A DNA stretch of 64,000 nt, from assembly GCA_026770025.1 (NCBI GenBank), contig JAMXDE010000013.1:992001-1056000 (forward strand), given 5' to 3'. Under the pieces are notes generated by a model, which was given only the letters and a program-made list of their open reading frames with translations, made no database searches and was not told the origin of the DNA. Both the position numbers and the translations under genes were made by a program. Shown here one piece after another: positions 1 through 64,000 of this stretch (position 1 is its first letter; every line of letters begins with the position of its first letter). The stretch is from Craspedostauros australis (lineage: Eukaryota; Bacillariophyta; Bacillariophyceae; Mastogloiales; Achnanthaceae).

Positions 1-1
1 A

Positions 2-1801
2 ACGCCGGTACAGCCAGAATTGAATGACAAGAGCATCGTTCCGTCGCTGGAAGAGCTGAAGGTCACGTTCGCTCAGCTCAAGGCCGTCGCGCGCACATTC
101 TACAAGGCTCTGCAAACCAAAATGGAGAAGGATGTCCTCATCACAACGCCGCTACGGATCAAGCAGATGCTTGCGCCGGACCTTCTGCCGCATGAGTTCA
201 AATCAGCCCGCAAACGTATCTACGATACGGTCGTGCTCGGGAAGGGATTGGCAGCACCGGCGGACGATGACGATATCCCCACGGCCACCGGCGGCACGGT
301 GCATGACATAGAAAAGTTCAAGAAGTGCAAGACTTGCCAAAACAACGACCAATCTCTGTTCGTGCTGGACCGCAAGAATGGCGATGTCATTTGCAGCAAC
401 TGCGGCACCGTCGCGTCCGAATCGCTGATGCACGAAGGGTCACAGTTCCGTAAATTCGAAGGCGAGGTCGATCGTAATCACCACGGGGATGCACAGAATC
501 CACTGTACAGCAATGCCCACAACATGTCCACCACGCTGGGCGGTGTGCAGGTTACCACGGGTGCCGGAATCGGCGGCTTCGGTTCTCAGAAGAAGGGGCT
601 CGAGGTGGTCCTGCGCAACGCCCATGCCTACACGGAGCTCAACATTTCTCAGTTCGGCAAGGGAGATAGACGAACGCGTACGGGATACAAGGACAAGCAG
701 AAGAAGGATGCCTTCGTCCAGATGGCGCACTGCGGTGATGCTCTGAGTCTGCACGAGGCGGTGGTCCAACGCGCCAAGGAGCTGTTTGCTGGATTCCGTG
801 ACGATCGTGAATTGGTGCAGCAGTTCAAGGGAATCATCGCAGCATGCCTGTGCGAGGCGTTCGATCAGCTCTCTTCCGCTGGACGTCGCATCCTGAAGCA
901 GCAGGAGGAAGATGTCGCCTTGCAAGATGAATCCGACAGCAAAGGCAATCGATTCGCCACCAGCGCACGGGCACACCGTCGCAACGAATTGCACCATGCC
1001 AACCTGGCAGGGCGGGGTGGTCTGCTGCTGGACTTCTCGGCCGTCGAGACCAAGGTGAAGAGCGGGAGCGGCAATGACCCGGCGGGCAAGGCAAACGCCG
1101 CGGCTGCGAATGGAGCAAGCTCAGCCGTGCAATCTAAGGTGGCCAACAAGCCATGCTCCAAGTGGGATCTCGATGATTGCCGCACGTGGTTGCTGGAAGC
1201 ATCCCGATCCATCGCGACGAGATGGATGGAAGAAAGAGCCAAGGCAGCAAAAGCGCAGGTCACGTCCTCCGTTCCCGATCCGGATGCCGCCAAGATCCCG
1301 AAAGGTTCGAAGGAAGAGCTGGAGGGACGTCTCGTGGAACGAGCTATCGCGCTGTGCGATCTGCTGGAAGCCGAGTCGAAGCAGAAGGCCAATGCCTCTA
1401 CAGGCGGCATGAACCGTGGCAGGCGTGCTGTTGTGACGCCACGCGTTCGCGACATGGCCAAGCTGGGCATCAAATGGCAGCACTCGCACGAGCGCGGTTC
1501 CGGTGGCAAGGGTGGGGTTGGCAACAGCGGTGCAGCCAAGAAGAACGCGATGGCTTCCGCTGCCTCGGCAAGGCGCGGCCCAACGGCTGGGCAGTTACTG
1601 ATTCTAAAAACCTCCAAGAAGCTCGGCACGATGTTGAAGGACCCTGTCGCCGGGGATGCGATACACAAGGAACTGCGAACGCTAGTGGGACGACAAGACG
1701 CCATCAAACGGCAGCAGATGCGTGATGAGGCGACCAGGCAGCGATTACTGCAAATGAAGCGCAAGTCGTGGCTCCAGGCTCGGGTGGATGTCCAAACATG
1801 A
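2..1801 (+). CDS. TFIIB-like transcription factor (5' partial)
   Basis: The reading frame is open from base 2, so the true start lies before the window; numbering here takes the TTG codon at base 20 as residue 1. A TFIIB-type zinc ribbon is visible with cysteines at about 103, 106, 125 and 128. It is followed by an EGSQFRKFE stretch and an NMSTTLGG stretch that resemble the B-reader/linker region of TFIIB proteins. A helical segment at about 235-290 could be a single cyclin-like fold. The C-terminal half is Ala/Lys-rich and low in recognisable domains. TFIIB family members bridge promoter DNA and RNA polymerase. This one is larger and more divergent than canonical TFIIB (about 310-350 residues), so it could be a TFIIB paralogue or lineage-specific factor. 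The zinc ribbon call is strong; the exact orthology is not. Confidence 0.7.
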   Translation, partial: TPVQPELNDKSIVPSLEELKVTFAQLKAVARTFYKALQTKMEKDVLITTPLRIKQMLAPDLLPHEFKSARKRIYDTVVLGKGLAAPADDDDIPTATGGTVHDIEKFKKCKTCQNNDQSLFVLDRKNGDVICSNCGTVASESLMHEGSQFRKFEGEVDRNHHGDAQNPLYSNAHNMSTTLGGVQVTTGAGIGGFGSQKKGLEVVLRNAHAYTELNISQFGKGDRRTRTGYKDKQKKDAFVQMAHCGDALSLHEAVVQRAKELFAGFRDDRELVQQFKGIIAACLCEAFDQLSSAGRRILKQQEEDVALQDESDSKGNRFATSARAHRRNELHHANLAGRGGLLLDFSAVETKVKSGSGNDPAGKANAAAANGASSAVQSKVANKPCSKWDLDDCRTWLLEASRSIATRWMEERAKAAKAQVTSSVPDPDAAKIPKGSKEELEGRLVERAIALCDLLEAESKQKANASTGGMNRGRRAVVTPRVRDMAKLGIKWQHSHERGSGGKGGVGNSGAAKKNAMASAASARRGPTAGQLLILKTSKKLGTMLKDPVAGDAIHKELRTLVGRQDAIKRQQMRDEATRQRLLQMKRKSWLQARVDVQT

Positions 1802-2304
1802 CGAGACGGGCTTGAAAGGAGAGGAGCAGACACAAGAACAGAAGCACGGTCATGGACATGGACATGGACATGTGTGGCGGCGAAGCAACGAGCCATCTGG
1901 ATGGATGGGTGCGTCTACATGCTTGTGGCGTATCCCACTCCATGTGCTTCACAGCGATTTCACAAAAGAGAAACAATAGACAAACAAGTGTACCCCGCTC
2001 AATGCGCATCATACTCGCACCAGGCACGGTGGTTGTTTTTCCCAATCTTTGATGCATTTGTTGATCAATACGCTCTATGGCACGAGCAGCTCGAAATCGA
2101 ACAGGTGTATGCGCACTGAGACCATGACGTCCGGCTCTCCTCAACAACGACGACGCCTGCAAGGCTGCAGTACTCTATGAGTATGATAGGATCTGTAGAG
2201 AGGGAGGACTGTGGAGTATTGCATTCTAATGCATTTGCATTACGTGCATGCATTCGACTCGTCTTCACTCAACGCATCTCATCACACGTGCGAGGGCACC
2301 ACGC
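1802..2304. other. Convergent intergenic region
   Basis: This lies between the 3' ends of the TFIIB-like gene and CNOT11. It contains a short hexamer tract of GACATG units at about 1852-1872 and a stretch rich in TGCATT/GCATGC at about 2220-2257. No gene is seen; it is probably two facing 3' UTRs. Confidence 0.5.
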
Positions 2305-4071
2305 TCACATCGACTTGAGCAATTTGAACAGCACTGCCGCCTCGCGTATTCTTGAGAATTCGATGCAAAAGGCTTGCACCTCAAAGTAGATGTCATCGAC
2401 GTGCACGATCTTGTTGCGCAGGAGGCTCTGGATGAAGACGCAGACCAACCGCACGAGCCGATTTTGTGTGTACCGATCGCCGCCATGATGCTGGATGTTT
2501 TCGCAGCTCGCGATGCAGCTGGAGATGAAGAGGTTGATGTATTCGGGATGCAGGATTGGTTCTGTGGGTCGTTGTTTCTTGGTGTTGCGTTGCTGCTGTT
2601 GTTGTTGCTGCGGCAGATTGTGCGTGGCTAAGCGATTGACGACCTCCATGACATGCAGGGTCATGTCCATGCCCACCAACGCCGATAGGTATTCATTCTT
2701 GGTGCTTTCATCGCTGGAGGAGAGGATGATCAGCAAGCACTCGTGGGCGAGGAGAGGATTGTGCTCAACCAATTTGGGCAGATTCTGCGATGTGAGTCCA
2801 GCATCATCCACGAGCTGCAAGAGCGCGTCCTTGTTGACGGTGTTGCGCTTGTCTTCCCAGCTGGCGTTGCGAGCGGATGACATGATCTCCAGCACGCGGC
2901 GTTGATCGGATATCGTCAAGGGCGATTGGAAGGCCTGCTCTTGGAGCGTTGAAATGACGTAGACAAAGTCTTGGTTCGACTCTTGACCTGCTTCGTCGTC
3001 GCTGTCGTCGTCGCTGCCATCGTCATCCTCTGGCAGCAGCATCAAACCGAGATTGGTCGGAGTCAACCACACCAGTTCGGAGCGCAGGTAGTCAATAGCC
3101 TTTGCCTCTTCCGCCTCTGTCCACGGCATGTCCTGCTCGTAGCTGTATATCGGCAACACCGGCGGTGGCAGGGGACGCGCAAACGGCGGATCTAGCGCTG
3201 GGAGAGGCTGCAGCAGCTCCTCCATCGAAGTCGTCTCTGCAGCCGCGCCAGCAGACGTCGACATAAACTGCTGTATGAGTCTGCGATCGTCATCCGTATT
3301 GGCACATATCAGCGGCGAGACATACTCATAGCTCTGGTTCATCTTGTCTCCTCCTTCATCGTGATTTTGTTCCAGCAGCACATTCCGCAGCGAATCGATT
3401 GCATCGGAGGTTGCACCTGACTGGATCAATTGCGAAATGGCGTCGTTCGCATGCTGAGATGAGGCGAGATCTCCATCCTGCTCCTTGGATTCTGCGTGAT
3501 CGTTGCTTGGAATCGAAGATAACGATGATTGAATCGTTTGAAAGTGTTCATTGCCCAACGCGGATGACATCATGGACTGAAGCAACTCCGTGACGCAATC
3601 CTGTTCCACCGAAGGCTGCTGCATGCTTTGCAACACGAGCGCGGCATCGCGCAAGGCCATCGGAAGGATGGACAGCGCATCATCCTGCGACGACGACAAG
3701 CATTCCAACACGAGCAAGCACGCGAGCTGCTGCGGTTGCGTCAGCTGGAATGTCGTCGTTTGCGCTTGCGGCGACAACCCCGTCGTCAACAGGCTGTGCA
3801 TGCCCCATGCCATCTCCAACCGCGTCATGCTCTGCTCCTGCTTGACAAAGGTGCGCACATGATCGCGCAATCGATCCAGCAGACTTCTGGAATTCGCGTC
3901 CGCAGTCTGAGGCAGGGAGCCCAGGAAGTTCTGGACGAACGCCGCATTCATGTTTGCAGCGCTACACAACTCGTACGCTGGTGGGGAGACCGACCGCTCC
4001 TTGAGGAAGCGACTGTATAGCACTTGAATATCACGAAGGCAAGTCTTTCCTGCTCTTCTCCTCTTTGCCAA
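2305..4071 (-). CDS. CNOT11: CCR4-NOT complex subunit 11
   Basis: A single-exon 588-residue protein. Its C-terminal 170 or so residues match the conserved CNOT11 domain closely: [14 protein letters not shown], then [12 protein letters not shown], then [15 protein letters not shown] near residue 536, and [15 protein letters not shown] near residue 565. A proline-rich FARPLPPP segment followed by an acidic region matches the linker before that domain in the family. CNOT11 joins CNOT10 on the N-terminal part of the CNOT1 scaffold of the cytoplasmic deadenylase complex. A lineage-specific glutamine run at about 488-494 interrupts the conserved domain. The N-terminal half is poorly conserved, as is usual in this family. 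It is divergently arranged with the pseudouridine synthase. Confidence 0.93.
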
Positions 4072-4517
4072 CAGGTATTATGCTATGTCCAGTTTCAGAT
4101 TTGGATGCCACGGTCTCTCTCTCTTTGTGACAGACGAGGAACGGTAAGGAGCGCCATGGTCGTTCTGTTCCGTTTTGCGTCACGTTGCTTGGTTTTGGTT
4201 CGTTTCGGTTGGGTCTTGTTTACACGTGACTGAAAATGTTGATTGGTCCATTGAGTCGGTCAATAGATTGTTGAGGTCCAACCAAGATCGCAATTTTGCA
4301 TTTGTTCTTTGTTGTTGGCCACTTTCTGTTGATGGCTGTGGATGGGCACGTTGATGTGGACGTCGGCGATGTGTTGGGTGGGATGATGACGATGGCAACA
4401 ACAACAACAACAACAACAACATGTCACGTTGGCATCTATGCGGTGGATCCATTGACCCACCTTTCAACTCTAGCTCGTATTATATCTCCGTTCACCATCG
4501 CCGGAAACGCATGAACC
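4072..4517. promoter_or_regulatory. Divergent promoter region of CNOT11 and pseudouridine synthase
   Basis: 446 bp separate two divergently transcribed start codons. A (CAA)n tract lies at about 4396-4421, and the surroundings are GTT/TTG-rich. No TATA box or defined binding site could be assigned. Confidence 0.4.
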
Positions 4518-5561
4518 ATGAAGATCTGCGCTTCGGTCATCGTTCTTCTGCTGCTGCTGCTTTCATGGGCAAACCCGTCGGATGGGCTGAGCTCGCCACA
4601 ATTCCCTGCGTCGTCAACTGCCTCCGATGCATCCAACGCAATCAGCAGGAACACGAGAAGCGATGACGCCATGCAACCATCGCAGGAGGCCAAACCACCA
4701 CGTTCCAAGTTGCGACAACGCATCCCCGTGATCCGCTACGAAAACCAATGGGTCTGCGTCAGCAAACCCGCCGGCATGACGATGCACCGTTCCAGGCACA
4801 CGCCGCGCACGCAGCCCGTCCTCAACACGTCCATCAAACGACAGCTGGCGCGCAAGGTCTTTCCCGTGCATCGATTGGATCATCGCACGTCGGGCGCCGT
4901 GCTGTTTGGATTTGATTCGCAGACGAGCGGCAAATTGCATCAGGCCATCAAGGATGGCACGAAGCAGTACATCGCGTTGTGTCGTGGAGAATGGGGGCAT
5001 GAGACCGAATCCATCACGATCGATAAACGTCTGCGCATCAAGGACGAATACAAGGACGCCGTGACCAAATTCACCGTGCTGGCATCAACGGTGGTCGAAG
5101 AAGCACGTCTGCCGGAGACGGATGCATCGACGTCGCAACCGCCTTACAACATGACACGATGTTGCATCGTGTTATGCGAACCTGTGACAGGTCGGACGCA
5201 TCAGATCCGTCGCCATGCCTACGCCATGGGACACCCCGTGCTGGGCGATACTGACCACGGTGATTCCAGAGCCAATCGTTGGTGGAGGCAAAATCATGAA
5301 CTAAATCGGTTGGCTCTGCATTGCTTGTGCATGGATTTTGAACTAGATGCGTGCCCCGAAACCGTCGTGGCGCCTTTGGGCGATGAGCTGCTCACGGTCT
5401 TGCAGACGTACATCCCCGACGTTTACGCCGAAGCTCTGGCGAAGGATCCAAGATTAAGCTTGCGATCCTTTGACGAAACGGGCGGGTCCAAGGGAAGGCA
5501 TTTTCGAACACGGAAGGATGACGATGATGACAGTGGTAAAGATGTTGCTAGCGGCGAGTAA
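4518..5561 (+). CDS. RluA/TruC-type pseudouridine synthase, signal-bearing
   Basis: A 347-residue protein with the RluA-family catalytic motif HRLDHRTSG at residues 118-126; Asp121 is the expected nucleophilic aspartate. Upstream is the VSKPAGMTMHRS segment typical of the family. Downstream are GRTHQIRRHAYAMGHPVLGD and RLALHC, which resemble bacterial TruC, the tRNA U65 synthase, more than large rRNA synthases. The first 24 residues form a hydrophobic leucine stretch that looks like a signal peptide, suggesting import into an organelle such as the complex plastid or entry to the secretory route. No aromatic-Ala-Pro plastid motif is obvious after it. The acidic tail (DDDDDSGKD) is not conserved. 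The family call is firm; RNA target and location are inferred. Confidence 0.88.
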   Translation: MKICASVIVLLLLLLSWANPSDGLSSPQFPASSTASDASNAISRNTRSDDAMQPSQEAKPPRSKLRQRIPVIRYENQWVCVSKPAGMTMHRSRHTPRTQPVLNTSIKRQLARKVFPVHRLDHRTSGAVLFGFDSQTSGKLHQAIKDGTKQYIALCRGEWGHETESITIDKRLRIKDEYKDAVTKFTVLASTVVEEARLPETDASTSQPPYNMTRCCIVLCEPVTGRTHQIRRHAYAMGHPVLGDTDHGDSRANRWWRQNHELNRLALHCLCMDFELDACPETVVAPLGDELLTVLQTYIPDVYAEALAKDPRLSLRSFDETGGSKGRHFRTRKDDDDDSGKDVASGE

Positions 5562-5757
5562 TCAACTAGTGCATACGCATGGTATGTTACGAACGGAGAC
5601 TATCAAAGAATCAAGTCAAGTAGCAGCACGCTGCCATGAAGTTCTTCTTCAATGATTTACGAGTACAAATCTATGACACGCACTCCGAAAAAGAGAGAGA
5701 GCAGAACCTGCATGGTATGGTGTCTGCACTACATTGTATAAGTTTCTGCCATCCCAT

Positions 5758-7321
5758 TCATAGTCCCATGATGATCTCTTCCGCCAACGCATCCTCGGGC
5801 GGCATCTCGGTCTGATTCCCATCCGACGACTTGACATGATACGCGTAGACCCGCGTGCAGTTCTGCGCCAACGGCTCCAGCTCCGTGATGTCCTGAATGA
5901 GCTGCTTGACGAACCTGGATTCGCTGTTCCCCTTGCGCACGGTGTCCATGAACTTGGGCGTCTTCTTGGCCATATTTTTGCGACGCAGCAGGCTGGAGTG
6001 AAATCCAAAGGCCGCCATGTCGAGCGCGAATTTACGTTCCGGTGCCCAGAGCACGTGCATACCTTCCACGAGGCCCGTGGTCTCGTTGACGTTGCAGCGT
6101 TCGTACGTCGAACCTCCAACGAACGCGACGGGGAACGTGCCGAACCGTTTTATTTTGCGCAACTCGCTGAACAGTTGGACTGTTGCGGGCGAGTGCAGTT
6201 AGCATTGCAAGTTTGTCATAATGTAGCGGCATGTGTTTGCATGATGGCATTGTGAGCTGGTGGCGAACACATACACTTGAATACTGGAGTATGTGGCGGG
6301 CAAGGAACGTGCGGGAGAGGCTGTTGCAATCCTATGCGGCAGTTGAACACACACACACGCCAAACCAGGCCAAGCACACGTAGTCAATGGAGATTCGGAC
6401 ACTGTATCGCGACACATGCGCACCAAGCCAAGAGAGCCAAACCCAACGTCGGTTGCCAACAACGGGAAGCTCACCATGATACCCGTTGTCGTCATCTCCA
6501 AAGTAAACAATCCCATAGCGGCGTTTGCTCTCGAAGTAATCTCGGATCAATTGCAAAGCAGCATTGCGCTGCGCGCGTCCTTGTCCCAAATGCGCCAGTT
6601 CCGGCGGCGTGAGGACCGCAATGTGCGCAAAGGGGATTGTGCTGGATCCTTCCTCCAGCAAATTCCGCACCTTCTTGGAGCAGCCCGTGCTGTCCTCCAC
6701 GACGATCCAGTAAATCAACCCCCGGTTCGTCTTGCGTTGCGCTTGCGCCGGTTGCTCGAGAACTTGCAACACGCCCTGCAACGCATCGGCCTGCATGGCC
6801 TGCTGCACGCGGAAGAGATCCACGAGCTGCGTCGATCGTTGGTAGGTCGGCGTGATGAAGAAGATGAGGGGTTCGTCGCGCATGCCGTAGTACAACGAGC
6901 CCGGATTGTCGTAGTAGTACGTGTCCAGGTCGTTGGTGGTCAGGATGCGTTCCTCCATCTCGTCGTACGCATCTCGGGACTTGTACTCGCGCAACGTCCT
7001 TGGCAGGATCCGGGGCGCCGGCAGTTGCTCGTCATCCTCGCTGTCCGGCGGTTGTGCGCTTTGCACAGAGATGGCCGTCTCCGCACACAGCGCCGCGTCC
7101 GCCTGCTTCTGCAGAAGGCTCGTCGATCGCAATTGTGAGTAGAGGGAGATGGCCGCAGTCAGAACGAACAGCAATGGCAGCAGTGTTTGGTATCGCGGCG
7201 ACTTGGGTATTGTTATTGCCGTCATCGTCATTGTGCAAAGCTCGGTGTCATGTTTGTTTGAGATTGTGGTGCTTTTTTTGTTTGGCGATTGTTGCGCGCC
7301 AAACCGCGATCGGCAAAACAT
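5758..7321 (-). CDS. GT43-family glycosyltransferase (glucuronyltransferase-like), two exons
   Basis: Two reading frames join into one GT43 protein. Exon 1 runs 7321-6475 and exon 2 runs 6179-5758. The intron is 6474-6180, with donor GTGAGC and acceptor CAACAG, phase 1. The joined protein reads through GDDDN, the metal-binding Asp-rich motif, then YHVQLFSELRKIKR and FPVAFVGG, exactly the order in beta-1,3-glucuronyltransferases. Earlier it has ITPTYQRSTQLVDL, WIVVEDSTG and GRAQRNAAL, all GT43 signatures; later FALDMAAFGFHSSLL. A transmembrane segment at about residues 44-64 makes it a type II Golgi protein. The start may be the Met at 7321 (422 residues) or the Met at 7231 (392 residues); both place the anchor near the N-terminus. 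Donor sugar and acceptor cannot be read from sequence. Confidence 0.9.
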
Positions 7322-7453
7322 CGCGCGGCGCCATCCGGAAATCTACGAGAAGCGGCCAACGAAGGTAGACGCGCTGGAGGCGGATCTATCAACTGGACAC
7401 CGTCATAAGTCTACGAACCATATGCTTCTGATCTGTGACTAATTTATGTGCAT

Positions 7454-9148
7454 CTAGCGAACTGCATTGCTAGAATCTCTTTCATCGCTTGCTTTTGCCA
7501 AATCTTCTGACGCTCCGCTAGCCTCACATCTGCCATCCTCCACGATGACGGTAGTCGTAGCCTCCCCCAACGCTTTGCCACTCGTCTCCGGCAACAGTGC
7601 ACTCATGAAGCACGTGAACAGTCCTATGCCCATCATGAGCATACCGATACTGGACGGCGCGATACCTGGCGTGATCAAGTAAGGAGCTGCGAATCCGCCC
7701 ATGCGCCCGGCGGCATTGGCGGCGCTGTGTCCCGTCGTCCGGATGTCGGTCGGCAGCAGTTCCGACGTGGCGGCCCAGGTCGAGCAGCTGCCGGACATCA
7801 TGAAGAATCGCACGGCGAAGGCCAAGGCGACAGTTGTGGTCCTGGGTGCGGATCCGCTGAGGCATCCCAGCAGCAAGCAGGCCGCGCCGCCCAGGAAGTA
7901 CGCTGAGAACTGGGTTGCCACTAGTCCCAATTTGTCGATGACGAGCATGGAAGCAATTAGCCCGAACAATTCGGCAGACCCACTGATGAAGAGTGCGTTG
8001 TAGTCAAAGCCATATGAATCATCGGCGCTTCCATCAAGGGCAGATGCATTGCTGCTTTGGAGGACTTCTTGGATGTCCGAAAACTCCAAAGAGATCAGCA
8101 GGATGCCGCCAAAATAAAGGAAGGATGATCCGATCCACAACGCAAATAGCTGCATGGTGAACTTGAACCACTTGGGTGACAGCAGCTTCAAACAAGAGTC
8201 GTCATCAGTTGACTCTTCTTCGTCGTGCGTGATCACGACATCGTCGGGGAACATCGTCCTCCCATCCTTCCCGTTCTTGTCGGCCGCATGCCTCAACACG
8301 ACCAAGGCTTCTTCATGTCGGCCCTGGGTCAGAAGCCAGCGTGGTGATTCCGGGACGAGCCAAAACCCCAGGATCGCCGAAACCACACAGGGAACGGCGC
8401 AGCAGATGACCATCAATCTCCATGAGCCTCCATCAGCTTCACCATCTCCGAGGGTCCACATGGCGATCAGCGGTGTCAGCAACGATCCCAATGCCCAGAA
8501 TAGCTCGATGTACAACAGATTCATACCCCGATTCGTTGTTGGAATGAATTCTGCGAAGATGTCGAATGGGACGGTGTCTCCGCCGGTCCCGAATCCGACC
8601 ATGAAGCGGGCGACGTATAACCATCCAATACCGTTGACAAAGGCCGAGAGGATGCCAAAGGCGGCCACGATGATGGCGGTTGTCAAATACACCGGCCTGC
8701 GACCAATGCGATCTGCGAGGGTTCCGAGAACGACAGTTCCCAATATCGCACCGGCGAATACGACGGATACGACAGTGTCCATCTCTCGTTCGGTGAGATT
8801 CCACTCAGCGGTGAGCACGACGGTGAGGAATGACAGCAGCATGATCTCGATGGCATCCGATGCGAAACAGAGGCCTGCCGAGACCAAAACCTCGAACTGG
8901 AATCGTCCCATTCCGATCATGTCAATGGCGTCTTCAATATCGATCTCCAGGGCGTCGCTCTCAGCGCTGCTGCTGTTGCTGCTGGTCGAAGTGGCGCTGG
9001 TGAAGTCGCTGCTGCCGTATGCATCGTTCTTGAGGTAGTCATCGGAGCTGTCGCCGATGCCATCAATGCCATCATTGTCATCATTGGGAGTGGAGTCGTA
9101 GTGTGTTGGAAGTGCTCTGTACAAGGGCGTCGTTTCGTAGGACATCAT
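7454..9148 (-). CDS. MFS transporter 1 (SV2/SVOP-like)
   Basis: A 564-residue major facilitator with about 12 hydrophobic segments. Motif A is visible as LADRIGRRPVY at residues 144-154 between TM2 and TM3. PESPRW follows TM6 and LPET lies near the end, as in SV2/sugar-porter-like families. The first 75 residues are a Ser/Asp-rich cytosolic tail; an acidic DEEESTDDDS loop lies in the middle. The substrate is unknown. A second copy lies at 23999-25657 in the same orientation. The first two thirds of the two genes are nearly identical at DNA level while the last third differs, which suggests gene conversion. It has a divergent promoter with the plastid-targeted gene at 9787. Confidence 0.88.
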   Translation of the reverse strand: MMSYETTPLYRALPTHYDSTPNDDNDGIDGIGDSSDDYLKNDAYGSSDFTSATSTSSNSSSAESDALEIDIEDAIDMIGMGRFQFEVLVSAGLCFASDAIEIMLLSFLTVVLTAEWNLTEREMDTVVSVVFAGAILGTVVLGTLADRIGRRPVYLTTAIIVAAFGILSAFVNGIGWLYVARFMVGFGTGGDTVPFDIFAEFIPTTNRGMNLLYIELFWALGSLLTPLIAMWTLGDGEADGGSWRLMVICCAVPCVVSAILGFWLVPESPRWLLTQGRHEEALVVLRHAADKNGKDGRTMFPDDVVITHDEEESTDDDSCLKLLSPKWFKFTMQLFALWIGSSFLYFGGILLISLEFSDIQEVLQSSNASALDGSADDSYGFDYNALFISGSAELFGLIASMLVIDKLGLVATQFSAYFLGGAACLLLGCLSGSAPRTTTVALAFAVRFFMMSGSCSTWAATSELLPTDIRTTGHSAANAAGRMGGFAAPYLITPGIAPSSIGMLMMGIGLFTCFMSALLPETSGKALGEATTTVIVEDGRCEASGASEDLAKASDERDSSNAVR

Positions 9149-9786
9149 TGCTTTCAGCCACTTTGTTGTCGTCGTCGTTGTTGTTGTTGTCTCTTCGGTT
9201 GGATGGTTGTGTTGCGGAAGGTATGGTATTTGGAGTGTATGCGCAGGGAATGGAGTGTTGTGTTGGCATCGGAATTGGAGATCAAGTCGTACCGATTGCC
9301 ATCCTGTGACTCAAGAGATAGACATCAAGAACGAAAGTTCGCACGCGACCAACCCTGTCACTCTTCCAGAATCGACGTCAACACGAATTCTGATTCAAAA
9401 AGCGAACTTTTCCGTTCTCCAAGCATCGGTCTGGCCTTCGTTCCACCCCACACATCAACACATCAAAACGAACTCGGAGTTCCCACCAACCAGCCAACTC
9501 GACGCGTCACATCAACACATCAACACATCAACGCACACGCACGTCGGCGTGGACGATTCAAAGAAGACCTCGACGATCCATCAGTTTGCACACAAACCGT
9601 ATTTCTGTCCCAACACCTCAACTCTGTTCCACTTGCACCACCACCGACACAGTACCGTAGTCATACGAGTATACTAACAAGAAGCGAGAGAGAGAGTACA
9701 AGCAAACCGAACCAATCCAAATCAATCCAATCGCAACAGCATCAGCATCAGCATCAACAACTCAAGGCCAGATCCCATTCCCAACC
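9149..9786. promoter_or_regulatory. Divergent promoter region with short tandem repeats
   Basis: This lies between MFS transporter 1 (minus strand) and the plastid-targeted gene (plus strand). It holds a (GTT/GTC)n tract at about 9165-9192, two clusters of ACATCAACAC-type repeats at about 9448-9468 and 9508-9536, and CAGCAT repeats at about 9738-9757. Open frames here are low in complexity and judged non-coding. Confidence 0.4.
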
Positions 9787-9923
9787 ATGATCATGCGCCT
9801 TTCATCATTTCTCATGGCGGCCATCGCCATCTCTTGTGCGATTGATGATGTCACAGCTTGGGCACCATCTTCTGCTTCCTCTCGACTTGTCTCCGTGCGA
9901 CAGCATCAGCACAAACAACAACG

Positions 9924-9956
<33 letters not shown>

Positions 9957-11001
9957 GCAAAGAACATCAGTATCGTTCTCGAATCATGGCAACGCACTCA
10001 CCAGCACACTTCAGAGCCATCGTCAAGAACGGACCAGACTGTGGTCATCGGAGGATACCACGAGCAGCACCACCGAGGAAGCATCATCCGCCTCGTTCCT
10101 GACTGACAGCGAGTGGGACACGATCAAGGCGCTGCACGACAAGGCGCAGCAGGAAGATGGAACCTCACTGACTGACAGCGTGCTGCAGGCACTGCCGACC
10201 TTCGAACCAGCCTTGGTCATGAAGCTGCGCCAGCTCGGCGAGGATTCCACGTTGGATGACCGTCCTGAGTCCATCGCGATCGCCGGCGCCGTCAACGTCA
10301 TCATGGATGAACGTCTCAACGAAGCACGCGATATCTTGCAGGACCTGCTGGGTGCCGGCGAGATTCGCAAGCTGGATTCGTTGATCGGGAAGTACGCACG
10401 CGGTGGCAAGTTGGACGTGGCATTCTTCCAGGTGCTCAACATGAACCTGCAGGATGCCTCCAAGAGCATGGAGGAGGCCGGCGGTGGTGATAGTGACGAC
10501 GGCGACAATCCGTTGCAGAATGCAGGTGCCAATCGATTCCAGATCCTGAAGCACATCTACACGCGCTGCCAGGAGGAGGTGGAGAAGACGATCCCAGCTG
10601 GTGTTGCGTTGCTCAACAAGCTTTTGCGCACAGAGCAGGCACCCATCCGATCCAACCAGCTGCAGCATTACCTGTGCCCGCAACCCAACACGATCACGAC
10701 CCCGGATGGGAAGGAGCTGGAGCTGGATGGCCCAGGCCCGATCCTGGTTGCGCACACGGACTTCGTCGATGCCATTGGCAACGCTGTGAAGCAGATCCGC
10801 ACCATCGAGAAGGGCGGTGGTGCCAGTGGTGAGGTGACCGCTGGATTGGTGGAATCCTGCCGGATCGTCGCGAAGGAGGCGCGGATCGTGATCGGTGAGA
10901 ATTTCGGTGTGGAAAGCGAGGAGCTGATAGCATTCGAGGATGGGTTGATGCCCGTCTTCCGTCCATCGTCGCCGGACAGTCCGTACATACAGGGCGAGTA
11001 G
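9787..11001 (+). CDS. Plastid-targeted conserved protein of unknown function with polyQ tract
   Basis: A 404-residue single-exon protein that I do not recognise. The N-terminus is a signal peptide (about residues 3-21) followed by DDVTAWAPSS, matching the cleavage and transit motif for import across a secondary red-type plastid. The next region is basic and Ser/Arg-rich, with a glutamine run at about residues 43-58 encoded mostly by CAA, then SVSFSNH, which may hold the mature processing site. The mature part (about 110-404) is acidic and predicted helical, with no catalytic motif I can name. SLTDSVLQALPTFEPALV and DERLNEARDILQDLLG are its most distinctive parts. The start ATG has a second in-frame Met two codons later. 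Location is well supported; function is open. Confidence 0.75.
9917..9960 (+). repeat. CAA/CAG trinucleotide tract encoding polyglutamine
   Basis: A nearly pure CAA run lies inside the transit-peptide region of the gene at 9787. Its length is probably variable between alleles. Confidence 0.9.
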
Positions 11002-11172
11002 ACGTGGGCGTACAAGTACTTTTGTGGAGTATCATATCGTAGCGTTGTAGCCGTACTCCTTTGTACTGATATGGCTCTACGAGTCTTGCACACGTAGTGT
11101 CAGTACGGTGTTCCACAATTACTTTCACAACACTCCCTAGATCATAGGTATTGTAGTCTTTCCAAAAAGAAT

Positions 11173-11856
11173 TCACGTGTTGTAAAACCGATCGCCGTAG
11201 TCTCCCAACCCCGGAACGATGTACTTGGCCTCATTCAGGTGACTATCGACGCACGCCGTGACGATCTTGACGTCTGGGAACTCCTCCGCCAAAGCCTCAA
11301 GTCCTTCGGGCGCACAAATGACGTTGGCAAACACAATCTGAGATGTCTTGACCTGATACTTGTCGACCAGCGTGCGGATTGCCAGCTTGGCCGAACCACC
11401 CGTGGCCAGCATGGGATCGCACAGGAGCACATGGCGCTGTGCCATACCGGGTGGCATCTTGGAGTAGTACAGCTTCGCCTTCTTTCCGGGATCGTCTTCA
11501 TCACGCTGAATCAGGATCTTGCCAACCGGAATACTGGGATCGATGGAGCGGACGGTGTCCACCAGCGCATCACCGCTACGAACGATGGAAACGGCGCAAA
11601 GATCCGTGGCGAAATCCGTCAGAGTGCACCGGACGCCTTCGCATGGACCGCATGGAGTGTGCACCGTGATGTTCGTCGTTGGCAATTCCGCCAGCGATTC
11701 CTCCACCAACAGCGTCATGATGCGTTTGCTCGTGCAAGCGAAGTCAGCAGACGAGGTATCCTTGTCGCGGATCTTTGTGAACAGTCCCTTCAGCGCTTTG
11801 TTCGGGCAGACTATGAGGTTGGGATGCATCCGGTCGGATGCTTCTGCGTTGCTCAT
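11173..11856 (-). CDS. UPRT: Uracil phosphoribosyltransferase
   Basis: A 227-residue protein that fits the UPRT family along its length. The PRPP-binding loop reads HVLLCDPMLATGGSA at residues 142-156. IVRSGDALVD (91-100) and ILIQRDEDD (114-122) are the conserved blocks before it. VFANVICAPEGLEAL and a C-terminal YIVPGLGDYGDRFYNT form the uracil-binding end. The enzyme makes UMP from uracil and PRPP in pyrimidine salvage. No targeting sequence is evident, so it is probably cytosolic. It converges with the plastid-targeted gene, with only about 170 bp between stops. It is the last host gene before the transposon nest. Confidence 0.95.
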   Translation of the reverse strand: MSNAEASDRMHPNLIVCPNKALKGLFTKIRDKDTSSADFACTSKRIMTLLVEESLAELPTTNITVHTPCGPCEGVRCTLTDFATDLCAVSIVRSGDALVDTVRSIDPSIPVGKILIQRDEDDPGKKAKLYYSKMPPGMAQRHVLLCDPMLATGGSAKLAIRTLVDKYQVKTSQIVFANVICAPEGLEALAEEFPDVKIVTACVDSHLNEAKYIVPGLGDYGDRFYNT

Positions 11857-12402
11857 GGCTGATTGCTTGTTGCAGTGCTTTGCTGTGCTTCAGGGCTTCA
11901 GGACTTTGCTGTGCAGTGCTTTTCAGTTTGTTTCTGTTGATCTTGGATGAACGGCCATGTGGATACTCCTACTCGTATCTTTGCACTGTACCATACGATG
12001 CCTGATGCCTGATGTTCGATGTTCGATGTATTGGAGAGAGAGAGAGAGAGAGAAGCAGAGAAAGAAGGAACTGGACGATCTAGCTGTATTCGTCTGTGGT
12101 GGACGTTGGCCAAGTGCTCTTCAGATGGGCATGATGTGCATTCCTCGAATCCGCTGTGCAGTTGGACACAGAACAAGTGTGGTGTTGTTGAGGATCTTTG
12201 GGTCGTGTTCAGTTCTGGTACATCGGGGTGAACGGTATATATAATTATATTCGATATATGAGACAGTCGAATACGAAATTTGTTTAATAATATTATATGT
12301 GCATTACCCGCATACCCCATGGTTGATTCGAACGATACCCTCGGTCGTCTCAGTCGAATGGGTCTTGTTACGATTTACGCTCGTGAACAAATCAAGAAAT
12401 AC
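11857..12402. other. Upstream region of UPRT with simple repeats
   Basis: It contains a GA-dinucleotide run at about 12033-12053, GATGTTCGATGTTCGATG direct repeats at about 12010-12028, and an AT-rich stretch at 12236-12300. The left border ends with ATAC at 12399-12402, half of the target duplication of element A. No gene is seen. Confidence 0.5.
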
Positions 12403-12450
12403 GAGCCCGATCAGTGAGTCGACCTGCACTTTGTCATGGGACTCAATAAC
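12403..12450 (+). repeat. Left terminal inverted repeat of element A
   Basis: It begins GAGCCCGATCAGTGAGTC and is identical, inverted, to 23624-23671. Confidence 0.95.
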
Positions 12451-13061
12451 TGTTCTCTAGTAGATCCAAACCAAGCACATAGTCGTAATCCTTATAATCT
12501 TCTTACAAATGATTAACCGATCGATTTTTGTTGTATATCCTTTTTTAAGTTTTATGTACAGTCAAAGATATGCTAAAGTCCTATGAGTCGACCCCATGAA
12601 ACTCCTGGTTGTTTTTCAGAAGGCTCCATGCTGTTCCAAAGTATTTATCGTCGGATGATCAGTCACGGACCTGCTCCGGAAGGAGTCGTTCGTTTGGTAC
12701 ACGTTAAATACACGTTAGCATCTGCGACATGATCTCACATTTTGCTCGTCACAAAACACATCACACAAAACACATCACACATCCAAAATCATCGCCATCC
12801 CCTCACAATTTCGCAAATCATCGCCACTTTTTCGCTCCATCTCACAACTTTCCTCGCCAATGCCATGCGCACTCGCTGTTGTGTTCCATGCTTGTGCTCG
12901 CCCTGGTAGTGTTCGTGTAGTAGTAGTAGTTGTAGTTGTTGTCGTTGTTCCTGAATGATCGACCTTCCTTTGGATGCTCTCCTTCCTCACTTCGTCTCAG
13001 ACCAGTGCAGTTCATCACAGACAACCAGCCAACAACTACTCTCTCCAGCATCAATCCAACC

Positions 13062-16000
13062 ATGCTCCCCTCTGCCGCTGCCAAGGCCCTCCCCAACGAT
13101 GCTAACCCCTCCCCCAGTAAGAAACCGCGTTCTGCTCGCCTTGCATCTGCTCCTCCCTTCGATTCGAAGGGGTTCCTGCAGCCTACTGCAGAGCAACTGT
13201 TGCCTAACAAGCCGTCTGCTACGTTGAGGAAGCCGAGCACCATCACGCAAGTGATCGATGTGAAGCCAATGCATGCAGCGGATGGCGGCCTCGTCCCGAA
13301 CAGTACGCATGCGCATGCTCGCGAGCTGCACGTGTTCGTACACATCCTCGATGACAATGGAGGTGTCTACGACAACTCCAACGTCAGGGTGCGCTCGGAA
13401 GGACGAGGTGTCGGCGATGGTACGTTGGTGAGCGTTATCGTGAACGCGCCACCCCCGCCTGCTGCAGCTGATGTTGCACCACCTGTCGAGCCTGCCCCAC
13501 CGGCGAGGCTCCCTCGTCGCTGCAATGCTGTTGTTGCTGGTGGCTATGCAGACACCTCCAATGACAGCGACACCACCTACAACGACAACGACAGGGGGAA
13601 CGAACGCGCGCCAGCAGGAACAGGAGAGGAGGTCAGTTTGGGTATGACCCGGAAGAGGGGGTAAATTGGAGGCGCCCTGCTGTGATTCGTGTGATGGAGG
13701 AGCTCACGGATCACTTCGATGTGAACGTGTTCAATTCCATGCCTCCCACAGGATTCGTGCTAGGTGGCAATTGTGACAGGCACACATGGTGGAATGCAAC
13801 ACGTGTGTGGGTCACTGTGGCAACTGCGCTCTGGGGTGTCTTGCTCCCTCAGGAGGCTCCGCCAACTCGCCAGATGCAACAGGTGGTGGCGTTTGTCCAT
13901 GCTCGCGTGGACCTCCCGCCTCCTACACTTGGTGCGAACCTGTACACCCTATGTGTGAGGGGAGAAAAGACACTTGCTAACGCTGCCAGAGCTGTGCTCG
14001 CTGCATCTACGTCATTCACTAACAGCTCCGCAATCCTGTCTCGTCACGTAAAGACTCTTCCGGAGGAACAACGCAATCGTGTCGAGCCCACGCGTGCCAC
14101 TATTACTAGGAGTCAGCTAACAACATTGCGACGTGGGTTTGATATGTTTAGCCGTGGCGAGGTCATCCCATCGCGAGTTCTCCAGTATCGCGTGCCTGCC
14201 TGTGACCTGTCTGGTGTGGTGTCCTTCCTCATGACAACAACAACATACAAGCCAGGGTTGAGTCACATGGTACAGTATGGTGGAGTTGAATTCGAGAATG
14301 TCCCGGTGTTCGATCGTGGTAGCACCTCCATCAAACAACTATTGGACATGTACTCATCTACGACTAACAATCCAGTGGGAAGGCCCGCGTTCACCCTCAT
14401 GACAAACCTCCTCACACGCAAAAGCAAGATCAAGACGGGCCTTTCTTCCTTCGAGAGTTACTTCTGGATGGCAACACAGAAGCTCAAACAGGTAATTTCG
14501 CGCCTAGTAGACCTGCTGAAGGCTAAGTATGATGCGGATGGGGAGGGAAAAAACGATGCCAATGACGAGAGCGACAACGACGACGAGCCGGATGACGTCA
14601 TTGCGCAGCATGTGCGCACTGCCGATTCTCTGTTGCATGCGCTCGAACTGCTTGTCGTGTTTGTCAAATGGGAATTCACCGCGTCGCACATGAAGCTTCG
14701 TTGTGACGACCCCATGCATTCGGCCGCGTTCGCTCTCACCACCGAAAAGGACAAGAAGAAGGCAACAACCACATCAACCAACCAACGGAAAGCCCACACC
14801 AACAAGCACAAGTGCAAGAAGAACACCACCATCACAAATGGCATTTCTCCCACCACCTCAAACAAACAGCCACGTAAAGTATGCAACAGATGTGGCGCAG
14901 CAATGCGATTTGTGGATGATCGTTTTGTCCCTTTTGTCACCATGCTTAAGGACAACGAACTCACAGAACACAAGGACGAGTTGCAGTCAATGCTTGTGGC
15001 AGCGCCGGGATTCGCTGATGAAATTGTTAACTACATGGCTCACAAAGTGCGTGCAAAGGTTCAATTCAGACAAATCGACATTTATAAATCCACGACCAAC
15101 AACAATGGCAAAAGAGCCTATGTGGTACTTGACCATAAGCAAAAAATTCTACCAACAGGCCAAGGCGAAGCCCAGCAAGAATATTGGGGGAAGAAGGGAA
15201 TGTCACTGCTTGGGGCGATGGTCATCACGTGTCACAATGATATTTTTACTTATCAGTTCATTGACATTGTGGTCGGTGGAAGACCGACACAAGACACTCT
15301 TCAAGTTGGTGGACTACTTGACATTGTGCAAAAAAAGGTCAAAGACATTCTCCCATCCGTGACTGAAATCATCCTACAGAGCGATAACGCTTGTTGCTTT
15401 GCCAGTCACGAGCACATCGCGCTCATCACATCGGTACTCAACAAGAACCTTGCGACACGAAAAGCAGCCAAAATCATCGTGTGGATCTACACAGAGGCCC
15501 AAACCGGTAAGAGCATGCTGGACACCCACTTCGCGTACATCACCCGTGTACTGCGAAAATACGTGGAAAGTGGCAAGGACATGAAGACCGCCCGCCAACT
15601 CTACAAAGCACTGAAAGCTGGTAGCATCACGGGGACAACAACGGTATTGGTCAATGCACGAAACCTCCAAGGCCACATCACGACATTGCCAGGCGCACCA
15701 AAAAGACGATTCCGAGCATCTGGACAACAGGTACGCCAGACTCATGAGGTGAAGTATGACGATGGCCAGGCGTGGCTGGTGGCTGCATCTGGCATCACGG
15801 AAGACATCGTGGTGAAGACCACCAAATGGGATGGCTGGATCATCAATGAGGTGGGTGTCATCGAGGACAGAACGTTCACGTCCGAGAAGCCGGCAATTAC
15901 GTCCGAATCATTCAGGAAGACGGACAAGACGCGAAAACTCGGTCGCACAGCGGCAGAGAGCAAGGGGCTGGTGTTCGGCAAAGCACTCGAAGACAGACAT

Positions 16001-16585
16001 GAACACCTTCCGTGTGATCACACCACGGCGCTACAAGACCAGACCGCGGAAACACAACACCCACCACTCGCTGTGAAAGGCTGGGCAAGCAAAACTGCGC
16101 GCAAACCAGCGGAACTACCAGACTACATCGCGGCGAAATTGAAGGACATCAGTGAAGCGTCCGCGAAGGACCCGAAAAACAGACCGTCCGAACACGAAGC
16201 ACATGAGCAATTGATGGACGACAAGAGGACCAAAACTGACTGGTACGTACAACTGCACGCAAACCCCATGCGCGTCAAAGCGTCGCTGTTTGCAGCGTAC
16301 AGTGCCAAACAACGCAAGGAAAAGAAAGAGGCTGCCCTCATCAAGACGGAAACCACCACCAACCCAACAGGCAGCACAACAGCAACAGCATCTGCAATTG
16401 TGGCGACCCACAATGTGCCAGCTGAAACACAGGAGGAACGAAGAGATGAGGAGTTGCAGAGAGAAGAAGAGGAGCTGGATCATCAGATGCGGTGTGATGC
16501 TGACACACTGAAGGCCAACACAGAAAGTGAGGCTGTGTTGGATGATGGGACGGAAAATTGTGATGGGCACGTACTGCCGCGATAA
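13062..16585 (+). CDS. Element A transposase (DDE/RNase H-like, superfamily unassigned)
   Basis: The main frame, 13637-16585, encodes about 980 residues. An upstream frame beginning at ATG 13062 (ACC ATG context) probably forms a first exon to 13427, joined through an intron 13428-13636 (GTGAGC donor, GGTCAG acceptor, phase 0). The acceptor is purine-rich, so this junction is tentative. Candidate catalytic residues are Asp in VVLDHKQKI (codon at 15131), Asp in LQSDNACCF (15383) and Glu in TEAQTGKSMLDTHF (15494), in the order of a DDE fold. An N-terminal region conserved in style (SNSSAIL, GFDMFSRGEVIPSR, RPAFTLMTNLLTRKS) precedes an acidic linker and a CNRCG zinc-like site near 14882. The C-terminus is charged and low in complexity. 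The DDE assignment rests on motif order, not alignment. Confidence 0.65.
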
Positions 16586-16682
16586 CACTAGTTGTGGAGT
16601 TTTGTGGGTGGCAGACCATGCTACTAAAACGAGTCTAGAGGCCATCCAAAAACCACCCAAATATCTGCTTGTCATGCTATAT

Positions 16683-16696
16683 CCATGGAGAATTTT
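16683..16696 (+). repeat. Left TIR of element B
   Basis: CCATGGAGAATTTT, inverted at 21925-21938; ATAT lies directly outside. Confidence 0.88.
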
Positions 16697-16717
16697 CGTC
16701 GCGATAATGGAAACAAT

Positions 16718-16778
16718 TTGCATCAGGACGCAAATTTTGGCTCTTTTCTGGAATGGTTGCATCAGGACGCAAATTTTG
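16718..16778 (+). repeat. Left subterminal repeats of element B
   Basis: There are two copies of TTGCATCAGGACGCAAATTT, starting at 16718 and 16757 and spaced 39 bp apart. They are likely transposase binding sites, by analogy with subterminal repeats of other DNA transposons. Confidence 0.8.
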
Positions 16779-17129
16779 ATTTTGTGTGGAGATTTAACAC
16801 GACGATAAAACAGTCCTGACTTCTTCGACTACTTGGCATATTTTCCAATCGCATTTCACAGCTCTCATCCGCCCATACGACATGCCTCTCCCAATACCTA
16901 GACCTTCCCCCTCCCTCCTCCCCTGCAATGGTGCTCTCTCTCAGCATCATTTCATTCCAGTCGCACCTCATCGACATCGTGCTCATGTGGGTTCCATGCT
17001 TGTGCTTGGCGGCAATGTCTACTATGTTATACATGCTCCTTCGCACAGACTGTTGCATCGTATCTCAGCAGCAGGTTCTTTGCATCCTTCCATCTCACCT
17101 ATCCATCTGTGTGTCGATGGTGGCTTGCT

Positions 17130-20100
17130 TCATAACTTTGCTCTTTGGCCGTGGCCCTCCTCACAATCCTTTGCTTTGCACGCGGCGCGTGTTCGTCCTC
17201 GACTTACCCATTCAGGAGAGGGTGCCGGCGATCGACGTCGTTTCTTCCCCTCCTTCCGGTGCGTTGTAGTTCTTCTTGGACTTCGTCTTGGAGGTGCTGG
17301 CACGGCGTTTTCTGTTGGTTGTGGCAGGGCTACTGCTTTTTCCTGTTGTGGATCAGCCCCCTCCTTCTCATTCTTCTTCAGATTGTTCTTCTTGTTCCAT
17401 TGCACATACGTCTCCTCCGTTTTTGGCACCCATGAACGATCTTTGCTGTGCAGCATCCGGTAGCATGTGTTGGACGCTACTGCTACTTCTTTGCTGATGA
17501 CAATGTTCCTCATCGTTGCCTTGTGATGGATCCCGCATTCCTTCTCCCATCTAACATGATTGGCTGTAGGTGCAACGCAGGCGAAGAGATGGCAGCGCAT
17601 GCATAACCAGCGAGTAAAAACTCCGCAAACCACACACGGTTGCCTCAGATTGAGGCAATGGATCGGTTCATGATTGCCTGACCGCAGCCTCTCATCGAGC
17701 GCATCTGCTGCTGCTGATGGGGTCTGTTCCACACTGGCAAGAAGTTTCCGCACGTCCTTGTGCTTCTTCACCTCTTGGTTGTTCGTGCGCCTTCCATCGG
17801 CCACAATGAGTGGATCGGCGGTACTTTTTGGCTTTGCTGGTGCTGCCAACGCCTTTCTCCGCTGTCTGCTCAATGCCTTGTCCATGGTCTTCCCCGTTTC
17901 CTCCATCACGATGTCACCCATCACATCCCTTAGGATCTCCAAGGACTGAGCGACCGATTGGCGCTTGTTCAGCATCTTCCTGTAGTGGTGAATGGTTGGT
18001 GTTCTGTCCAGATCTGTGTTGGTATGAATGTCGGGTGTGCAGCAGTAATGCATGAGTTTGTGGATGAACAACATCACAACTTCCAGAATTCGTATCACCG
18101 CTTTGCATTGGAATGTTGGGAAGGGAGAAAGCACTTCATGTTGTCGGATCATTCGCGATATAACATCGGATCCCCCTTTGAAGGCGTTCCATCGCGATAT
18201 TACCGCAGGGACGAACGTATGCACTCTTGGAACTGGGATAGGCAGTTGTTGGCATGCCTTCCAGATCAACAACTGATGGAACACATCATCCTTCGTCAGT
18301 GCTGCGATGTGGTGACCACCCGAAGACTGTTTTCCGCCCGATCTCTTCGAAAGCAGATACTTCTCGAGCATGGCTCCGGACGATGTTGAAATTGGATCGG
18401 TATCAATGTTGGTGTACGCGAAATCCAATGTCAAGCGATACAAATCGTCGAGCACCATTCCATAAGACAGCATCAATGAAGCTGAGAACCTTGTGGACAT
18501 GGATCTTAGAATGTTGCCAGTTGAATCACCTACCGACAGAACAAGTGCACAAATGGTGGTGAAAGCAGCATTGAAGGAACAGAAACGTTAGTGATCACAT
18601 CATGTTGGGCCTGCTGTTTTGCAATGCACGCTGTCAGCGACACATACGTGCCAGCCTCAGGAAACAACTTACCAACAACAATCATCGCGCCTGGCACTCC
18701 AAAGACAAATGAATGATGCAGCAGTTGCACCATTTCCCACTCCTGCCGAAATTGCGCGCGCCACACATTGTCCTGCACGTTTCGGAACACATGAGCATCC
18801 TCGTCAATCCTGGTGGTCCTGCTTGCTTCGCGAAGATGTGTCTTCTCCAACTCCTCTGTGTTGGTTGTCGCTCGAGTCTTCATCTCGACGACGAAGACTT
18901 CGTCGGTGTTGTTGTTGTCAGGGTCTCCTACAATCGCCAGAAAATCTACGGATGCTCGAGCGTAGGGAACACCTTTCTTTGCAACGAGACCAGCACGGTA
19001 CCCTGCTTTGATACGATTGCCAGAGCTTCCCACTCCGATACACTCCATGGCCTTCTTCATCAGCGGGATCTCACATGTATGGCCCAACTTTGCATTCTTC
19101 GCGGCCTTCCCCTTCAATCCTTTCATGAACCATGTTTGTAGCATTGTTGTTGTAAGCCTCTGCTTCAATGATGCCATCCATGGCGTATCATTATCTTCCT
19201 TGTCAGCAGATGACATCTCCAGCTCCCTTGCCATATCGTTGAGGGTCAATGCCACCATTCTATCAAGCAGAGTGGTCCTTGTGTCCTGGGACAAGTTGGC
19301 CTTTGGTAGCCGTTCCTTGACTTGCTTCTTGAGGGACGCATCGGCAAGAGCAACGAAGCGCCGTCGTACCTTGTCATGCTGTGCCAAAATTCGATGCAGC
19401 ATGGCATAGTTTGTTCTTCGACTGCGACGGACTTTGCTCATGTAGAAGAGCTGCATAAGGGCAGCTAGATTGGAGTCTGAAATGATGTTGGCGTTGTTGT
19501 CGCCAGTTTCGAGCCGAGCTTCCAACTCAGTCGAATCGTGGCTTGGATTCGTCAGCTGTTGGTATGTGGCAAGTGCCTTCAGCCTTGTTGTTTCGGTGCT
19601 CAAGTCCTTGTCGTATGTCTGGGCCTTTCCAGCAACATCAAACCCCATGTATGTGCCGACATGTTCCCAAGCAGCTTTGTTGAATATGGCAGAATTGTCG
19701 GAGTTCGACCATTCGCCACTGTCAAGCACGGCCTTGATCATGGTATACGTGGAGGTGCTTGTGAAAGAAAACCTCCTCTGCATGAACCATAGATGGTCAC
19801 CCTGCTCGCATGTGAGCCCCTCGACCTGGAGATCCCAAATCTGTGCCGCCCAGGCTGCAGCTGCATTGTCGATGGCTGTTTTGTTGTGCTGGTCCGTTTC
19901 GTTGTTGCCAAGCATCCTTGCTTCCCTCACAGCAGGCGATAGGGTAGAATCGGATACGCAGTGATGGAAGAAGTGCGGGTACAACTTGGACTGACGATTG
20001 TTGCCGTCTTTCCTGTTGACCATGTTGGTGTACATTCGTTGGTCGCGAGGATTTTCTAGATTGAGGTCCCACTCGAATGAAGCAGCGTTGGTGCCAACAA

Positions 20101-21517
20101 CCAACACATTGTTCAGATTGTGGCGGTATGAATAGCAAGCGAATGGTTTGTTGCCCATGCCATTTGTTACCGCTATCTGAAGCTTGCGCGGGCCGTGCTT
20201 TCCGACGTCCATCTGTGGGTTTCCTGGTGCGGTCCAGCCGCCGAAGGTAAATGGCAGGTGAGCGTGACGCTTGTGCGTTCCTTCAAGGTCTGCGTCCTTG
20301 CTGATGAGGTCGCGCGAATCCAGTTCGGTGTTGTAGCCACAGTCCGCCATGAGCGTGACATTGCGGAGGCTTCCATTGGTCTGTGCCATTTGGGAGAGGA
20401 GGGCCATGCTGTCTTCATGAGGCTCGTCACGAGATGCAGCAAGGCCAACAACAAGACCTGATGCACTCTGCACAAGGGTATTCAATCGTATTCTGACAAA
20501 TAGAAGAAGTGAACAAGGAGAGAGGGAGGAAGGAGAATAGAAGGAGATGGTGTCAGAAAAGTGGAACAACCATTGCCAACACAAGCGCGCGAGATAGACT
20601 TACCCATCGCGGTTTGCATGAGCATGTCGCATGAGAAGCAAACAACTTCTGTCACCGTGACTCTGGCAATGGACCTTGTCATCGTCAAGAGTGACAATGC
20701 GATGACCATTACCATGATTCAGACAGATCTTTGGAAGGCATAGGTTGAATGCCTTTTCCAGCTCTGCCCACAGGAATCGGTGACCTCCTGATGATGGAGC
20801 ATCCCCGTTGTCCCTGATTTTGCTCCAGGTGGCAATGTACGATTCTTTGGATGGAAATGCATTCAGGTTGTTGACGACATCAGAGTCGTAGAGGCGCTTG
20901 GTGGTGCACCCCAAAGACATCTGAGCCAAGAATGCATACAGAAAGCTTGCATAGCTGCTGTAGGGGATGTCCAGGCCCCCTGGTCCAAACGCATCAACGA
21001 AGATGGAAGACGAAGGTCCCAGCACGTAGCGCATGAGGTCATGTGGGGTGGGCACAAAGGGGCCCATTCCTGGGGGAGGCTTTGGAAACAGTCGGAGCAC
21101 ACATTGACGAGTGCTCTGGACTTCCATTCGAAGCTGAGCCAAGGCCAAACTATGGGCGCCGCTGACGGTGACAGTGGTTCCATGAGTGGCTGGACAAAGT
21201 ACATGCCACTCCATGGAACCCCTGCTGTTGTCCTTTGGCGGAGGAAGGATGACCCGATGGGTGCAACCATGCCTTGTAGAGGGTTGAACACCAAACGCAC
21301 CGACAAGCGTAGGGGGTGGTGGATCCACAACACCACCTTCGTCATCGCTGCGGACGGAGGCAACATGAACATGGTTGTTGGGATCGTGACCATGGTCACT
21401 GATACTGTCATGGAGAAGGCGTGGGGCATCGATGTTGTTGGTGGCATGAGCATCAGCAAACTCGTTGTCGATAGCCTGGATCATGTCAAGGGTGTTGTTG
21501 TTGTTCACAGCTGCCAT
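17130..21517 (-). CDS. Element B transposase-nuclease fusion (three exons, 1377 aa)
   Basis: Three frames join without a break. Exon 1 is 21517-20604, exon 2 is 20492-18673 and exon 3 is 18529-17130. Intron 1 (20603-20493) has GTAAGT and TGTCAG, phase 2. Intron 2 (18672-18530) has GTAAGT, a CTAAC branch-like site and GGTAG, phase 1. Total length is 4134 bp, a multiple of three. The DDE-like core has TLDDDKVH (near 20685) across the first intron from LMADCGYN (near 20345), followed by GTHKR and PFTFGG. Then comes CEQGDHLWFMQRRFSFTST, like the QxTxxWxxxRxxxxTxS start of YqaJ-type nucleases. Further on SVDFLAIV (near 18945) and VVEMKTR (near 18880) give the D and ExK of a PD-(D/E)XK active site. 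Exon 3 has CVVCG, CMRCH and CGIHH, a piggyBac-like cysteine-rich end. The splice model is strong; domain functions are inferred. Confidence 0.8.
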
Positions 21518-21839
21518 GGTTGAGAGTTGGTTGCAGAGAAGGCAAGAGCAGGCGCAGATAATCTGATGTCGAAATGAAGTTGGTGGGAATGTCCTGAGTG
21601 GAAGGAGGACCGATGGAGACTGGGAAGAGGTGGAGGAAGGAGCATCAGTGCGGACAGGTGCGTTGTGCAACAACAATGTTGTAGTTGTTGTCGAAAGGAG
21701 GAGAAAAGGAGATGACGCGAGAGACAGCATGAAATTACAACAGCAACAGATCAGAACACACAAGGGAAAAAACGGGAAGTAATCGAACCAGTCGATGCGG
21801 AAATCGCACCGTCTTAAATCTCCACGTTAAGTTTATTTT

Positions 21840-21922
21840 TGCATCCTGACGCAACAAATTGGGAATCTCCGGGTGACTTGCGTCAGGATGCAAAAAATGG
21901 CCCTTTTTGCACCCTGACGCAA
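21840..21922 (+). repeat. Right subterminal repeats of element B
   Basis: There are three units: TTGCATCCTGACGCAA near 21840, TTGCGTCAGGATGCAA at 21879 and TTGCACCCTGACGCAA near 21907. They alternate in orientation and match the left units. Confidence 0.8.
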
Positions 21923-21924
21923 AA

Positions 21925-21938
21925 AAAATTCTCCATGG
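21925..21938 (-). repeat. Right TIR of element B
   Basis: AAAATTCTCCATGG, the inverse of 16683-16696, followed by ATAT. Confidence 0.88.
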
Positions 21939-21942
21939 ATAT

Positions 21943-23623
21943 CTCAACAACACATCGCTTAAAATTAAAACTAAGCATTGAATTCGTACACATGACTATC
22001 GGTTTATCAGAATATTGAAGTTAATGAGTATAGAAAATATTTTGGAAGTCATGTTGGTTTGCTGTGTGTTGTGTGGTAGATTCGAAAAAAAATGTTGATG
22101 CCACAATGTTGCCGTCCAATGAGCACACATGATCATCATCATCATCGTTGTATTTCAGCAAAATGTGCATACCATTCGCTCTGCATACCCCCCAGCTACC
22201 CACTCCATGAAGGCTGGCCACAGACATTGGCTCTGCATGCAGCAATGCAGCCACACACTGAAACAGAGCGATTGCCAAAAAACGTTTTCAATCCGGATGC
22301 GGTATGGATATGGATCCATACCTCATCCATATGATCCTTTCAGCCCCTCCAAGCACTCCTCGTGCATTCCCACACTCCATGGTGACACGCGGATGCATCC
22401 AGAATGGGCTGGGAGTGCCTGGCCGATGTGATACACCTCCATGTGATGATGTTGTGGTGCATTTTTTGCTCCAACCGAACATGACCATTCTGCAGATATG
22501 GTTGGCTGCAGCCTCTTCCAGACAACTTCAGCAGAGCATACTTCACGACGTGCATCTTCAATTGATGTCGCACTCATCTTGTATGGGTGGCTTGGCGATT
22601 GAGGGGCGTCTTCCCATCGCCCCTCACAGCCAAAGCCACGCGACCGATGCCGCGCGAGCCCCAACCAAAACTCCTCAGAACCACCTTTTCCTCCGCGCGG
22701 ACACCTTCCCGGTGCTCCGCGAGCCTCAAACTTCGAGGGTGCCTTCTTCTTGCCCCTCTTGAGGCGTCTTGACCATCCGTAGGCGCTGTTTTGACCTGTG
22801 TGTGGCACACACAGGTCAAAACCAACGAGCCGATTTGGAGCCAAATCGTGATCGTATTTCTGGGGCCTACGACGGCCCCAAATCAACCCCCCTTCCCGCC
22901 TCCGTTCGTCCACCCACCAAACGCTGCGTGGAGATTACGGCGATGTTCTTGGATCTTGAATTGGCCGGATGGTTGTTGCGGCGCCAAGCATACCATTGGA
23001 CGGCCATTGTGGTATTTTTTTGGTGTGGCTCCACTTCCATGTTGGTGTGTCAAGTTTGCCACTCTCAACCGGCCTCACATGTTGGGGGATGTGGAGATTT
23101 ACCTGCAATTGTAGTGACTGTCCGAGAGGAGCACAACACAAAACACTCGCGGAGTACCAACCCCACTCAACCACTTCGCCACGACGAAACAGACCTGATG
23201 ATGTTGCGCATCGTGATATCATTGGTGTTTCATGACGAAGTATCCAATTTCGTGACGTCGATGACGGATTGGACAAGCACATGGTGTAAGTAACGTAAAC
23301 GCGGGTTCACCGCTTCCCCCAAGATTCTACAACTAGTGCTATCGTGGATGGACTGTTGGATGGTCTCATCCGAACACCTGAAAAAGAGACTAAACAATTC
23401 AAAATCAGAACACAGTTGCTGAAACAAAGAACAGCAAAGGGTTAAATTGGATCGATGTAGTCGGAAGAAAAAGGCTGAGTCCCTAAAGCAGTCTAAAAAT
23501 GCGCACATTGACGGGTCCATAAAACTTAAAATAGGATCTAACTTAAAAATCGATCGGTTAATTATTTATATGGAGATTAAGAGAATTACGAATATGTGCT
23601 TTGTTTGGATATCGGAGACAAAT
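21943..23623. other. Right arm of element A, no clear gene
   Basis: 1.7 kb of element A sequence lies between the element B insertion and the right TIR. Short frames exist on both strands, but none has recognisable motifs or credible splice structure. The part 22600-22880 is a chain of inverted repeats, listed separately. Confidence 0.5.
22600..22880. repeat. Chain of five hairpin-forming inverted repeats
   Basis: In order: TGAGGGGCG (22600) with its inverse at 22618; GCCTCAA (22723) with its inverse at 22759; a near-perfect 17-bp-arm palindrome GTTTTGACCTGTGTGTG with one spacer base (22788-22822); CGATTTGG/CCAAATCG (22831-22848); and TGGGGCC/GGCCCCA (22861-22880). Confidence 0.85.
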
Positions 23624-23671
23624 GTTATTGAGTCCCATGACAAAGTGCAGGTCGACTCACTGATCGGGCTC
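23624..23671 (-). repeat. Right terminal inverted repeat of element A
   Basis: The exact inverse of 12403-12450, followed by the ATAC duplication at 23672-23675. Confidence 0.95.
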
Positions 23672-23675
23672 ATAC

Positions 23676-23998
23676 AGTACCAACTTCTAACCGCGATGAT
23701 CAACGCACGACCTTCATGCAAGTAGTTCAACACAGATGCTGGCGCTTCAAGACCTATCACTCTACTCTACTCTAATCTGCTCTCAACGACCAGAGAGATG
23801 AGACTCTTCTACGCCCATAACCGATGGGTGTTGTATAGCGCGACATCGTGTTCAATCAGAGTCATAGATTCGAGCATGAACAAGACCGTGCTCTCTGCTC
23901 CCAACTATCACGCGAGCTAATTTGCCACGATTGTGAACCGCCTCGGGGCATCCACTATGCATATTGATAACAATAACGATAAAGACCATGATCCAGGT
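23676..23998. other. Intergenic region downstream of element A
   Basis: 323 bp lie between element A and the 3' end of MFS transporter 2. There is a short CTACT repeat near 23761-23775. Nothing else is recognised. Confidence 0.4.
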
Positions 23999-25657
23999 TC
24001 ACAGATCACCTTTGCCGCCGCTTCCTTTGGTCACGTCGTCTGATTTCCCACCAGCCTTAATCCTGCCATCCTTCACCATGCGATCATCTCCATGCGTGGC
24101 TTCGCCCAATGCTCTGCCACTAGTCTCCGGCAGCAGTGCACACACGAAGCATGTGAACACGCTCATGCCCATCATGACCATGCCGATGCTGGATGGCGCC
24201 ATACCCGGCGTGACGAAGTACGGAACGACGGATGCACCCACGCGACCAGCGGCATTGGCGGCGCTAGTCCCTGTCGCTCGGATATCCGTCGGTAGCAGCT
24301 CCGGTGTGAACACCCAGGTCGAGCAGTTCCCGGCCAGCATGAAGAATCTCACGAGGAAGGCCAGCGTCACCATCCCAGCCTTCGACATGGATTCGCTCAT
24401 GACGGCCAACAGCACGCACGCAATGCTGCCCAGGATGAAAGCTGAGGACTGGGTTGCCACCCTTCCCAATTTGTCGATGGTGGACATGGCAGCGAATACC
24501 CCGAAGACTTCAGCGGATCCGCTGATGAAGATGGCGTTGTAGTCAAAGCCATATGAATCGTCAGCGCTGCCATCAAGGGCAGACGCATTGCCGCTTTGAA
24601 GGGTCTCGCGAGCGTTCGAGAATTCCATGGCGACCAACAGGATACCACCATAGTAAAGGAAGGACGATCCGATCCACAAGGCAAAGAGCTGCATGGTGAA
24701 CTTGAACCACTTGGGTGACAGCAGCTTCAAACAAGAGTCGTCATCAGTTGACTCTTCTTCGTCGTGCGTGATCACGACATCGTCGGGGAACATCATCCTC
24801 CCATCCTTCCCGTTCTTGTCGGCCGCATGCCTCAACACGACCAAGGCTTCTTCATGTCGGCCCTGGGTCAGAAGCCAGCGCGGTGATTCCGGCACGAACC
24901 AATATCCCAGAATCATCGATACCACACAGGGAACGGCACAGCAGATGACCATCAATCTCCATGAGCCTCCATCAGCTTCACTATCTCCGAGGGTCCACAT
25001 GGCGATCAGCGGTGTCAGCAAGGATCCCAATGCCCAGAATAGCTCAATGTACAACAGATTCATACCCCGATTCGTTGTTGGGATGAATTCTGCGAAGATA
25101 TCGAATGGCACCGTTCCTCCGCCTGTCCCGAAGCCGACCATGAAGCGAGCGACGTAGAACCATCCAATATCGTTGACGAAAGCCGAGAGGACGCCAAAGG
25201 CGGACACGATGACGGCAGTCACCAAGCACACCGGCCTCCGACCAATGCGATCTGCCAGGGTTCCGAGAACGAAAGTCCCCATCATCGCACCGGCGAATAC
25301 GACGGATACGACAGTGTCCATCTCTCGTTCGGTGAGATTCCACTCAGCGGTGAGCACGACGGTGAGGAATGACAGCAGCATGATCTCGATGGCATCCGAT
25401 GCGAAACAGAGGCCTGCCGAGACCAAAACCTCGAACTGGAATCGTCCCATTCCGATCATGCCGATGGCGTCATCAATATCGATCTCCATGACATCGCTCT
25501 CAGCTCTGCTGCTCATCGCAGTGATGCTGGTGATTCCGTTGCTGCGGTATGTGTCGTTCTTGACATACTTGCCGGAGCTTCCACCGATGCCATCATTGGG
25601 AGTGGAGTCATAGTGTGTTGGAAGTGCCTTGTACAATGGAGTCGTTTCGGAGGACAT
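23999..25657 (-). CDS. MFS transporter 2 (paralogue of transporter 1)
   Basis: A 552-residue major facilitator with the same plan as the gene at 7454: acidic N-terminal tail, LADRIGRRPV motif A, PESPRW after TM6, the same DEEESTDDDS loop, then six more membrane segments ending in LPETSGRALGEA. Over 25302-25463 its DNA is identical to 8762-8923 as far as I could compare, and 24693-24895 differs from the matching part of copy 1 at only about three bases. The last third (TM8-12 and tail) is clearly diverged. The tail is Gly/Lys-rich (GGKSDDVTKGSGGK) where copy 1 has an Asp/Ser-rich one. It is therefore a functional-looking duplicate, with conversion over the 5' part. Substrate unknown. Confidence 0.88.
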   Translation of the reverse strand: MSSETTPLYKALPTHYDSTPNDGIGGSSGKYVKNDTYRSNGITSITAMSSRAESDVMEIDIDDAIGMIGMGRFQFEVLVSAGLCFASDAIEIMLLSFLTVVLTAEWNLTEREMDTVVSVVFAGAMMGTFVLGTLADRIGRRPVCLVTAVIVSAFGVLSAFVNDIGWFYVARFMVGFGTGGGTVPFDIFAEFIPTTNRGMNLLYIELFWALGSLLTPLIAMWTLGDSEADGGSWRLMVICCAVPCVVSMILGYWFVPESPRWLLTQGRHEEALVVLRHAADKNGKDGRMMFPDDVVITHDEEESTDDDSCLKLLSPKWFKFTMQLFALWIGSSFLYYGGILLVAMEFSNARETLQSGNASALDGSADDSYGFDYNAIFISGSAEVFGVFAAMSTIDKLGRVATQSSAFILGSIACVLLAVMSESMSKAGMVTLAFLVRFFMLAGNCSTWVFTPELLPTDIRATGTSAANAAGRVGASVVPYFVTPGMAPSSIGMVMMGMSVFTCFVCALLPETSGRALGEATHGDDRMVKDGRIKAGGKSDDVTKGSGGKGDL

Positions 25658-26315
25658 CGTTGTTTCCTGCTCTCTTTGCTGTTGCGGTTGCTGTTGCGGT
25701 TGCTGTTGCGGTTGCTGTTGGTCTTCCTATCTTTGCTGACACCTTTCTGGTTGTGTGGCTATGATGTCTGGTGTACGAGCCATAATGTCTGCCAGGAATG
25801 GTGGAGATGGTGTCAGTAGTCTCGTGCCATTGTTGTACTCGCACGTTGTTCTTGTGTGAATGCCGGTCTTTCTCATCTGCCGGTTGGTTGGAGGGAGAAC
25901 CACAGAAAGCGAAAAGTGCGTGGTCTGACAGCGGAATCCTCTCAGTTCCACGAACGCGTCATCGCGAAGTTTGTGAGCGGATTGATGTGTTGCTCGAAGA
26001 CTCATGCACAAGGTCTGACCTTCGCTCGGATCCACGATTGAACACAAAATGTTGGTGGCGATTGGATCAGCAGCGTTCGAATGGATACCTTCGGTGTCGT
26101 TGTTGTGACCAGCATCCAACGATGCCAGAACACACACTTACTCCACTCTGCCCATGACCTGTGATTGCTCTCCGATCTGCTCTGAGCTGTGCTGCTCTGC
26201 ACCCATTCATAAACCTGCGACACTCGTGGAGACAGGTGCTCACAGAGTATTGTAGAATACATTGAGAGTACAATTGCAATTGCAAGTGCAAGGGCTAGTG
26301 CAAGTATTTGTCGAC
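25658..26315. promoter_or_regulatory. Divergent promoter region of MFS 2 and TPT-like gene
   Basis: A tandem 12-bp repeat of the GCTGTTGCGGTT type occupies about 25678-25718. A TGCAAT/GTGCAAG-rich stretch sits at about 26271-26300, just before the TPT-like start. No defined regulatory motif could be assigned. Confidence 0.4.
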
Positions 26316-27925
26316 ATGGCTCCACCCATGAGCGGACCCACCTCGAGGACCGTCGCTTCCAAAATGGAAGATGGCGTTCTATCATCGTCTCATGATGCCA
26401 CGGGTCATTCGGCACGACAGATGATCAATCCACCATCTCTGTCCTCAACATCGACAGCTGCATCGACATCTATGTCCTCATCGCCGCTGGGGTCATCCTT
26501 GCCATCATCATCGTCACCACCACCACCGCTGGCAGCAGTGCCAGCAGCAGAAGCGATGGGCATGGCAGCAGCACTGATGACGAGCAAAGACTATCCCATT
26601 CCCAAGAAAGCATGGACCAACCAACTGCTGATCCAACTGCTGCATTCTTCCAAATACATCTTCCAGATCATCATCGTCCTGCTTTGGTACATCACCAACG
26701 CCATGAACGGCATCGTCATGCAATCGTACTCCTATCACTTCGATCATTCCATCACGCACGTGTTGCTAATCTGGTCCAATGCCAGCTTCATCACGTGTGT
26801 GCAACTGTTGACGGGAGTAGGGATGGGACGGCTGCTGCTCTACTGCATCAATCGCAACATTACTTGGCAGAATATCACGGCCACGCATTCGCTGCCGCTG
26901 TCGTTGGTGCATGGATTCGGGAATCTGTCAACCAACTTGGGCTACATGTACGGGAAGGCGTCAATAAGTAAGTGTTGATCTGGACCATCTGGAGAGCAAT
27001 GCAGTGCGGTACAGTGCAGTGCAGTGCAGTGCAGTGCAGTGCGCAATCCATTCCCATGATCGTGGTGATATCATTCTCAAACAACACCATCTCTCTGTCT
27101 GTCATGTCTCACATCTACAACCTTCGATTGCCAACAATCCATCCAATGCCATCAACAAAACCAGTCCAAGTCCTCAAGCTATTGGAACCATTCGAAACGC
27201 TGATCTTGTCCTTCTTCCTGTTCTCCGAAGTCACGTGCAGTACGGGCGTCGTGTGCAGCATGTCTATCGTCGTTGGTGCATCCATGTCTCTCCTGCAGCA
27301 ACAGTCGGAGCCCATCGCAACGGCCGCCATCGTCTATGCCATCATTTCGGGCTTCACTTTGAGCTCCCGTAACGTTCTGCAACGCAAGCACGGACAAAGC
27401 GACAACACCATGAAGGACTTCACCAAACTGGAAAGAGCGCTGATCCAATTCACTCAGATGAGTTACTACTCGGGAATGGAGGTTGCCATGTTCACTCTCA
27501 TCCAGTACCTCACTTTGTCGATACTTCCAATTCTATCCGATGGTTCCACCCAGCATGCCGACATACTCAGCACGCAGCATGTCACGTTGGAATTGGCGGT
27601 GTACCATCCATTGTACAATGTGTTCTCCATGATCACGTTGGGCTTCGTATCAGCATTGACGCATTCGTTGTGGAACGCGGCCAAACGGGTCTTTGCGGTG
27701 CTGCTGGCGATGGTCTGGTTCCGCGAAGGCATGAACGCCACGACAGTTCTGCGATTGACAGTTATTGGAGTGGGCGCAGTTTGGTACAGCCGGGAGAGCA
27801 AGTTGGCGGGGATCAATAAGGTGGTGCACGATGGCAGTCAACGCACGACGCAAGCATGGGATACTGTTGCCGCGCCGCTGCTAACGGTGATTGCGCTTGC
27901 GGCTGTATTTCTTCCATCCAATTGA
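26316..27925 (+). CDS. TPT/SLC35-family (drug/metabolite superfamily) transporter, two exons
   Basis: Exon 1 is 26316-26967 and exon 2 is 27165-27925. The intron (26968-27164) has donor GTAAGT and acceptor ACCAG, phase 1, and the joined frame is 470 residues. The junction restores GKASIIQVLKLLEPFETLIL, matching the Lys...Glu-Pro signature of triose-phosphate/nucleotide-sugar transporters at the start of the second half. About ten hydrophobic helices follow a Ser/Pro-rich N-terminal tail of about 100 residues. The ATG at 26316 is the first in frame with good context; weaker non-ATG codons precede it. Members exchange sugar phosphates or nucleotide sugars across plastid or Golgi membranes. No signal peptide is seen, so a Golgi or ER membrane is plausible. 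Substrate is not determinable. It is divergent from MFS transporter 2. Confidence 0.82.
27013..27042 (+). repeat. AGTGC pentanucleotide tandem repeat in an intron
   Basis: About six units of AGTGC lie inside the intron of the TPT-like gene. Confidence 0.85.
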
Positions 27926-28121
27926 TGGACAGAGAGAGAGAGAGAGAGATTCTCAATAATGCAATCCAATACTCCTCCCTTGAAGCTGGAGAGTGCATAC
28001 GACTTTCCATACTCGTACGATGGAATAAGGACAGCTCTCTGGTTCGCTACTACTGCATGATACTCTTTCATGCTCTGTTCTATCCTATTGTGATCAAGTG
28101 GATGGCAACAGCATGCGACAA

Positions 28122-30302
28122 TCACGCGCACATGGCGATTCCCATGATCTTAAAATGCTTCCCGCTCGTCAACGTCACTCTCATCATCAACCTGTCACGC
28201 ACGAACGCATTGCTTAGCGCCACGGTCTGCGTGTTCATCTCGTCGTGATCATGATACCCCGTTACGTTCTCCGCGATCCCCAAACGTTGCCATCGCTGCT
28301 GCGGACCCATGGACAAGACTTCCATCGTCGCGGTCACGTCCTGCCATCCCGGATGTTGACGATAGAAGAATGTGACGGTCGACAGTTCGGCGATGCGGTG
28401 GTCGATGTCCTTGTCAGCGAAGACAATTTCCAGCATCGAATTTATGGCCCGCTTCTCAGGTGGTAAGAAGCCTGGCTTTTCCATATGCGGTTCAGTCAAC
28501 CGCCACTGATTGTTTTCGGTTGCGAGAGTGTTGAGGCTTTTGTGGAACCACTGTTTGCCTCTCGTACCATGATCGCTGATCCAGGAGAATGGGCATTGCT
28601 TGTAGTTGGGGACGGGATTGCCGTTGGAGTCGGTCTGGCATTGATCGTGAAGGCTCTTCAGTCGGGTTGAGGCCTTCCAGCCTTTCTGAATGTCAAACAG
28701 AGTGATATCTGGTTTGAAGACTGGTAGAATGTGCTTGGGAGGTGAATGCGGTTTTCCCGACAGGTACTCGTCTGCAGTGCCTTGCAGATCGGGCATGCGC
28801 TTGACTTGCCCTTGCTGCTGCTGTCGAGTGGAAGCGTTCGTCGGATCATCACTGTCCCCACCACCGCCACCACCACCACCACCGTACATGCCGAACCGTT
28901 TGCGATTGCTGTCTAACAACTGAGGTTTGGTGGGATCATAGTCCGTCAAAGGCGACGGATCCGTCTTCAGAACATGCCACGGCTGGACCGTGCAATAAGA
29001 CGTGACAAGGTTGAGGAGATTGAATGCCATGATGAAGCCCATGGAGATGTGCATGCCATGGCCCGGCTCTTGGCGATGCTCTTCGGAAGAGAACCATTGC
29101 TCCGATTGATCGCCGTACACCCAGTCTCGCACGACATCGACGTACGAGATGGATGCGAATCCATAGTAGCTGCTGAGCACGTCAGCGACCTGCGCGACCA
29201 CGGTCGACTTGAGGAGGGGCGATTCACCATCGCCGAAGGCATCGTTGACGTGCAGCATGAGGGGTGGGGATGGCATGCCCTTGCAGGGATGGGGTTGCAG
29301 CGCGGCCCTGTAAAACTTCTGAATGACCTCCAGCGCTTCCTTGAAGCTGTCGTTGTCGTCATCGGTGGAGTAGGCGTTGATGATGATGTCGGCGCGGTCG
29401 GTCTCCTCGCTGAGGACGTCATGGTTCAGCACCGTCGCACCAACGCCTGAATTGGTGGCTGCCACCGCGACGTTGGTCACTGTGACGATGCCATGGCCTT
29501 TGATAATGGTGGACAGGTTGAATTTGGCGAGGAAGAAGTTGTTGATGAGACGTTCCATCCGCGTGGGCCACGCGCAGCTGCCGGTGTTGAACTTGTCGTC
29601 TTTGCAAGTGGTACCGAAGGGCACGATACCACCCATGACGACGATCTGCACGGGCGGCGGAGCGTTGGGTGAAACATGATGTGATTTGGCGCCGGGGTTC
29701 GGCGGAGGATGTTCCATGAGGTACTGGTACCGCTTCCACGCCTTGTCGACGATTCGGGAGACCTGCGTCCAATCGCGCGGCACGGCCTTGACAGAATTGA
29801 GCATGCGTGGAGATAGGAGCTGCAGGATCTCCGCCATGAGATCGTGATACGCGGATCCCTTGGCTGCTGCCTGATGGATGGCCATGACATTGGTGTTCCA
29901 GGCATCCATGGAGGAAAGCGACGGCAGCGCTGCGCACATGGACACCGCGTGCTGCTCATGATGCGTCGATTTGCGAACGACGCCCACCGGATCGCTGTCG
30001 TCGAAGACTTCATCCGCGAGCAGCAGGAAGTTGCAGAGCACGGACACGAGCAAAAGGACGTAGACGAAGTAGTTGCTATTGCCGGTACTCGAACTGTTGC
30101 TGTTGCTGTTGCCGTTCATACCGTTGTGATCTCTCCGGCTTCCGTTGCCATTGGCAACGCCATTGCTGAAGCTGAAGCTCGGAAGCTGCCATCGATCTGA
30201 CAGAACCCGGCGGTTGGTGCCCAACTCACGTCTTTTGCCAGCCTTGGTCAGAGGCCGCCGTTCGAGCTCATCGATGTTTGTGATCTCCAAAGGGCTTGCC
30301 AT
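28122..30302 (-). CDS. Membrane-anchored SGNH/GDSL-like protein, catalytic serine apparently missing
   Basis: A 726-residue type II membrane protein. A basic cytosolic tail of about 77 residues with an Asn/Ser-rich stretch precedes one transmembrane helix at about 78-96. The luminal part opens with VQIVVMGGIVPFGTTC near residue 220, aligning with block I of SGNH hydrolases, where a GGS would carry the nucleophile; here the third position is Ile226 (codon ATC at 29625-29627). Downstream, ADIIINAYSTDD fits block III (the Asn block), and YVDVVRDWVYG plus HGMHISMG fit the block V region. A glycine run (encoded near 28860-28885) and Gln-rich segments lie in the C-terminal half. The fold call is moderate. 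If correct, the protein may be a catalytically dead or non-standard esterase-like protein of the secretory pathway. Confidence 0.6.
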   Translation of the reverse strand: MASPLEITNIDELERRPLTKAGKRRELGTNRRVLSDRWQLPSFSFSNGVANGNGSRRDHNGMNGNSNSNSSSTGNSNYFVYVLLLVSVLCNFLLLADEVFDDSDPVGVVRKSTHHEQHAVSMCAALPSLSSMDAWNTNVMAIHQAAAKGSAYHDLMAEILQLLSPRMLNSVKAVPRDWTQVSRIVDKAWKRYQYLMEHPPPNPGAKSHHVSPNAPPPVQIVVMGGIVPFGTTCKDDKFNTGSCAWPTRMERLINNFFLAKFNLSTIIKGHGIVTVTNVAVAATNSGVGATVLNHDVLSEETDRADIIINAYSTDDDNDSFKEALEVIQKFYRAALQPHPCKGMPSPPLMLHVNDAFGDGESPLLKSTVVAQVADVLSSYYGFASISYVDVVRDWVYGDQSEQWFSSEEHRQEPGHGMHISMGFIMAFNLLNLVTSYCTVQPWHVLKTDPSPLTDYDPTKPQLLDSNRKRFGMYGGGGGGGGGDSDDPTNASTRQQQQGQVKRMPDLQGTADEYLSGKPHSPPKHILPVFKPDITLFDIQKGWKASTRLKSLHDQCQTDSNGNPVPNYKQCPFSWISDHGTRGKQWFHKSLNTLATENNQWRLTEPHMEKPGFLPPEKRAINSMLEIVFADKDIDHRIAELSTVTFFYRQHPGWQDVTATMEVLSMGPQQRWQRLGIAENVTGYHDHDEMNTQTVALSNAFVRDRLMMRVTLTSGKHFKIMGIAMCA

Positions 30303-31007
30303 TCTGGTTGTGCTCGGACGCTGCAGGACGGCTCGTATTCAACAGACTCTCAGTTGACCACAGGGGAAGGAGAACAGGAGGTGGCTGATCCATGGTCCTT
30401 GGCTGATGTTGATGTCGGTGGGAGCTGTGCTCTGCGTTCTCTGTGGTGGGCGTGTTGGATGTCTCGCCGCACATTCTTCCACTTCCGTCTGCAAAGTGTG
30501 GTCATCGATGCGATTTGGGTTGATGTTCTTGAAGTGAAATGACCGAGTCGTGGATAGAATTATGGTTGGTCCAGTGAATCAACCGTGTGCGGTTCTCTCG
30601 GAAGCCGATTGGTCCGACTCCAAGACGTTTCATTTCGTCTCTCGATCACCACCTCTCGCGCCGATCTGCCTCATCGGTTGATGTGGGTGTTGGTCCACGA
30701 GGATCATTGCTTGTGAAAGGAGCATCATCACATTCCTGTGTAGATAGTATGCTACCATACATCATCAATGGACGAATCATTCGCAATCGTCGTCTGAGTT
30801 GCATCCCCAACGACCAAGAATGACGTAGAGGTAGTGAATTACCTTTGGATCAGCGTTTGCGCCGACGGAGTGTCGAGCTGCGCCACGAAGGGCAAGCGGG
30901 TCCTTGTCTCTGCGAGCACCATCGCTACCGAACACAAGACCATCAACGTTGTCGACACCGTCAGATTATCCACAACCAACCAAGCAACCAACCAACAGTC
31001 AGACAGG
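30303..31007. promoter_or_regulatory. Divergent promoter region of SGNH-like gene and first GT61 gene
   Basis: About 700 bp separate two divergent starts. A frame runs upstream of the GT61 ATG without an in-frame ATG and is treated as 5' UTR. CAACCAACCAAGCAACC-type low-complexity sequence precedes the GT61 start. No defined motif was found. Confidence 0.4.
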
Positions 31008-32414
31008 ATGGCACCAGCCAGCGGCAGGGCCTCCATTATGCAGGGCATGAACGCCTACCGCACGCTCATGATCATCGCGATGATGCTGGCCTTGATGAAT
31101 TGGAGATTGCCTCTGACTCTGCGGACGTCCTCCCAACCCGTCGATGATGCGATGGGCGGTATCAACCCTCCCACTCTTCTCGCAGATGGAACAACACGTT
31201 GGTGGAATGGCAATATCACCAACTTCCCGTCGTTCATGTTGCAGTGGCCAACCGATCGATCGCCGCCAAATAATTGCAACATTCTGAACACCTCGATACC
31301 GCATAGCTTCCACATCACCAGCTATCCAAGCTTCAGCGAGAAGGAAGACATATTCACGAGCTACTACGGCGATCTCAACGCGAGTTGGGGTCCTGATGAT
31401 GCAACGGCAACGCGTGGAGGTATTCGTTCGGTCGAATCTGCTGACACCAACATGTTGATTGGAGGCGACGGTTCGACCTTTGACCAAATCAAGACGGTCG
31501 CATGCACCTTGACAGAATACTACCACGTCAACGATTTCCCACACCAAATGGAGGTCATCTACCGATGCTGGTCGTTGTGGCGTCATTTTCCAAATGCGGA
31601 GCACGTCCTCCTGATCCGACCCAAGATGTACTTTAAGATCGTAAAATTCTCCGATTTTAGCAAAGGCATGATGAAGGTATTGCAGGAAAGCAACGTCTCC
31701 ATTGTTGCCAAAAGAACGCACAACTTCAAGCTTGGGCACCAATTCGATAAACCCGAGCTTCTCATCGTCTTTGCTCGTCAGACCTGGAATTTCAAAGCGA
31801 TTCGTCACGACGACATGGCCAACCTGAGGCGCAGCACGTTGACGGCGCTGGGACTGGATCGATACATCGACCAGTCCTGCGGCGTTACCAATCACCAGAT
31901 GGAAGCAGGTGACAAGGGAAGCAACCGGATGGAGCTGCCGCGCATCGTGATATTCAATCGCAAGAAACGCCGGGAGCTGTTTGGCGCGCATAACATATCC
32001 ATTCTGCTGCAGGATGAATTGAATTTGCGCTACAGACCACCCGTTTTGTTCTTCGAAGCTGCGTCCTTCGAAAAGCAGGTGGAAGCATTCAGCAACATCG
32101 ACATCCTGCTTACCCCGCATGGCGCGCAGCTGACATCGCTTCCGTTCCTGCCACGCTGCAGTTCCGTGATTGAAGTATTTCCTTGCGGGTACGGCGTCGT
32201 GGAGTATTTTGGGACCTTGGCCGCAACATCCGGCGTCAATCATTCTTACATCTATTTGGGGACGGACATGGTCGCTGAGACGAAGCGCATGGGATCATTG
32301 GGCACGCAAGGTGTTTCGTGGAACGCGTCCTTGTGTGCACCGGCCTATCGCATGGTGGAGGCTGTCCGGATGCAGGTCGAACAGTGGAATCGGTGTTGCG
32401 GATTCCAGCCTTGA
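31008..32414 (+). CDS. GT61-family glycosyltransferase 1
   Basis: A 468-residue type II membrane protein starting at the ATG at 31008; the frame upstream lacks an ATG. The anchor is a Met/Leu-rich segment at about residues 20-37. Conserved luminal blocks shared by the whole array follow: ITNFPSFMLQWPTDRSPP, then DFPHQMEVIYRCWSLWRHFP, then RIVIFNRKKRREL. The GT61 (DUF563) hallmark DILLTPHGAQLTSLPF is next, then SSVIEVFP, YIYLGTDM, and a Cys-containing end with EQWNRCCGF. Known GT61 enzymes add xylose, arabinose or GlcNAc to glycans in the Golgi; donor and acceptor here are unknown. Two N-glycosylation sites follow the anchor. It is the first of six same-strand paralogues. Confidence 0.87.
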   Translation: MAPASGRASIMQGMNAYRTLMIIAMMLALMNWRLPLTLRTSSQPVDDAMGGINPPTLLADGTTRWWNGNITNFPSFMLQWPTDRSPPNNCNILNTSIPHSFHITSYPSFSEKEDIFTSYYGDLNASWGPDDATATRGGIRSVESADTNMLIGGDGSTFDQIKTVACTLTEYYHVNDFPHQMEVIYRCWSLWRHFPNAEHVLLIRPKMYFKIVKFSDFSKGMMKVLQESNVSIVAKRTHNFKLGHQFDKPELLIVFARQTWNFKAIRHDDMANLRRSTLTALGLDRYIDQSCGVTNHQMEAGDKGSNRMELPRIVIFNRKKRRELFGAHNISILLQDELNLRYRPPVLFFEAASFEKQVEAFSNIDILLTPHGAQLTSLPFLPRCSSVIEVFPCGYGVVEYFGTLAATSGVNHSYIYLGTDMVAETKRMGSLGTQGVSWNASLCAPAYRMVEAVRMQVEQWNRCCGFQP

Positions 32415-33102
32415 GGATGGGTGAGAGATGTGGTTTTGTCGTCGAAGCGGCAATGGATTGGGGAGTGAAGCGTGGAAGATTGACTGAGAGCTACTTGGAA
32501 CACGGCTGTGTCGCACCAGCCTCTTGAGATACTACACCGTGGAGAGTGCCATTGCTCGTATTGTACATGTTATACCTCACACTGCTTCCGTCACGACAAA
32601 GCAAACTGTGAGAATTCCAGAGTCTCGATTCCTTCTGTCAATACGGGAATGCGGGTCACGAGTTCCGATCCAGGTAACAATCTCACAAAATTCAACGCCT
32701 GTTTTGTTTTCGTTTCGTTTGTCTCCCGCCGAGACACCCAACAATGACATCACGAACGCTGTGGCGCTGGCGCACAACAATCATCGTTGCAATACTCCAA
32801 CTGTACTTCGCAGCGGTAGAGAGCTTTGATTGCCGCTAACATTTTGGAAAGAATACTCCGGGAGCAAACGAAGGCGCTCTACCGAATTCCGTAGGTCTCT
32901 GACACCCCCACCAGCGCTTCTGTTCACAAAACATAGGCGCTTGCTCCACCTACGCAACACTTCCATAATCAAAACCTTGCAATCACACTCGACCGACCGA
33001 CGATCAGCAACCCGCTGAGAACGCACTGGCGGAGACTAACAAGGCACAATACGCCCACTGCATTGAGTGACAGAGGACGGTACCAACAGATCTTGAGACA
33101 GA
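32415..33102. other. Intergenic region between GT61 genes 1 and 2
   Basis: 688 bp with no gene, relic or repeat recognised. It presumably holds the 3' UTR of gene 1 and the promoter of gene 2. Confidence 0.4.
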
Positions 33103-34512
33103 ATGTCATCGTCCGAGGCTACGCCCGTTGCCCCGCGCTGCTGGAGAAGCCACCATCCCTTCTTGTTCACCGTTGTCGCAACCCTATGGTTCATGAATTT
33201 GCGTCGTGACTTGACTGTTTTGCACACAGTTCCCATCAACGCCAATGATGCGGTGGAGCCGGACACCAGCGATGCAACTCTGCAAATCCATGACTTACCG
33301 ATACGGAATCGCAACATTATGAATTTCCCACACTTCATGGTGCAACGGCAAGTGCACGACGATGGAGTATCACAGTGCGACATCCAAAATGCTACCATGC
33401 TGCACACCTTCAACTTCACGAATCACCCCAGATCCTACCCAAAGGAAGAAATGTTCGAAAGCTACTTCGGCGATCTCGCACAAGCATGGGATGAAAACGA
33501 TAGCGTGGCAATGCGCGTGGACACGGACGTAGACGGTGACATTGCCGGGGAGTTGCTGGGACCTCCTCGTGCACCAGCCAACCCAATCCACACAGTCGTG
33601 TGCACCTTCACAGACTACCGATACATGCACCATTTCCCACACCAGATGGAGACCATCTACAGATGCTGGTCCTTGTGGAGGCACTTTCCGAAGGCGAGGC
33701 ACGTCTTCCTCATCCGACCGGCAAAGTACGACACGTTTGTGTCTGGATCTGCGTTCAGCAAAGGCATGATGAACATTCTGAAGCAAAACAACGTCTCAGT
33801 CCTTGCGGAAAGGTTTGAAGAGTATCAACAGCATTCAGACACGCCGGACAAGCAGGGGCTGATCGTTGCCGTCGCCAAGAAAGACTGGGAGTTCAAGACA
33901 GCACGCGCCGACGACATGGCCAGTTTGCGGCGCAGTACGTTGCGTGTGCTCGGGTTGGACCGATACCACGACCGGGCCTGTGGGATCGAACCCCCGACGA
34001 ATGGAACGCATGAGAGCAAACGAATGGAGGTCCCACGTATCGCGATCATCAATCGCAGAGGCAGGAGAACCATGCTGGGCGCGCAAAATGTATCCAGTAT
34101 TCTGCAGGCTGAATTGAGCTTGCCGTACACACCGCCCGTGTTCTACCTCGAATCGCTGTCGTTCAAACAGCAGGTGGTGGCATTCCACAACGTCGACATA
34201 TTGCTGACACCGCATGGCGCACAGCTGACGTCAATTCCTTTCCTTCCACGGTGCAGCTCGGTGATTGAAGTATTCCCGTACGGCTATGGACTCGTGGACT
34301 ACTTCGGAGCGCTGGCCGCGATATCTGGCGTCCATCACTCCTACATCTACCTCGGTGCCAATATGGTGTCGGAAACTCGGAGCGCGTCATCTCCGGATGA
34401 GCAAAAGGTTGCGCGTAGAGCTTCTGTGTGTGCACCAGCCCATCGCATGGTGGAAGCCGTCCACACACAGATCCAACAATGGAATCGGTGTTGCGAATCG
34501 CAGCATCGCTGA
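33103..34512 (+). CDS. GT61-family glycosyltransferase 2
   Basis: A 469-residue protein with start ATG at 33103. A hydrophobic FLFTVVATLWFMNL anchor lies at about residues 21-34. It has the array blocks NIMNFPHFMVQRQV, HFPHQMETIYRCWSLWRHFP, RIAIINRRGRR, the GT61 motif DILLTPHGAQLTSIPF, SSVIEVFPYGYG and a C-terminal QQWNRCCES. It is the most diverged intact member near its N-terminus: the WPTDP block is replaced by RQVHDD. Its 3' flank shares a GGAATCCAGT stretch with the region after gene 3, consistent with tandem duplication of units including UTRs. Activity is likely intact, as all blocks are present. Confidence 0.87.
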   Translation: MSSSEATPVAPRCWRSHHPFLFTVVATLWFMNLRRDLTVLHTVPINANDAVEPDTSDATLQIHDLPIRNRNIMNFPHFMVQRQVHDDGVSQCDIQNATMLHTFNFTNHPRSYPKEEMFESYFGDLAQAWDENDSVAMRVDTDVDGDIAGELLGPPRAPANPIHTVVCTFTDYRYMHHFPHQMETIYRCWSLWRHFPKARHVFLIRPAKYDTFVSGSAFSKGMMNILKQNNVSVLAERFEEYQQHSDTPDKQGLIVAVAKKDWEFKTARADDMASLRRSTLRVLGLDRYHDRACGIEPPTNGTHESKRMEVPRIAIINRRGRRTMLGAQNVSSILQAELSLPYTPPVFYLESLSFKQQVVAFHNVDILLTPHGAQLTSIPFLPRCSSVIEVFPYGYGLVDYFGALAAISGVHHSYIYLGANMVSETRSASSPDEQKVARRASVCAPAHRMVEAVHTQIQQWNRCCESQHR

Positions 34513-34954
34513 GTCGGTCGAGAAGCGAGGAAGGATCTGCCAACTAGGGAATCCAGTAATGATGGTTGTTTTCGCTCTGAAGTTCGAACCATTCTTCCAC
34601 CCGTTTCCACCAAACGATTATTTCTGGCCTGTTTCGGAGATTCGTCTGCAAAATTCCCAATGTTGGTGGCTTTTTGTGTGTTGCGACGAGAAAATAGGCA
34701 AAACACATTGGAGAATAAGCCATTTTATGAAAACAGGTGAATAATGTCACCCGATTGGGATGTACCATGACACGCACTTCTTCCCGTCATTTGCTGCATC
34801 GCGTGTCGGCCAGTACACCCCACAGAGTGTGAGTAAAAAGGAGTGCCAGGAACCTCGCAGCGCCAACGGCGGTGCGTTGGGTGCGAAACGAAGACAAAGC
34901 AACGTGGATGCAATCATCCTCGCACCATGCATGCATCGTTTCCACCCACCGTAT

Positions 34955-34995
<41 letters not shown>

Positions 34996-35142
34996 CCAAC
35001 AGCAACACCAACATCGCATCTGATTCCGCTTGCCCAAGGTCGTGGCCTTCTCTTCGCGACAACCATTCACTTGACGGCTACCATCTCCAACCGTCGACAG
35101 TGTGCGAGTACGAGTAGCCGGTCTTCAGGCGTTGAAGCCAGC
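34513..35142. other. Intergenic/5' UTR region with CAG repeat
   Basis: Eleven perfect CAG units at 34958-34990 are followed by CAACACCAACAGC imperfect units. The frame through them connects to GT61 gene 3 and would encode polyalanine, but the conserved protein begins at 35143, so the repeat is most likely untranslated. Confidence 0.5.
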
Positions 35143-36570
35143 ATGGAGCCGCCCCCAGTCACAACGATCGTCGCCACGTCTTGTGCCATCAACAGGAGGA
35201 ACGGGACGATCATGTCCATGCTTGCCCTCGCGGGTGCCTTTGCTTTCCTACAAACGTCACTCTCTTTCAGGCAAGCAAAGTCCCTCACACACTCAGGCAT
35301 TGTGGAGTCCGAATACTTGGACGACTACGCTCTCCCCAATCCAAGCCCAGTCACATCGTCCCAGCGAGAGCACAACATCACGGAATTTCCGCAATTCATG
35401 TTGCAATGGCCGACTGATCCGTTGCAACCAAACGAATGCGATATTTTGAATACGACATTGCCGTACGTTTACAACGTCACCGACTACCCTGCATCACACC
35501 CAATAGACCAAATGTTCGATGTGGATCACGGGGAACTCAACGATGCATGGAAGGAAGAAAATGACAGCCGCATGGGTGCGTTAGAACGAGGAGCCGTAGC
35601 TCCCACCAACCGAATCAAAACAGTCGGATGCAGCTTCACGAACTACAACAACGTCCACCACTTCCCCCATCAGATGGAAGTCATCTATCGATGCTGGTCG
35701 CTGTGGAGGCACTTTCCGCATGCCGAACGCCTCTTCTTCATCCGTCCGAAAATGTTTCGCAAGTTCTTTCTCACCTCTTCCTTCAGCAGAGGCATGCACA
35801 AAGTGCTGCAGGCAAACAATATCTCGATCATGCACCAGACGGCCCGTTCTTACAAGGATGAGAATAGGCATCGTCATCAGGCTCTGCTCATGGTCTTTGT
35901 GCTTCAAAATATTCGATTTGAAACCAATCGCGATGACGACATGGACAACCTGAGGCAAAGCGCCTTGCCCGCGCTCGGGTTGCATCGGTATGTCGATCAA
36001 TATTGCGGAAGGACGGATCCCACGGAGGAGAAACACAGGTCGATGACAATACACAACGAGGAAGGCAACGATAACACGAGAATCGAGCTGCCCCGCATTG
36101 TGATCGTGAATCGCAAAACCCGAAGGCAACTGTTAGGTGCCCACAACATGTCAAGCATTCTTCAGGACGAATTGAAGCTGCCATACAAACCACCAGTTCT
36201 CTATTTCGAGACTCTGTCATTCGAGGAGCAGGTGGAGGCATTCAACAACGCCGACATTTTGCTTTCGCCTCACGGAGCTCATCTCACCGGCATTCCGTTC
36301 ATGCAGCGTTGCAGCTCAGTGATTGAGGTATTCCCACATGGCTACGGCGGCGTGGATTACTTCGGTTCTCTGTCCGCGATCTCCGGTGTGAATCATACCT
36401 ACATCTACCTCGGAATGGACAGGATCGCCGAGACCAAGAATATGTCATCGCACAAAGATGCAGAAACTGCACGCAGTGCTTCTTTGTGTGCGCCAGCTCA
36501 TAGCATGGTCGAAGCTGTCAAAATCCAGATCGAGCGTTGGAATAGCTGTTGCGAATCGCAGCATCCTTGA
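35143..36570 (+). CDS. GT61-family glycosyltransferase 3
   Basis: A 475-residue type II protein. The ATG at 35143 (GCC AGC ATG G) is chosen because the anchor and conserved blocks follow at the usual distance; an open extension upstream encodes only low-complexity sequence. INRRNGTIMSMLALAGAFAF contains the anchor and matches the N-terminus of the pseudogene at 40870. Conserved blocks are NITEFPQFMLQWPTDP, HHFPHQMEVIYRCWSLWRHFP, RIVIVNRKTRRQLLGAHN, the GT61 motif DILLSPHGAHLTGIPF, and SSVIEVFPHGYGG. From about 35940 to 36447 the DNA is almost identical to gene 5 at about 45175-45680, while the N-terminal halves are unlike each other. Confidence 0.87.
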   Translation: MEPPPVTTIVATSCAINRRNGTIMSMLALAGAFAFLQTSLSFRQAKSLTHSGIVESEYLDDYALPNPSPVTSSQREHNITEFPQFMLQWPTDPLQPNECDILNTTLPYVYNVTDYPASHPIDQMFDVDHGELNDAWKEENDSRMGALERGAVAPTNRIKTVGCSFTNYNNVHHFPHQMEVIYRCWSLWRHFPHAERLFFIRPKMFRKFFLTSSFSRGMHKVLQANNISIMHQTARSYKDENRHRHQALLMVFVLQNIRFETNRDDDMDNLRQSALPALGLHRYVDQYCGRTDPTEEKHRSMTIHNEEGNDNTRIELPRIVIVNRKTRRQLLGAHNMSSILQDELKLPYKPPVLYFETLSFEEQVEAFNNADILLSPHGAHLTGIPFMQRCSSVIEVFPHGYGGVDYFGSLSAISGVNHTYIYLGMDRIAETKNMSSHKDAETARSASLCAPAHSMVEAVKIQIERWNSCCESQHP

Positions 36571-36898
36571 GTCGGTCGAAAAGTGAGGGAGGGCCTGCCA
36601 GCTTGAAGGAATCCAGTGATAGCAGTTGAGAATACAGTAGAGTGTACTGATGAAACTAAGAATATGATTGCATGCCCATACCCATGTGTTAGTCGGTGAA
36701 TGGTCTTGGTATGGCACCATCGATTAGATGAGGTACGGCACCAGAATAATAATACCTGATTGTTGTTGTTGCAATCTCTAGCTTTGTTCTTGTTTTCTGT
36801 AGGTTCCAGATTGGGACTCCCAGCCAGTCCCCCAAGAATGAAAACGCATTGGAGACATGGTTGTTCGTTCCCAAAGTTCGATCTTCTCTGCAAGAACC
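36571..36898. other. 3' flank of GT61 gene 3
   Basis: It is similar in part to the 3' flank of gene 2 (GGAATCCAGT). It ends at the CAAG duplication of element C. No gene is seen. Confidence 0.45.
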
Positions 36899-36928
36899 CA
36901 AGTGCCTCAAAGAGCCGGACCCCAAAAA

Positions 36929-36958
36929 TTGGTTACAATTGGTTACAATTGGTTACAG
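36929..36958 (+). repeat. Left subterminal TTGGTTACA array of element C
   Basis: Three head-to-tail 10-bp units, TTGGTTACAA twice then TTGGTTACAG. Two further units lie at 37176 and 37186. Confidence 0.9.
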
Positions 36959-37615
36959 ATTTTGGATCCAATTTTCCCGATCTCAGACTTAAAGTTATAG
37001 ACACTCAATCGAACATCTCTTTGCATCTATCTAAACTTAAGACTCAGGGCTATCCAGGAAAGCAATAACATTATCTTGTTGTTACTACCATCTTGTCGAT
37101 CTTTATCTGTTTGTTGACCCCCTTGGTGTGGTTTTTCCATCGGACGACGGACAGACTGGATTTTTTTGGATCTCATTGGTTACAGTTGGTTACACGTAGA
37201 ATTCTACAGGAGTCCGGTAGGATCATGCCTCTTTTGTTCGAGAAATTCGACTCTCCATCTTTGAAGTCTCCGGACTTAGCGGTCTTTGGCTCAATCTGTA
37301 CAATAGATATCATTTAAGAATCCTCTCTCCGAGGCGGTCACAACCATATGGTCTATATTGTGTTTGAGTGCGATGGTATGGAGGTATGCTTGCGTTTAGT
37401 GCTCCCATGGAGATCGGAATGATATTTGACCACTCGGATCCGCACTCGGAAGCACGACTGAAGATGATTTTCGTTTTCGCGCCATCATGACGTCACGAGC
37501 AGGATGCACTGCCACGGCTCCGATGATGGCAACAACATCAGGTGTAGTGTCAACCCTTCCCTTGCTTGATCGGCCTCATCATGCTCCCTATCTGCTCTAC
37601 ATCGAATAGCGCACC

Positions 37616-40151
37616 ATGAAGATCCGCCCTGGAAGCCACGTATCTAGTCCCTGCGGACCTCTTGTGACCTCTGCAAACAGCAAGGGCAAGGTCCGAAGCG
37701 TCCTGTACGGTGTCGTCCTTAAGTCCCTCCCCAAGAATCACTGGGTTGTGCACTGGCGTTCCATCAATGCAGTGTGTCAACATGCAGGGACCAAGCTCAC
37801 CCTCCTGGACAAGACGCGAGTCGAATTGGACAGCAGCTGTGTCGAGGAGCTCATCCGCACGCAGAGTGTTGGGAAAGGATCAGCTGATCTAGACAAACTG
37901 TACAAGACTTCGCGATACCACAAGCTCTGTCACACCACATCAACGCTCAGTGACGTGTCTTATTCGCAACCTGCCAATGTCTCATCCCCTCCTAACAGCA
38001 CATCAGCCAGCCATGGCGCAGACATGGACGTCTCCAACCTCTACACGGATGGATCTGCGCCAGGAATCTCGATTTGCGCCGACGATGATGCAACAGGTGA
38101 CCTGCATTCAACCTTTGACCCGAGCACAGGCGATTTGCTCGCGGGTGATGAATTGGACTACGTCATGCTACGCGAACAAGAGCCAGCAGGATACTCACAC
38201 ATGGAGGAGAAGAATGAATTGATGAATACTACAGTCACAGTTGGCAAGCAGAAGCATGCAGTGTCATGGACAGTAGTTGATGACAATTATATTCAACACC
38301 GTGACGACGAGCCTCAAACCAAGCTTGGTGTGGCAGGTTTTGACTTCGGCAAAAAATGTTTGCGAGATGACACCAACCGTGACCGCATCAACCTGCTGGG
38401 ACTGGTGCAACATCTGTGGCCAGGTGATTGGAAGCGACAAATTGACGCTCTCAACAGGCGAATCAATGCAGGTGTAATTGATGTTGGTGGCCGTCGCAAC
38501 GAACAACCTGTATCAGAGCGCGAATTGTGGGTGTTTTTTTGGAATCATGCTTGTTGGCAAGCTGGATTCCACCACGAAGCTCTGGGGCGACCGGATGAGT
38601 GAAGGCTTCTGTGACGTAAGAGATCTCACGAAGCACATGCCTTTCCACCGATTCAAACACATCCGCGAACACTTCATTCCTTACCTGTTCTCTGACCCGG
38701 CCAGGCAACACAGCGACAAGTGGTGGCAAATTCAACCTGGGGTGGAGTTATTCAACAAACGTCGTTGTGACACGATCATTCCGGGTCAGGTAAAAGTCAT
38801 GGACGAAAGCATGACTGCGTATAAGCCTCGTCTGACACCCACTGGAAACCTTCCGCATCTGACGCACATTCCGCGCAAGCCGGAACCACTTGGGGTGGAG
38901 TTTAAAACCGTTGCTGATGGCGAAACCGGTATCATGCTTCATTTGGAGATTCAACGCGGAAAGCGAGAGATGGACCTGGCCGATCACGTGAGAGATTGCG
39001 GGAAAGCAACTGTTGCCTGTTCTCTGCGCATGGCTCTGGCGACGCATGACATGGGTCGAAACAACATTCACATCGACACGTCAGAGTTTTCCTTCCCAAG
39101 AAGCATTTTCATTGGAGATTCATGGTTCGCCTCTGTGCAGACGTGCTCGGAGATCGCTGTGAAGGCGAATTCTGGATTCATTGGAATCATCAAAACTTCG
39201 TCCGCCGGCTTCCCTCTCAAGTTTCTCCAAGAAAAGATGAGCGATTGGCCCTCCGGAACACAGCTGCTTCTGAAACGCAACCGTGACGATGGGGATGTTG
39301 ATCGTGATGATACCACAACAGAAATATACGCCCTGGGATACAAGTACTCGCGCAATTCAGTGATTCCATTTGTGTTCTCCTCTGGATCAGGACATTTGGG
39401 GGCATCCACACCCTACATCGCAAGATGGATCGACGACGAACGCAGGCATCGAACGAAGGAGGTTCCACGACCCAAGGTGGCGAGTAAGTATTTTGGTGCA
39501 TGCAATGCTGTGGACACGCACAATCATGTTCGCCAAGATGTGTTGGGACTCGAGAGGATCTGGGTGACAAAGGACGGGTATTTCCGCCTGGTGACAACTT
39601 TGTTCGCCCTCACTGTCGTGGATGCAATGAAGGCGTACACGTATCATCTCGGTTCTCGCCACAGGCACAAACAGGTTACACTGCGAACCTTCATCAACAT
39701 GCTCGCGCAGGACATGATCTGCAACGACGAACATGACACGCCGCGGTGTCTGGAAACCACATCTATTCTGCCACAAGGGCACGCTTGCAATAACGTGGAC
39801 GATGGGGCGAAAGCATCCAACGAGCCAAATGACAGCGCGACCAACAACAACAGCCAACCACAACAGCAACAGAAACAATCACCTCACCGAATCGGCCATC
39901 ACCACCTGGTGAAAGCACGGAAGCAGCTATCAAATGTCTATAAGGACACCAATGGGCGCTTGAAGCAAGGTCAGAGATCGGCACGAGGAAGATGTGTCAT
40001 CTGCAAGAAGGTTGTCTGCTTCGTATGTGAGCATTGCCCATCATCTGCGCCTGAAACGCTCGTGTGGTGCTGCCCAGCAGTCCCAAAAAAAAGTGACACC
40101 CGCACATGCTTCCACACACATGCCACGAGCGACGAGGGAAATTCACACTAA
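37616..40151 (+). pseudogene. piggyBac-like transposase with a single-base frameshift
   Basis: Two overlapping frames form one DDE_Tnp_1_7 protein. Frame 1 (37616-38602) holds an N-terminal domain and ends its homology at ERELWVFF. Frame 2 carries on from GIMLVGKLD with the piggyBac core to 40151. The shift falls in a run of seven T at 38534-38540; one T fewer would restore the frame. Catalytic aspartates are visible in VKVMDESM (near 38801), FIGDSWFAS (near 39118) and NAVDTHNH (near 39512), followed by TLFALTVVDAMKAY, typical of piggyBac. The C-terminal CVICKKVVCFVCEHC region is the family's cysteine-rich end. There is no other stop or shift, so the lesion is recent or an assembly error in a homopolymer. 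Confidence 0.85.
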
Positions 40152-40595
40152 TCAACAAATACACTTACATACAATACGATCTGTGTGCGTGTGGAGAGGG
40201 CATCAATTGATTGATTTGACTGTGCTGTTGTCTCTCGCCAAGGGTGTTGGCGATTCGTCGTGAACGAAATTGTGAGGAGGGGAAGCGAAGATGATGTGTG
40301 TGACGATTCCAAACGTGCCTGTGGTGCCCAAACACGTCTCGAATACCCAACTGCATTCGTGAATGATGGGGGTGCTTGACGTATCGTGTCATTGCTCGCC
40401 GAGAAAGAGAGCGACAGACACCAAACTTTAGGATTGTATATATAAACTATATAATATGCTACAATATAAATACGAGTACAGGAACACGCACACGAGCTAA
40501 GTCCGGAGAGTTTAACTTTGGATGATGCTGTTTTTGGCCTTTTTTTGTTCGGGACTTGCGTAGAACGTGTACCACGATCTACACGACATTTTTCT

Positions 40596-40628
40596 TGTAA
40601 CCAACTGTAACCAAAAAAATTGGTTACA
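40596..40628 (-). repeat. Right subterminal TTGGTTACA units of element C
   Basis: Two inverted units (40596 and 40606) and one direct unit (40620), next to the right TIR. Confidence 0.85.
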
Positions 40629-41204
40629 GCCGGCTCTTTGAGGCACAAGGCCGAATTTTTCACGAAAAATTACGGTTGTAACGCGTTGAGACTGCACGGC
40701 AAACACCAAATGGAGACTGGCCAATCGATGCAGACCACACTCGCATGCACCATAATGTTGAGTATTGTACGATCCTGTTGCCACACCCGCAGCCAACCAT
40801 TCATACATCCAATGCCTGGGAGCTCCAACCAACCGTAAACAGCTGTCGGTCTCGGAACATTGAGGCAACATGGAGCTCTTCTCAGCAACGCCGATCAACG
40901 CCGCTCAGGATACAACCAACAGGAGGAACGGAAAGAATCTGTTCATGCTTGCTCTCGTTGGTGCCGTTGCCGTTGTCAACTTGGTCGCCTCTTCTCGGCA
41001 AATCAAGTCTTTGGGATACTTAAGCAACGTGGAATCTGAATACTGGGACGTTGACACCGCCGTCAATTCAAGCATAGTCGATTCGCCTCGGTGGCCAAGC
41101 AACATCACATAATTCCCGCAGTTTATGCTGCGATGGCCGACTGATCCCTTCGAACCCAACGAGTGCAACATCCTGGATCCCAACATCACGCACATTTTCC
41201 ATAT

Positions 41205-41833
41205 CCATAATGACGTTTTTCTTGCGTCCGGACGCAAATTGGGCCAATTTGCGTGGGGACGCAAATGCAAGCTCGCCGAAAATACCACTTGTACTACTTA
41301 AGTCCCATGTTCCTCCACGATGTCCCGTGTTGCAGAAAAAAAAAACGATTTCGGTCCGAAACCCGAAAGTGGGTTGTTTTTTTTTCTGACTCCTTCGAGT
41401 AACACATTTATTTGGCGATTTCAAAAAAAAAAACCTTGCGATGCAGCACGGCGTCATTGGTCATGTCTCGGGGGTTCCTTTCCGTGCGCCTGACCTGCTT
41501 TTCTGACGTCATGGGATCTGAGGTAATGAGCTTTTACTTTTCGATTTCGATGTCATCGACCACGATCCTGACAACAACACCAAAATCCTGGCAACGGTGT
41601 AACACAACAAGGAGGGTTGGGCACGAATCATGATTTTTGTTTGTTCAATTACCACAACTGCAGCGATTATTATAGAACTAAGACATGAGTCATGTCGTGA
41701 GTCGAGATGGCCAGCGAAAAAGGGTTTGAAAAAAAACGGCTTCTCATAAAGCGTATTTGGGCGAGTCCGTTGAGTCGCCGCTTGCGTCCGGACGCAAGCT
41801 ACGTAGGCCAGTACCAGGCCAAAATCATTATGG
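41205..41833 (+). mobile_element. MITE 1 (element B-related), 629 bp
   Basis: The ends are CCATAATGA and its inverse, with ATAT outside both (41201-41204, 41834-41837). Subterminal units are the perfect palindrome TTGCGTCCGGACGCAA at 41222 and 41782 and the variant TTGCGTGGGGACGCAA at 41249. There is no coding capacity. The interior is a close match to MITE 2. It is inserted in the GT61 pseudogene. Confidence 0.88.
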
Positions 41834-41942
41834 ATATCAACGACTACCGCAGCGTCTACGACATCCATGAAGTCTTCGGATCTTCCCACGGCGATCTCGA
41901 TGACGCATGGAACCAAAGCGGGCCGATAACAACCAGAGATAT

Positions 41943-42689
41943 CCATAATGAGGGTTTTCATGTCTGTGGAGACAAACTCTACGTAGCTTGTCTCCACAGG
42001 CAAATTGAAGTCTCAATTTGCCTCCACAGGCAAATCGACCCCCATTTGCCTGTGGAGACAAACGGAAGGTCGCCGAAAATGGCAACGTACTACTTAAGTC
42101 CCACATTCCTCCACGATGTCCCGTGTTGCAGAAAAAAAACCCGATTTCGGTCCGAAACCCGAAAGTGGGTTGTTTTTTTTTTCTGACTCCTTCGAGTAAC
42201 TCACTTATTTGGCGATTTCAAAAAAAAAAACGTCGCGATGCAGCACGGCGTCATTGGTCATGTCTCAGGGGTTCCTTTCCGTGCGCCTGTCTTGCTTTTC
42301 TGACGTCATGGGATCTAAGGTAATGAGCTTTTACTTTTTGATTTCGATGTCATCCACCACGCTCCTGACAACAACACCAAAATCCTGGCAACGGTGTAAC
42401 ACAACAAGGAGGGTGGAGCACGACGCATGATCATTGTTTGTTCAATTCCCACAACTGCAACGATTATGATAAATTTAAGGCATGAGGCATGTCGTGAGTC
42501 GACCTGGCCAGCGAAAAAGGGTTTGAAAAAAAAACGGCTTCTCGTAAAGCGTATTTGGGCTAGTCCGTTGAGTCGCAGTTTGTCTGTGGAGACAAATGGA
42601 CCCCAATTTGCCTGTGGAGACAAATTGCACCTCCAATTTGCCTGGGGAGACAAGCCACGTAGGCCAGTACCAGGCCGAAATCATTATGG
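41943..42689 (+). mobile_element. MITE 2 (element B-related), 747 bp
   Basis: It has the same CCATAATGA ends and ATAT flanks (41939-41942, 42690-42693) and the same interior as MITE 1. Its subterminal units are instead TTTGCCTGTGGAGACAAA-type: four on the left (41961-42062) and three on the right (42579-42653). It lies only 105 bp from MITE 1, in the same gene. Confidence 0.88.
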
Positions 42690-43723
42690 ATATGGATACG
42701 AATCCGATGGGCAACGGAATGAATGCCACGAGCCAAATCAAGACGGTTGCCTGCAGCTTGATCGAATACAAGTTCATTTATCACTTTCCGCATCAGATGC
42801 AACACATCTACCCGTGCTGGTCGCTGTGGCGGCACTTTCCAAATGCCAAGCATGTCTTCCTATCCCGGCCGCGGTACCATAAAGACTTTGTGAGTGGTTC
42901 CGCCTTCACGAAGGGTGTTCAAACCGTCTTGAAAGCCAACAACATCACCACCATTTCCGTTCGCATGGTGGACTACATACGATGGTACCGATCGAACCCC
43001 AGTGAACTCCTCGTCGCGTACACACATCGAGTGGACGGTTTCCGTGCAGCCCATGACGATGACATGGAGAGTCTGAGACGGAACACCTTGACTGTGTTTG
43101 GGATGGAGCAGTACATTGAACGGTACTGCGGGCGAGCGCAAGCGCGAATGAGCTCGCATAACCAACAGGATACATCACCAATTTCCAATGCCGATTCTGT
43201 AGGAGACGACGCCTCTCATCATGCACCGCCCAGTCCACCGCGCATCGCCATTGTCAATCGTGGAAAGACGAGGCAAATGTTCGGCATGCACAACATATCC
43301 AGCATGCTGCAACATGAATTGGAGCTGCCGTACAGACCACCGGTGTTTTTCTTGGAAGACACGTCATTCCAGCAGCAAGTGGAGGCTTTCAGCAACGTCG
43401 ACATCTTGCTTTCGCCTCACGGAGCGCAGCTGACGCTGATTCCATTCATGCCACCTTGCAGCTCGGTGATCGAAGTCATCCCGCACGGGTACGGCCACGA
43501 AGCGTACTTTGGGACCTTGGCAGCCTTGTCGGGTGTGAATCATTCCTTCATTTACCTTGGAACGGACATGGCCGCCGAAACAGCGGAGATGGACGACAGG
43601 GAAGGACAGGTTGCTGCACGTAACCCTCCGGTGTGCGCACCGGCATTTCGGATGCTTCAGGCCATCAGGATACAGTACGAACAGTGGCATCGTTGCTGCA
43701 GATTTGATGCAAACACATACTAG

Positions 43724-44380
43724 AGCAACTGTCGAGTACTATGCTCTCGAGAGAAGGATGGAGATGGAGGCAGTTCAGATCCTTGGCACATACTCCTGTT
43801 GTACAAAGCGGAGAAACACGAGTAAAGTGCCGTATTTACATACGCAAGATATCCCAGACCACAATGTATCGTTGATCGTCACCTTTCGACTTGGCGAGCA
43901 TCCCTCCTGTCGCAAAGAGAGAGAGAGCAAGGAACTGGACCGAAATTTGGTGGCAAGAGTAGTAGAGAATCGAGTCACGTTATCTTACGTGACTAACAAC
44001 GGTTAGAAGACGTTATAATATGATCATTGTTGAAGGCGACACGAAATGCAACGGTCCTCTCCAAAATCGGTCTCCAAGCTCGAATTGGCAACCAACAGAC
44101 AACATGAACACCGCAGATGATGGATGATCGACACAAGCAACAACAGTAGGACGTTCAATCGGCAAAGCTCCTCCTCGTACTCGTACTCATCCTCGTGATT
44201 GTCGTCGTCACCAACGCGCCATGGTCCAAGTTGTTGGCCGTGACGAAAAGCAGGTGCTTTCCGGAGTCGAGTATCACTTCCACTTGAGAGCAGACTGCTG
44301 TCTCTCCAGAGAGAGAGTGGAGGGCTCCGCGTGACATCATTCTGCTCTCTTCCATTCTGACAGATCTCCCATCGGTCACA
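43724..44380. other. Intergenic region between the GT61 pseudogene and gene 5
   Basis: A short GA run lies at about 43917-43925, and a TCGTACTCGTACTC-type stretch at about 44174-44190. No gene is seen. Confidence 0.4.
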
Positions 44381-45802
44381 ATGCCGTCATCCAACACTCC
44401 ATCGGCCATCATGGGCGGCGCGAACACTTACAGAGTGATCATGGCCACTGCTATCATTCTTGCATTGATGAACTTTAGATTATCTGTCAGCGTTACAAGC
44501 ACAGCCTCTTCTCAGCTTGTGGATGCTGCGACGGATGATGTCACCAATCCGCGCGTGATGGCGCACAGAATAATACCCCACTGGAATCGCAACATCACGG
44601 ATTTCCCATCCTTCATGCTGCAATGGCCGGCTGATGAATCATCGCGTCTGGACGAATGCAACATTTTGGACGCCACGATACCGCATGTCTTTAACTTCAC
44701 CAACTACCCGCGATCCTACGAACCAAAACGGATGTTCAGGGATGGTTTTGGCAACTTCAGCGAAGCCTGGGATCAAGTCGATGCAGCGAGCGGGCGCGGA
44801 GTTGCGGGTGCGAATGCGTCGGTAGATCGCAACACTTCTATCGTCCCGATCAAAGCAGTCGGATGCAGCTTGGCGGATTACAAGAACGCGCATCACTTCC
44901 CACATCAAATGGAGATCGTCTACCGATGTTGGTCATTGTGGCGCCACTTTCCGCATGCCCGTCACGCCTTGCTCATTCGCCCAAAGATGTACCAGAAGTT
45001 TGTGGCACGTTCTGCCTTCAGCAGCGGCATGAAAGAAGTCTTGACCAAGAACAACATCCCTGTGCGTTCGGAAAACACGAGGGCGTTCAAGCGGGCCTAC
45101 AAAGGCGACTGGCAGGAAGTGCTGATCGTCTTTGCGAAGCAGACCTGGGATTTCAAGGCAGCTCGTGAAGATGACATGGACAATCTGAGGCGCAGCGCCT
45201 TGCCCGCGCTCGGGTTGCATCGGTATGTCGATCAGTATTGCGGAAGGATGGACCCAACGGAGGAGAAACACAGGTCGATGACGATACACAACGAGGAAGG
45301 CAACGATAGCACGAGAATCGAGCTGCCGCGCATTGTGATCGTCAATCGCAAAACCCGAAGGCAACTGTTAGGTGCCCACAATATGTCAAGCATTCTTCAG
45401 GATGAATTGAAGCTGCCATACAAACCACCAGTTCTCTATTTCGAGACGCTGTCCTTCAAGGAGCAGGTGGAGGCATTCAACAACGTCGACATTTTGCTTT
45501 CGCCTCATGGGGCGCATCTCACCGGCATTCCGTTCATGCAGCGTTGCAGCTCGGTGATTGAGGTATTCCCACATGGCTACGGCGGCGTGGATTACTTCGG
45601 TTCTCTGTCCGCGATCTCCGGCGTGAATCATACCTACATCTACCTCGGAATGGACAGGATCGCCGAGACCAAGAATATGTCCACTCCCCAGTTGCAAGAA
45701 GTTGCACGCAGTGCTTCTTTGTGTGCGCCAGCTCATAGCATGGTCGAAGCTGTCAGAATACAGATCGAGCGTTGGAATACATGTTGTGGATTTCTTCAGT
45801 AG
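44381..45802 (+). CDS. GT61-family glycosyltransferase 5 (chimeric)
   Basis: A 473-residue type II protein, ATG at 44381. The N-terminus (MGGANTYRVIMATAIILALM anchor region) resembles gene 1 and not gene 3. The blocks NITDFPSFMLQWPADESS and HHFPHQMEIVYRCWSLWRHFP follow. From DDMDNLRRSALPALGLHRYV onward the sequence is almost the same as gene 3, through RIVIVNRKTRRQLLGAHN, the DILLSPHGAHLTGIPF motif and SSVIEVFPHGYGG, until the last 35 or so residues diverge again. All family blocks are intact, so it is probably active. The mosaic pattern implies conversion or unequal crossing over. Confidence 0.88.
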   Translation: MPSSNTPSAIMGGANTYRVIMATAIILALMNFRLSVSVTSTASSQLVDAATDDVTNPRVMAHRIIPHWNRNITDFPSFMLQWPADESSRLDECNILDATIPHVFNFTNYPRSYEPKRMFRDGFGNFSEAWDQVDAASGRGVAGANASVDRNTSIVPIKAVGCSLADYKNAHHFPHQMEIVYRCWSLWRHFPHARHALLIRPKMYQKFVARSAFSSGMKEVLTKNNIPVRSENTRAFKRAYKGDWQEVLIVFAKQTWDFKAAREDDMDNLRRSALPALGLHRYVDQYCGRMDPTEEKHRSMTIHNEEGNDSTRIELPRIVIVNRKTRRQLLGAHNMSSILQDELKLPYKPPVLYFETLSFKEQVEAFNNVDILLSPHGAHLTGIPFMQRCSSVIEVFPHGYGGVDYFGSLSAISGVNHTYIYLGMDRIAETKNMSTPQLQEVARSASLCAPAHSMVEAVRIQIERWNTCCGFLQ

Positions 45803-46687
45803 TTCTCGAAGTTCCATCGCAATCGTGGGGAAATTGCAGTTTGATTTGGTTTGGTTGCATTGACGGTACAACACCATGTGTGTACTTCACGGATAGTATA
45901 GTACAATGTATGATTTCTGCATCTGTACCATGATACTGTTCATTCCTCATGTATTATCATATGTCATGTTATCAGATGGAGGAAATGCAACTGCTCCTGC
46001 CTTGCAGATCGAGCAGTGGAATCCGTGTTGTGGATTTCCTCCGTGACACTATCACAATGATGCGCCTCTCCCGTTTAGTGTCGTCGTTTTCCTTCTGTTC
46101 ACTTCATGTTGATTCATCATTGCCGTTCCTACGAGGAAGAGCACACTGTAGTCCAACTTTCCAAATGAGACGGAGGCGTTTCTCGCTCTTTTGTTTCGGC
46201 ATCCATCCTGGTTCATGTGGCATTGAGGCGCTTCTGTGCGCGTCGGTGGCGCAACGCAACTCGTAGCACTGCGAGCACAGTGACTGTCTTACATACTTAA
46301 AGTGTATCTATTGGGACGTGCCATACTCGTAGGTTCAGAGGGCTTCCTTGCATCCCTGGCAATGGCTCCTCTGGCATCCCAGCAACTCCTCGCTCGCTCT
46401 TTCGCGGGAGGTACACCCTCGATTCAAGCTACTGAGTTTGTGAGCAACCACGGTTACAAACCGTTATGCATTGGAACATCACAAAATCGCTTTGTTGACG
46501 GGAACGTGAACAAAAACTCAACCGCAAGGAACCTCATTCTGTCAGCGTCTGTCCTTCCATACCTGTGGAGGAGCAATGACACACACACAAGGTAACCTCA
46601 TAAATTCGGTTCCTTCTTCTTTTGTGCAAGGGATTATCACACATTCATCACCGCATACAAAAAAAAGAACAACATCATCCAGGAATC
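45803..46687. other. Intergenic region between GT61 genes 5 and 6
   Basis: 885 bp without a full gene. It contains a short GT61 C-terminal relic at 46002-46046, listed separately. Other frames here look random. Confidence 0.45.
46002..46046 (+). pseudogene. GT61 C-terminal relic
   Basis: It encodes LQIEQWNPCCGFPP and a stop, matching the ends of the array members (QVEQWNRCCGF). The rest of the copy is gone. It marks an old duplication boundary. Confidence 0.7.
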
Positions 46688-48001
46688 ATGCTATCCTCAA
46701 GCCACATGAGACCCATCAATCGCACTGGCAACGCTCTGCGCGCGTTCGTGGCCGTGGCTGTCGCAATCCTGACCGCGACGAACTGGGGTATGTCCTTCTA
46801 TGCATTGTCACTATCCCAGCAGCACTTGAGGGACGCCGTGGACGATGTCACCCGCCCAAGCCAGCAACTTGCGGATCGACGGAGTCGCAACATCACAGAA
46901 TTCCCGTCCTTCATGTTGCAGTGGCCGACCGACCCATTGCCACCGAGCGACTGCGACATTCGCAATGCATCCATGCCGCATATCTTCAACGTCAGCGATT
47001 TTCCGAGGTGGCATCTCAAGGAGGCCATGTTGCAGGTCGATCATGGCAATCTCAGCGAGGCGTGGGAGACGACGACGCTCACGTCGGGACAGGACAACAC
47101 CAACCAAATCCAGACGGCTGCCTGCAGCTTGGCGAATTACTACCACGTGGATCACTTTCCACATCAGATGGAGATCATCTACCGATGTTGGTCGGTGTGG
47201 CGCCACTTTCCGAATGCCACTCGGGTCTTCCTCATCCGTCCCGCGAAGTTCTACAAGTTCGTGGATTACTCCGCTTTCAGCAGGGGCATGGCGAAGGTGT
47301 TGCAGTACAACAATATTTCCGTGCTGCGCAAACGAACGGAGGACTACAAGCAGCAGCAGATCTCGCAGAATCGGAACCTGCTGTTGGTCTTCGCCGGACA
47401 GAACTTCAAGTTCAAAGCAGCGTGCGACGACGACATGGCCGACTTGAGGCGCAGCACGTTGATGGCGCTGGGCCTGCAGCGATATCTCCATGACGCATGC
47501 GGCGGCGGCCAAGGAATGGGACTGCCGCGGATCGCGGTCTTCAATCGCAAGAAACGCAGGGCGCTGCTCGGTGCGCACAACGTATCTATTATGCTGCAAG
47601 ACGAGTTGGACTTGCCGTACCGACCGCCCGTGATATTCTTCGAGGACATGTCGTTCGAAGAACAGGTGGAGGCATTCAGCAACATCGATATCTTGCTGTC
47701 GCCGCACGGAGCACAGCTGACGTCGATTCCATTCCTGCCGCGCTGCGCCTCCGTCGTTGAGGTATTTGGGTACGGGTACGGCTTTCCCGATTACTTCGGA
47801 CGGTTGGCAGCGATATCTGCCGTCAACCATTCCTACATCTATTTGGGGACCGACATGGAGACGGAGACTAGAGACATGGTAGCCGCCGATTTGCTAGAAA
47901 CTGCGCGTCGAGCTTCTCTGTGCGCGCCGGCGCATCGCATGGTGGAGGCCGTGAGGATACAGGTCGAGCAATGGAATCGGTGTTGTGGCTTCGTTGGTTA
48001 G
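46688..48001 (+). CDS. GT61-family glycosyltransferase 6
   Basis: A 437-residue type II protein starting at ATG 46688. The anchor is ALRAFVAVAVAILTATNWG at about residues 18-36. Blocks are NITEFPSFMLQWPTDPLPP, DHFPHQMEIIYRCWSVWRHFP, RIAVFNRKKRRALLGAHN, the GT61 motif DILLSPHGAQLTSIPF and ASVVEVFGYGYGF, ending EQWNRCCGFVG. It is the shortest intact member because the loop between the ADLRRSTLMALGLQRY block and the nucleotide-binding half is reduced. It is last in the array; the next gene, GRASP, is unrelated by sequence but also serves the Golgi. Confidence 0.87.
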   Translation: MLSSSHMRPINRTGNALRAFVAVAVAILTATNWGMSFYALSLSQQHLRDAVDDVTRPSQQLADRRSRNITEFPSFMLQWPTDPLPPSDCDIRNASMPHIFNVSDFPRWHLKEAMLQVDHGNLSEAWETTTLTSGQDNTNQIQTAACSLANYYHVDHFPHQMEIIYRCWSVWRHFPNATRVFLIRPAKFYKFVDYSAFSRGMAKVLQYNNISVLRKRTEDYKQQQISQNRNLLLVFAGQNFKFKAACDDDMADLRRSTLMALGLQRYLHDACGGGQGMGLPRIAVFNRKKRRALLGAHNVSIMLQDELDLPYRPPVIFFEDMSFEEQVEAFSNIDILLSPHGAQLTSIPFLPRCASVVEVFGYGYGFPDYFGRLAAISAVNHSYIYLGTDMETETRDMVAADLLETARRASLCAPAHRMVEAVRIQVEQWNRCCGFVG

Positions 48002-48495
48002 GTGGTTGTGACCGTCCTCTGCATTGAACGCATAATAATAGAATGATATCTCTGCTCATTGCTCTACCGTACGAGCCACCAGTGCTGCTGCAATGGAATG
48101 TTCTCTCTAACTTCCTTTCTGTGCTTGTAAGCCCACCGTCGGAAAGTACGAAGAAGATCGAATCGTGAATGATGTGAATTGACATGCGACTACTACGACC
48201 GCATGAAACGCAACGGACAGAAACGAATCCGATTTTGGTGACCGTTGTGGTGGGAAGGATACCGCGACACAGACTGTGCAGCCACCGACCATGGCGATCT
48301 GGAGCCTTCGCAAACTCATTTCAACGGCTCCAAACGAATCAACAGCACACACATCACGAGGTGCTGTGTTGTGTTGCGCTACAAGATCCAAGTACACACA
48401 TACACACACACACTCTCTCTCTCTCTCTCTCTCTCAAGCTAAAGATTAGAGTGACAGAAGAAGAACAGAAACAGCCAACTTACTAGTACAACACC
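48002..48495. promoter_or_regulatory. Region between GT61 gene 6 and GRASP with CA/CT microsatellite
   Basis: A CA run followed by a CT run of about 24 bases lies at roughly 48397-48436, close upstream of the GRASP start. Pyrimidine-rich tracts are common near diatom start sites, but a role here is a guess. Confidence 0.4.
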
Positions 48496-49992
48496 ATGGG
48501 CAACTCCGCAAGCGACATCAGCGGCGCTGCCGCCGATCCTCACGCAGAAGAGATGGATCAGTTCGATGGCATTGAGACCCTGGGCTACCGCGTGCTGGGC
48601 GTGCAACCCAACAGCCCTGCATCGAAGGCGGGCCTCGTCAGCTTCTTCGACTTCATCTTGGGTGCCAACGAGAAGATGCTGCTGGGCAGCGGAGAAGGAT
48701 TGGAGGAAGGCGACGAATACGATGACATTGACTTTCCGGCCTTGTTGCAGGAGAATAAGGGCCAGGTGCTGGAGCTTCGTGAGTCTACGCAAAGTGTTTA
48801 GAAGCGATGGAAGCGATGGAATGGGAGCGTTTGAAGCTGGAGGTTGATGAATGAAGTCTGAAGTGTCCTACTTGGGTTGTTTGTGTTCGAGCCTCAAATG
48901 ACTTTTGAGCCTGAATCTGCAATGAGTTGGACCTTCTAGTGCTTGCTCATGCTCGAACGACCAGGGTCATCAACAACTAACACTGTGTCACATTCTATCA
49001 CACCTCACCCTCATACTCTGCACAACTCCATCTGCAACTCCACCTGGAATGCCTCCATCCGCGCAGTCGTTTGGAACATCAAGGCGCAAGAAAAGCGGCT
49101 AGTCGAGCTGACACCCAACGATGATTGGGGCGGCGCGGGATTGCTGGGCGTCACCATCAAGCTCGACAACTACGGCGGCGCCGACGAACGTCTCATCCGC
49201 GTGCTCGACGTTGAAATGGATTCGCCTGCCAGCATCGCGGGATTGGTGCCGCTGCAGGACTTTCTCCTCGGAACCACCGTCATGGCGTTCGCCGACACGG
49301 CGGGTCTGTCGGCCGTCTTGAGGTATCACGTTGATCAGGTCGTCGAGCTGTACGTCTACAACGCGGAGAGCGACGTGGTGCGCGTCGTGGCCCTCATGCC
49401 GACGTTGAGCTGGGGTGGTCACGGGCTGCTGGGTGCCGAAGTCGGAACGGGGTACCTGCATCGTTTGCCAACCACGTGTCGCGGCACCATCGGCCAGTCC
49501 GTCGAGCGCAAGGTGCGGATACGGAAGAGTGCCAGCGACATCAATGCGGCGACGACAAATGCCGTGGAGACGGGAGAAGGCGTCGAGGAGGAGGGCGCCA
49601 ATATCGAGCTGCCGGAGCCGCCGCAGCCACTGCTGGGTGCGGACGCCACGAAGGCCGAACCGACGTTGGTGGAGATGGAACCGCACCTCGAGATGGAGCG
49701 CAGCGATTCCAGCAGCAACATTCCCGGCGGCACCACGAAGCAGCCCTATCAGCTTGGTTCGCCAGTCAAAGCGCAGCAGGAGCAGGGTGCTGGCACGTCG
49801 TCGGCAGAATCGGCCACACCGCAGCTCACATCGGACGATGCCGCATCGCTGTTTGCAGGACCGCCGCCGCCATCATCGGTTGAGCAAGTAGGTGTCGCGC
49901 CGCAAACGGAGTCGGTGTCGGCGCCCAGCACGTATGGACAGACCGGAATAGAAATGCTGCCCCCGCCACCCAAGATGTCCGCACGAACATGA
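48496..49992 (+). CDS. GORASP: Golgi reassembly-stacking protein (GRASP), two exons
   Basis: Exon 1 is 48496-48778 and exon 2 is 49067-49992. The intron (48779-49066) has GTGAGT and GCGCAG, phase 1; the product is 402 residues. MGNSAS gives an N-terminal glycine for myristoylation, as in GRASP55/65. Two PDZ-like repeats follow: the first ends LLQENKGQVLEL, and the junction restores LVWNIKAQEK; the second includes DDWGGAGLLGVTIKLDN and TLSWGGHGLLGAEVGTGYLHRLP, the defining GRASP block. The C-terminal 190 residues are Pro/Glu-rich and disordered, the usual regulatory tail. GRASP tethers Golgi membranes and supports unconventional secretion. A frame-preserving splice and both WGG motifs make the call secure. 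Confidence 0.93.
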
Positions 49993-50223
49993 TGAGATGC
50001 ATGGAGCAGTGTACTCGGAGTGTCGTTGTGACCAGGAGCAAACTACGATATGGTGACAGCAATAACAACGATAGTTAGCCTCGGTTATTACTGTCGTGAA
50101 TCATCTTCTCTCTGGCCGCAAGACTGAATCCTGTTCCACTGTAGAAACCATCGTGCCCTTTGAAGAGAGTTCTCGTGCTTGCCAATTTGCATTTCGTAAG
50201 CGTCATCTCTACATACGTTTGCC

Positions 50224-53085
50224 TCAAACAATTTGATCCTCCTGCTGCGCCTCTTCGGCTGTGGCCAACAATTTCACGGTATCGGACTGCACGGGCACGA
50301 TCTCCTCATCCACCAACGCCACGAATCCACCTGCGCGTCCCATAGCGGCGTAGTACTTGTCCTCCATGTGATGCGCCAACCCCTTGCCTTGCAACAACGA
50401 GTTCACAATCTGCAATTCGCGATCCGTGAAAGTGCGATCGATGCCGACGATGCTCGTGATGTCTGATGCTGATACCGTCTTCAACCGATCTCCCACGCGG
50501 TTGGCGAGCTTGCCCAGATTGCCGAGCAGCTGCTGATCTTTCTCATCCTGTTCCGGCGATTTGTTCATCGTGTCTTGCGTGGCCGCGACGATATCGCCGA
50601 GCAGCGTGCCTTCCGCCACCGGGCTCGAGGTGCGCTTGCTGTAATCGCGCACGGAACAGTCGTCGCCGTCACTCTCGCCCTCCACCCAGATGGTGGGATC
50701 GGCGTCTTCCTGCGTCGGTTCCACCACGAGGACGGTGGATCCACAATGATCGTAATCGACCGACAGCGTGTACATGGTGCGCGGCATGCGCGCCACGATG
50801 TCCTGATCATTGACGATGCGGTAGGCCTCGTCGACCTTGCCGTTCTCGAGGAGACTGTCGAACCGGCTAGTGAATGCGCGGTTACCAACACGAGGACTGC
50901 CGAAGTTGTACAATTTCAGCGACTTGGGCCGAGGCGGTTGTTGCGTGCCGGATGCAATGAGGTCTTGCGATCCCATGAAGGTGCTCTGGATGGCCTTCCA
51001 CCACGCATCCGATTTCTCGGTCTGAGGCAAAGCGCGTCCCGCGTCCAGACCAAACTCACCAACATCGGCAACGAAGAGCGTCGCCAACGCACCGCCCAGA
51101 GAATGCCCTGTCACCAGCATGTCGTAGTCCGCGAGGGTCTCGCCTGGTTCCACGGTGGCCAGCAAAAGCTCCTTGAGACGGCGCGAGATGGAGTTCATGG
51201 ACTTGCGGAATCCGGCGTGCACCTTGGCCGTTTCGGGTTCCTTCTCGTCCTCGCCTTCCACCCACGGATCCTGAATGATGGAAGCGTCGGTGACGAGATC
51301 GATGGGCGTGCACGTGCCGCGGAAACTGACGACGATGAGCTTCTTTTGCAACGATCGATAGACAGCACAGCATCCGCCAGTCACATCGTGGTTGATGAAG
51401 AAGCAATGTTCGAGATCGTTGCCGGCGATGTGGATATCCTCGACGTCGTCCAGACCGGTGCGTTGCGACAGGTACTTCTGATACAGATCGCCCCAATTGA
51501 CGCCCGGCAGACCGCCCAGCACTTCGTAACGACTACGCTCGATGTTGGTTTGGGGAATGGGCAAGTACCGCAACCGCACATCGATGCGGCCCTTGATCTG
51601 GCCTTCGTAGAAGCTGCCCGCGATGGCACCGACTGCCGCACCGGCCGGTCCCGCCAACATGGCACCCGCCGCCGCCGCGGCCATGACCTGTCCATTCTTG
51701 TCCTTGATTCGCGGTTTCGAAGACAGCTTGAGCTCGCCCTCCCAGGCCTGCGTCTGTTCCTTGATCATGCGCGCCACTTCCTGGTCGACATCCTCGGGTT
51801 TGAGATCTCCGGATTGGATGCGCTGCATGACGTCCCGCTTGATACGCTCCGTGAGATCCTGCTGCGACATTCTGGCCAAGGGGATGAGATCGGTGAGCTT
51901 GGTGTGCGTGCTGCCCACGGCCGATCCGCCCCCGACGACGTCTTCGTCCATGATGGTGAAGACCAACCGCGCCTGCGATGGATCCTGCAGGTAGAGGTAG
52001 ACGGGATCCTCGTCGGCCCAGACCGCGGCGGCATCGCGGCCCCAGCCCTTCTTGATGTGGTACGGCAAGGCCTTGCCTTCCTTCTTCTTGGCCGCCTTGC
52101 TCTTGTTCTCGTTGACGTTGGCCCACGCTGTGCGCGAGCGGCTGACGTGCGTGGCACCGCTGAGGTCCAGGACGCCCTCGTGGTACTGCATCTCGAGCAG
52201 GTCGACATCCTCCTTCCATTGTCCTTCGACGGCGGCCACGAGGAGGTAGGCATCGACGCCGCCGCCCGTCATGACGGATTCCTTGAGATCGTCTTCGTCG
52301 GGCAGGCCGGTGCATTTGAGGGGGGTGACCTCGACGAGTCCTTTGTACAGGTTGCGCGTGTAGGCGGTGGACAGGAATGCGACGTCCATGCCTTTGGACT
52401 GCGGGTGTAAGTTGTGGGTATGTTTACCATTGAATGGAATACAATAATAGAATAGAATAGAATCGAGGTGAATTGAGTTGGGTTGAGTGGGAAGCAGAGG
52501 CGTAGATCGAAAGATTGATCATGAGATGAAGAGCATCGCAGATAGCGGCTCAAGCACGACCATGACGTCACACCCGCACATGCACGCATGACTCAATCCC
52601 TATCCACACGCCAATCAGCAACAGCAATGAATGACAACCACACCATACTACTCCTCATATAATAGTGGCACAATAGTAGAGTAGCATAGTACAATGGTTG
52701 TACGCACCCCTTTCTCCCAACGTGATGAATTGGAGGGTGGCTCGGAGTAGGCATCGAATGCCAAGCCAGCACAGAACAGAGCCGTGTCGAGATCGAACTT
52801 CTGGCCATTGCTTGATACACTGTCATCATCATTCTCTGCGGCCAGCCGCGTCGGTGACGACTTTGGTGCATCGAGCAGTCGTTGTGCGTTGATGTGATTT
52901 GACGACGGCGACGCAGCGAAGGATGAGACTTGACGCAATCGTGAAGTCGCCCATTGATTTGGTGCGAATGCCTGCGCTGAGTCGGCCATCAGGGCAGTTC
53001 CCACGCAGAGAGCCGAGGCCATTGCGATGGTGCGCCTACTTCTGCGACAGCACATCGATGTTTGGGGTGCATTGGGCTGCGTCAT
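50224..53085 (-). CDS. Plastid-targeted class 3 lipase with C2-like N-terminal part, two exons
   Basis: Exon 1 is 53085-52708 and exon 2 is 52398-50224. The intron (52707-52399) has GTGCGT and CCGCAG, phase 0; the protein is 850 residues. Exon 1 holds a signal peptide ending MADSAQ then AFAPNQ, the red-plastid transit motif, a Ser-rich transit region, and FDLDTALFCAGLAFDAYSEP. A C2-like beta-rich region follows (MDVAFLSTAY, VYLYLQDPSQARLVFTIMDED), then a Gly/Ala-rich hydrophobic patch (MAAAAAGAMLAGPAGAA). The lipase_3 core has VSFRGT, GHSLGGAL with Ser at about 559, VNDQDIVARMP for the Asp and VDYDHCG for the likely His. It probably hydrolyses plastid galactolipids or other glycerolipids. The membrane patch may help docking. 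Confidence 0.88.
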
Positions 53086-54494
53086 CTTTTGATCGAACAG
53101 AGTAGAGTCTAGTATAGTATAGTGGAGCGGCAGACCTGAATAGCCGAATAGCCGAGTGCTCGTAGGTCGTAGAGTAGAGCAGAGCAGAGTAGAGTAGAGG
53201 AATGATGGATGATCAGTCTCCTGCTGTGCTTGCATTCAATGCTTCACAGGCAACAGAAGAGCCCCGTTCTTCCTTTCTGTCAATCAGTGTGTGTGTGCAC
53301 AACCTGATGATGCGAGGATAGCCGAGTGGAGTACAACTATTGCTGTGTCTGTAGAGTACTACTATGACATCATCACTGTGAGCATCATCCATCCACTCCC
53401 GGCCTCCTTCGCATCCCTCCATCATCTTGCTTCGCATCATCATCCCCCTCGCTTCACTCCATGTGTTTGTGGCATTCTTTGGATTCGTGAAATGCGATGT
53501 TCGCATCGTGACGTCAGAAATATCCAATATGACCACTGCGACTAAATCCACATCCAGTCATACCCGGAAGGCATCCCAGTCACGGTTTTGAGAATTCGCC
53601 AAACACAAAACAACACACGAACAAACCAGAGGAGACAAACGCAACAAGCTCATTCATTTCCGGATCCGACGAACTGCATTCCACGAAGGTGAGTGCGCAA
53701 CAGCGATGCAGCAATGAGAGGCACGTGATCAGAGCAACAGTGGAGGCAGGCGAAGCCGCTTTCTCGTGGTCATGGAGGAGCAGCATGAATGCCGCCATGG
53801 CCTGTTTTGGAGGCGACGGAAGTTTGTTGGATTTGTTGTGTTGGTGGCATTTTGGCTGCAAGTCTTGCCGACCGTTGGATGGACGATGCGACACAATGTT
53901 TCAAAGGGCCATGAGGATGTCGCAATGTAATGCTGCATTCGTGGCTGTATGGTGCATAGGTACTGAGTCAGCGCCGCATTCCTAAATTCGGCCCTCGACC
54001 CAACGGACCAATGGTAGAGCACGATGACGAGGCAAGACGCAATGCGGAAGACAATGACCGAAAGGCACGACACAGGACGGAGCAGCGCGCAGATCCGCCC
54101 GCCACAAGCAGAAGACGACCACGATCGTGGGCAAACCACGCCAAAGATGCACGCACCAGCACCATTGACATTGCCATCGTGGCCACACACCACGACACAC
54201 TTGCGCCAAAGGACGCTCCTCAATTCACAAGTATAGCACAGCACAGTCCAACACAGTCCAACACTCACCCACTTGTTCACTCACCCCACCTCTGTCCATT
54301 CGAAGTCGCAGACTCCTTTTGACCCAGCCAGCAGCAACGATCATCCTCGGTATTAGTATCAGTATCAGTGTTAGTATCAGCGTTAGTACAAGTCCAAGCA
54401 CGACAGAATCCAAAGCGCGCCAAAGTACCAATCCAATCTCATCATCCCCTTTCTCCAAAGTATAGCATATCATAGCACAGCAGAGCAGAGCAAG
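53086..54494. promoter_or_regulatory. Divergent region upstream of the lipase and Rab11
   Basis: About 1.4 kb with no credible gene. It has AGAGTAGAGC-type repeats near 53170-53200 and a GTATCAGTATCAGTGTTAGT-type run near 54350-54390. Two minus-strand frames of 104 and 183 codons lack motifs and look random. Confidence 0.45.
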
Positions 54495-55142
54495 ATGGCA
54501 GCCCGAGTTGACGAAGAATACGACTACCTGTTCAAGATCGTGCTGATCGGAGACTCCGGCGTCGGAAAGTCCAACCTCCTGAGCCGATTCACTCGCAACG
54601 AATTCAACCTGGAATCCAAATCCACCATCGGCGTCGAATTCGCCACGAAATCCATCCAAGCCGAGGGCAAGACCATCAAGGCCCAGATCTGGGACACCGC
54701 CGGCCAGGAGCGCTACCGTGCCATCACATCGGCCTACTACAGAGGAGCCGTCGGCGCCCTCTTGGTCTACGACATCTCCAAGCACAGCACATTCGAAAAC
54801 GTCGAACGTTGGCTCAAGGAGCTGCGGGACCACGCGGAGGCCAACATCGTCGTCATGCTCGTCGGCAACAAGTCCGATCTGCGCCACCTCCGAGCGGTCG
54901 AGACCGACGAGGCCATGTCATTCTCAGAGCAGCACAACCTCGCCTTCATCGAGACGTCAGCCCTCGATGCCTCCGGCGTCGACACCGCCTTCCAGCGAAT
55001 CCTCACCGAGATCTACCGCCTCATGAGCCGTCGCAACGTCGCCGCCGAAGACTCCTCCAAACAGCCCTCCCTCACTGCCGGACAGACCATCTCCCTCTCG
55101 CAGGATGGCGACAAGAAGAAGGGGTGCTGCGCATCTGGCTAG
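54495..55142 (+). CDS. RAB11: Rab11-family small GTPase
   Basis: A 215-residue single-exon Rab. The P-loop is GDSGVGKS at 19-26, the effector region [12 protein letters not shown] at 43-54, switch [21 protein letters not shown] from 66, NKSD at 125-128 and TSAL at 154-157. The IGVEFATK and [22 protein letters not shown] stretches are those of Rab11/RabA. The end, KKKGCCASG, supplies two cysteines for geranylgeranylation. Rab11 directs recycling-endosome and post-Golgi traffic to the cell surface. Nothing suggests degeneration. Its 3' end faces the dynein gene about 670 bp away. Confidence 0.96.
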
Positions 55143-55810
55143 AGCAGAGGGTGAGCCTCCACAGTGGCGTAAGCCTGCTCCACTTCAATTGCTTTGGGCT
55201 CGACCAAGCACACATCCTTTCCTCCCAACGGAACGTATTATACCACACAGCAGAGCATTCTCTCTGCAGAGCGCTCTATTTGCATTCTGCTTGCAGGTGC
55301 GGCTGCTCCATCGATACCGTTCCACTCACATGGATTGTGCGGGGCGTGGTCTAGCCTGAGACCCTCTGTATCAAATACGACACGCAGTACTCAGACAATC
55401 ACAGTATGTACTAGTACGACACACAATGCAACACACACCACTCGTGCAATCACGGTACGAACAATACTATTCTCTATAACCACACTGCAACAAAACACAT
55501 CTCCACAGTACGTACTATAGAGTTGAGCACAGCACGACGATGCGATTGCTGCTCAGGAAATACTGCGGGACGCTGGGCCTGCCGTTGTTCTCACTCGGGG
55601 CACGCACATACCAAACAATTCCATGCGACAGCCACATAAGTGCAGCAGCACGACGTGTCGTAATGCTCTTGGTCATTTGCCAATACATACCAATACATAC
55701 CATTGCAAGTACGAGTAGTGTGAGTATCATGCTTATTGTGTAATGTGTTATGTGTAATGTGGGGAAAGCAATTGCATCGAGCAACGATTGCATGCTCTCG
55801 GCCGTTGGCT
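55143..55810. other. Convergent region between Rab11 and dynein
   Basis: It holds GTACTAGTACG/ACACAC low-complexity sequence near 55390-55450 and a CAATACATACCAATACATACC repeat at about 55680-55700. No coding sequence for the missing dynein C-terminus was found here. Confidence 0.5.
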
Positions 55811-58800
55811 TTACTCGTGATCTTCCTTCTCGTCCACCTTCACGCACTTCTCCTGAACGGACTTGGCCTTGCGGAACTCGAGCTCCTGTTCGGCGTCGCT
55901 TCCGAGACCCACCCACGTCGGTGGGGTGTGGGATGCCATGGTGGCGATCCATTCGAAGCATTCGTTCTTGGAGGTGCCTTCCGGCAGGATGGGAGAATCC
56001 GAGGCGCTGTCCACCAGCTTAAAGTCCAGGTCGAAGGCTTCTGGCACGAACAGCTTGTTCACCAGCTCGTCCAGCACCTGCTGATCGACTGGCTGCGTCA
56101 CGCGACCACCGAACACGCCCTTGCGCAAGGTGGAACGGATGGCATCCCATGGAAGCTGGCTTGGGTCCATGGTCTTGCCGCCCGCCATGGACTTGATCAA
56201 CGAATCGATCACGTCCAGACCGTGCGTTGCGTCGGCCTCGGTGAATTCGTACTTCTCCGACCAACCGCTTGGCACGTACCGCAGCTTCTCCTGGATCACT
56301 GCGTGCAACCACGCGAGGAGCAAGTACAGGCGGTTGCGCATTGGATTGTCGAAGCGGGTCTTGGAAATGCTGGAGAAGAACCGGGCCATGGAGGCCTGGA
56401 TTCCTGTTGGCGCTTCGGCCACGATGATGTCGCACAGCCGCAGCAGCGCAGTTGGGAGCTTCGGGCTGATCTCGCTCGTGATGAACAGGCGGAATTCTTC
56501 GTGCGTGTTGGATCCCAGCGACTGGAGACGCTTCACGAAGGTCTCACGCAACCAGTCCGTGCAGAGATGGCAATTCTTGAGCATCACCCAGTTACCGCGC
56601 TTCGTGGCAGTCGCGAACATCTTGTCTGCCGTGTCGTAACCTTCGGCACTGCCCATGGCCACGGAGGCAATTTCCTTGCCCGTCTCGCGTGCCATGGCCT
56701 CGACACGTCCGCTGACGTCGTGGCCAGGTGCGCTGCACAGCAGCATCGGCACGACCGATGAAATCTCGGTCTCGGTCACCGCCTGGAGGTCGTTGAGGCC
56801 ACGGCCCTGCCATGGGAAGTTGGCGCCAAGGACCTTGATCTCGCTGATCAATTCCTCGGAAGATGCGACCTCCTTGGTTCCGATCGACTCATCAGATGTG
56901 AACAAACGAGCGAGGAGGATGGAGAAGACGATCTTGTCCTCCGCCATGAGACCGCGAGCGACGCGAGCCGCGACTTCTCGGAACAGCAGCTGCTTCAAAG
57001 TGGCGATGATCTCTACTTCGGAACCTGACACTGATCCCTTGCTCTTGGCAAGCACGTTGGTGAGGATAAGCATGAAGGTGGAGGCGCTGAATTCGTACAG
57101 GAAGCTGATCTCGCGAAGTGCGCCGAGCAAAACGAAGACCTTGCGGCAGATGATGGCGAACGGTTCGAACCTAGACACCGCATGGTGCACCTGTTGCATG
57201 ACCTCGTCGCTCTTCGCAATCTGCTCCTCCACTTGCTCACCCTCCTTCATCAGCACTTCCATACCGGACACGACCTGGTCGTCATCGAGGATACTGCCCT
57301 CGCAGGCGCTGATCTTGGCAAGCATCTGGTCTTCGAGCTCGCGGAGCTTCACGTTCTGTTCGCCCTGGATCTTGAGCACGGCGGCACGTTGCTCTTCGAG
57401 CTCTGGCTTCACGCAGGTGACTACCTGGCTCATACTCTGGCTCTGCAGGCTGGCAGGCGTCACGGTGAAGTTGACCAATGTCACGCGCGAGCAGATATCG
57501 GGTGTGAGCTGCACGGCAGGATTCTTCGTGCTCAAGATGATGTTGAACTTGGGACTGTAGTCGATCTCCTCGGTACCGATTCGCACCAAGGTCCGCCCTC
57601 CAGTGCGCTGAATCTCCTTGTTCAGCAACGGGTTGAGGATAGGGTCGATGTGCTCCACGTTCTCCACAAGAAGCGTGGTTCCAAAACGAACCGCACCGGC
57701 AAGCGTCTTCATGAACGCTTTGTCCAAGAAGCTGGTCTTCTGGATCTTCTCGTCCTTGTGCTTCTTCATCAAGAAGGAGATGGCGTGTCCCGATGGATCG
57801 ATCACCAGTGGGAAGCGAACGGCGTGATCCAGAATCACACCATTCTCCAGACTCAGTTGGTCGCCTGGAAGACCTTCGGCCTGCCAGTGCAGACGGGCGG
57901 AGGCCTTGCTCAAGGACTCCACGATTCCGAGGTCCTCGCGGTAGTCGATGCCAAGGATGTCCAACGTGTGACGCCAGCGATTCATCATGACAAGCCGGTT
58001 CTTGAAGTCGAAGAATCCTGCATACGTGAGGAATCCGGCCATCAGCAGCGCGTCTCCGACCAAGCTTCTGAGGATCGCCTGGAAGCCTTCCGAGCTCTTC
58101 TTCCAACGTTCGCTCTCATGGCCCAGCGACTTCAGCAGACTTTCGGCACGGTACACCTTGGTCGTCACTGCCTTCATCTCGCCCTTCAGGGCTTCCACGT
58201 CACGAATGAGCACGGCATAGTCAGACTTGTACTGGGTGATGGACGCTTCGAGAGACTTGACCTCGCTCTCGGTCTCCTCCTTCTCGTCCTTCACGACCTT
58301 CGCCTCCTTCTCCAGTTGCTCCACTTCCTCGCGCAGCGGTTGGATGCGGTTGTACACGGTGGAGTAACGGATCTGCGACTCGGCCCAGGTGTAGAGAGGA
58401 CCGCAGGCGCGACTGCTGCGCATGACGCTCTCCGAGTTGAGCTCCTTGTTACCATCGAGGTACTTGCGTCGCACGAGAGAGATCTGCCTCTCCGACAATT
58501 TGTCGGCATCGAAGTTGAGGATGCTTGGGATGAAATCGCTCTTGCTGAGGATCTTTCGGACATCCGTCCATTCGATCTTGGTCTCTCCCATCATGAGGGC
58601 GACACACTCCAAGGTCAGCTTGACATTGACTGGAGGACGGGCAAGATTTCTAACTTCGTCGAGATCACGCTTCTTGATTCCACGCACGCTGGTCTGGGCG
58701 CTTCGCAATGCTGGTTCGGCCTCGTCAAGGTCGCGCTGGGCTTCCTCCTTGCGCTTGTCGATCTCGATCTGCTGCTTCTGAGCTCTGGCAGTCATCAGCT

Positions 58801-61800
58801 CTGCTTCCTCCTTGCGCTTCTCGGCGGCATTCTGTTCGGCGACCATTAGCCGAAGCTTCTCGTTGGCAAGGGCCTCCTTCTTGCGGAGCTCGGATGTCTT
58901 GATGCCAAGGCTCTGCTTCAATTCAGCCACATTGTCCTGCGTCTGCGTTAGCTTATCGAGGCCGGCATTGACGTGCAGCTGCTCGTCTTCAACGTCCTCG
59001 CGGCGCTTGGTCAAGCACGTCACGAAGTTCTGGATCAGCGTGAGGTAGTCTCGTGGAGATAGGAACGTGCGGGTGATGCTACTGGCTTCGTGGGAGGCAT
59101 CTTCGGCAGTCTCCTTGGCGGTGCTGTGAAGATCCACGAGCGCGGCGACGACTGCTTGACGAAGTCCGCCACCGTTGGTACCTTCGAAGACTTGAGACAC
59201 CTTCTCCATGAGGACTTCACCGTCCCCGATGCCCCATGATCCACCGATAGACTCTGCGTCGCCCATGTCGAGCTTGAGTGTGAACTCCTTGCCGACTTCT
59301 CCCATGGCCTTGGCACCCCAGGTTCCGAACCAGTCCACCACGCAACGATTGAACAACGCTGGGCTGGTTGTGGAGCGATTCTTCCAGTCGCCTCCACTTG
59401 GGTTGACAGTGAACACGACATGCAGATTGCGCTGCACGATGGTCGTGAATCGGCGGTACAGCTCCTCTTCACTGTCAAGGATGACGCCGTCTCTGGCTGC
59501 GCTGTCACGACAGGCGCTCATCAAGGCGTTGAACTCGTCACCCTCGAACAGACCAGGGACCTCTCCGCTGGCGAGCAGGGCATTCATGGCCTCGAGGAAG
59601 CCCGAGGAGAGGATGTTGCTCTCGTCGAAGATGAAGCAAACCTTCTCGCCGTCCACGCCAACTCGTCTCATGACGCTTCTCAAGTCCTCGCTGAAGTCTT
59701 CCATGCCGTAACGTGAATGCGCCTTGATCTGGAAGATGTTCAGACCGTTCATCCAGCTGACGAACTTGCTCAGCACGGTCTTTCCGGCGCCGCTGTCTCC
59801 GACGAGCAGGAGGTGACCCATCGGCTGTCGCAGCACTCGGTCGATCCTGAGAATGTGCTCCAACACTTCGTCGAAGATGACGAGAGGAACATCGAGCTCT
59901 TCCTCGTAGAAGACGCGAAGTCGTGCGCCGAGGAACTCCTTGAGCTCCTCGCGCTCCACGCGCCGTGTCTCCTTGCTCAGCCACGATGTGTAGAACAGCG
60001 GTCTCTTCAGAGCAACATCGAAGTCAACACCTGCGAACCACTTCTGAGCAATGTCGTCGATGATATCGCTGCACCACTTGCGATCGTCCTCGCCGACGAG
60101 ACGGTCGGAGAAGAGACGGAGACCTTCGTGCGCCCAAATACGGCAAAGCTCTTCGCGCGTGACGCCTTGGTCCATGTGCACGATGGCCTCGTAGATTCCA
60201 CGCACCCAGCGGCTCAGTTCGCGAGGCGAGTAGAAGTACTGTGGCTGCTGCGTTGCCTTGAATCGCTGTTGGTTCTCGGTGTACATCTCTACCATGGCCT
60301 CGGTCATGGCCTGGGTCTCTCCCTTGAGGTTCGGGAAAAGCTTCATCATTCCGGCGTTGAAGGTGCTGTAGATCTGCATCAGCGAATCCTTCTCTGGGAA
60401 GTCGACGAGGAGCAGGGGCACGTGGCGCATGAATCGGTGTGACATGTCCACACGGCCAGCGTCGGTCGGCGGGTTGCAGGCTCCGACGAATTGGATTCGG
60501 TTGGTCTTCACCCACGTGTTGTCGTCTCTCCAGAAGCCACCCTGTTCCACGAGCTGACGCATGAACATGATGACGCGCTGGGTACCGTAGGAATCCTCCT
60601 CGGGAAGGTTGATCTCGTCGCAGAACACGACCAGCCAGCACTGAGCGCCGAGGCTCTCGGAAGGCTCCAGGACGACGTCCTTTCCTCTGCGCACGTATTT
60701 GCAGTACTGCTGGAAGACCTTTTGGATGATCTCCGGTGTGGTCCTGCTTGAGAAGTTCAGGTTGGCAAGGACGACGCCCTGTACGGATTGGAGGACGCTG
60801 GTAAGCGTCATGGTCTTTCCGGAACCCGGCGGACCGCAAAGCACCAACGGGATTCTGCTGTTCAACCAGGCTCCCAGGATCTCCGAATGGCGCACAGTGT
60901 CGGTGGTGGTGATGACAACGTCCGTGGCGGAGACACGGTGGCTCTCGATCTCCATTCGTGGGACGCTGTCGCTCCACAGCTCGTATTCTCCGTCCTCGAC
61001 ACGCACCCTGTAATCGACGAGGCTGTGGCCGTCGCCGGGTGGTAAGTTGACGCCGCTTGTGCGAAGCAGCATGTCTCCGAATTTCTTTCGGACCTCCCAC
61101 GATGCACTGCCGACGAAGGACCACATCAGGGAATGGAGCAGCCAACGCTTGGAGAATTTCTCCAGGTGCTCACCGGCCATTGGGAAGTCGGGGTGATTCT
61201 CGTCGTACGCCACGGCGAGGTTGATACCTTGCACGAGCAGTGCGCGGAACGTGTGGAGGAGACGGTCGCGTCTCGCAGCCATGACGTGGGTTTCCGACAT
61301 GGCAAACTCAAGAGCATCCACGACGAGGGATGATGTCCTGTCGGACATGACGAGAGGTCTGATGGCGTTGAGGAAGTGCGTCTGCGCCGGAGGAGTCTCC
61401 TCGCCGGTCACTCGGTCACCGACGATGTCCTCCTTGGCCAGGCTATCCATCAAGAACTGTAAGCACATATCGGCCGTGACAGTCTCTTCGCTGAACCAAA
61501 CCATTCCGCAGCGAGACACGGTGGCAGGCGTTGCGTAGTTCAAGCTGTCCACCTCAAGGATGATCCTCATGTTGTTCGGAATGCCCAGACGTTCGCCGCT
61601 GGGCAACGTGAGGAGCTTGTTGTCATCGAGGACACTGTTCAAGTTCTCCGCCCACTCTGGATCGACGTCACCATCGAACACGATCCAATGGCGTCTCTCG
61701 GACTCTCCCTTTTGGTTGTCGATGATGCGACGCAGGAGGCTTGTGAAGACACCGTCGGTCCATTCGAGCGTGGTTCCATCGAGGGTTCCGTACAGGCGGT

Positions 61801-64000
61801 CCTTGTCGATCGCCTTGGGATCGATGGTGTACATGTCACCCTTCACGCCATCCACCCTCTCCAACGATTCCATGAGCACCTTGAGAGCAGCGGACTTTCC
61901 AACACCGACAGGTCCGACCACCATGACTCCGTGGCGCATCTCGATGACTTGCTTCAGCTGGAGGACCTTCTGAACGAATCCATCAGATGGAGCATACCCG
62001 GTCTCCTCGCAGATCTTGAGCATATGCTCCCTGAGGATGTCGTCGTCCATCTTGGAGATCTCGGAGCCTGGGAAGACCCCTTCGAGCACCTCCGCGAAGA
62101 TGTCCATGTCATCAGCGATGAGCTTTGGAAGCACGTTGTTGCAGGCACCGACGATGAGCGCCTTCTTTTCTTCTTCCGCGAGCGAGTCTTCGCCGAGCAT
62201 TCCCTTGCCTTCCAGGGCCTTTCGCTTCAGTGCCCCGGCGCTCACCAGGAGAGTCTTGAGGGCACGGAGTCCGAAATCGTAGTGCCGTTGCTTGGACATC
62301 TTCGCTTCGCAATGCAGGAAGAGATCGACGACCTTCGGGGCCAACTTTTCGGCAGTCACGATGCCTTGGCTGTAGAGCATGACCTGGGCGATGAGCTTGC
62401 GGTCTGGGATGACCATGGCAACGGATCGGAACAGGCTCTTCAGGTTGTCTGGGAGGTTGCTACGTCCGGCGTATCCAGGATTCATGGTGATGAACGTGGC
62501 GACATTCTCGTGCAACTTGATGGATCTGCCAAGCAGGTCAATGTGGGTCTTGCGCTCGAGCAGACCTCGCTGGATGGTGAGGATCTGCTGACTCACGGCG
62601 GACAGGATGCGCTCTTCCAGACGGTTGAACTCGTCGAAGCATCCCCATGCTCCGACCTGAGACAGACCGGCGAAGATGCGTCCCATGGCACTGAAGTCGA
62701 AGGTTTCATCACAATTGAAGACCAGCACGAATCGACCAAGCTGAGCACCGAGGGCCTTGACTGTTTCGGTCTTTCCGGTTCCGGCTGGTCCGAACGGACT
62801 TCCTCCCATTCGGAAATGCAGCGCCTGCGTCAGTGTCAGGTATGCCTTGTCTGTGAGCGGTGTTTGGACGAGACGTTCTCCGATGCCGAGATATTCGAAT
62901 CCGTAGAAGAAGGTGGCGTTGGACAACGAGATCATCAGCTTCTTGGACAGATCCGGCTCCTTCGGGTTGTAGTTGTAGCGCAGATGGTACAGCCAACGGA
63001 AATCGCTTGCGGTGGACACGTTGTCGTTGATGAGGTCACGAACGACGTCGCGCTGGTGCACGAGCTCAGTGATCATCTGTTCGAACTTCTTGCGATGATC
63101 CGGTGGCAACTCCTTGAGGACTGTCTCGGCCATGACGGACAGCTTCCATTCCAAGGACTTCAGCTTTTCCTCCAGACCGCTCTTGGCGTCATCGCCGTGT
63201 AAGGCCTCGTCGACGCCCATGCTCCAGTTGATTTGAGTTGCCAGGATCATGACCTGGGCGGGGAACTTCGTGGCCCATTCCACGAACTTGGCCTTGCCTT
63301 CCTCGCCTTCCGAAATGCCGGACGACGCGTCTTCGGTCACGGCTTGCTCGAGGAGCAACGCGAGGGTGTTCTTCATGTTGGCCTCCAGCTGTTTGAGCCA
63401 TTCCTTGACGCTCATGCCGTGCATGATATCGATTGGTTTGTGGAAGGGCACGACCTCGCCATCCTTGCTCACCATGGCATCCAGACGGGTGATCGTGTCC
63501 TCAGTCAGGTTCTTGGCGTCATGACGCGCACCGGCGATGCCTGCGAACATCTTGGCCACGTGGCCGAGCACCTTGCCTGGCTCGCTGGAGTTACCCATGA
63601 TCTCGAGCAGATCGTCGTCACCCAGGAAATAGAAACGGGAGAACTCGCGACGTTGCTTCTCCAAGTACTCGCCGAGAGCCTTTTGGATCACGCTCATGAG
63701 GTTGCCAAGACGTTCCAGCGCGCGTTGCAAGTTCTCGATGTTGAGGACCTCCATGGCGTACGGTCGATTGGCGATGCGTCTCATGAGGGCGATGAACTCA
63801 GAATCGACACTCTTGAATCGAGACCATTCGGCAGGCAGCTGCGCCTTGATGTCGGAACTTCCGAACAGGATTCCCTCCAGGTACACCCAGCGACGTTGGA
63901 CGTCGATCCATGAATCGAAGGCGGCACGGAGCTTGGTGAGGCGTTCCTCCCACAGCTTGCCTTCCTCTTGAAATTCGCGCACTGCTCTGTAGTACGGCGA
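55811..64000 (-). CDS. DYNC1H1: Cytoplasmic dynein 1 heavy chain (5' partial, short C-terminus)
   Basis: The frame is open to the window edge; 2723 residues are counted from the valine codon at 63982, with no introns. The linker part has VQRRWVYLEGILFGSSDIK and RFYFLGDDDLLEIMGNS. P-loops are AAA1 GPAGTGKTE (about residue 397), AAA2 GPVGVGKSA (about 689), AAA3 GPPGSGKTM (about 1050) and AAA4 GDSGAGKTV (about 1393). The stalk coiled coils flank a microtubule-binding domain at roughly 58.1-59.0 kb; AAA5 and AAA6 follow. ALGEYLEKQR, WVYLEG and the AAA1 block LGGSPFGPAGTGKTE-type sequence favour cytoplasmic dynein 1 over axonemal forms. It is the retrograde microtubule motor. The protein stops soon after TPPTWVGLGSDAE, so the C-terminal barrel domain of about 340 residues seen in metazoan and amoebozoan chains is absent. 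Confidence 0.93.
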   Translation of the reverse strand, partial: SPYYRAVREFQEEGKLWEERLTKLRAAFDSWIDVQRRWVYLEGILFGSSDIKAQLPAEWSRFKSVDSEFIALMRRIANRPYAMEVLNIENLQRALERLGNLMSVIQKALGEYLEKQRREFSRFYFLGDDDLLEIMGNSSEPGKVLGHVAKMFAGIAGARHDAKNLTEDTITRLDAMVSKDGEVVPFHKPIDIMHGMSVKEWLKQLEANMKNTLALLLEQAVTEDASSGISEGEEGKAKFVEWATKFPAQVMILATQINWSMGVDEALHGDDAKSGLEEKLKSLEWKLSVMAETVLKELPPDHRKKFEQMITELVHQRDVVRDLINDNVSTASDFRWLYHLRYNYNPKEPDLSKKLMISLSNATFFYGFEYLGIGERLVQTPLTDKAYLTLTQALHFRMGGSPFGPAGTGKTETVKALGAQLGRFVLVFNCDETFDFSAMGRIFAGLSQVGAWGCFDEFNRLEERILSAVSQQILTIQRGLLERKTHIDLLGRSIKLHENVATFITMNPGYAGRSNLPDNLKSLFRSVAMVIPDRKLIAQVMLYSQGIVTAEKLAPKVVDLFLHCEAKMSKQRHYDFGLRALKTLLVSAGALKRKALEGKGMLGEDSLAEEEKKALIVGACNNVLPKLIADDMDIFAEVLEGVFPGSEISKMDDDILREHMLKICEETGYAPSDGFVQKVLQLKQVIEMRHGVMVVGPVGVGKSAALKVLMESLERVDGVKGDMYTIDPKAIDKDRLYGTLDGTTLEWTDGVFTSLLRRIIDNQKGESERRHWIVFDGDVDPEWAENLNSVLDDNKLLTLPSGERLGIPNNMRIILEVDSLNYATPATVSRCGMVWFSEETVTADMCLQFLMDSLAKEDIVGDRVTGEETPPAQTHFLNAIRPLVMSDRTSSLVVDALEFAMSETHVMAARRDRLLHTFRALLVQGINLAVAYDENHPDFPMAGEHLEKFSKRWLLHSLMWSFVGSASWEVRKKFGDMLLRTSGVNLPPGDGHSLVDYRVRVEDGEYELWSDSVPRMEIESHRVSATDVVITTTDTVRHSEILGAWLNSRIPLVLCGPPGSGKTMTLTSVLQSVQGVVLANLNFSSRTTPEIIQKVFQQYCKYVRRGKDVVLEPSESLGAQCWLVVFCDEINLPEEDSYGTQRVIMFMRQLVEQGGFWRDDNTWVKTNRIQFVGACNPPTDAGRVDMSHRFMRHVPLLLVDFPEKDSLMQIYSTFNAGMMKLFPNLKGETQAMTEAMVEMYTENQQRFKATQQPQYFYSPRELSRWVRGIYEAIVHMDQGVTREELCRIWAHEGLRLFSDRLVGEDDRKWCSDIIDDIAQKWFAGVDFDVALKRPLFYTSWLSKETRRVEREELKEFLGARLRVFYEEELDVPLVIFDEVLEHILRIDRVLRQPMGHLLLVGDSGAGKTVLSKFVSWMNGLNIFQIKAHSRYGMEDFSEDLRSVMRRVGVDGEKVCFIFDESNILSSGFLEAMNALLASGEVPGLFEGDEFNALMSACRDSAARDGVILDSEEELYRRFTTIVQRNLHVVFTVNPSGGDWKNRSTTSPALFNRCVVDWFGTWGAKAMGEVGKEFTLKLDMGDAESIGGSWGIGDGEVLMEKVSQVFEGTNGGGLRQAVVAALVDLHSTAKETAEDASHEASSITRTFLSPRDYLTLIQNFVTCLTKRREDVEDEQLHVNAGLDKLTQTQDNVAELKQSLGIKTSELRKKEALANEKLRLMVAEQNAAEKRKEEAELMTARAQKQQIEIDKRKEEAQRDLDEAEPALRSAQTSVRGIKKRDLDEVRNLARPPVNVKLTLECVALMMGETKIEWTDVRKILSKSDFIPSILNFDADKLSERQISLVRRKYLDGNKELNSESVMRSSRACGPLYTWAESQIRYSTVYNRIQPLREEVEQLEKEAKVVKDEKEETESEVKSLEASITQYKSDYAVLIRDVEALKGEMKAVTTKVYRAESLLKSLGHESERWKKSSEGFQAILRSLVGDALLMAGFLTYAGFFDFKNRLVMMNRWRHTLDILGIDYREDLGIVESLSKASARLHWQAEGLPGDQLSLENGVILDHAVRFPLVIDPSGHAISFLMKKHKDEKIQKTSFLDKAFMKTLAGAVRFGTTLLVENVEHIDPILNPLLNKEIQRTGGRTLVRIGTEEIDYSPKFNIILSTKNPAVQLTPDICSRVTLVNFTVTPASLQSQSMSQVVTCVKPELEEQRAAVLKIQGEQNVKLRELEDQMLAKISACEGSILDDDQVVSGMEVLMKEGEQVEEQIAKSDEVMQQVHHAVSRFEPFAIICRKVFVLLGALREISFLYEFSASTFMLILTNVLAKSKGSVSGSEVEIIATLKQLLFREVAARVARGLMAEDKIVFSILLARLFTSDESIGTKEVASSEELISEIKVLGANFPWQGRGLNDLQAVTETEISSVVPMLLCSAPGHDVSGRVEAMARETGKEIASVAMGSAEGYDTADKMFATATKRGNWVMLKNCHLCTDWLRETFVKRLQSLGSNTHEEFRLFITSEISPKLPTALLRLCDIIVAEAPTGIQASMARFFSSISKTRFDNPMRNRLYLLLAWLHAVIQEKLRYVPSGWSEKYEFTEADATHGLDVIDSLIKSMAGGKTMDPSQLPWDAIRSTLRKGVFGGRVTQPVDQQVLDELVNKLFVPEAFDLDFKLVDSASDSPILPEGTSKNECFEWIATMASHTPPTWVGLGSDAEQELEFRKAKSVQEKCVKVDEKEDHE

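Follow-up and report, generated by a model that had tools for sequence, protein, structure and literature searches.

A transposon of Craspedostauros australis encoding a putative piggyBac-like transposase with a probably embedded lambda-exonuclease/YqaJ-type nuclease

The 64,000-nucleotide stretch of Craspedostauros australis DNA analysed here (the window) contains a DNA transposon, element B, whose single gene would encode a piggyBac-like transposase (D278, D346, D1024 and a cysteine-rich DNA-binding tail) carrying a lambda-exonuclease/YqaJ-type nuclease within it. The nuclease would lie at the end of the region matching the beta-stranded insertion subdomain described for piggyBac (PMC11707139), just behind the insertion-domain position, and element B itself would be an autonomous cut-and-paste transposon from a large family in this genome. 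To this reading as a whole, which is built from sequence comparisons, a probability of about one half is assigned.

Element B interrupts a second repeat, element A. Four distinct copies of element A without element B (L010, L011, L012 and L015) read GCTATATCTC across the junction, and the same junction in the window reads GCTATAT-CCATGG...CCATGG-ATATCTC, with ATAT doubled by element B; L018 and L019 coincide in position with L011 and L012 and were not counted as distinct. Because other copies of element A lack element B and carry a single ATAT, element B is a real insertion with a doubled target, which bears out an earlier note's proposal, made from the sequence of this region, of a cut-and-paste element. 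A reading of A and B as one element was rejected, given the copies of A without B. The limits of element B were set against the empty copies of the host repeat and against copies L002 and L003 of element B; its exact boundary is a convention, because a shorter duplication with a longer element would give identical letters. The insertion and its ends comprise the following features.

12400-23674, plus strand: element A, the host element that carries B (terminal inverted repeat arms 12400-12559 and 23515-23674, 160 nt, 85% complementary; ORF 13565-16585)
16679-16682, no strand: left ATAT target-site copy (a single ATAT at empty sites in four distinct host-repeat copies)
16683-21938, minus strand: element B, whole DNA transposon (5256 bp, ends CCATGGAGAA...TTCTCCATGG)
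16683-16801, no strand: left terminal inverted repeat region (pairs with the right end through I5, 25 nt, 88%, and I2, 46 nt, 76%)
16718-16733, no strand: subterminal palindrome TTGCATCAGGACGCAA
16757-16772, no strand: subterminal palindrome TTGCATCAGGACGCAA
21810-21938, no strand: right terminal inverted repeat region (I5 and I2 with the left end)
21839-21854, no strand: subterminal palindrome TTGCATCCTGACGCAA
21878-21893, no strand: subterminal palindrome TTGCGTCAGGATGCAA
21907-21922, no strand: subterminal palindrome TTGCACCCTGACGCAA, one mismatch
21939-21942, no strand: right ATAT target-site copy (from comparison with empty host copies and copies L002 and L003)

ATAT stands outside CCAYGG at all element B ends inspected, including those of copies L002 and L003. 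In the 74.8-Mb assembly searched (90 contigs), the 28-bp left end of element B occurs 26 times, against 0 for a reversed-pattern control; ATAT lies outside 24 of these copies and, with one mismatch, outside another, and next to one copy no ATAT turned up even when three mismatches were allowed. The right flank of L002 provides a second, partial empty site, matching window positions 41939-42246 at 94% with one ATAT included; the left flank of that copy had no match. The five palindromes in the inverted ends share the consensus TTGCRTC-NN-GAYGCAA, a pattern derived from the repeats themselves, which is found eight times in the window within two mismatches (0.53 expected). The other three lie at 41222-41797 (TTGCGTCCGGACGCAA), near the repeat targeted by copy L002, and are perhaps a decayed relative of element B.

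Several neighbouring features of the window were recorded. The 1006-aa ORF of element A had no Pfam match, and the genome holds at least 35 near-full matches to the left part of this element and at least 40 to the right part. Element C (37610-40151) is a canonical piggyBac (PF13843, 5.4e-15) in two overlapping frames; PF13843 has 160 matches in the genome. Two closely similar genes (7454-9310 and 23999-25726), which we take to encode major-facilitator-like transporters, flank the transposon cluster, and positions 30798-48001 hold several similar ORFs arranged in tandem, which end in ...HGAQLTSIPFLPRCSSVIEVFPYGYG and presumably form a glycosyltransferase family.

The gene of element B runs on the minus strand from an ATG at 21517 to a stop ending at 17130, the span given in the earlier note. 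Removal of two predicted introns joins three exons into one protein, as had also been claimed, with a length at these splice sites of 1368 rather than 1377 residues.

20604-21517, minus strand: exon 1, with the N-terminal part and D278 as the putative first catalytic aspartate (TLDDDKV, codons about 20692-20669)
20466-20603, minus strand: intron 1, 138 nt, GTAAGT...AG
18673-20465, minus strand: exon 2, with D346 (MADCGY), strands up to aa 450, then the nuclease
18673-19810, minus strand: lambda-exonuclease/YqaJ-type domain, about aa 525-903 (R535, E770, D812, E832, K834, Q885)
18530-18672, minus strand: intron 2, 143 nt, GTAAGT...AG; same junction in L026, L027 and L028
17130-18529, minus strand: exon 3, with the third-aspartate motif PAVISRWNAFKGGSD (D1024, about 18167-18165) and the cysteine-rich tail (17636-17448)

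All the sequence blocks previously named are present in this protein: TLDDDKVH at aa 276, LMADCGYN at 343, LWFMQRRFSFTST at 530, SVDFLAIV at 810, VVEMKTR at 830 and the cysteine-rich tail at 1201-1263. TLDDD in exon 1 and the exon 2 aspartate D346 are invariant in alignment A1. The second-aspartate block of the window copy (20353-20330) reads DCGY, against DRGY or DRGF in the relatives listed. The intron 1 donor occupies the same position in six of the eleven relatives examined, the other five having no match to anchor the start or the end. We infer that the gene is spliced; adjacent ORFs as separate genes were rejected, since splice junctions and exon order are conserved.

The nuclease region contains, conserved and in order, the R, E, D, ExK and Q that mark the family: R535, E770, D812, E832, K834 and Q885 are invariant in alignment A3 (five sequences) and in nine spliced members. 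It was compared with a profile of ten phage exonucleases and the YqaJ domain from the same genome, which includes lambda Exo and proteins annotated as YqaJ- or RecE-like. Motif I (LTCEQGDHLWFMQRRFSFTS) scored 37.1, where 60 column shuffles gave at most 20.8, and the second half (G..E / D / ExK / Q), aligned separately and in order, scored 29.5, a value reached by none of 100 shuffles; against a piggyBac profile the nuclease region scored 12.3. Single nuclease sequences fell below the curated cut-offs of Pfam, PHROGs and NCBIfam, with sub-threshold matches that agree with the nuclease reading (L057 with PF01771, 0.12; phrog_434, RecE-like, 0.02; TIGR03033, 0.022). PF09588 was not found above its cut-off in the exons of the window or of eight relatives, PDB sequence profiles gave chance matches only, and no part of the B protein matched Pfam, NCBIfam or PDB-sequence profiles above noise. 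The only PF09588 match in the genome (L059, G000:C25:34761-35165, 1.6e-17) is a canonical YqaJ outside the transposon family. The invariant residues and profile scores support a PD-(D/E)XK nuclease of the lambda-exonuclease/YqaJ/RecE type, in agreement with the YqaJ-like assignment made earlier.

The transposase half appears weakly piggyBac-like. A profile was built from T. ni piggyBac, piggyBat and element C of the window. On it, a composite without the nuclease scored 32.6 and the cysteine-rich tail alone 26.1, values that none of 199 shuffles reached in either case; the best score of the tail was against element C (28.3), and its piggyBac likeness, suggested in the earlier note, is upheld. 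Compared separately, two regions gave borderline scores, 20.5 for D1-D2 (equalled or exceeded in 6 of 199 shuffles) and 18.2 for D3 (in 9 of 199), the same queries scoring 18.4 against phage exonucleases and 17.2-17.7 against a reversed profile as wrong targets; with T. ni piggyBac as the sole reference, D3 scored 24.2. D278, D346 and D1024 align with the piggyBac catalytic residues, which we take to be D268, D346 and D447, with the D1-D2 and D3 parts near control scores when taken alone. PF13843 (DDE_Tnp_1_7) was not found at an E of 10 in the window exons, the exons of eight relatives or five nuclease-less composites, and in place of the TTAA target-site duplication of the piggyBac superfamily element B has ATAT.

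In the window protein the third aspartate lies within P-x6-N-x2-KGG-x-D (KGGSD, aa 1024), and D1024 is invariant in alignment A2. The pattern P-x6-N-x2-[KM][GK]G-x-D, which was drawn up on the piggyBac and piggyBat sequences and tested post hoc, occurs once in each of nine members out of nine, between nuclease and tail; shuffling the window protein 3000 times gave 1 match. Because this D3-type motif comes after the nuclease, the nuclease probably lies between the second and third aspartates, embedded in the catalytic core between D346 and D1024 rather than appended to it. Of the DDE core proposed earlier, the aspartates do align, weakly, but its placement wholly before the nuclease is the less likely one, as the best third-aspartate motif follows the nuclease.

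Relatives of B in the genome range from 94% down to about 28% identity; none was found in the viral or prokaryote contigs searched. At 47 loci an exon 2 match reaches the nuclease end, with exon 1 upstream in 43, exon 3 directly downstream in 45 and both in 41, counts that cover all exon 2 matches, 70 of 72 exon 1 matches and 53 of 109 exon 3 matches. At 11 further loci (L043-L053) the exon 2 match extends only to residue 507. To judge from these matches, they represent a deletion derivative that lacks the D...ExK part of the nuclease, which lies beyond that residue, as well as the greater part of exon 3. Both enzyme parts are under purifying selection in two close pairs: dN/dS between the window copy and L026 is 0.29 in exon 1, 0.15 in the transposase part of exon 2, 0.14 in the nuclease and 0.09 in exon 3, and the corresponding values for L030 and L036 are 0.19, 0.31, 0.14 and 0.32 (a third pair, the window and L028, is saturated). 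A right-end partner was found for seven of ten left ends tried, giving three full-length copies (5256, 5252 and 5182 bp) and four shortened copies that have kept both ends (3808, 2848, 2705 and 2704 bp). Among the matches listed, a family exon comes within 9 kb of only 5 of the 26 left ends, so the majority of copies appear to lack the gene and to have been moved in trans.

In the mechanism proposed for element B, the cysteine-rich tail would bind the subterminal palindromes, a palindrome near the transposon end being the target described for piggyBac tail domains (PMC11707139), and the DDD core would cut and join at the palindromic ATAT, as piggyBac does at TTAA. The transposase would bring the nuclease to the break, where it would resect the 5' strands of the flanking donor ends; repair of the resected ends would then be steered towards a homologous template, often copying the element back in, with a gain in copies. 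Resection of donor-site ends is probably the role of the nuclease. The shortened 2.7-3.8 kb copies with both ends fit interrupted gap repair, which is a fit and not proof. It is a more tentative and somewhat doubtful extension that B represents a new piggyBac-related lineage, perhaps a superfamily of its own, in which a lambda-type exonuclease was grafted between catalytic residues 2 and 3 and one polypeptide would excise the element and then decide how the donor break heals, turning cut-and-paste into net copy gain.

Other arrangements of the same fusion have to be weighed. The triad could be D278, D346 and D446, with the nuclease a C-terminal addition as in KolobokE and exon 3 a separate DNA-binding region. 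D446 could be the third acid because it lies just before the nuclease and is acidic in all listed sequence forms (D in 10 of 11 distinct forms, E in one); its distance from D346, 100 residues, is like that between D346 and D447 of piggyBac. However, the piggyBac D3 motif, with exact spacing, is found in exon 3, where the aspartate is invariant in A2, L058 has E in place of D446, and the CC...GG ends of B differ from the 5'-RR...YY-3' given for Kolobok in PMC9587614. A simply appended nuclease was accordingly set aside as the main reading, given the D3 motif after the nuclease, and is kept as an unlikely rival.

The function of the nuclease may also be read differently. It might take the place of the hairpin step in excision by cutting the second strand, the 5' one, at the ends of the transposon, as does the restriction-endonuclease-like TnsA of Tn7-like elements, which cuts the 5' strand and is described as naturally fused to TnsB in some CRISPR-associated transposons (PMC10761935). 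Such a role is improbable: the nuclease resembles the lambda-exonuclease branch down to the arginine of motif I and the glutamine, enzymes of this kind act on existing ends, and a palindromic target of 4 bp is what hairpin excision would suit. An activity outside transposition, as cargo or in defence, for instance the destruction of competing linear or foreign DNA, would draw on a domain family common in phages; it is more improbable still, because nuclease and transposase are kept in one protein at 41 of 47 loci and related nucleases are reported from two other DNA-transposon superfamilies (PMC4482050, PMC9587614).

Under the preferred reading, a piggyBac-like transposase with an embedded nuclease, element B would share with the piggyBac superfamily (T. 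ni piggyBac and piggyBat) the three aspartates and N-x2-KGG-x-D at the third; the two also have in common the cysteine-rich tail, a palindromic 4-bp target, CC...GG ends and subterminal palindromes. It differs in the embedded nuclease, in ATAT instead of TTAA, in a likeness too weak for Pfam and in the distance from second to third aspartate, about 678 residues against about 101. TnsA-TnsB fusions of Tn7-like elements are bacterial and use another nuclease branch. TnsA sits at the end of the transposase in these fusions and is not embedded. Like B, they join a restriction-endonuclease-like nuclease to a DDE transposase (PMC10761935). Dada of Laccaria and Ectocarpus, as described in PMC3706591, also carries an exonuclease within its transposase, behind the second catalytic D, but this is a DEDDy 3'-5' exonuclease in another superfamily with small-RNA gene targets.

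DDE transposases paired with such a nuclease are already known, although the earlier note was aware of no established superfamily defined in this way: ISL2EU has the pair, according to PMC9587614, with the YqaJ exonuclease encoded in a second ORF (PMC4482050, PMC9179366). Although both are DDE elements coding for a YqaJ-type exonuclease, ISL2EU is described with the target A|AT|T, ends that usually begin GG and a PIF/Harbinger-like transposase (PMC4482050); membership was rejected, since ends and target differ and, in B, exon 2 carries the nuclease and D346 in one spliced frame. The KolobokE lineage likewise holds a DDE transposase and a lambda-exonuclease-like nuclease within one element, and membership was rejected on its 5'-RR...YY-3' ends and TTAA target (PMC9587614), against CC...GG and ATAT in B. 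In the literature searched, mostly by title, no account was found of a lambda/YqaJ-type nuclease in a piggyBac-like protein, and a passage in PMC4482050 describes the functions of the extra proteins of PHIS elements as unknown. With nuclease and transposase in one protein, the role of the extra nuclease becomes testable by point mutants, and the arrangement could alter the repair of broken donor DNA. Besides ISL2EU and KolobokE, element B seems to add a third DDE lineage with a lambda-type nuclease, and some Dada transposases contain an exonuclease of another kind. Acquisition on several occasions suggests an advantage for cut-and-paste elements in controlling the DNA ends that they leave behind.
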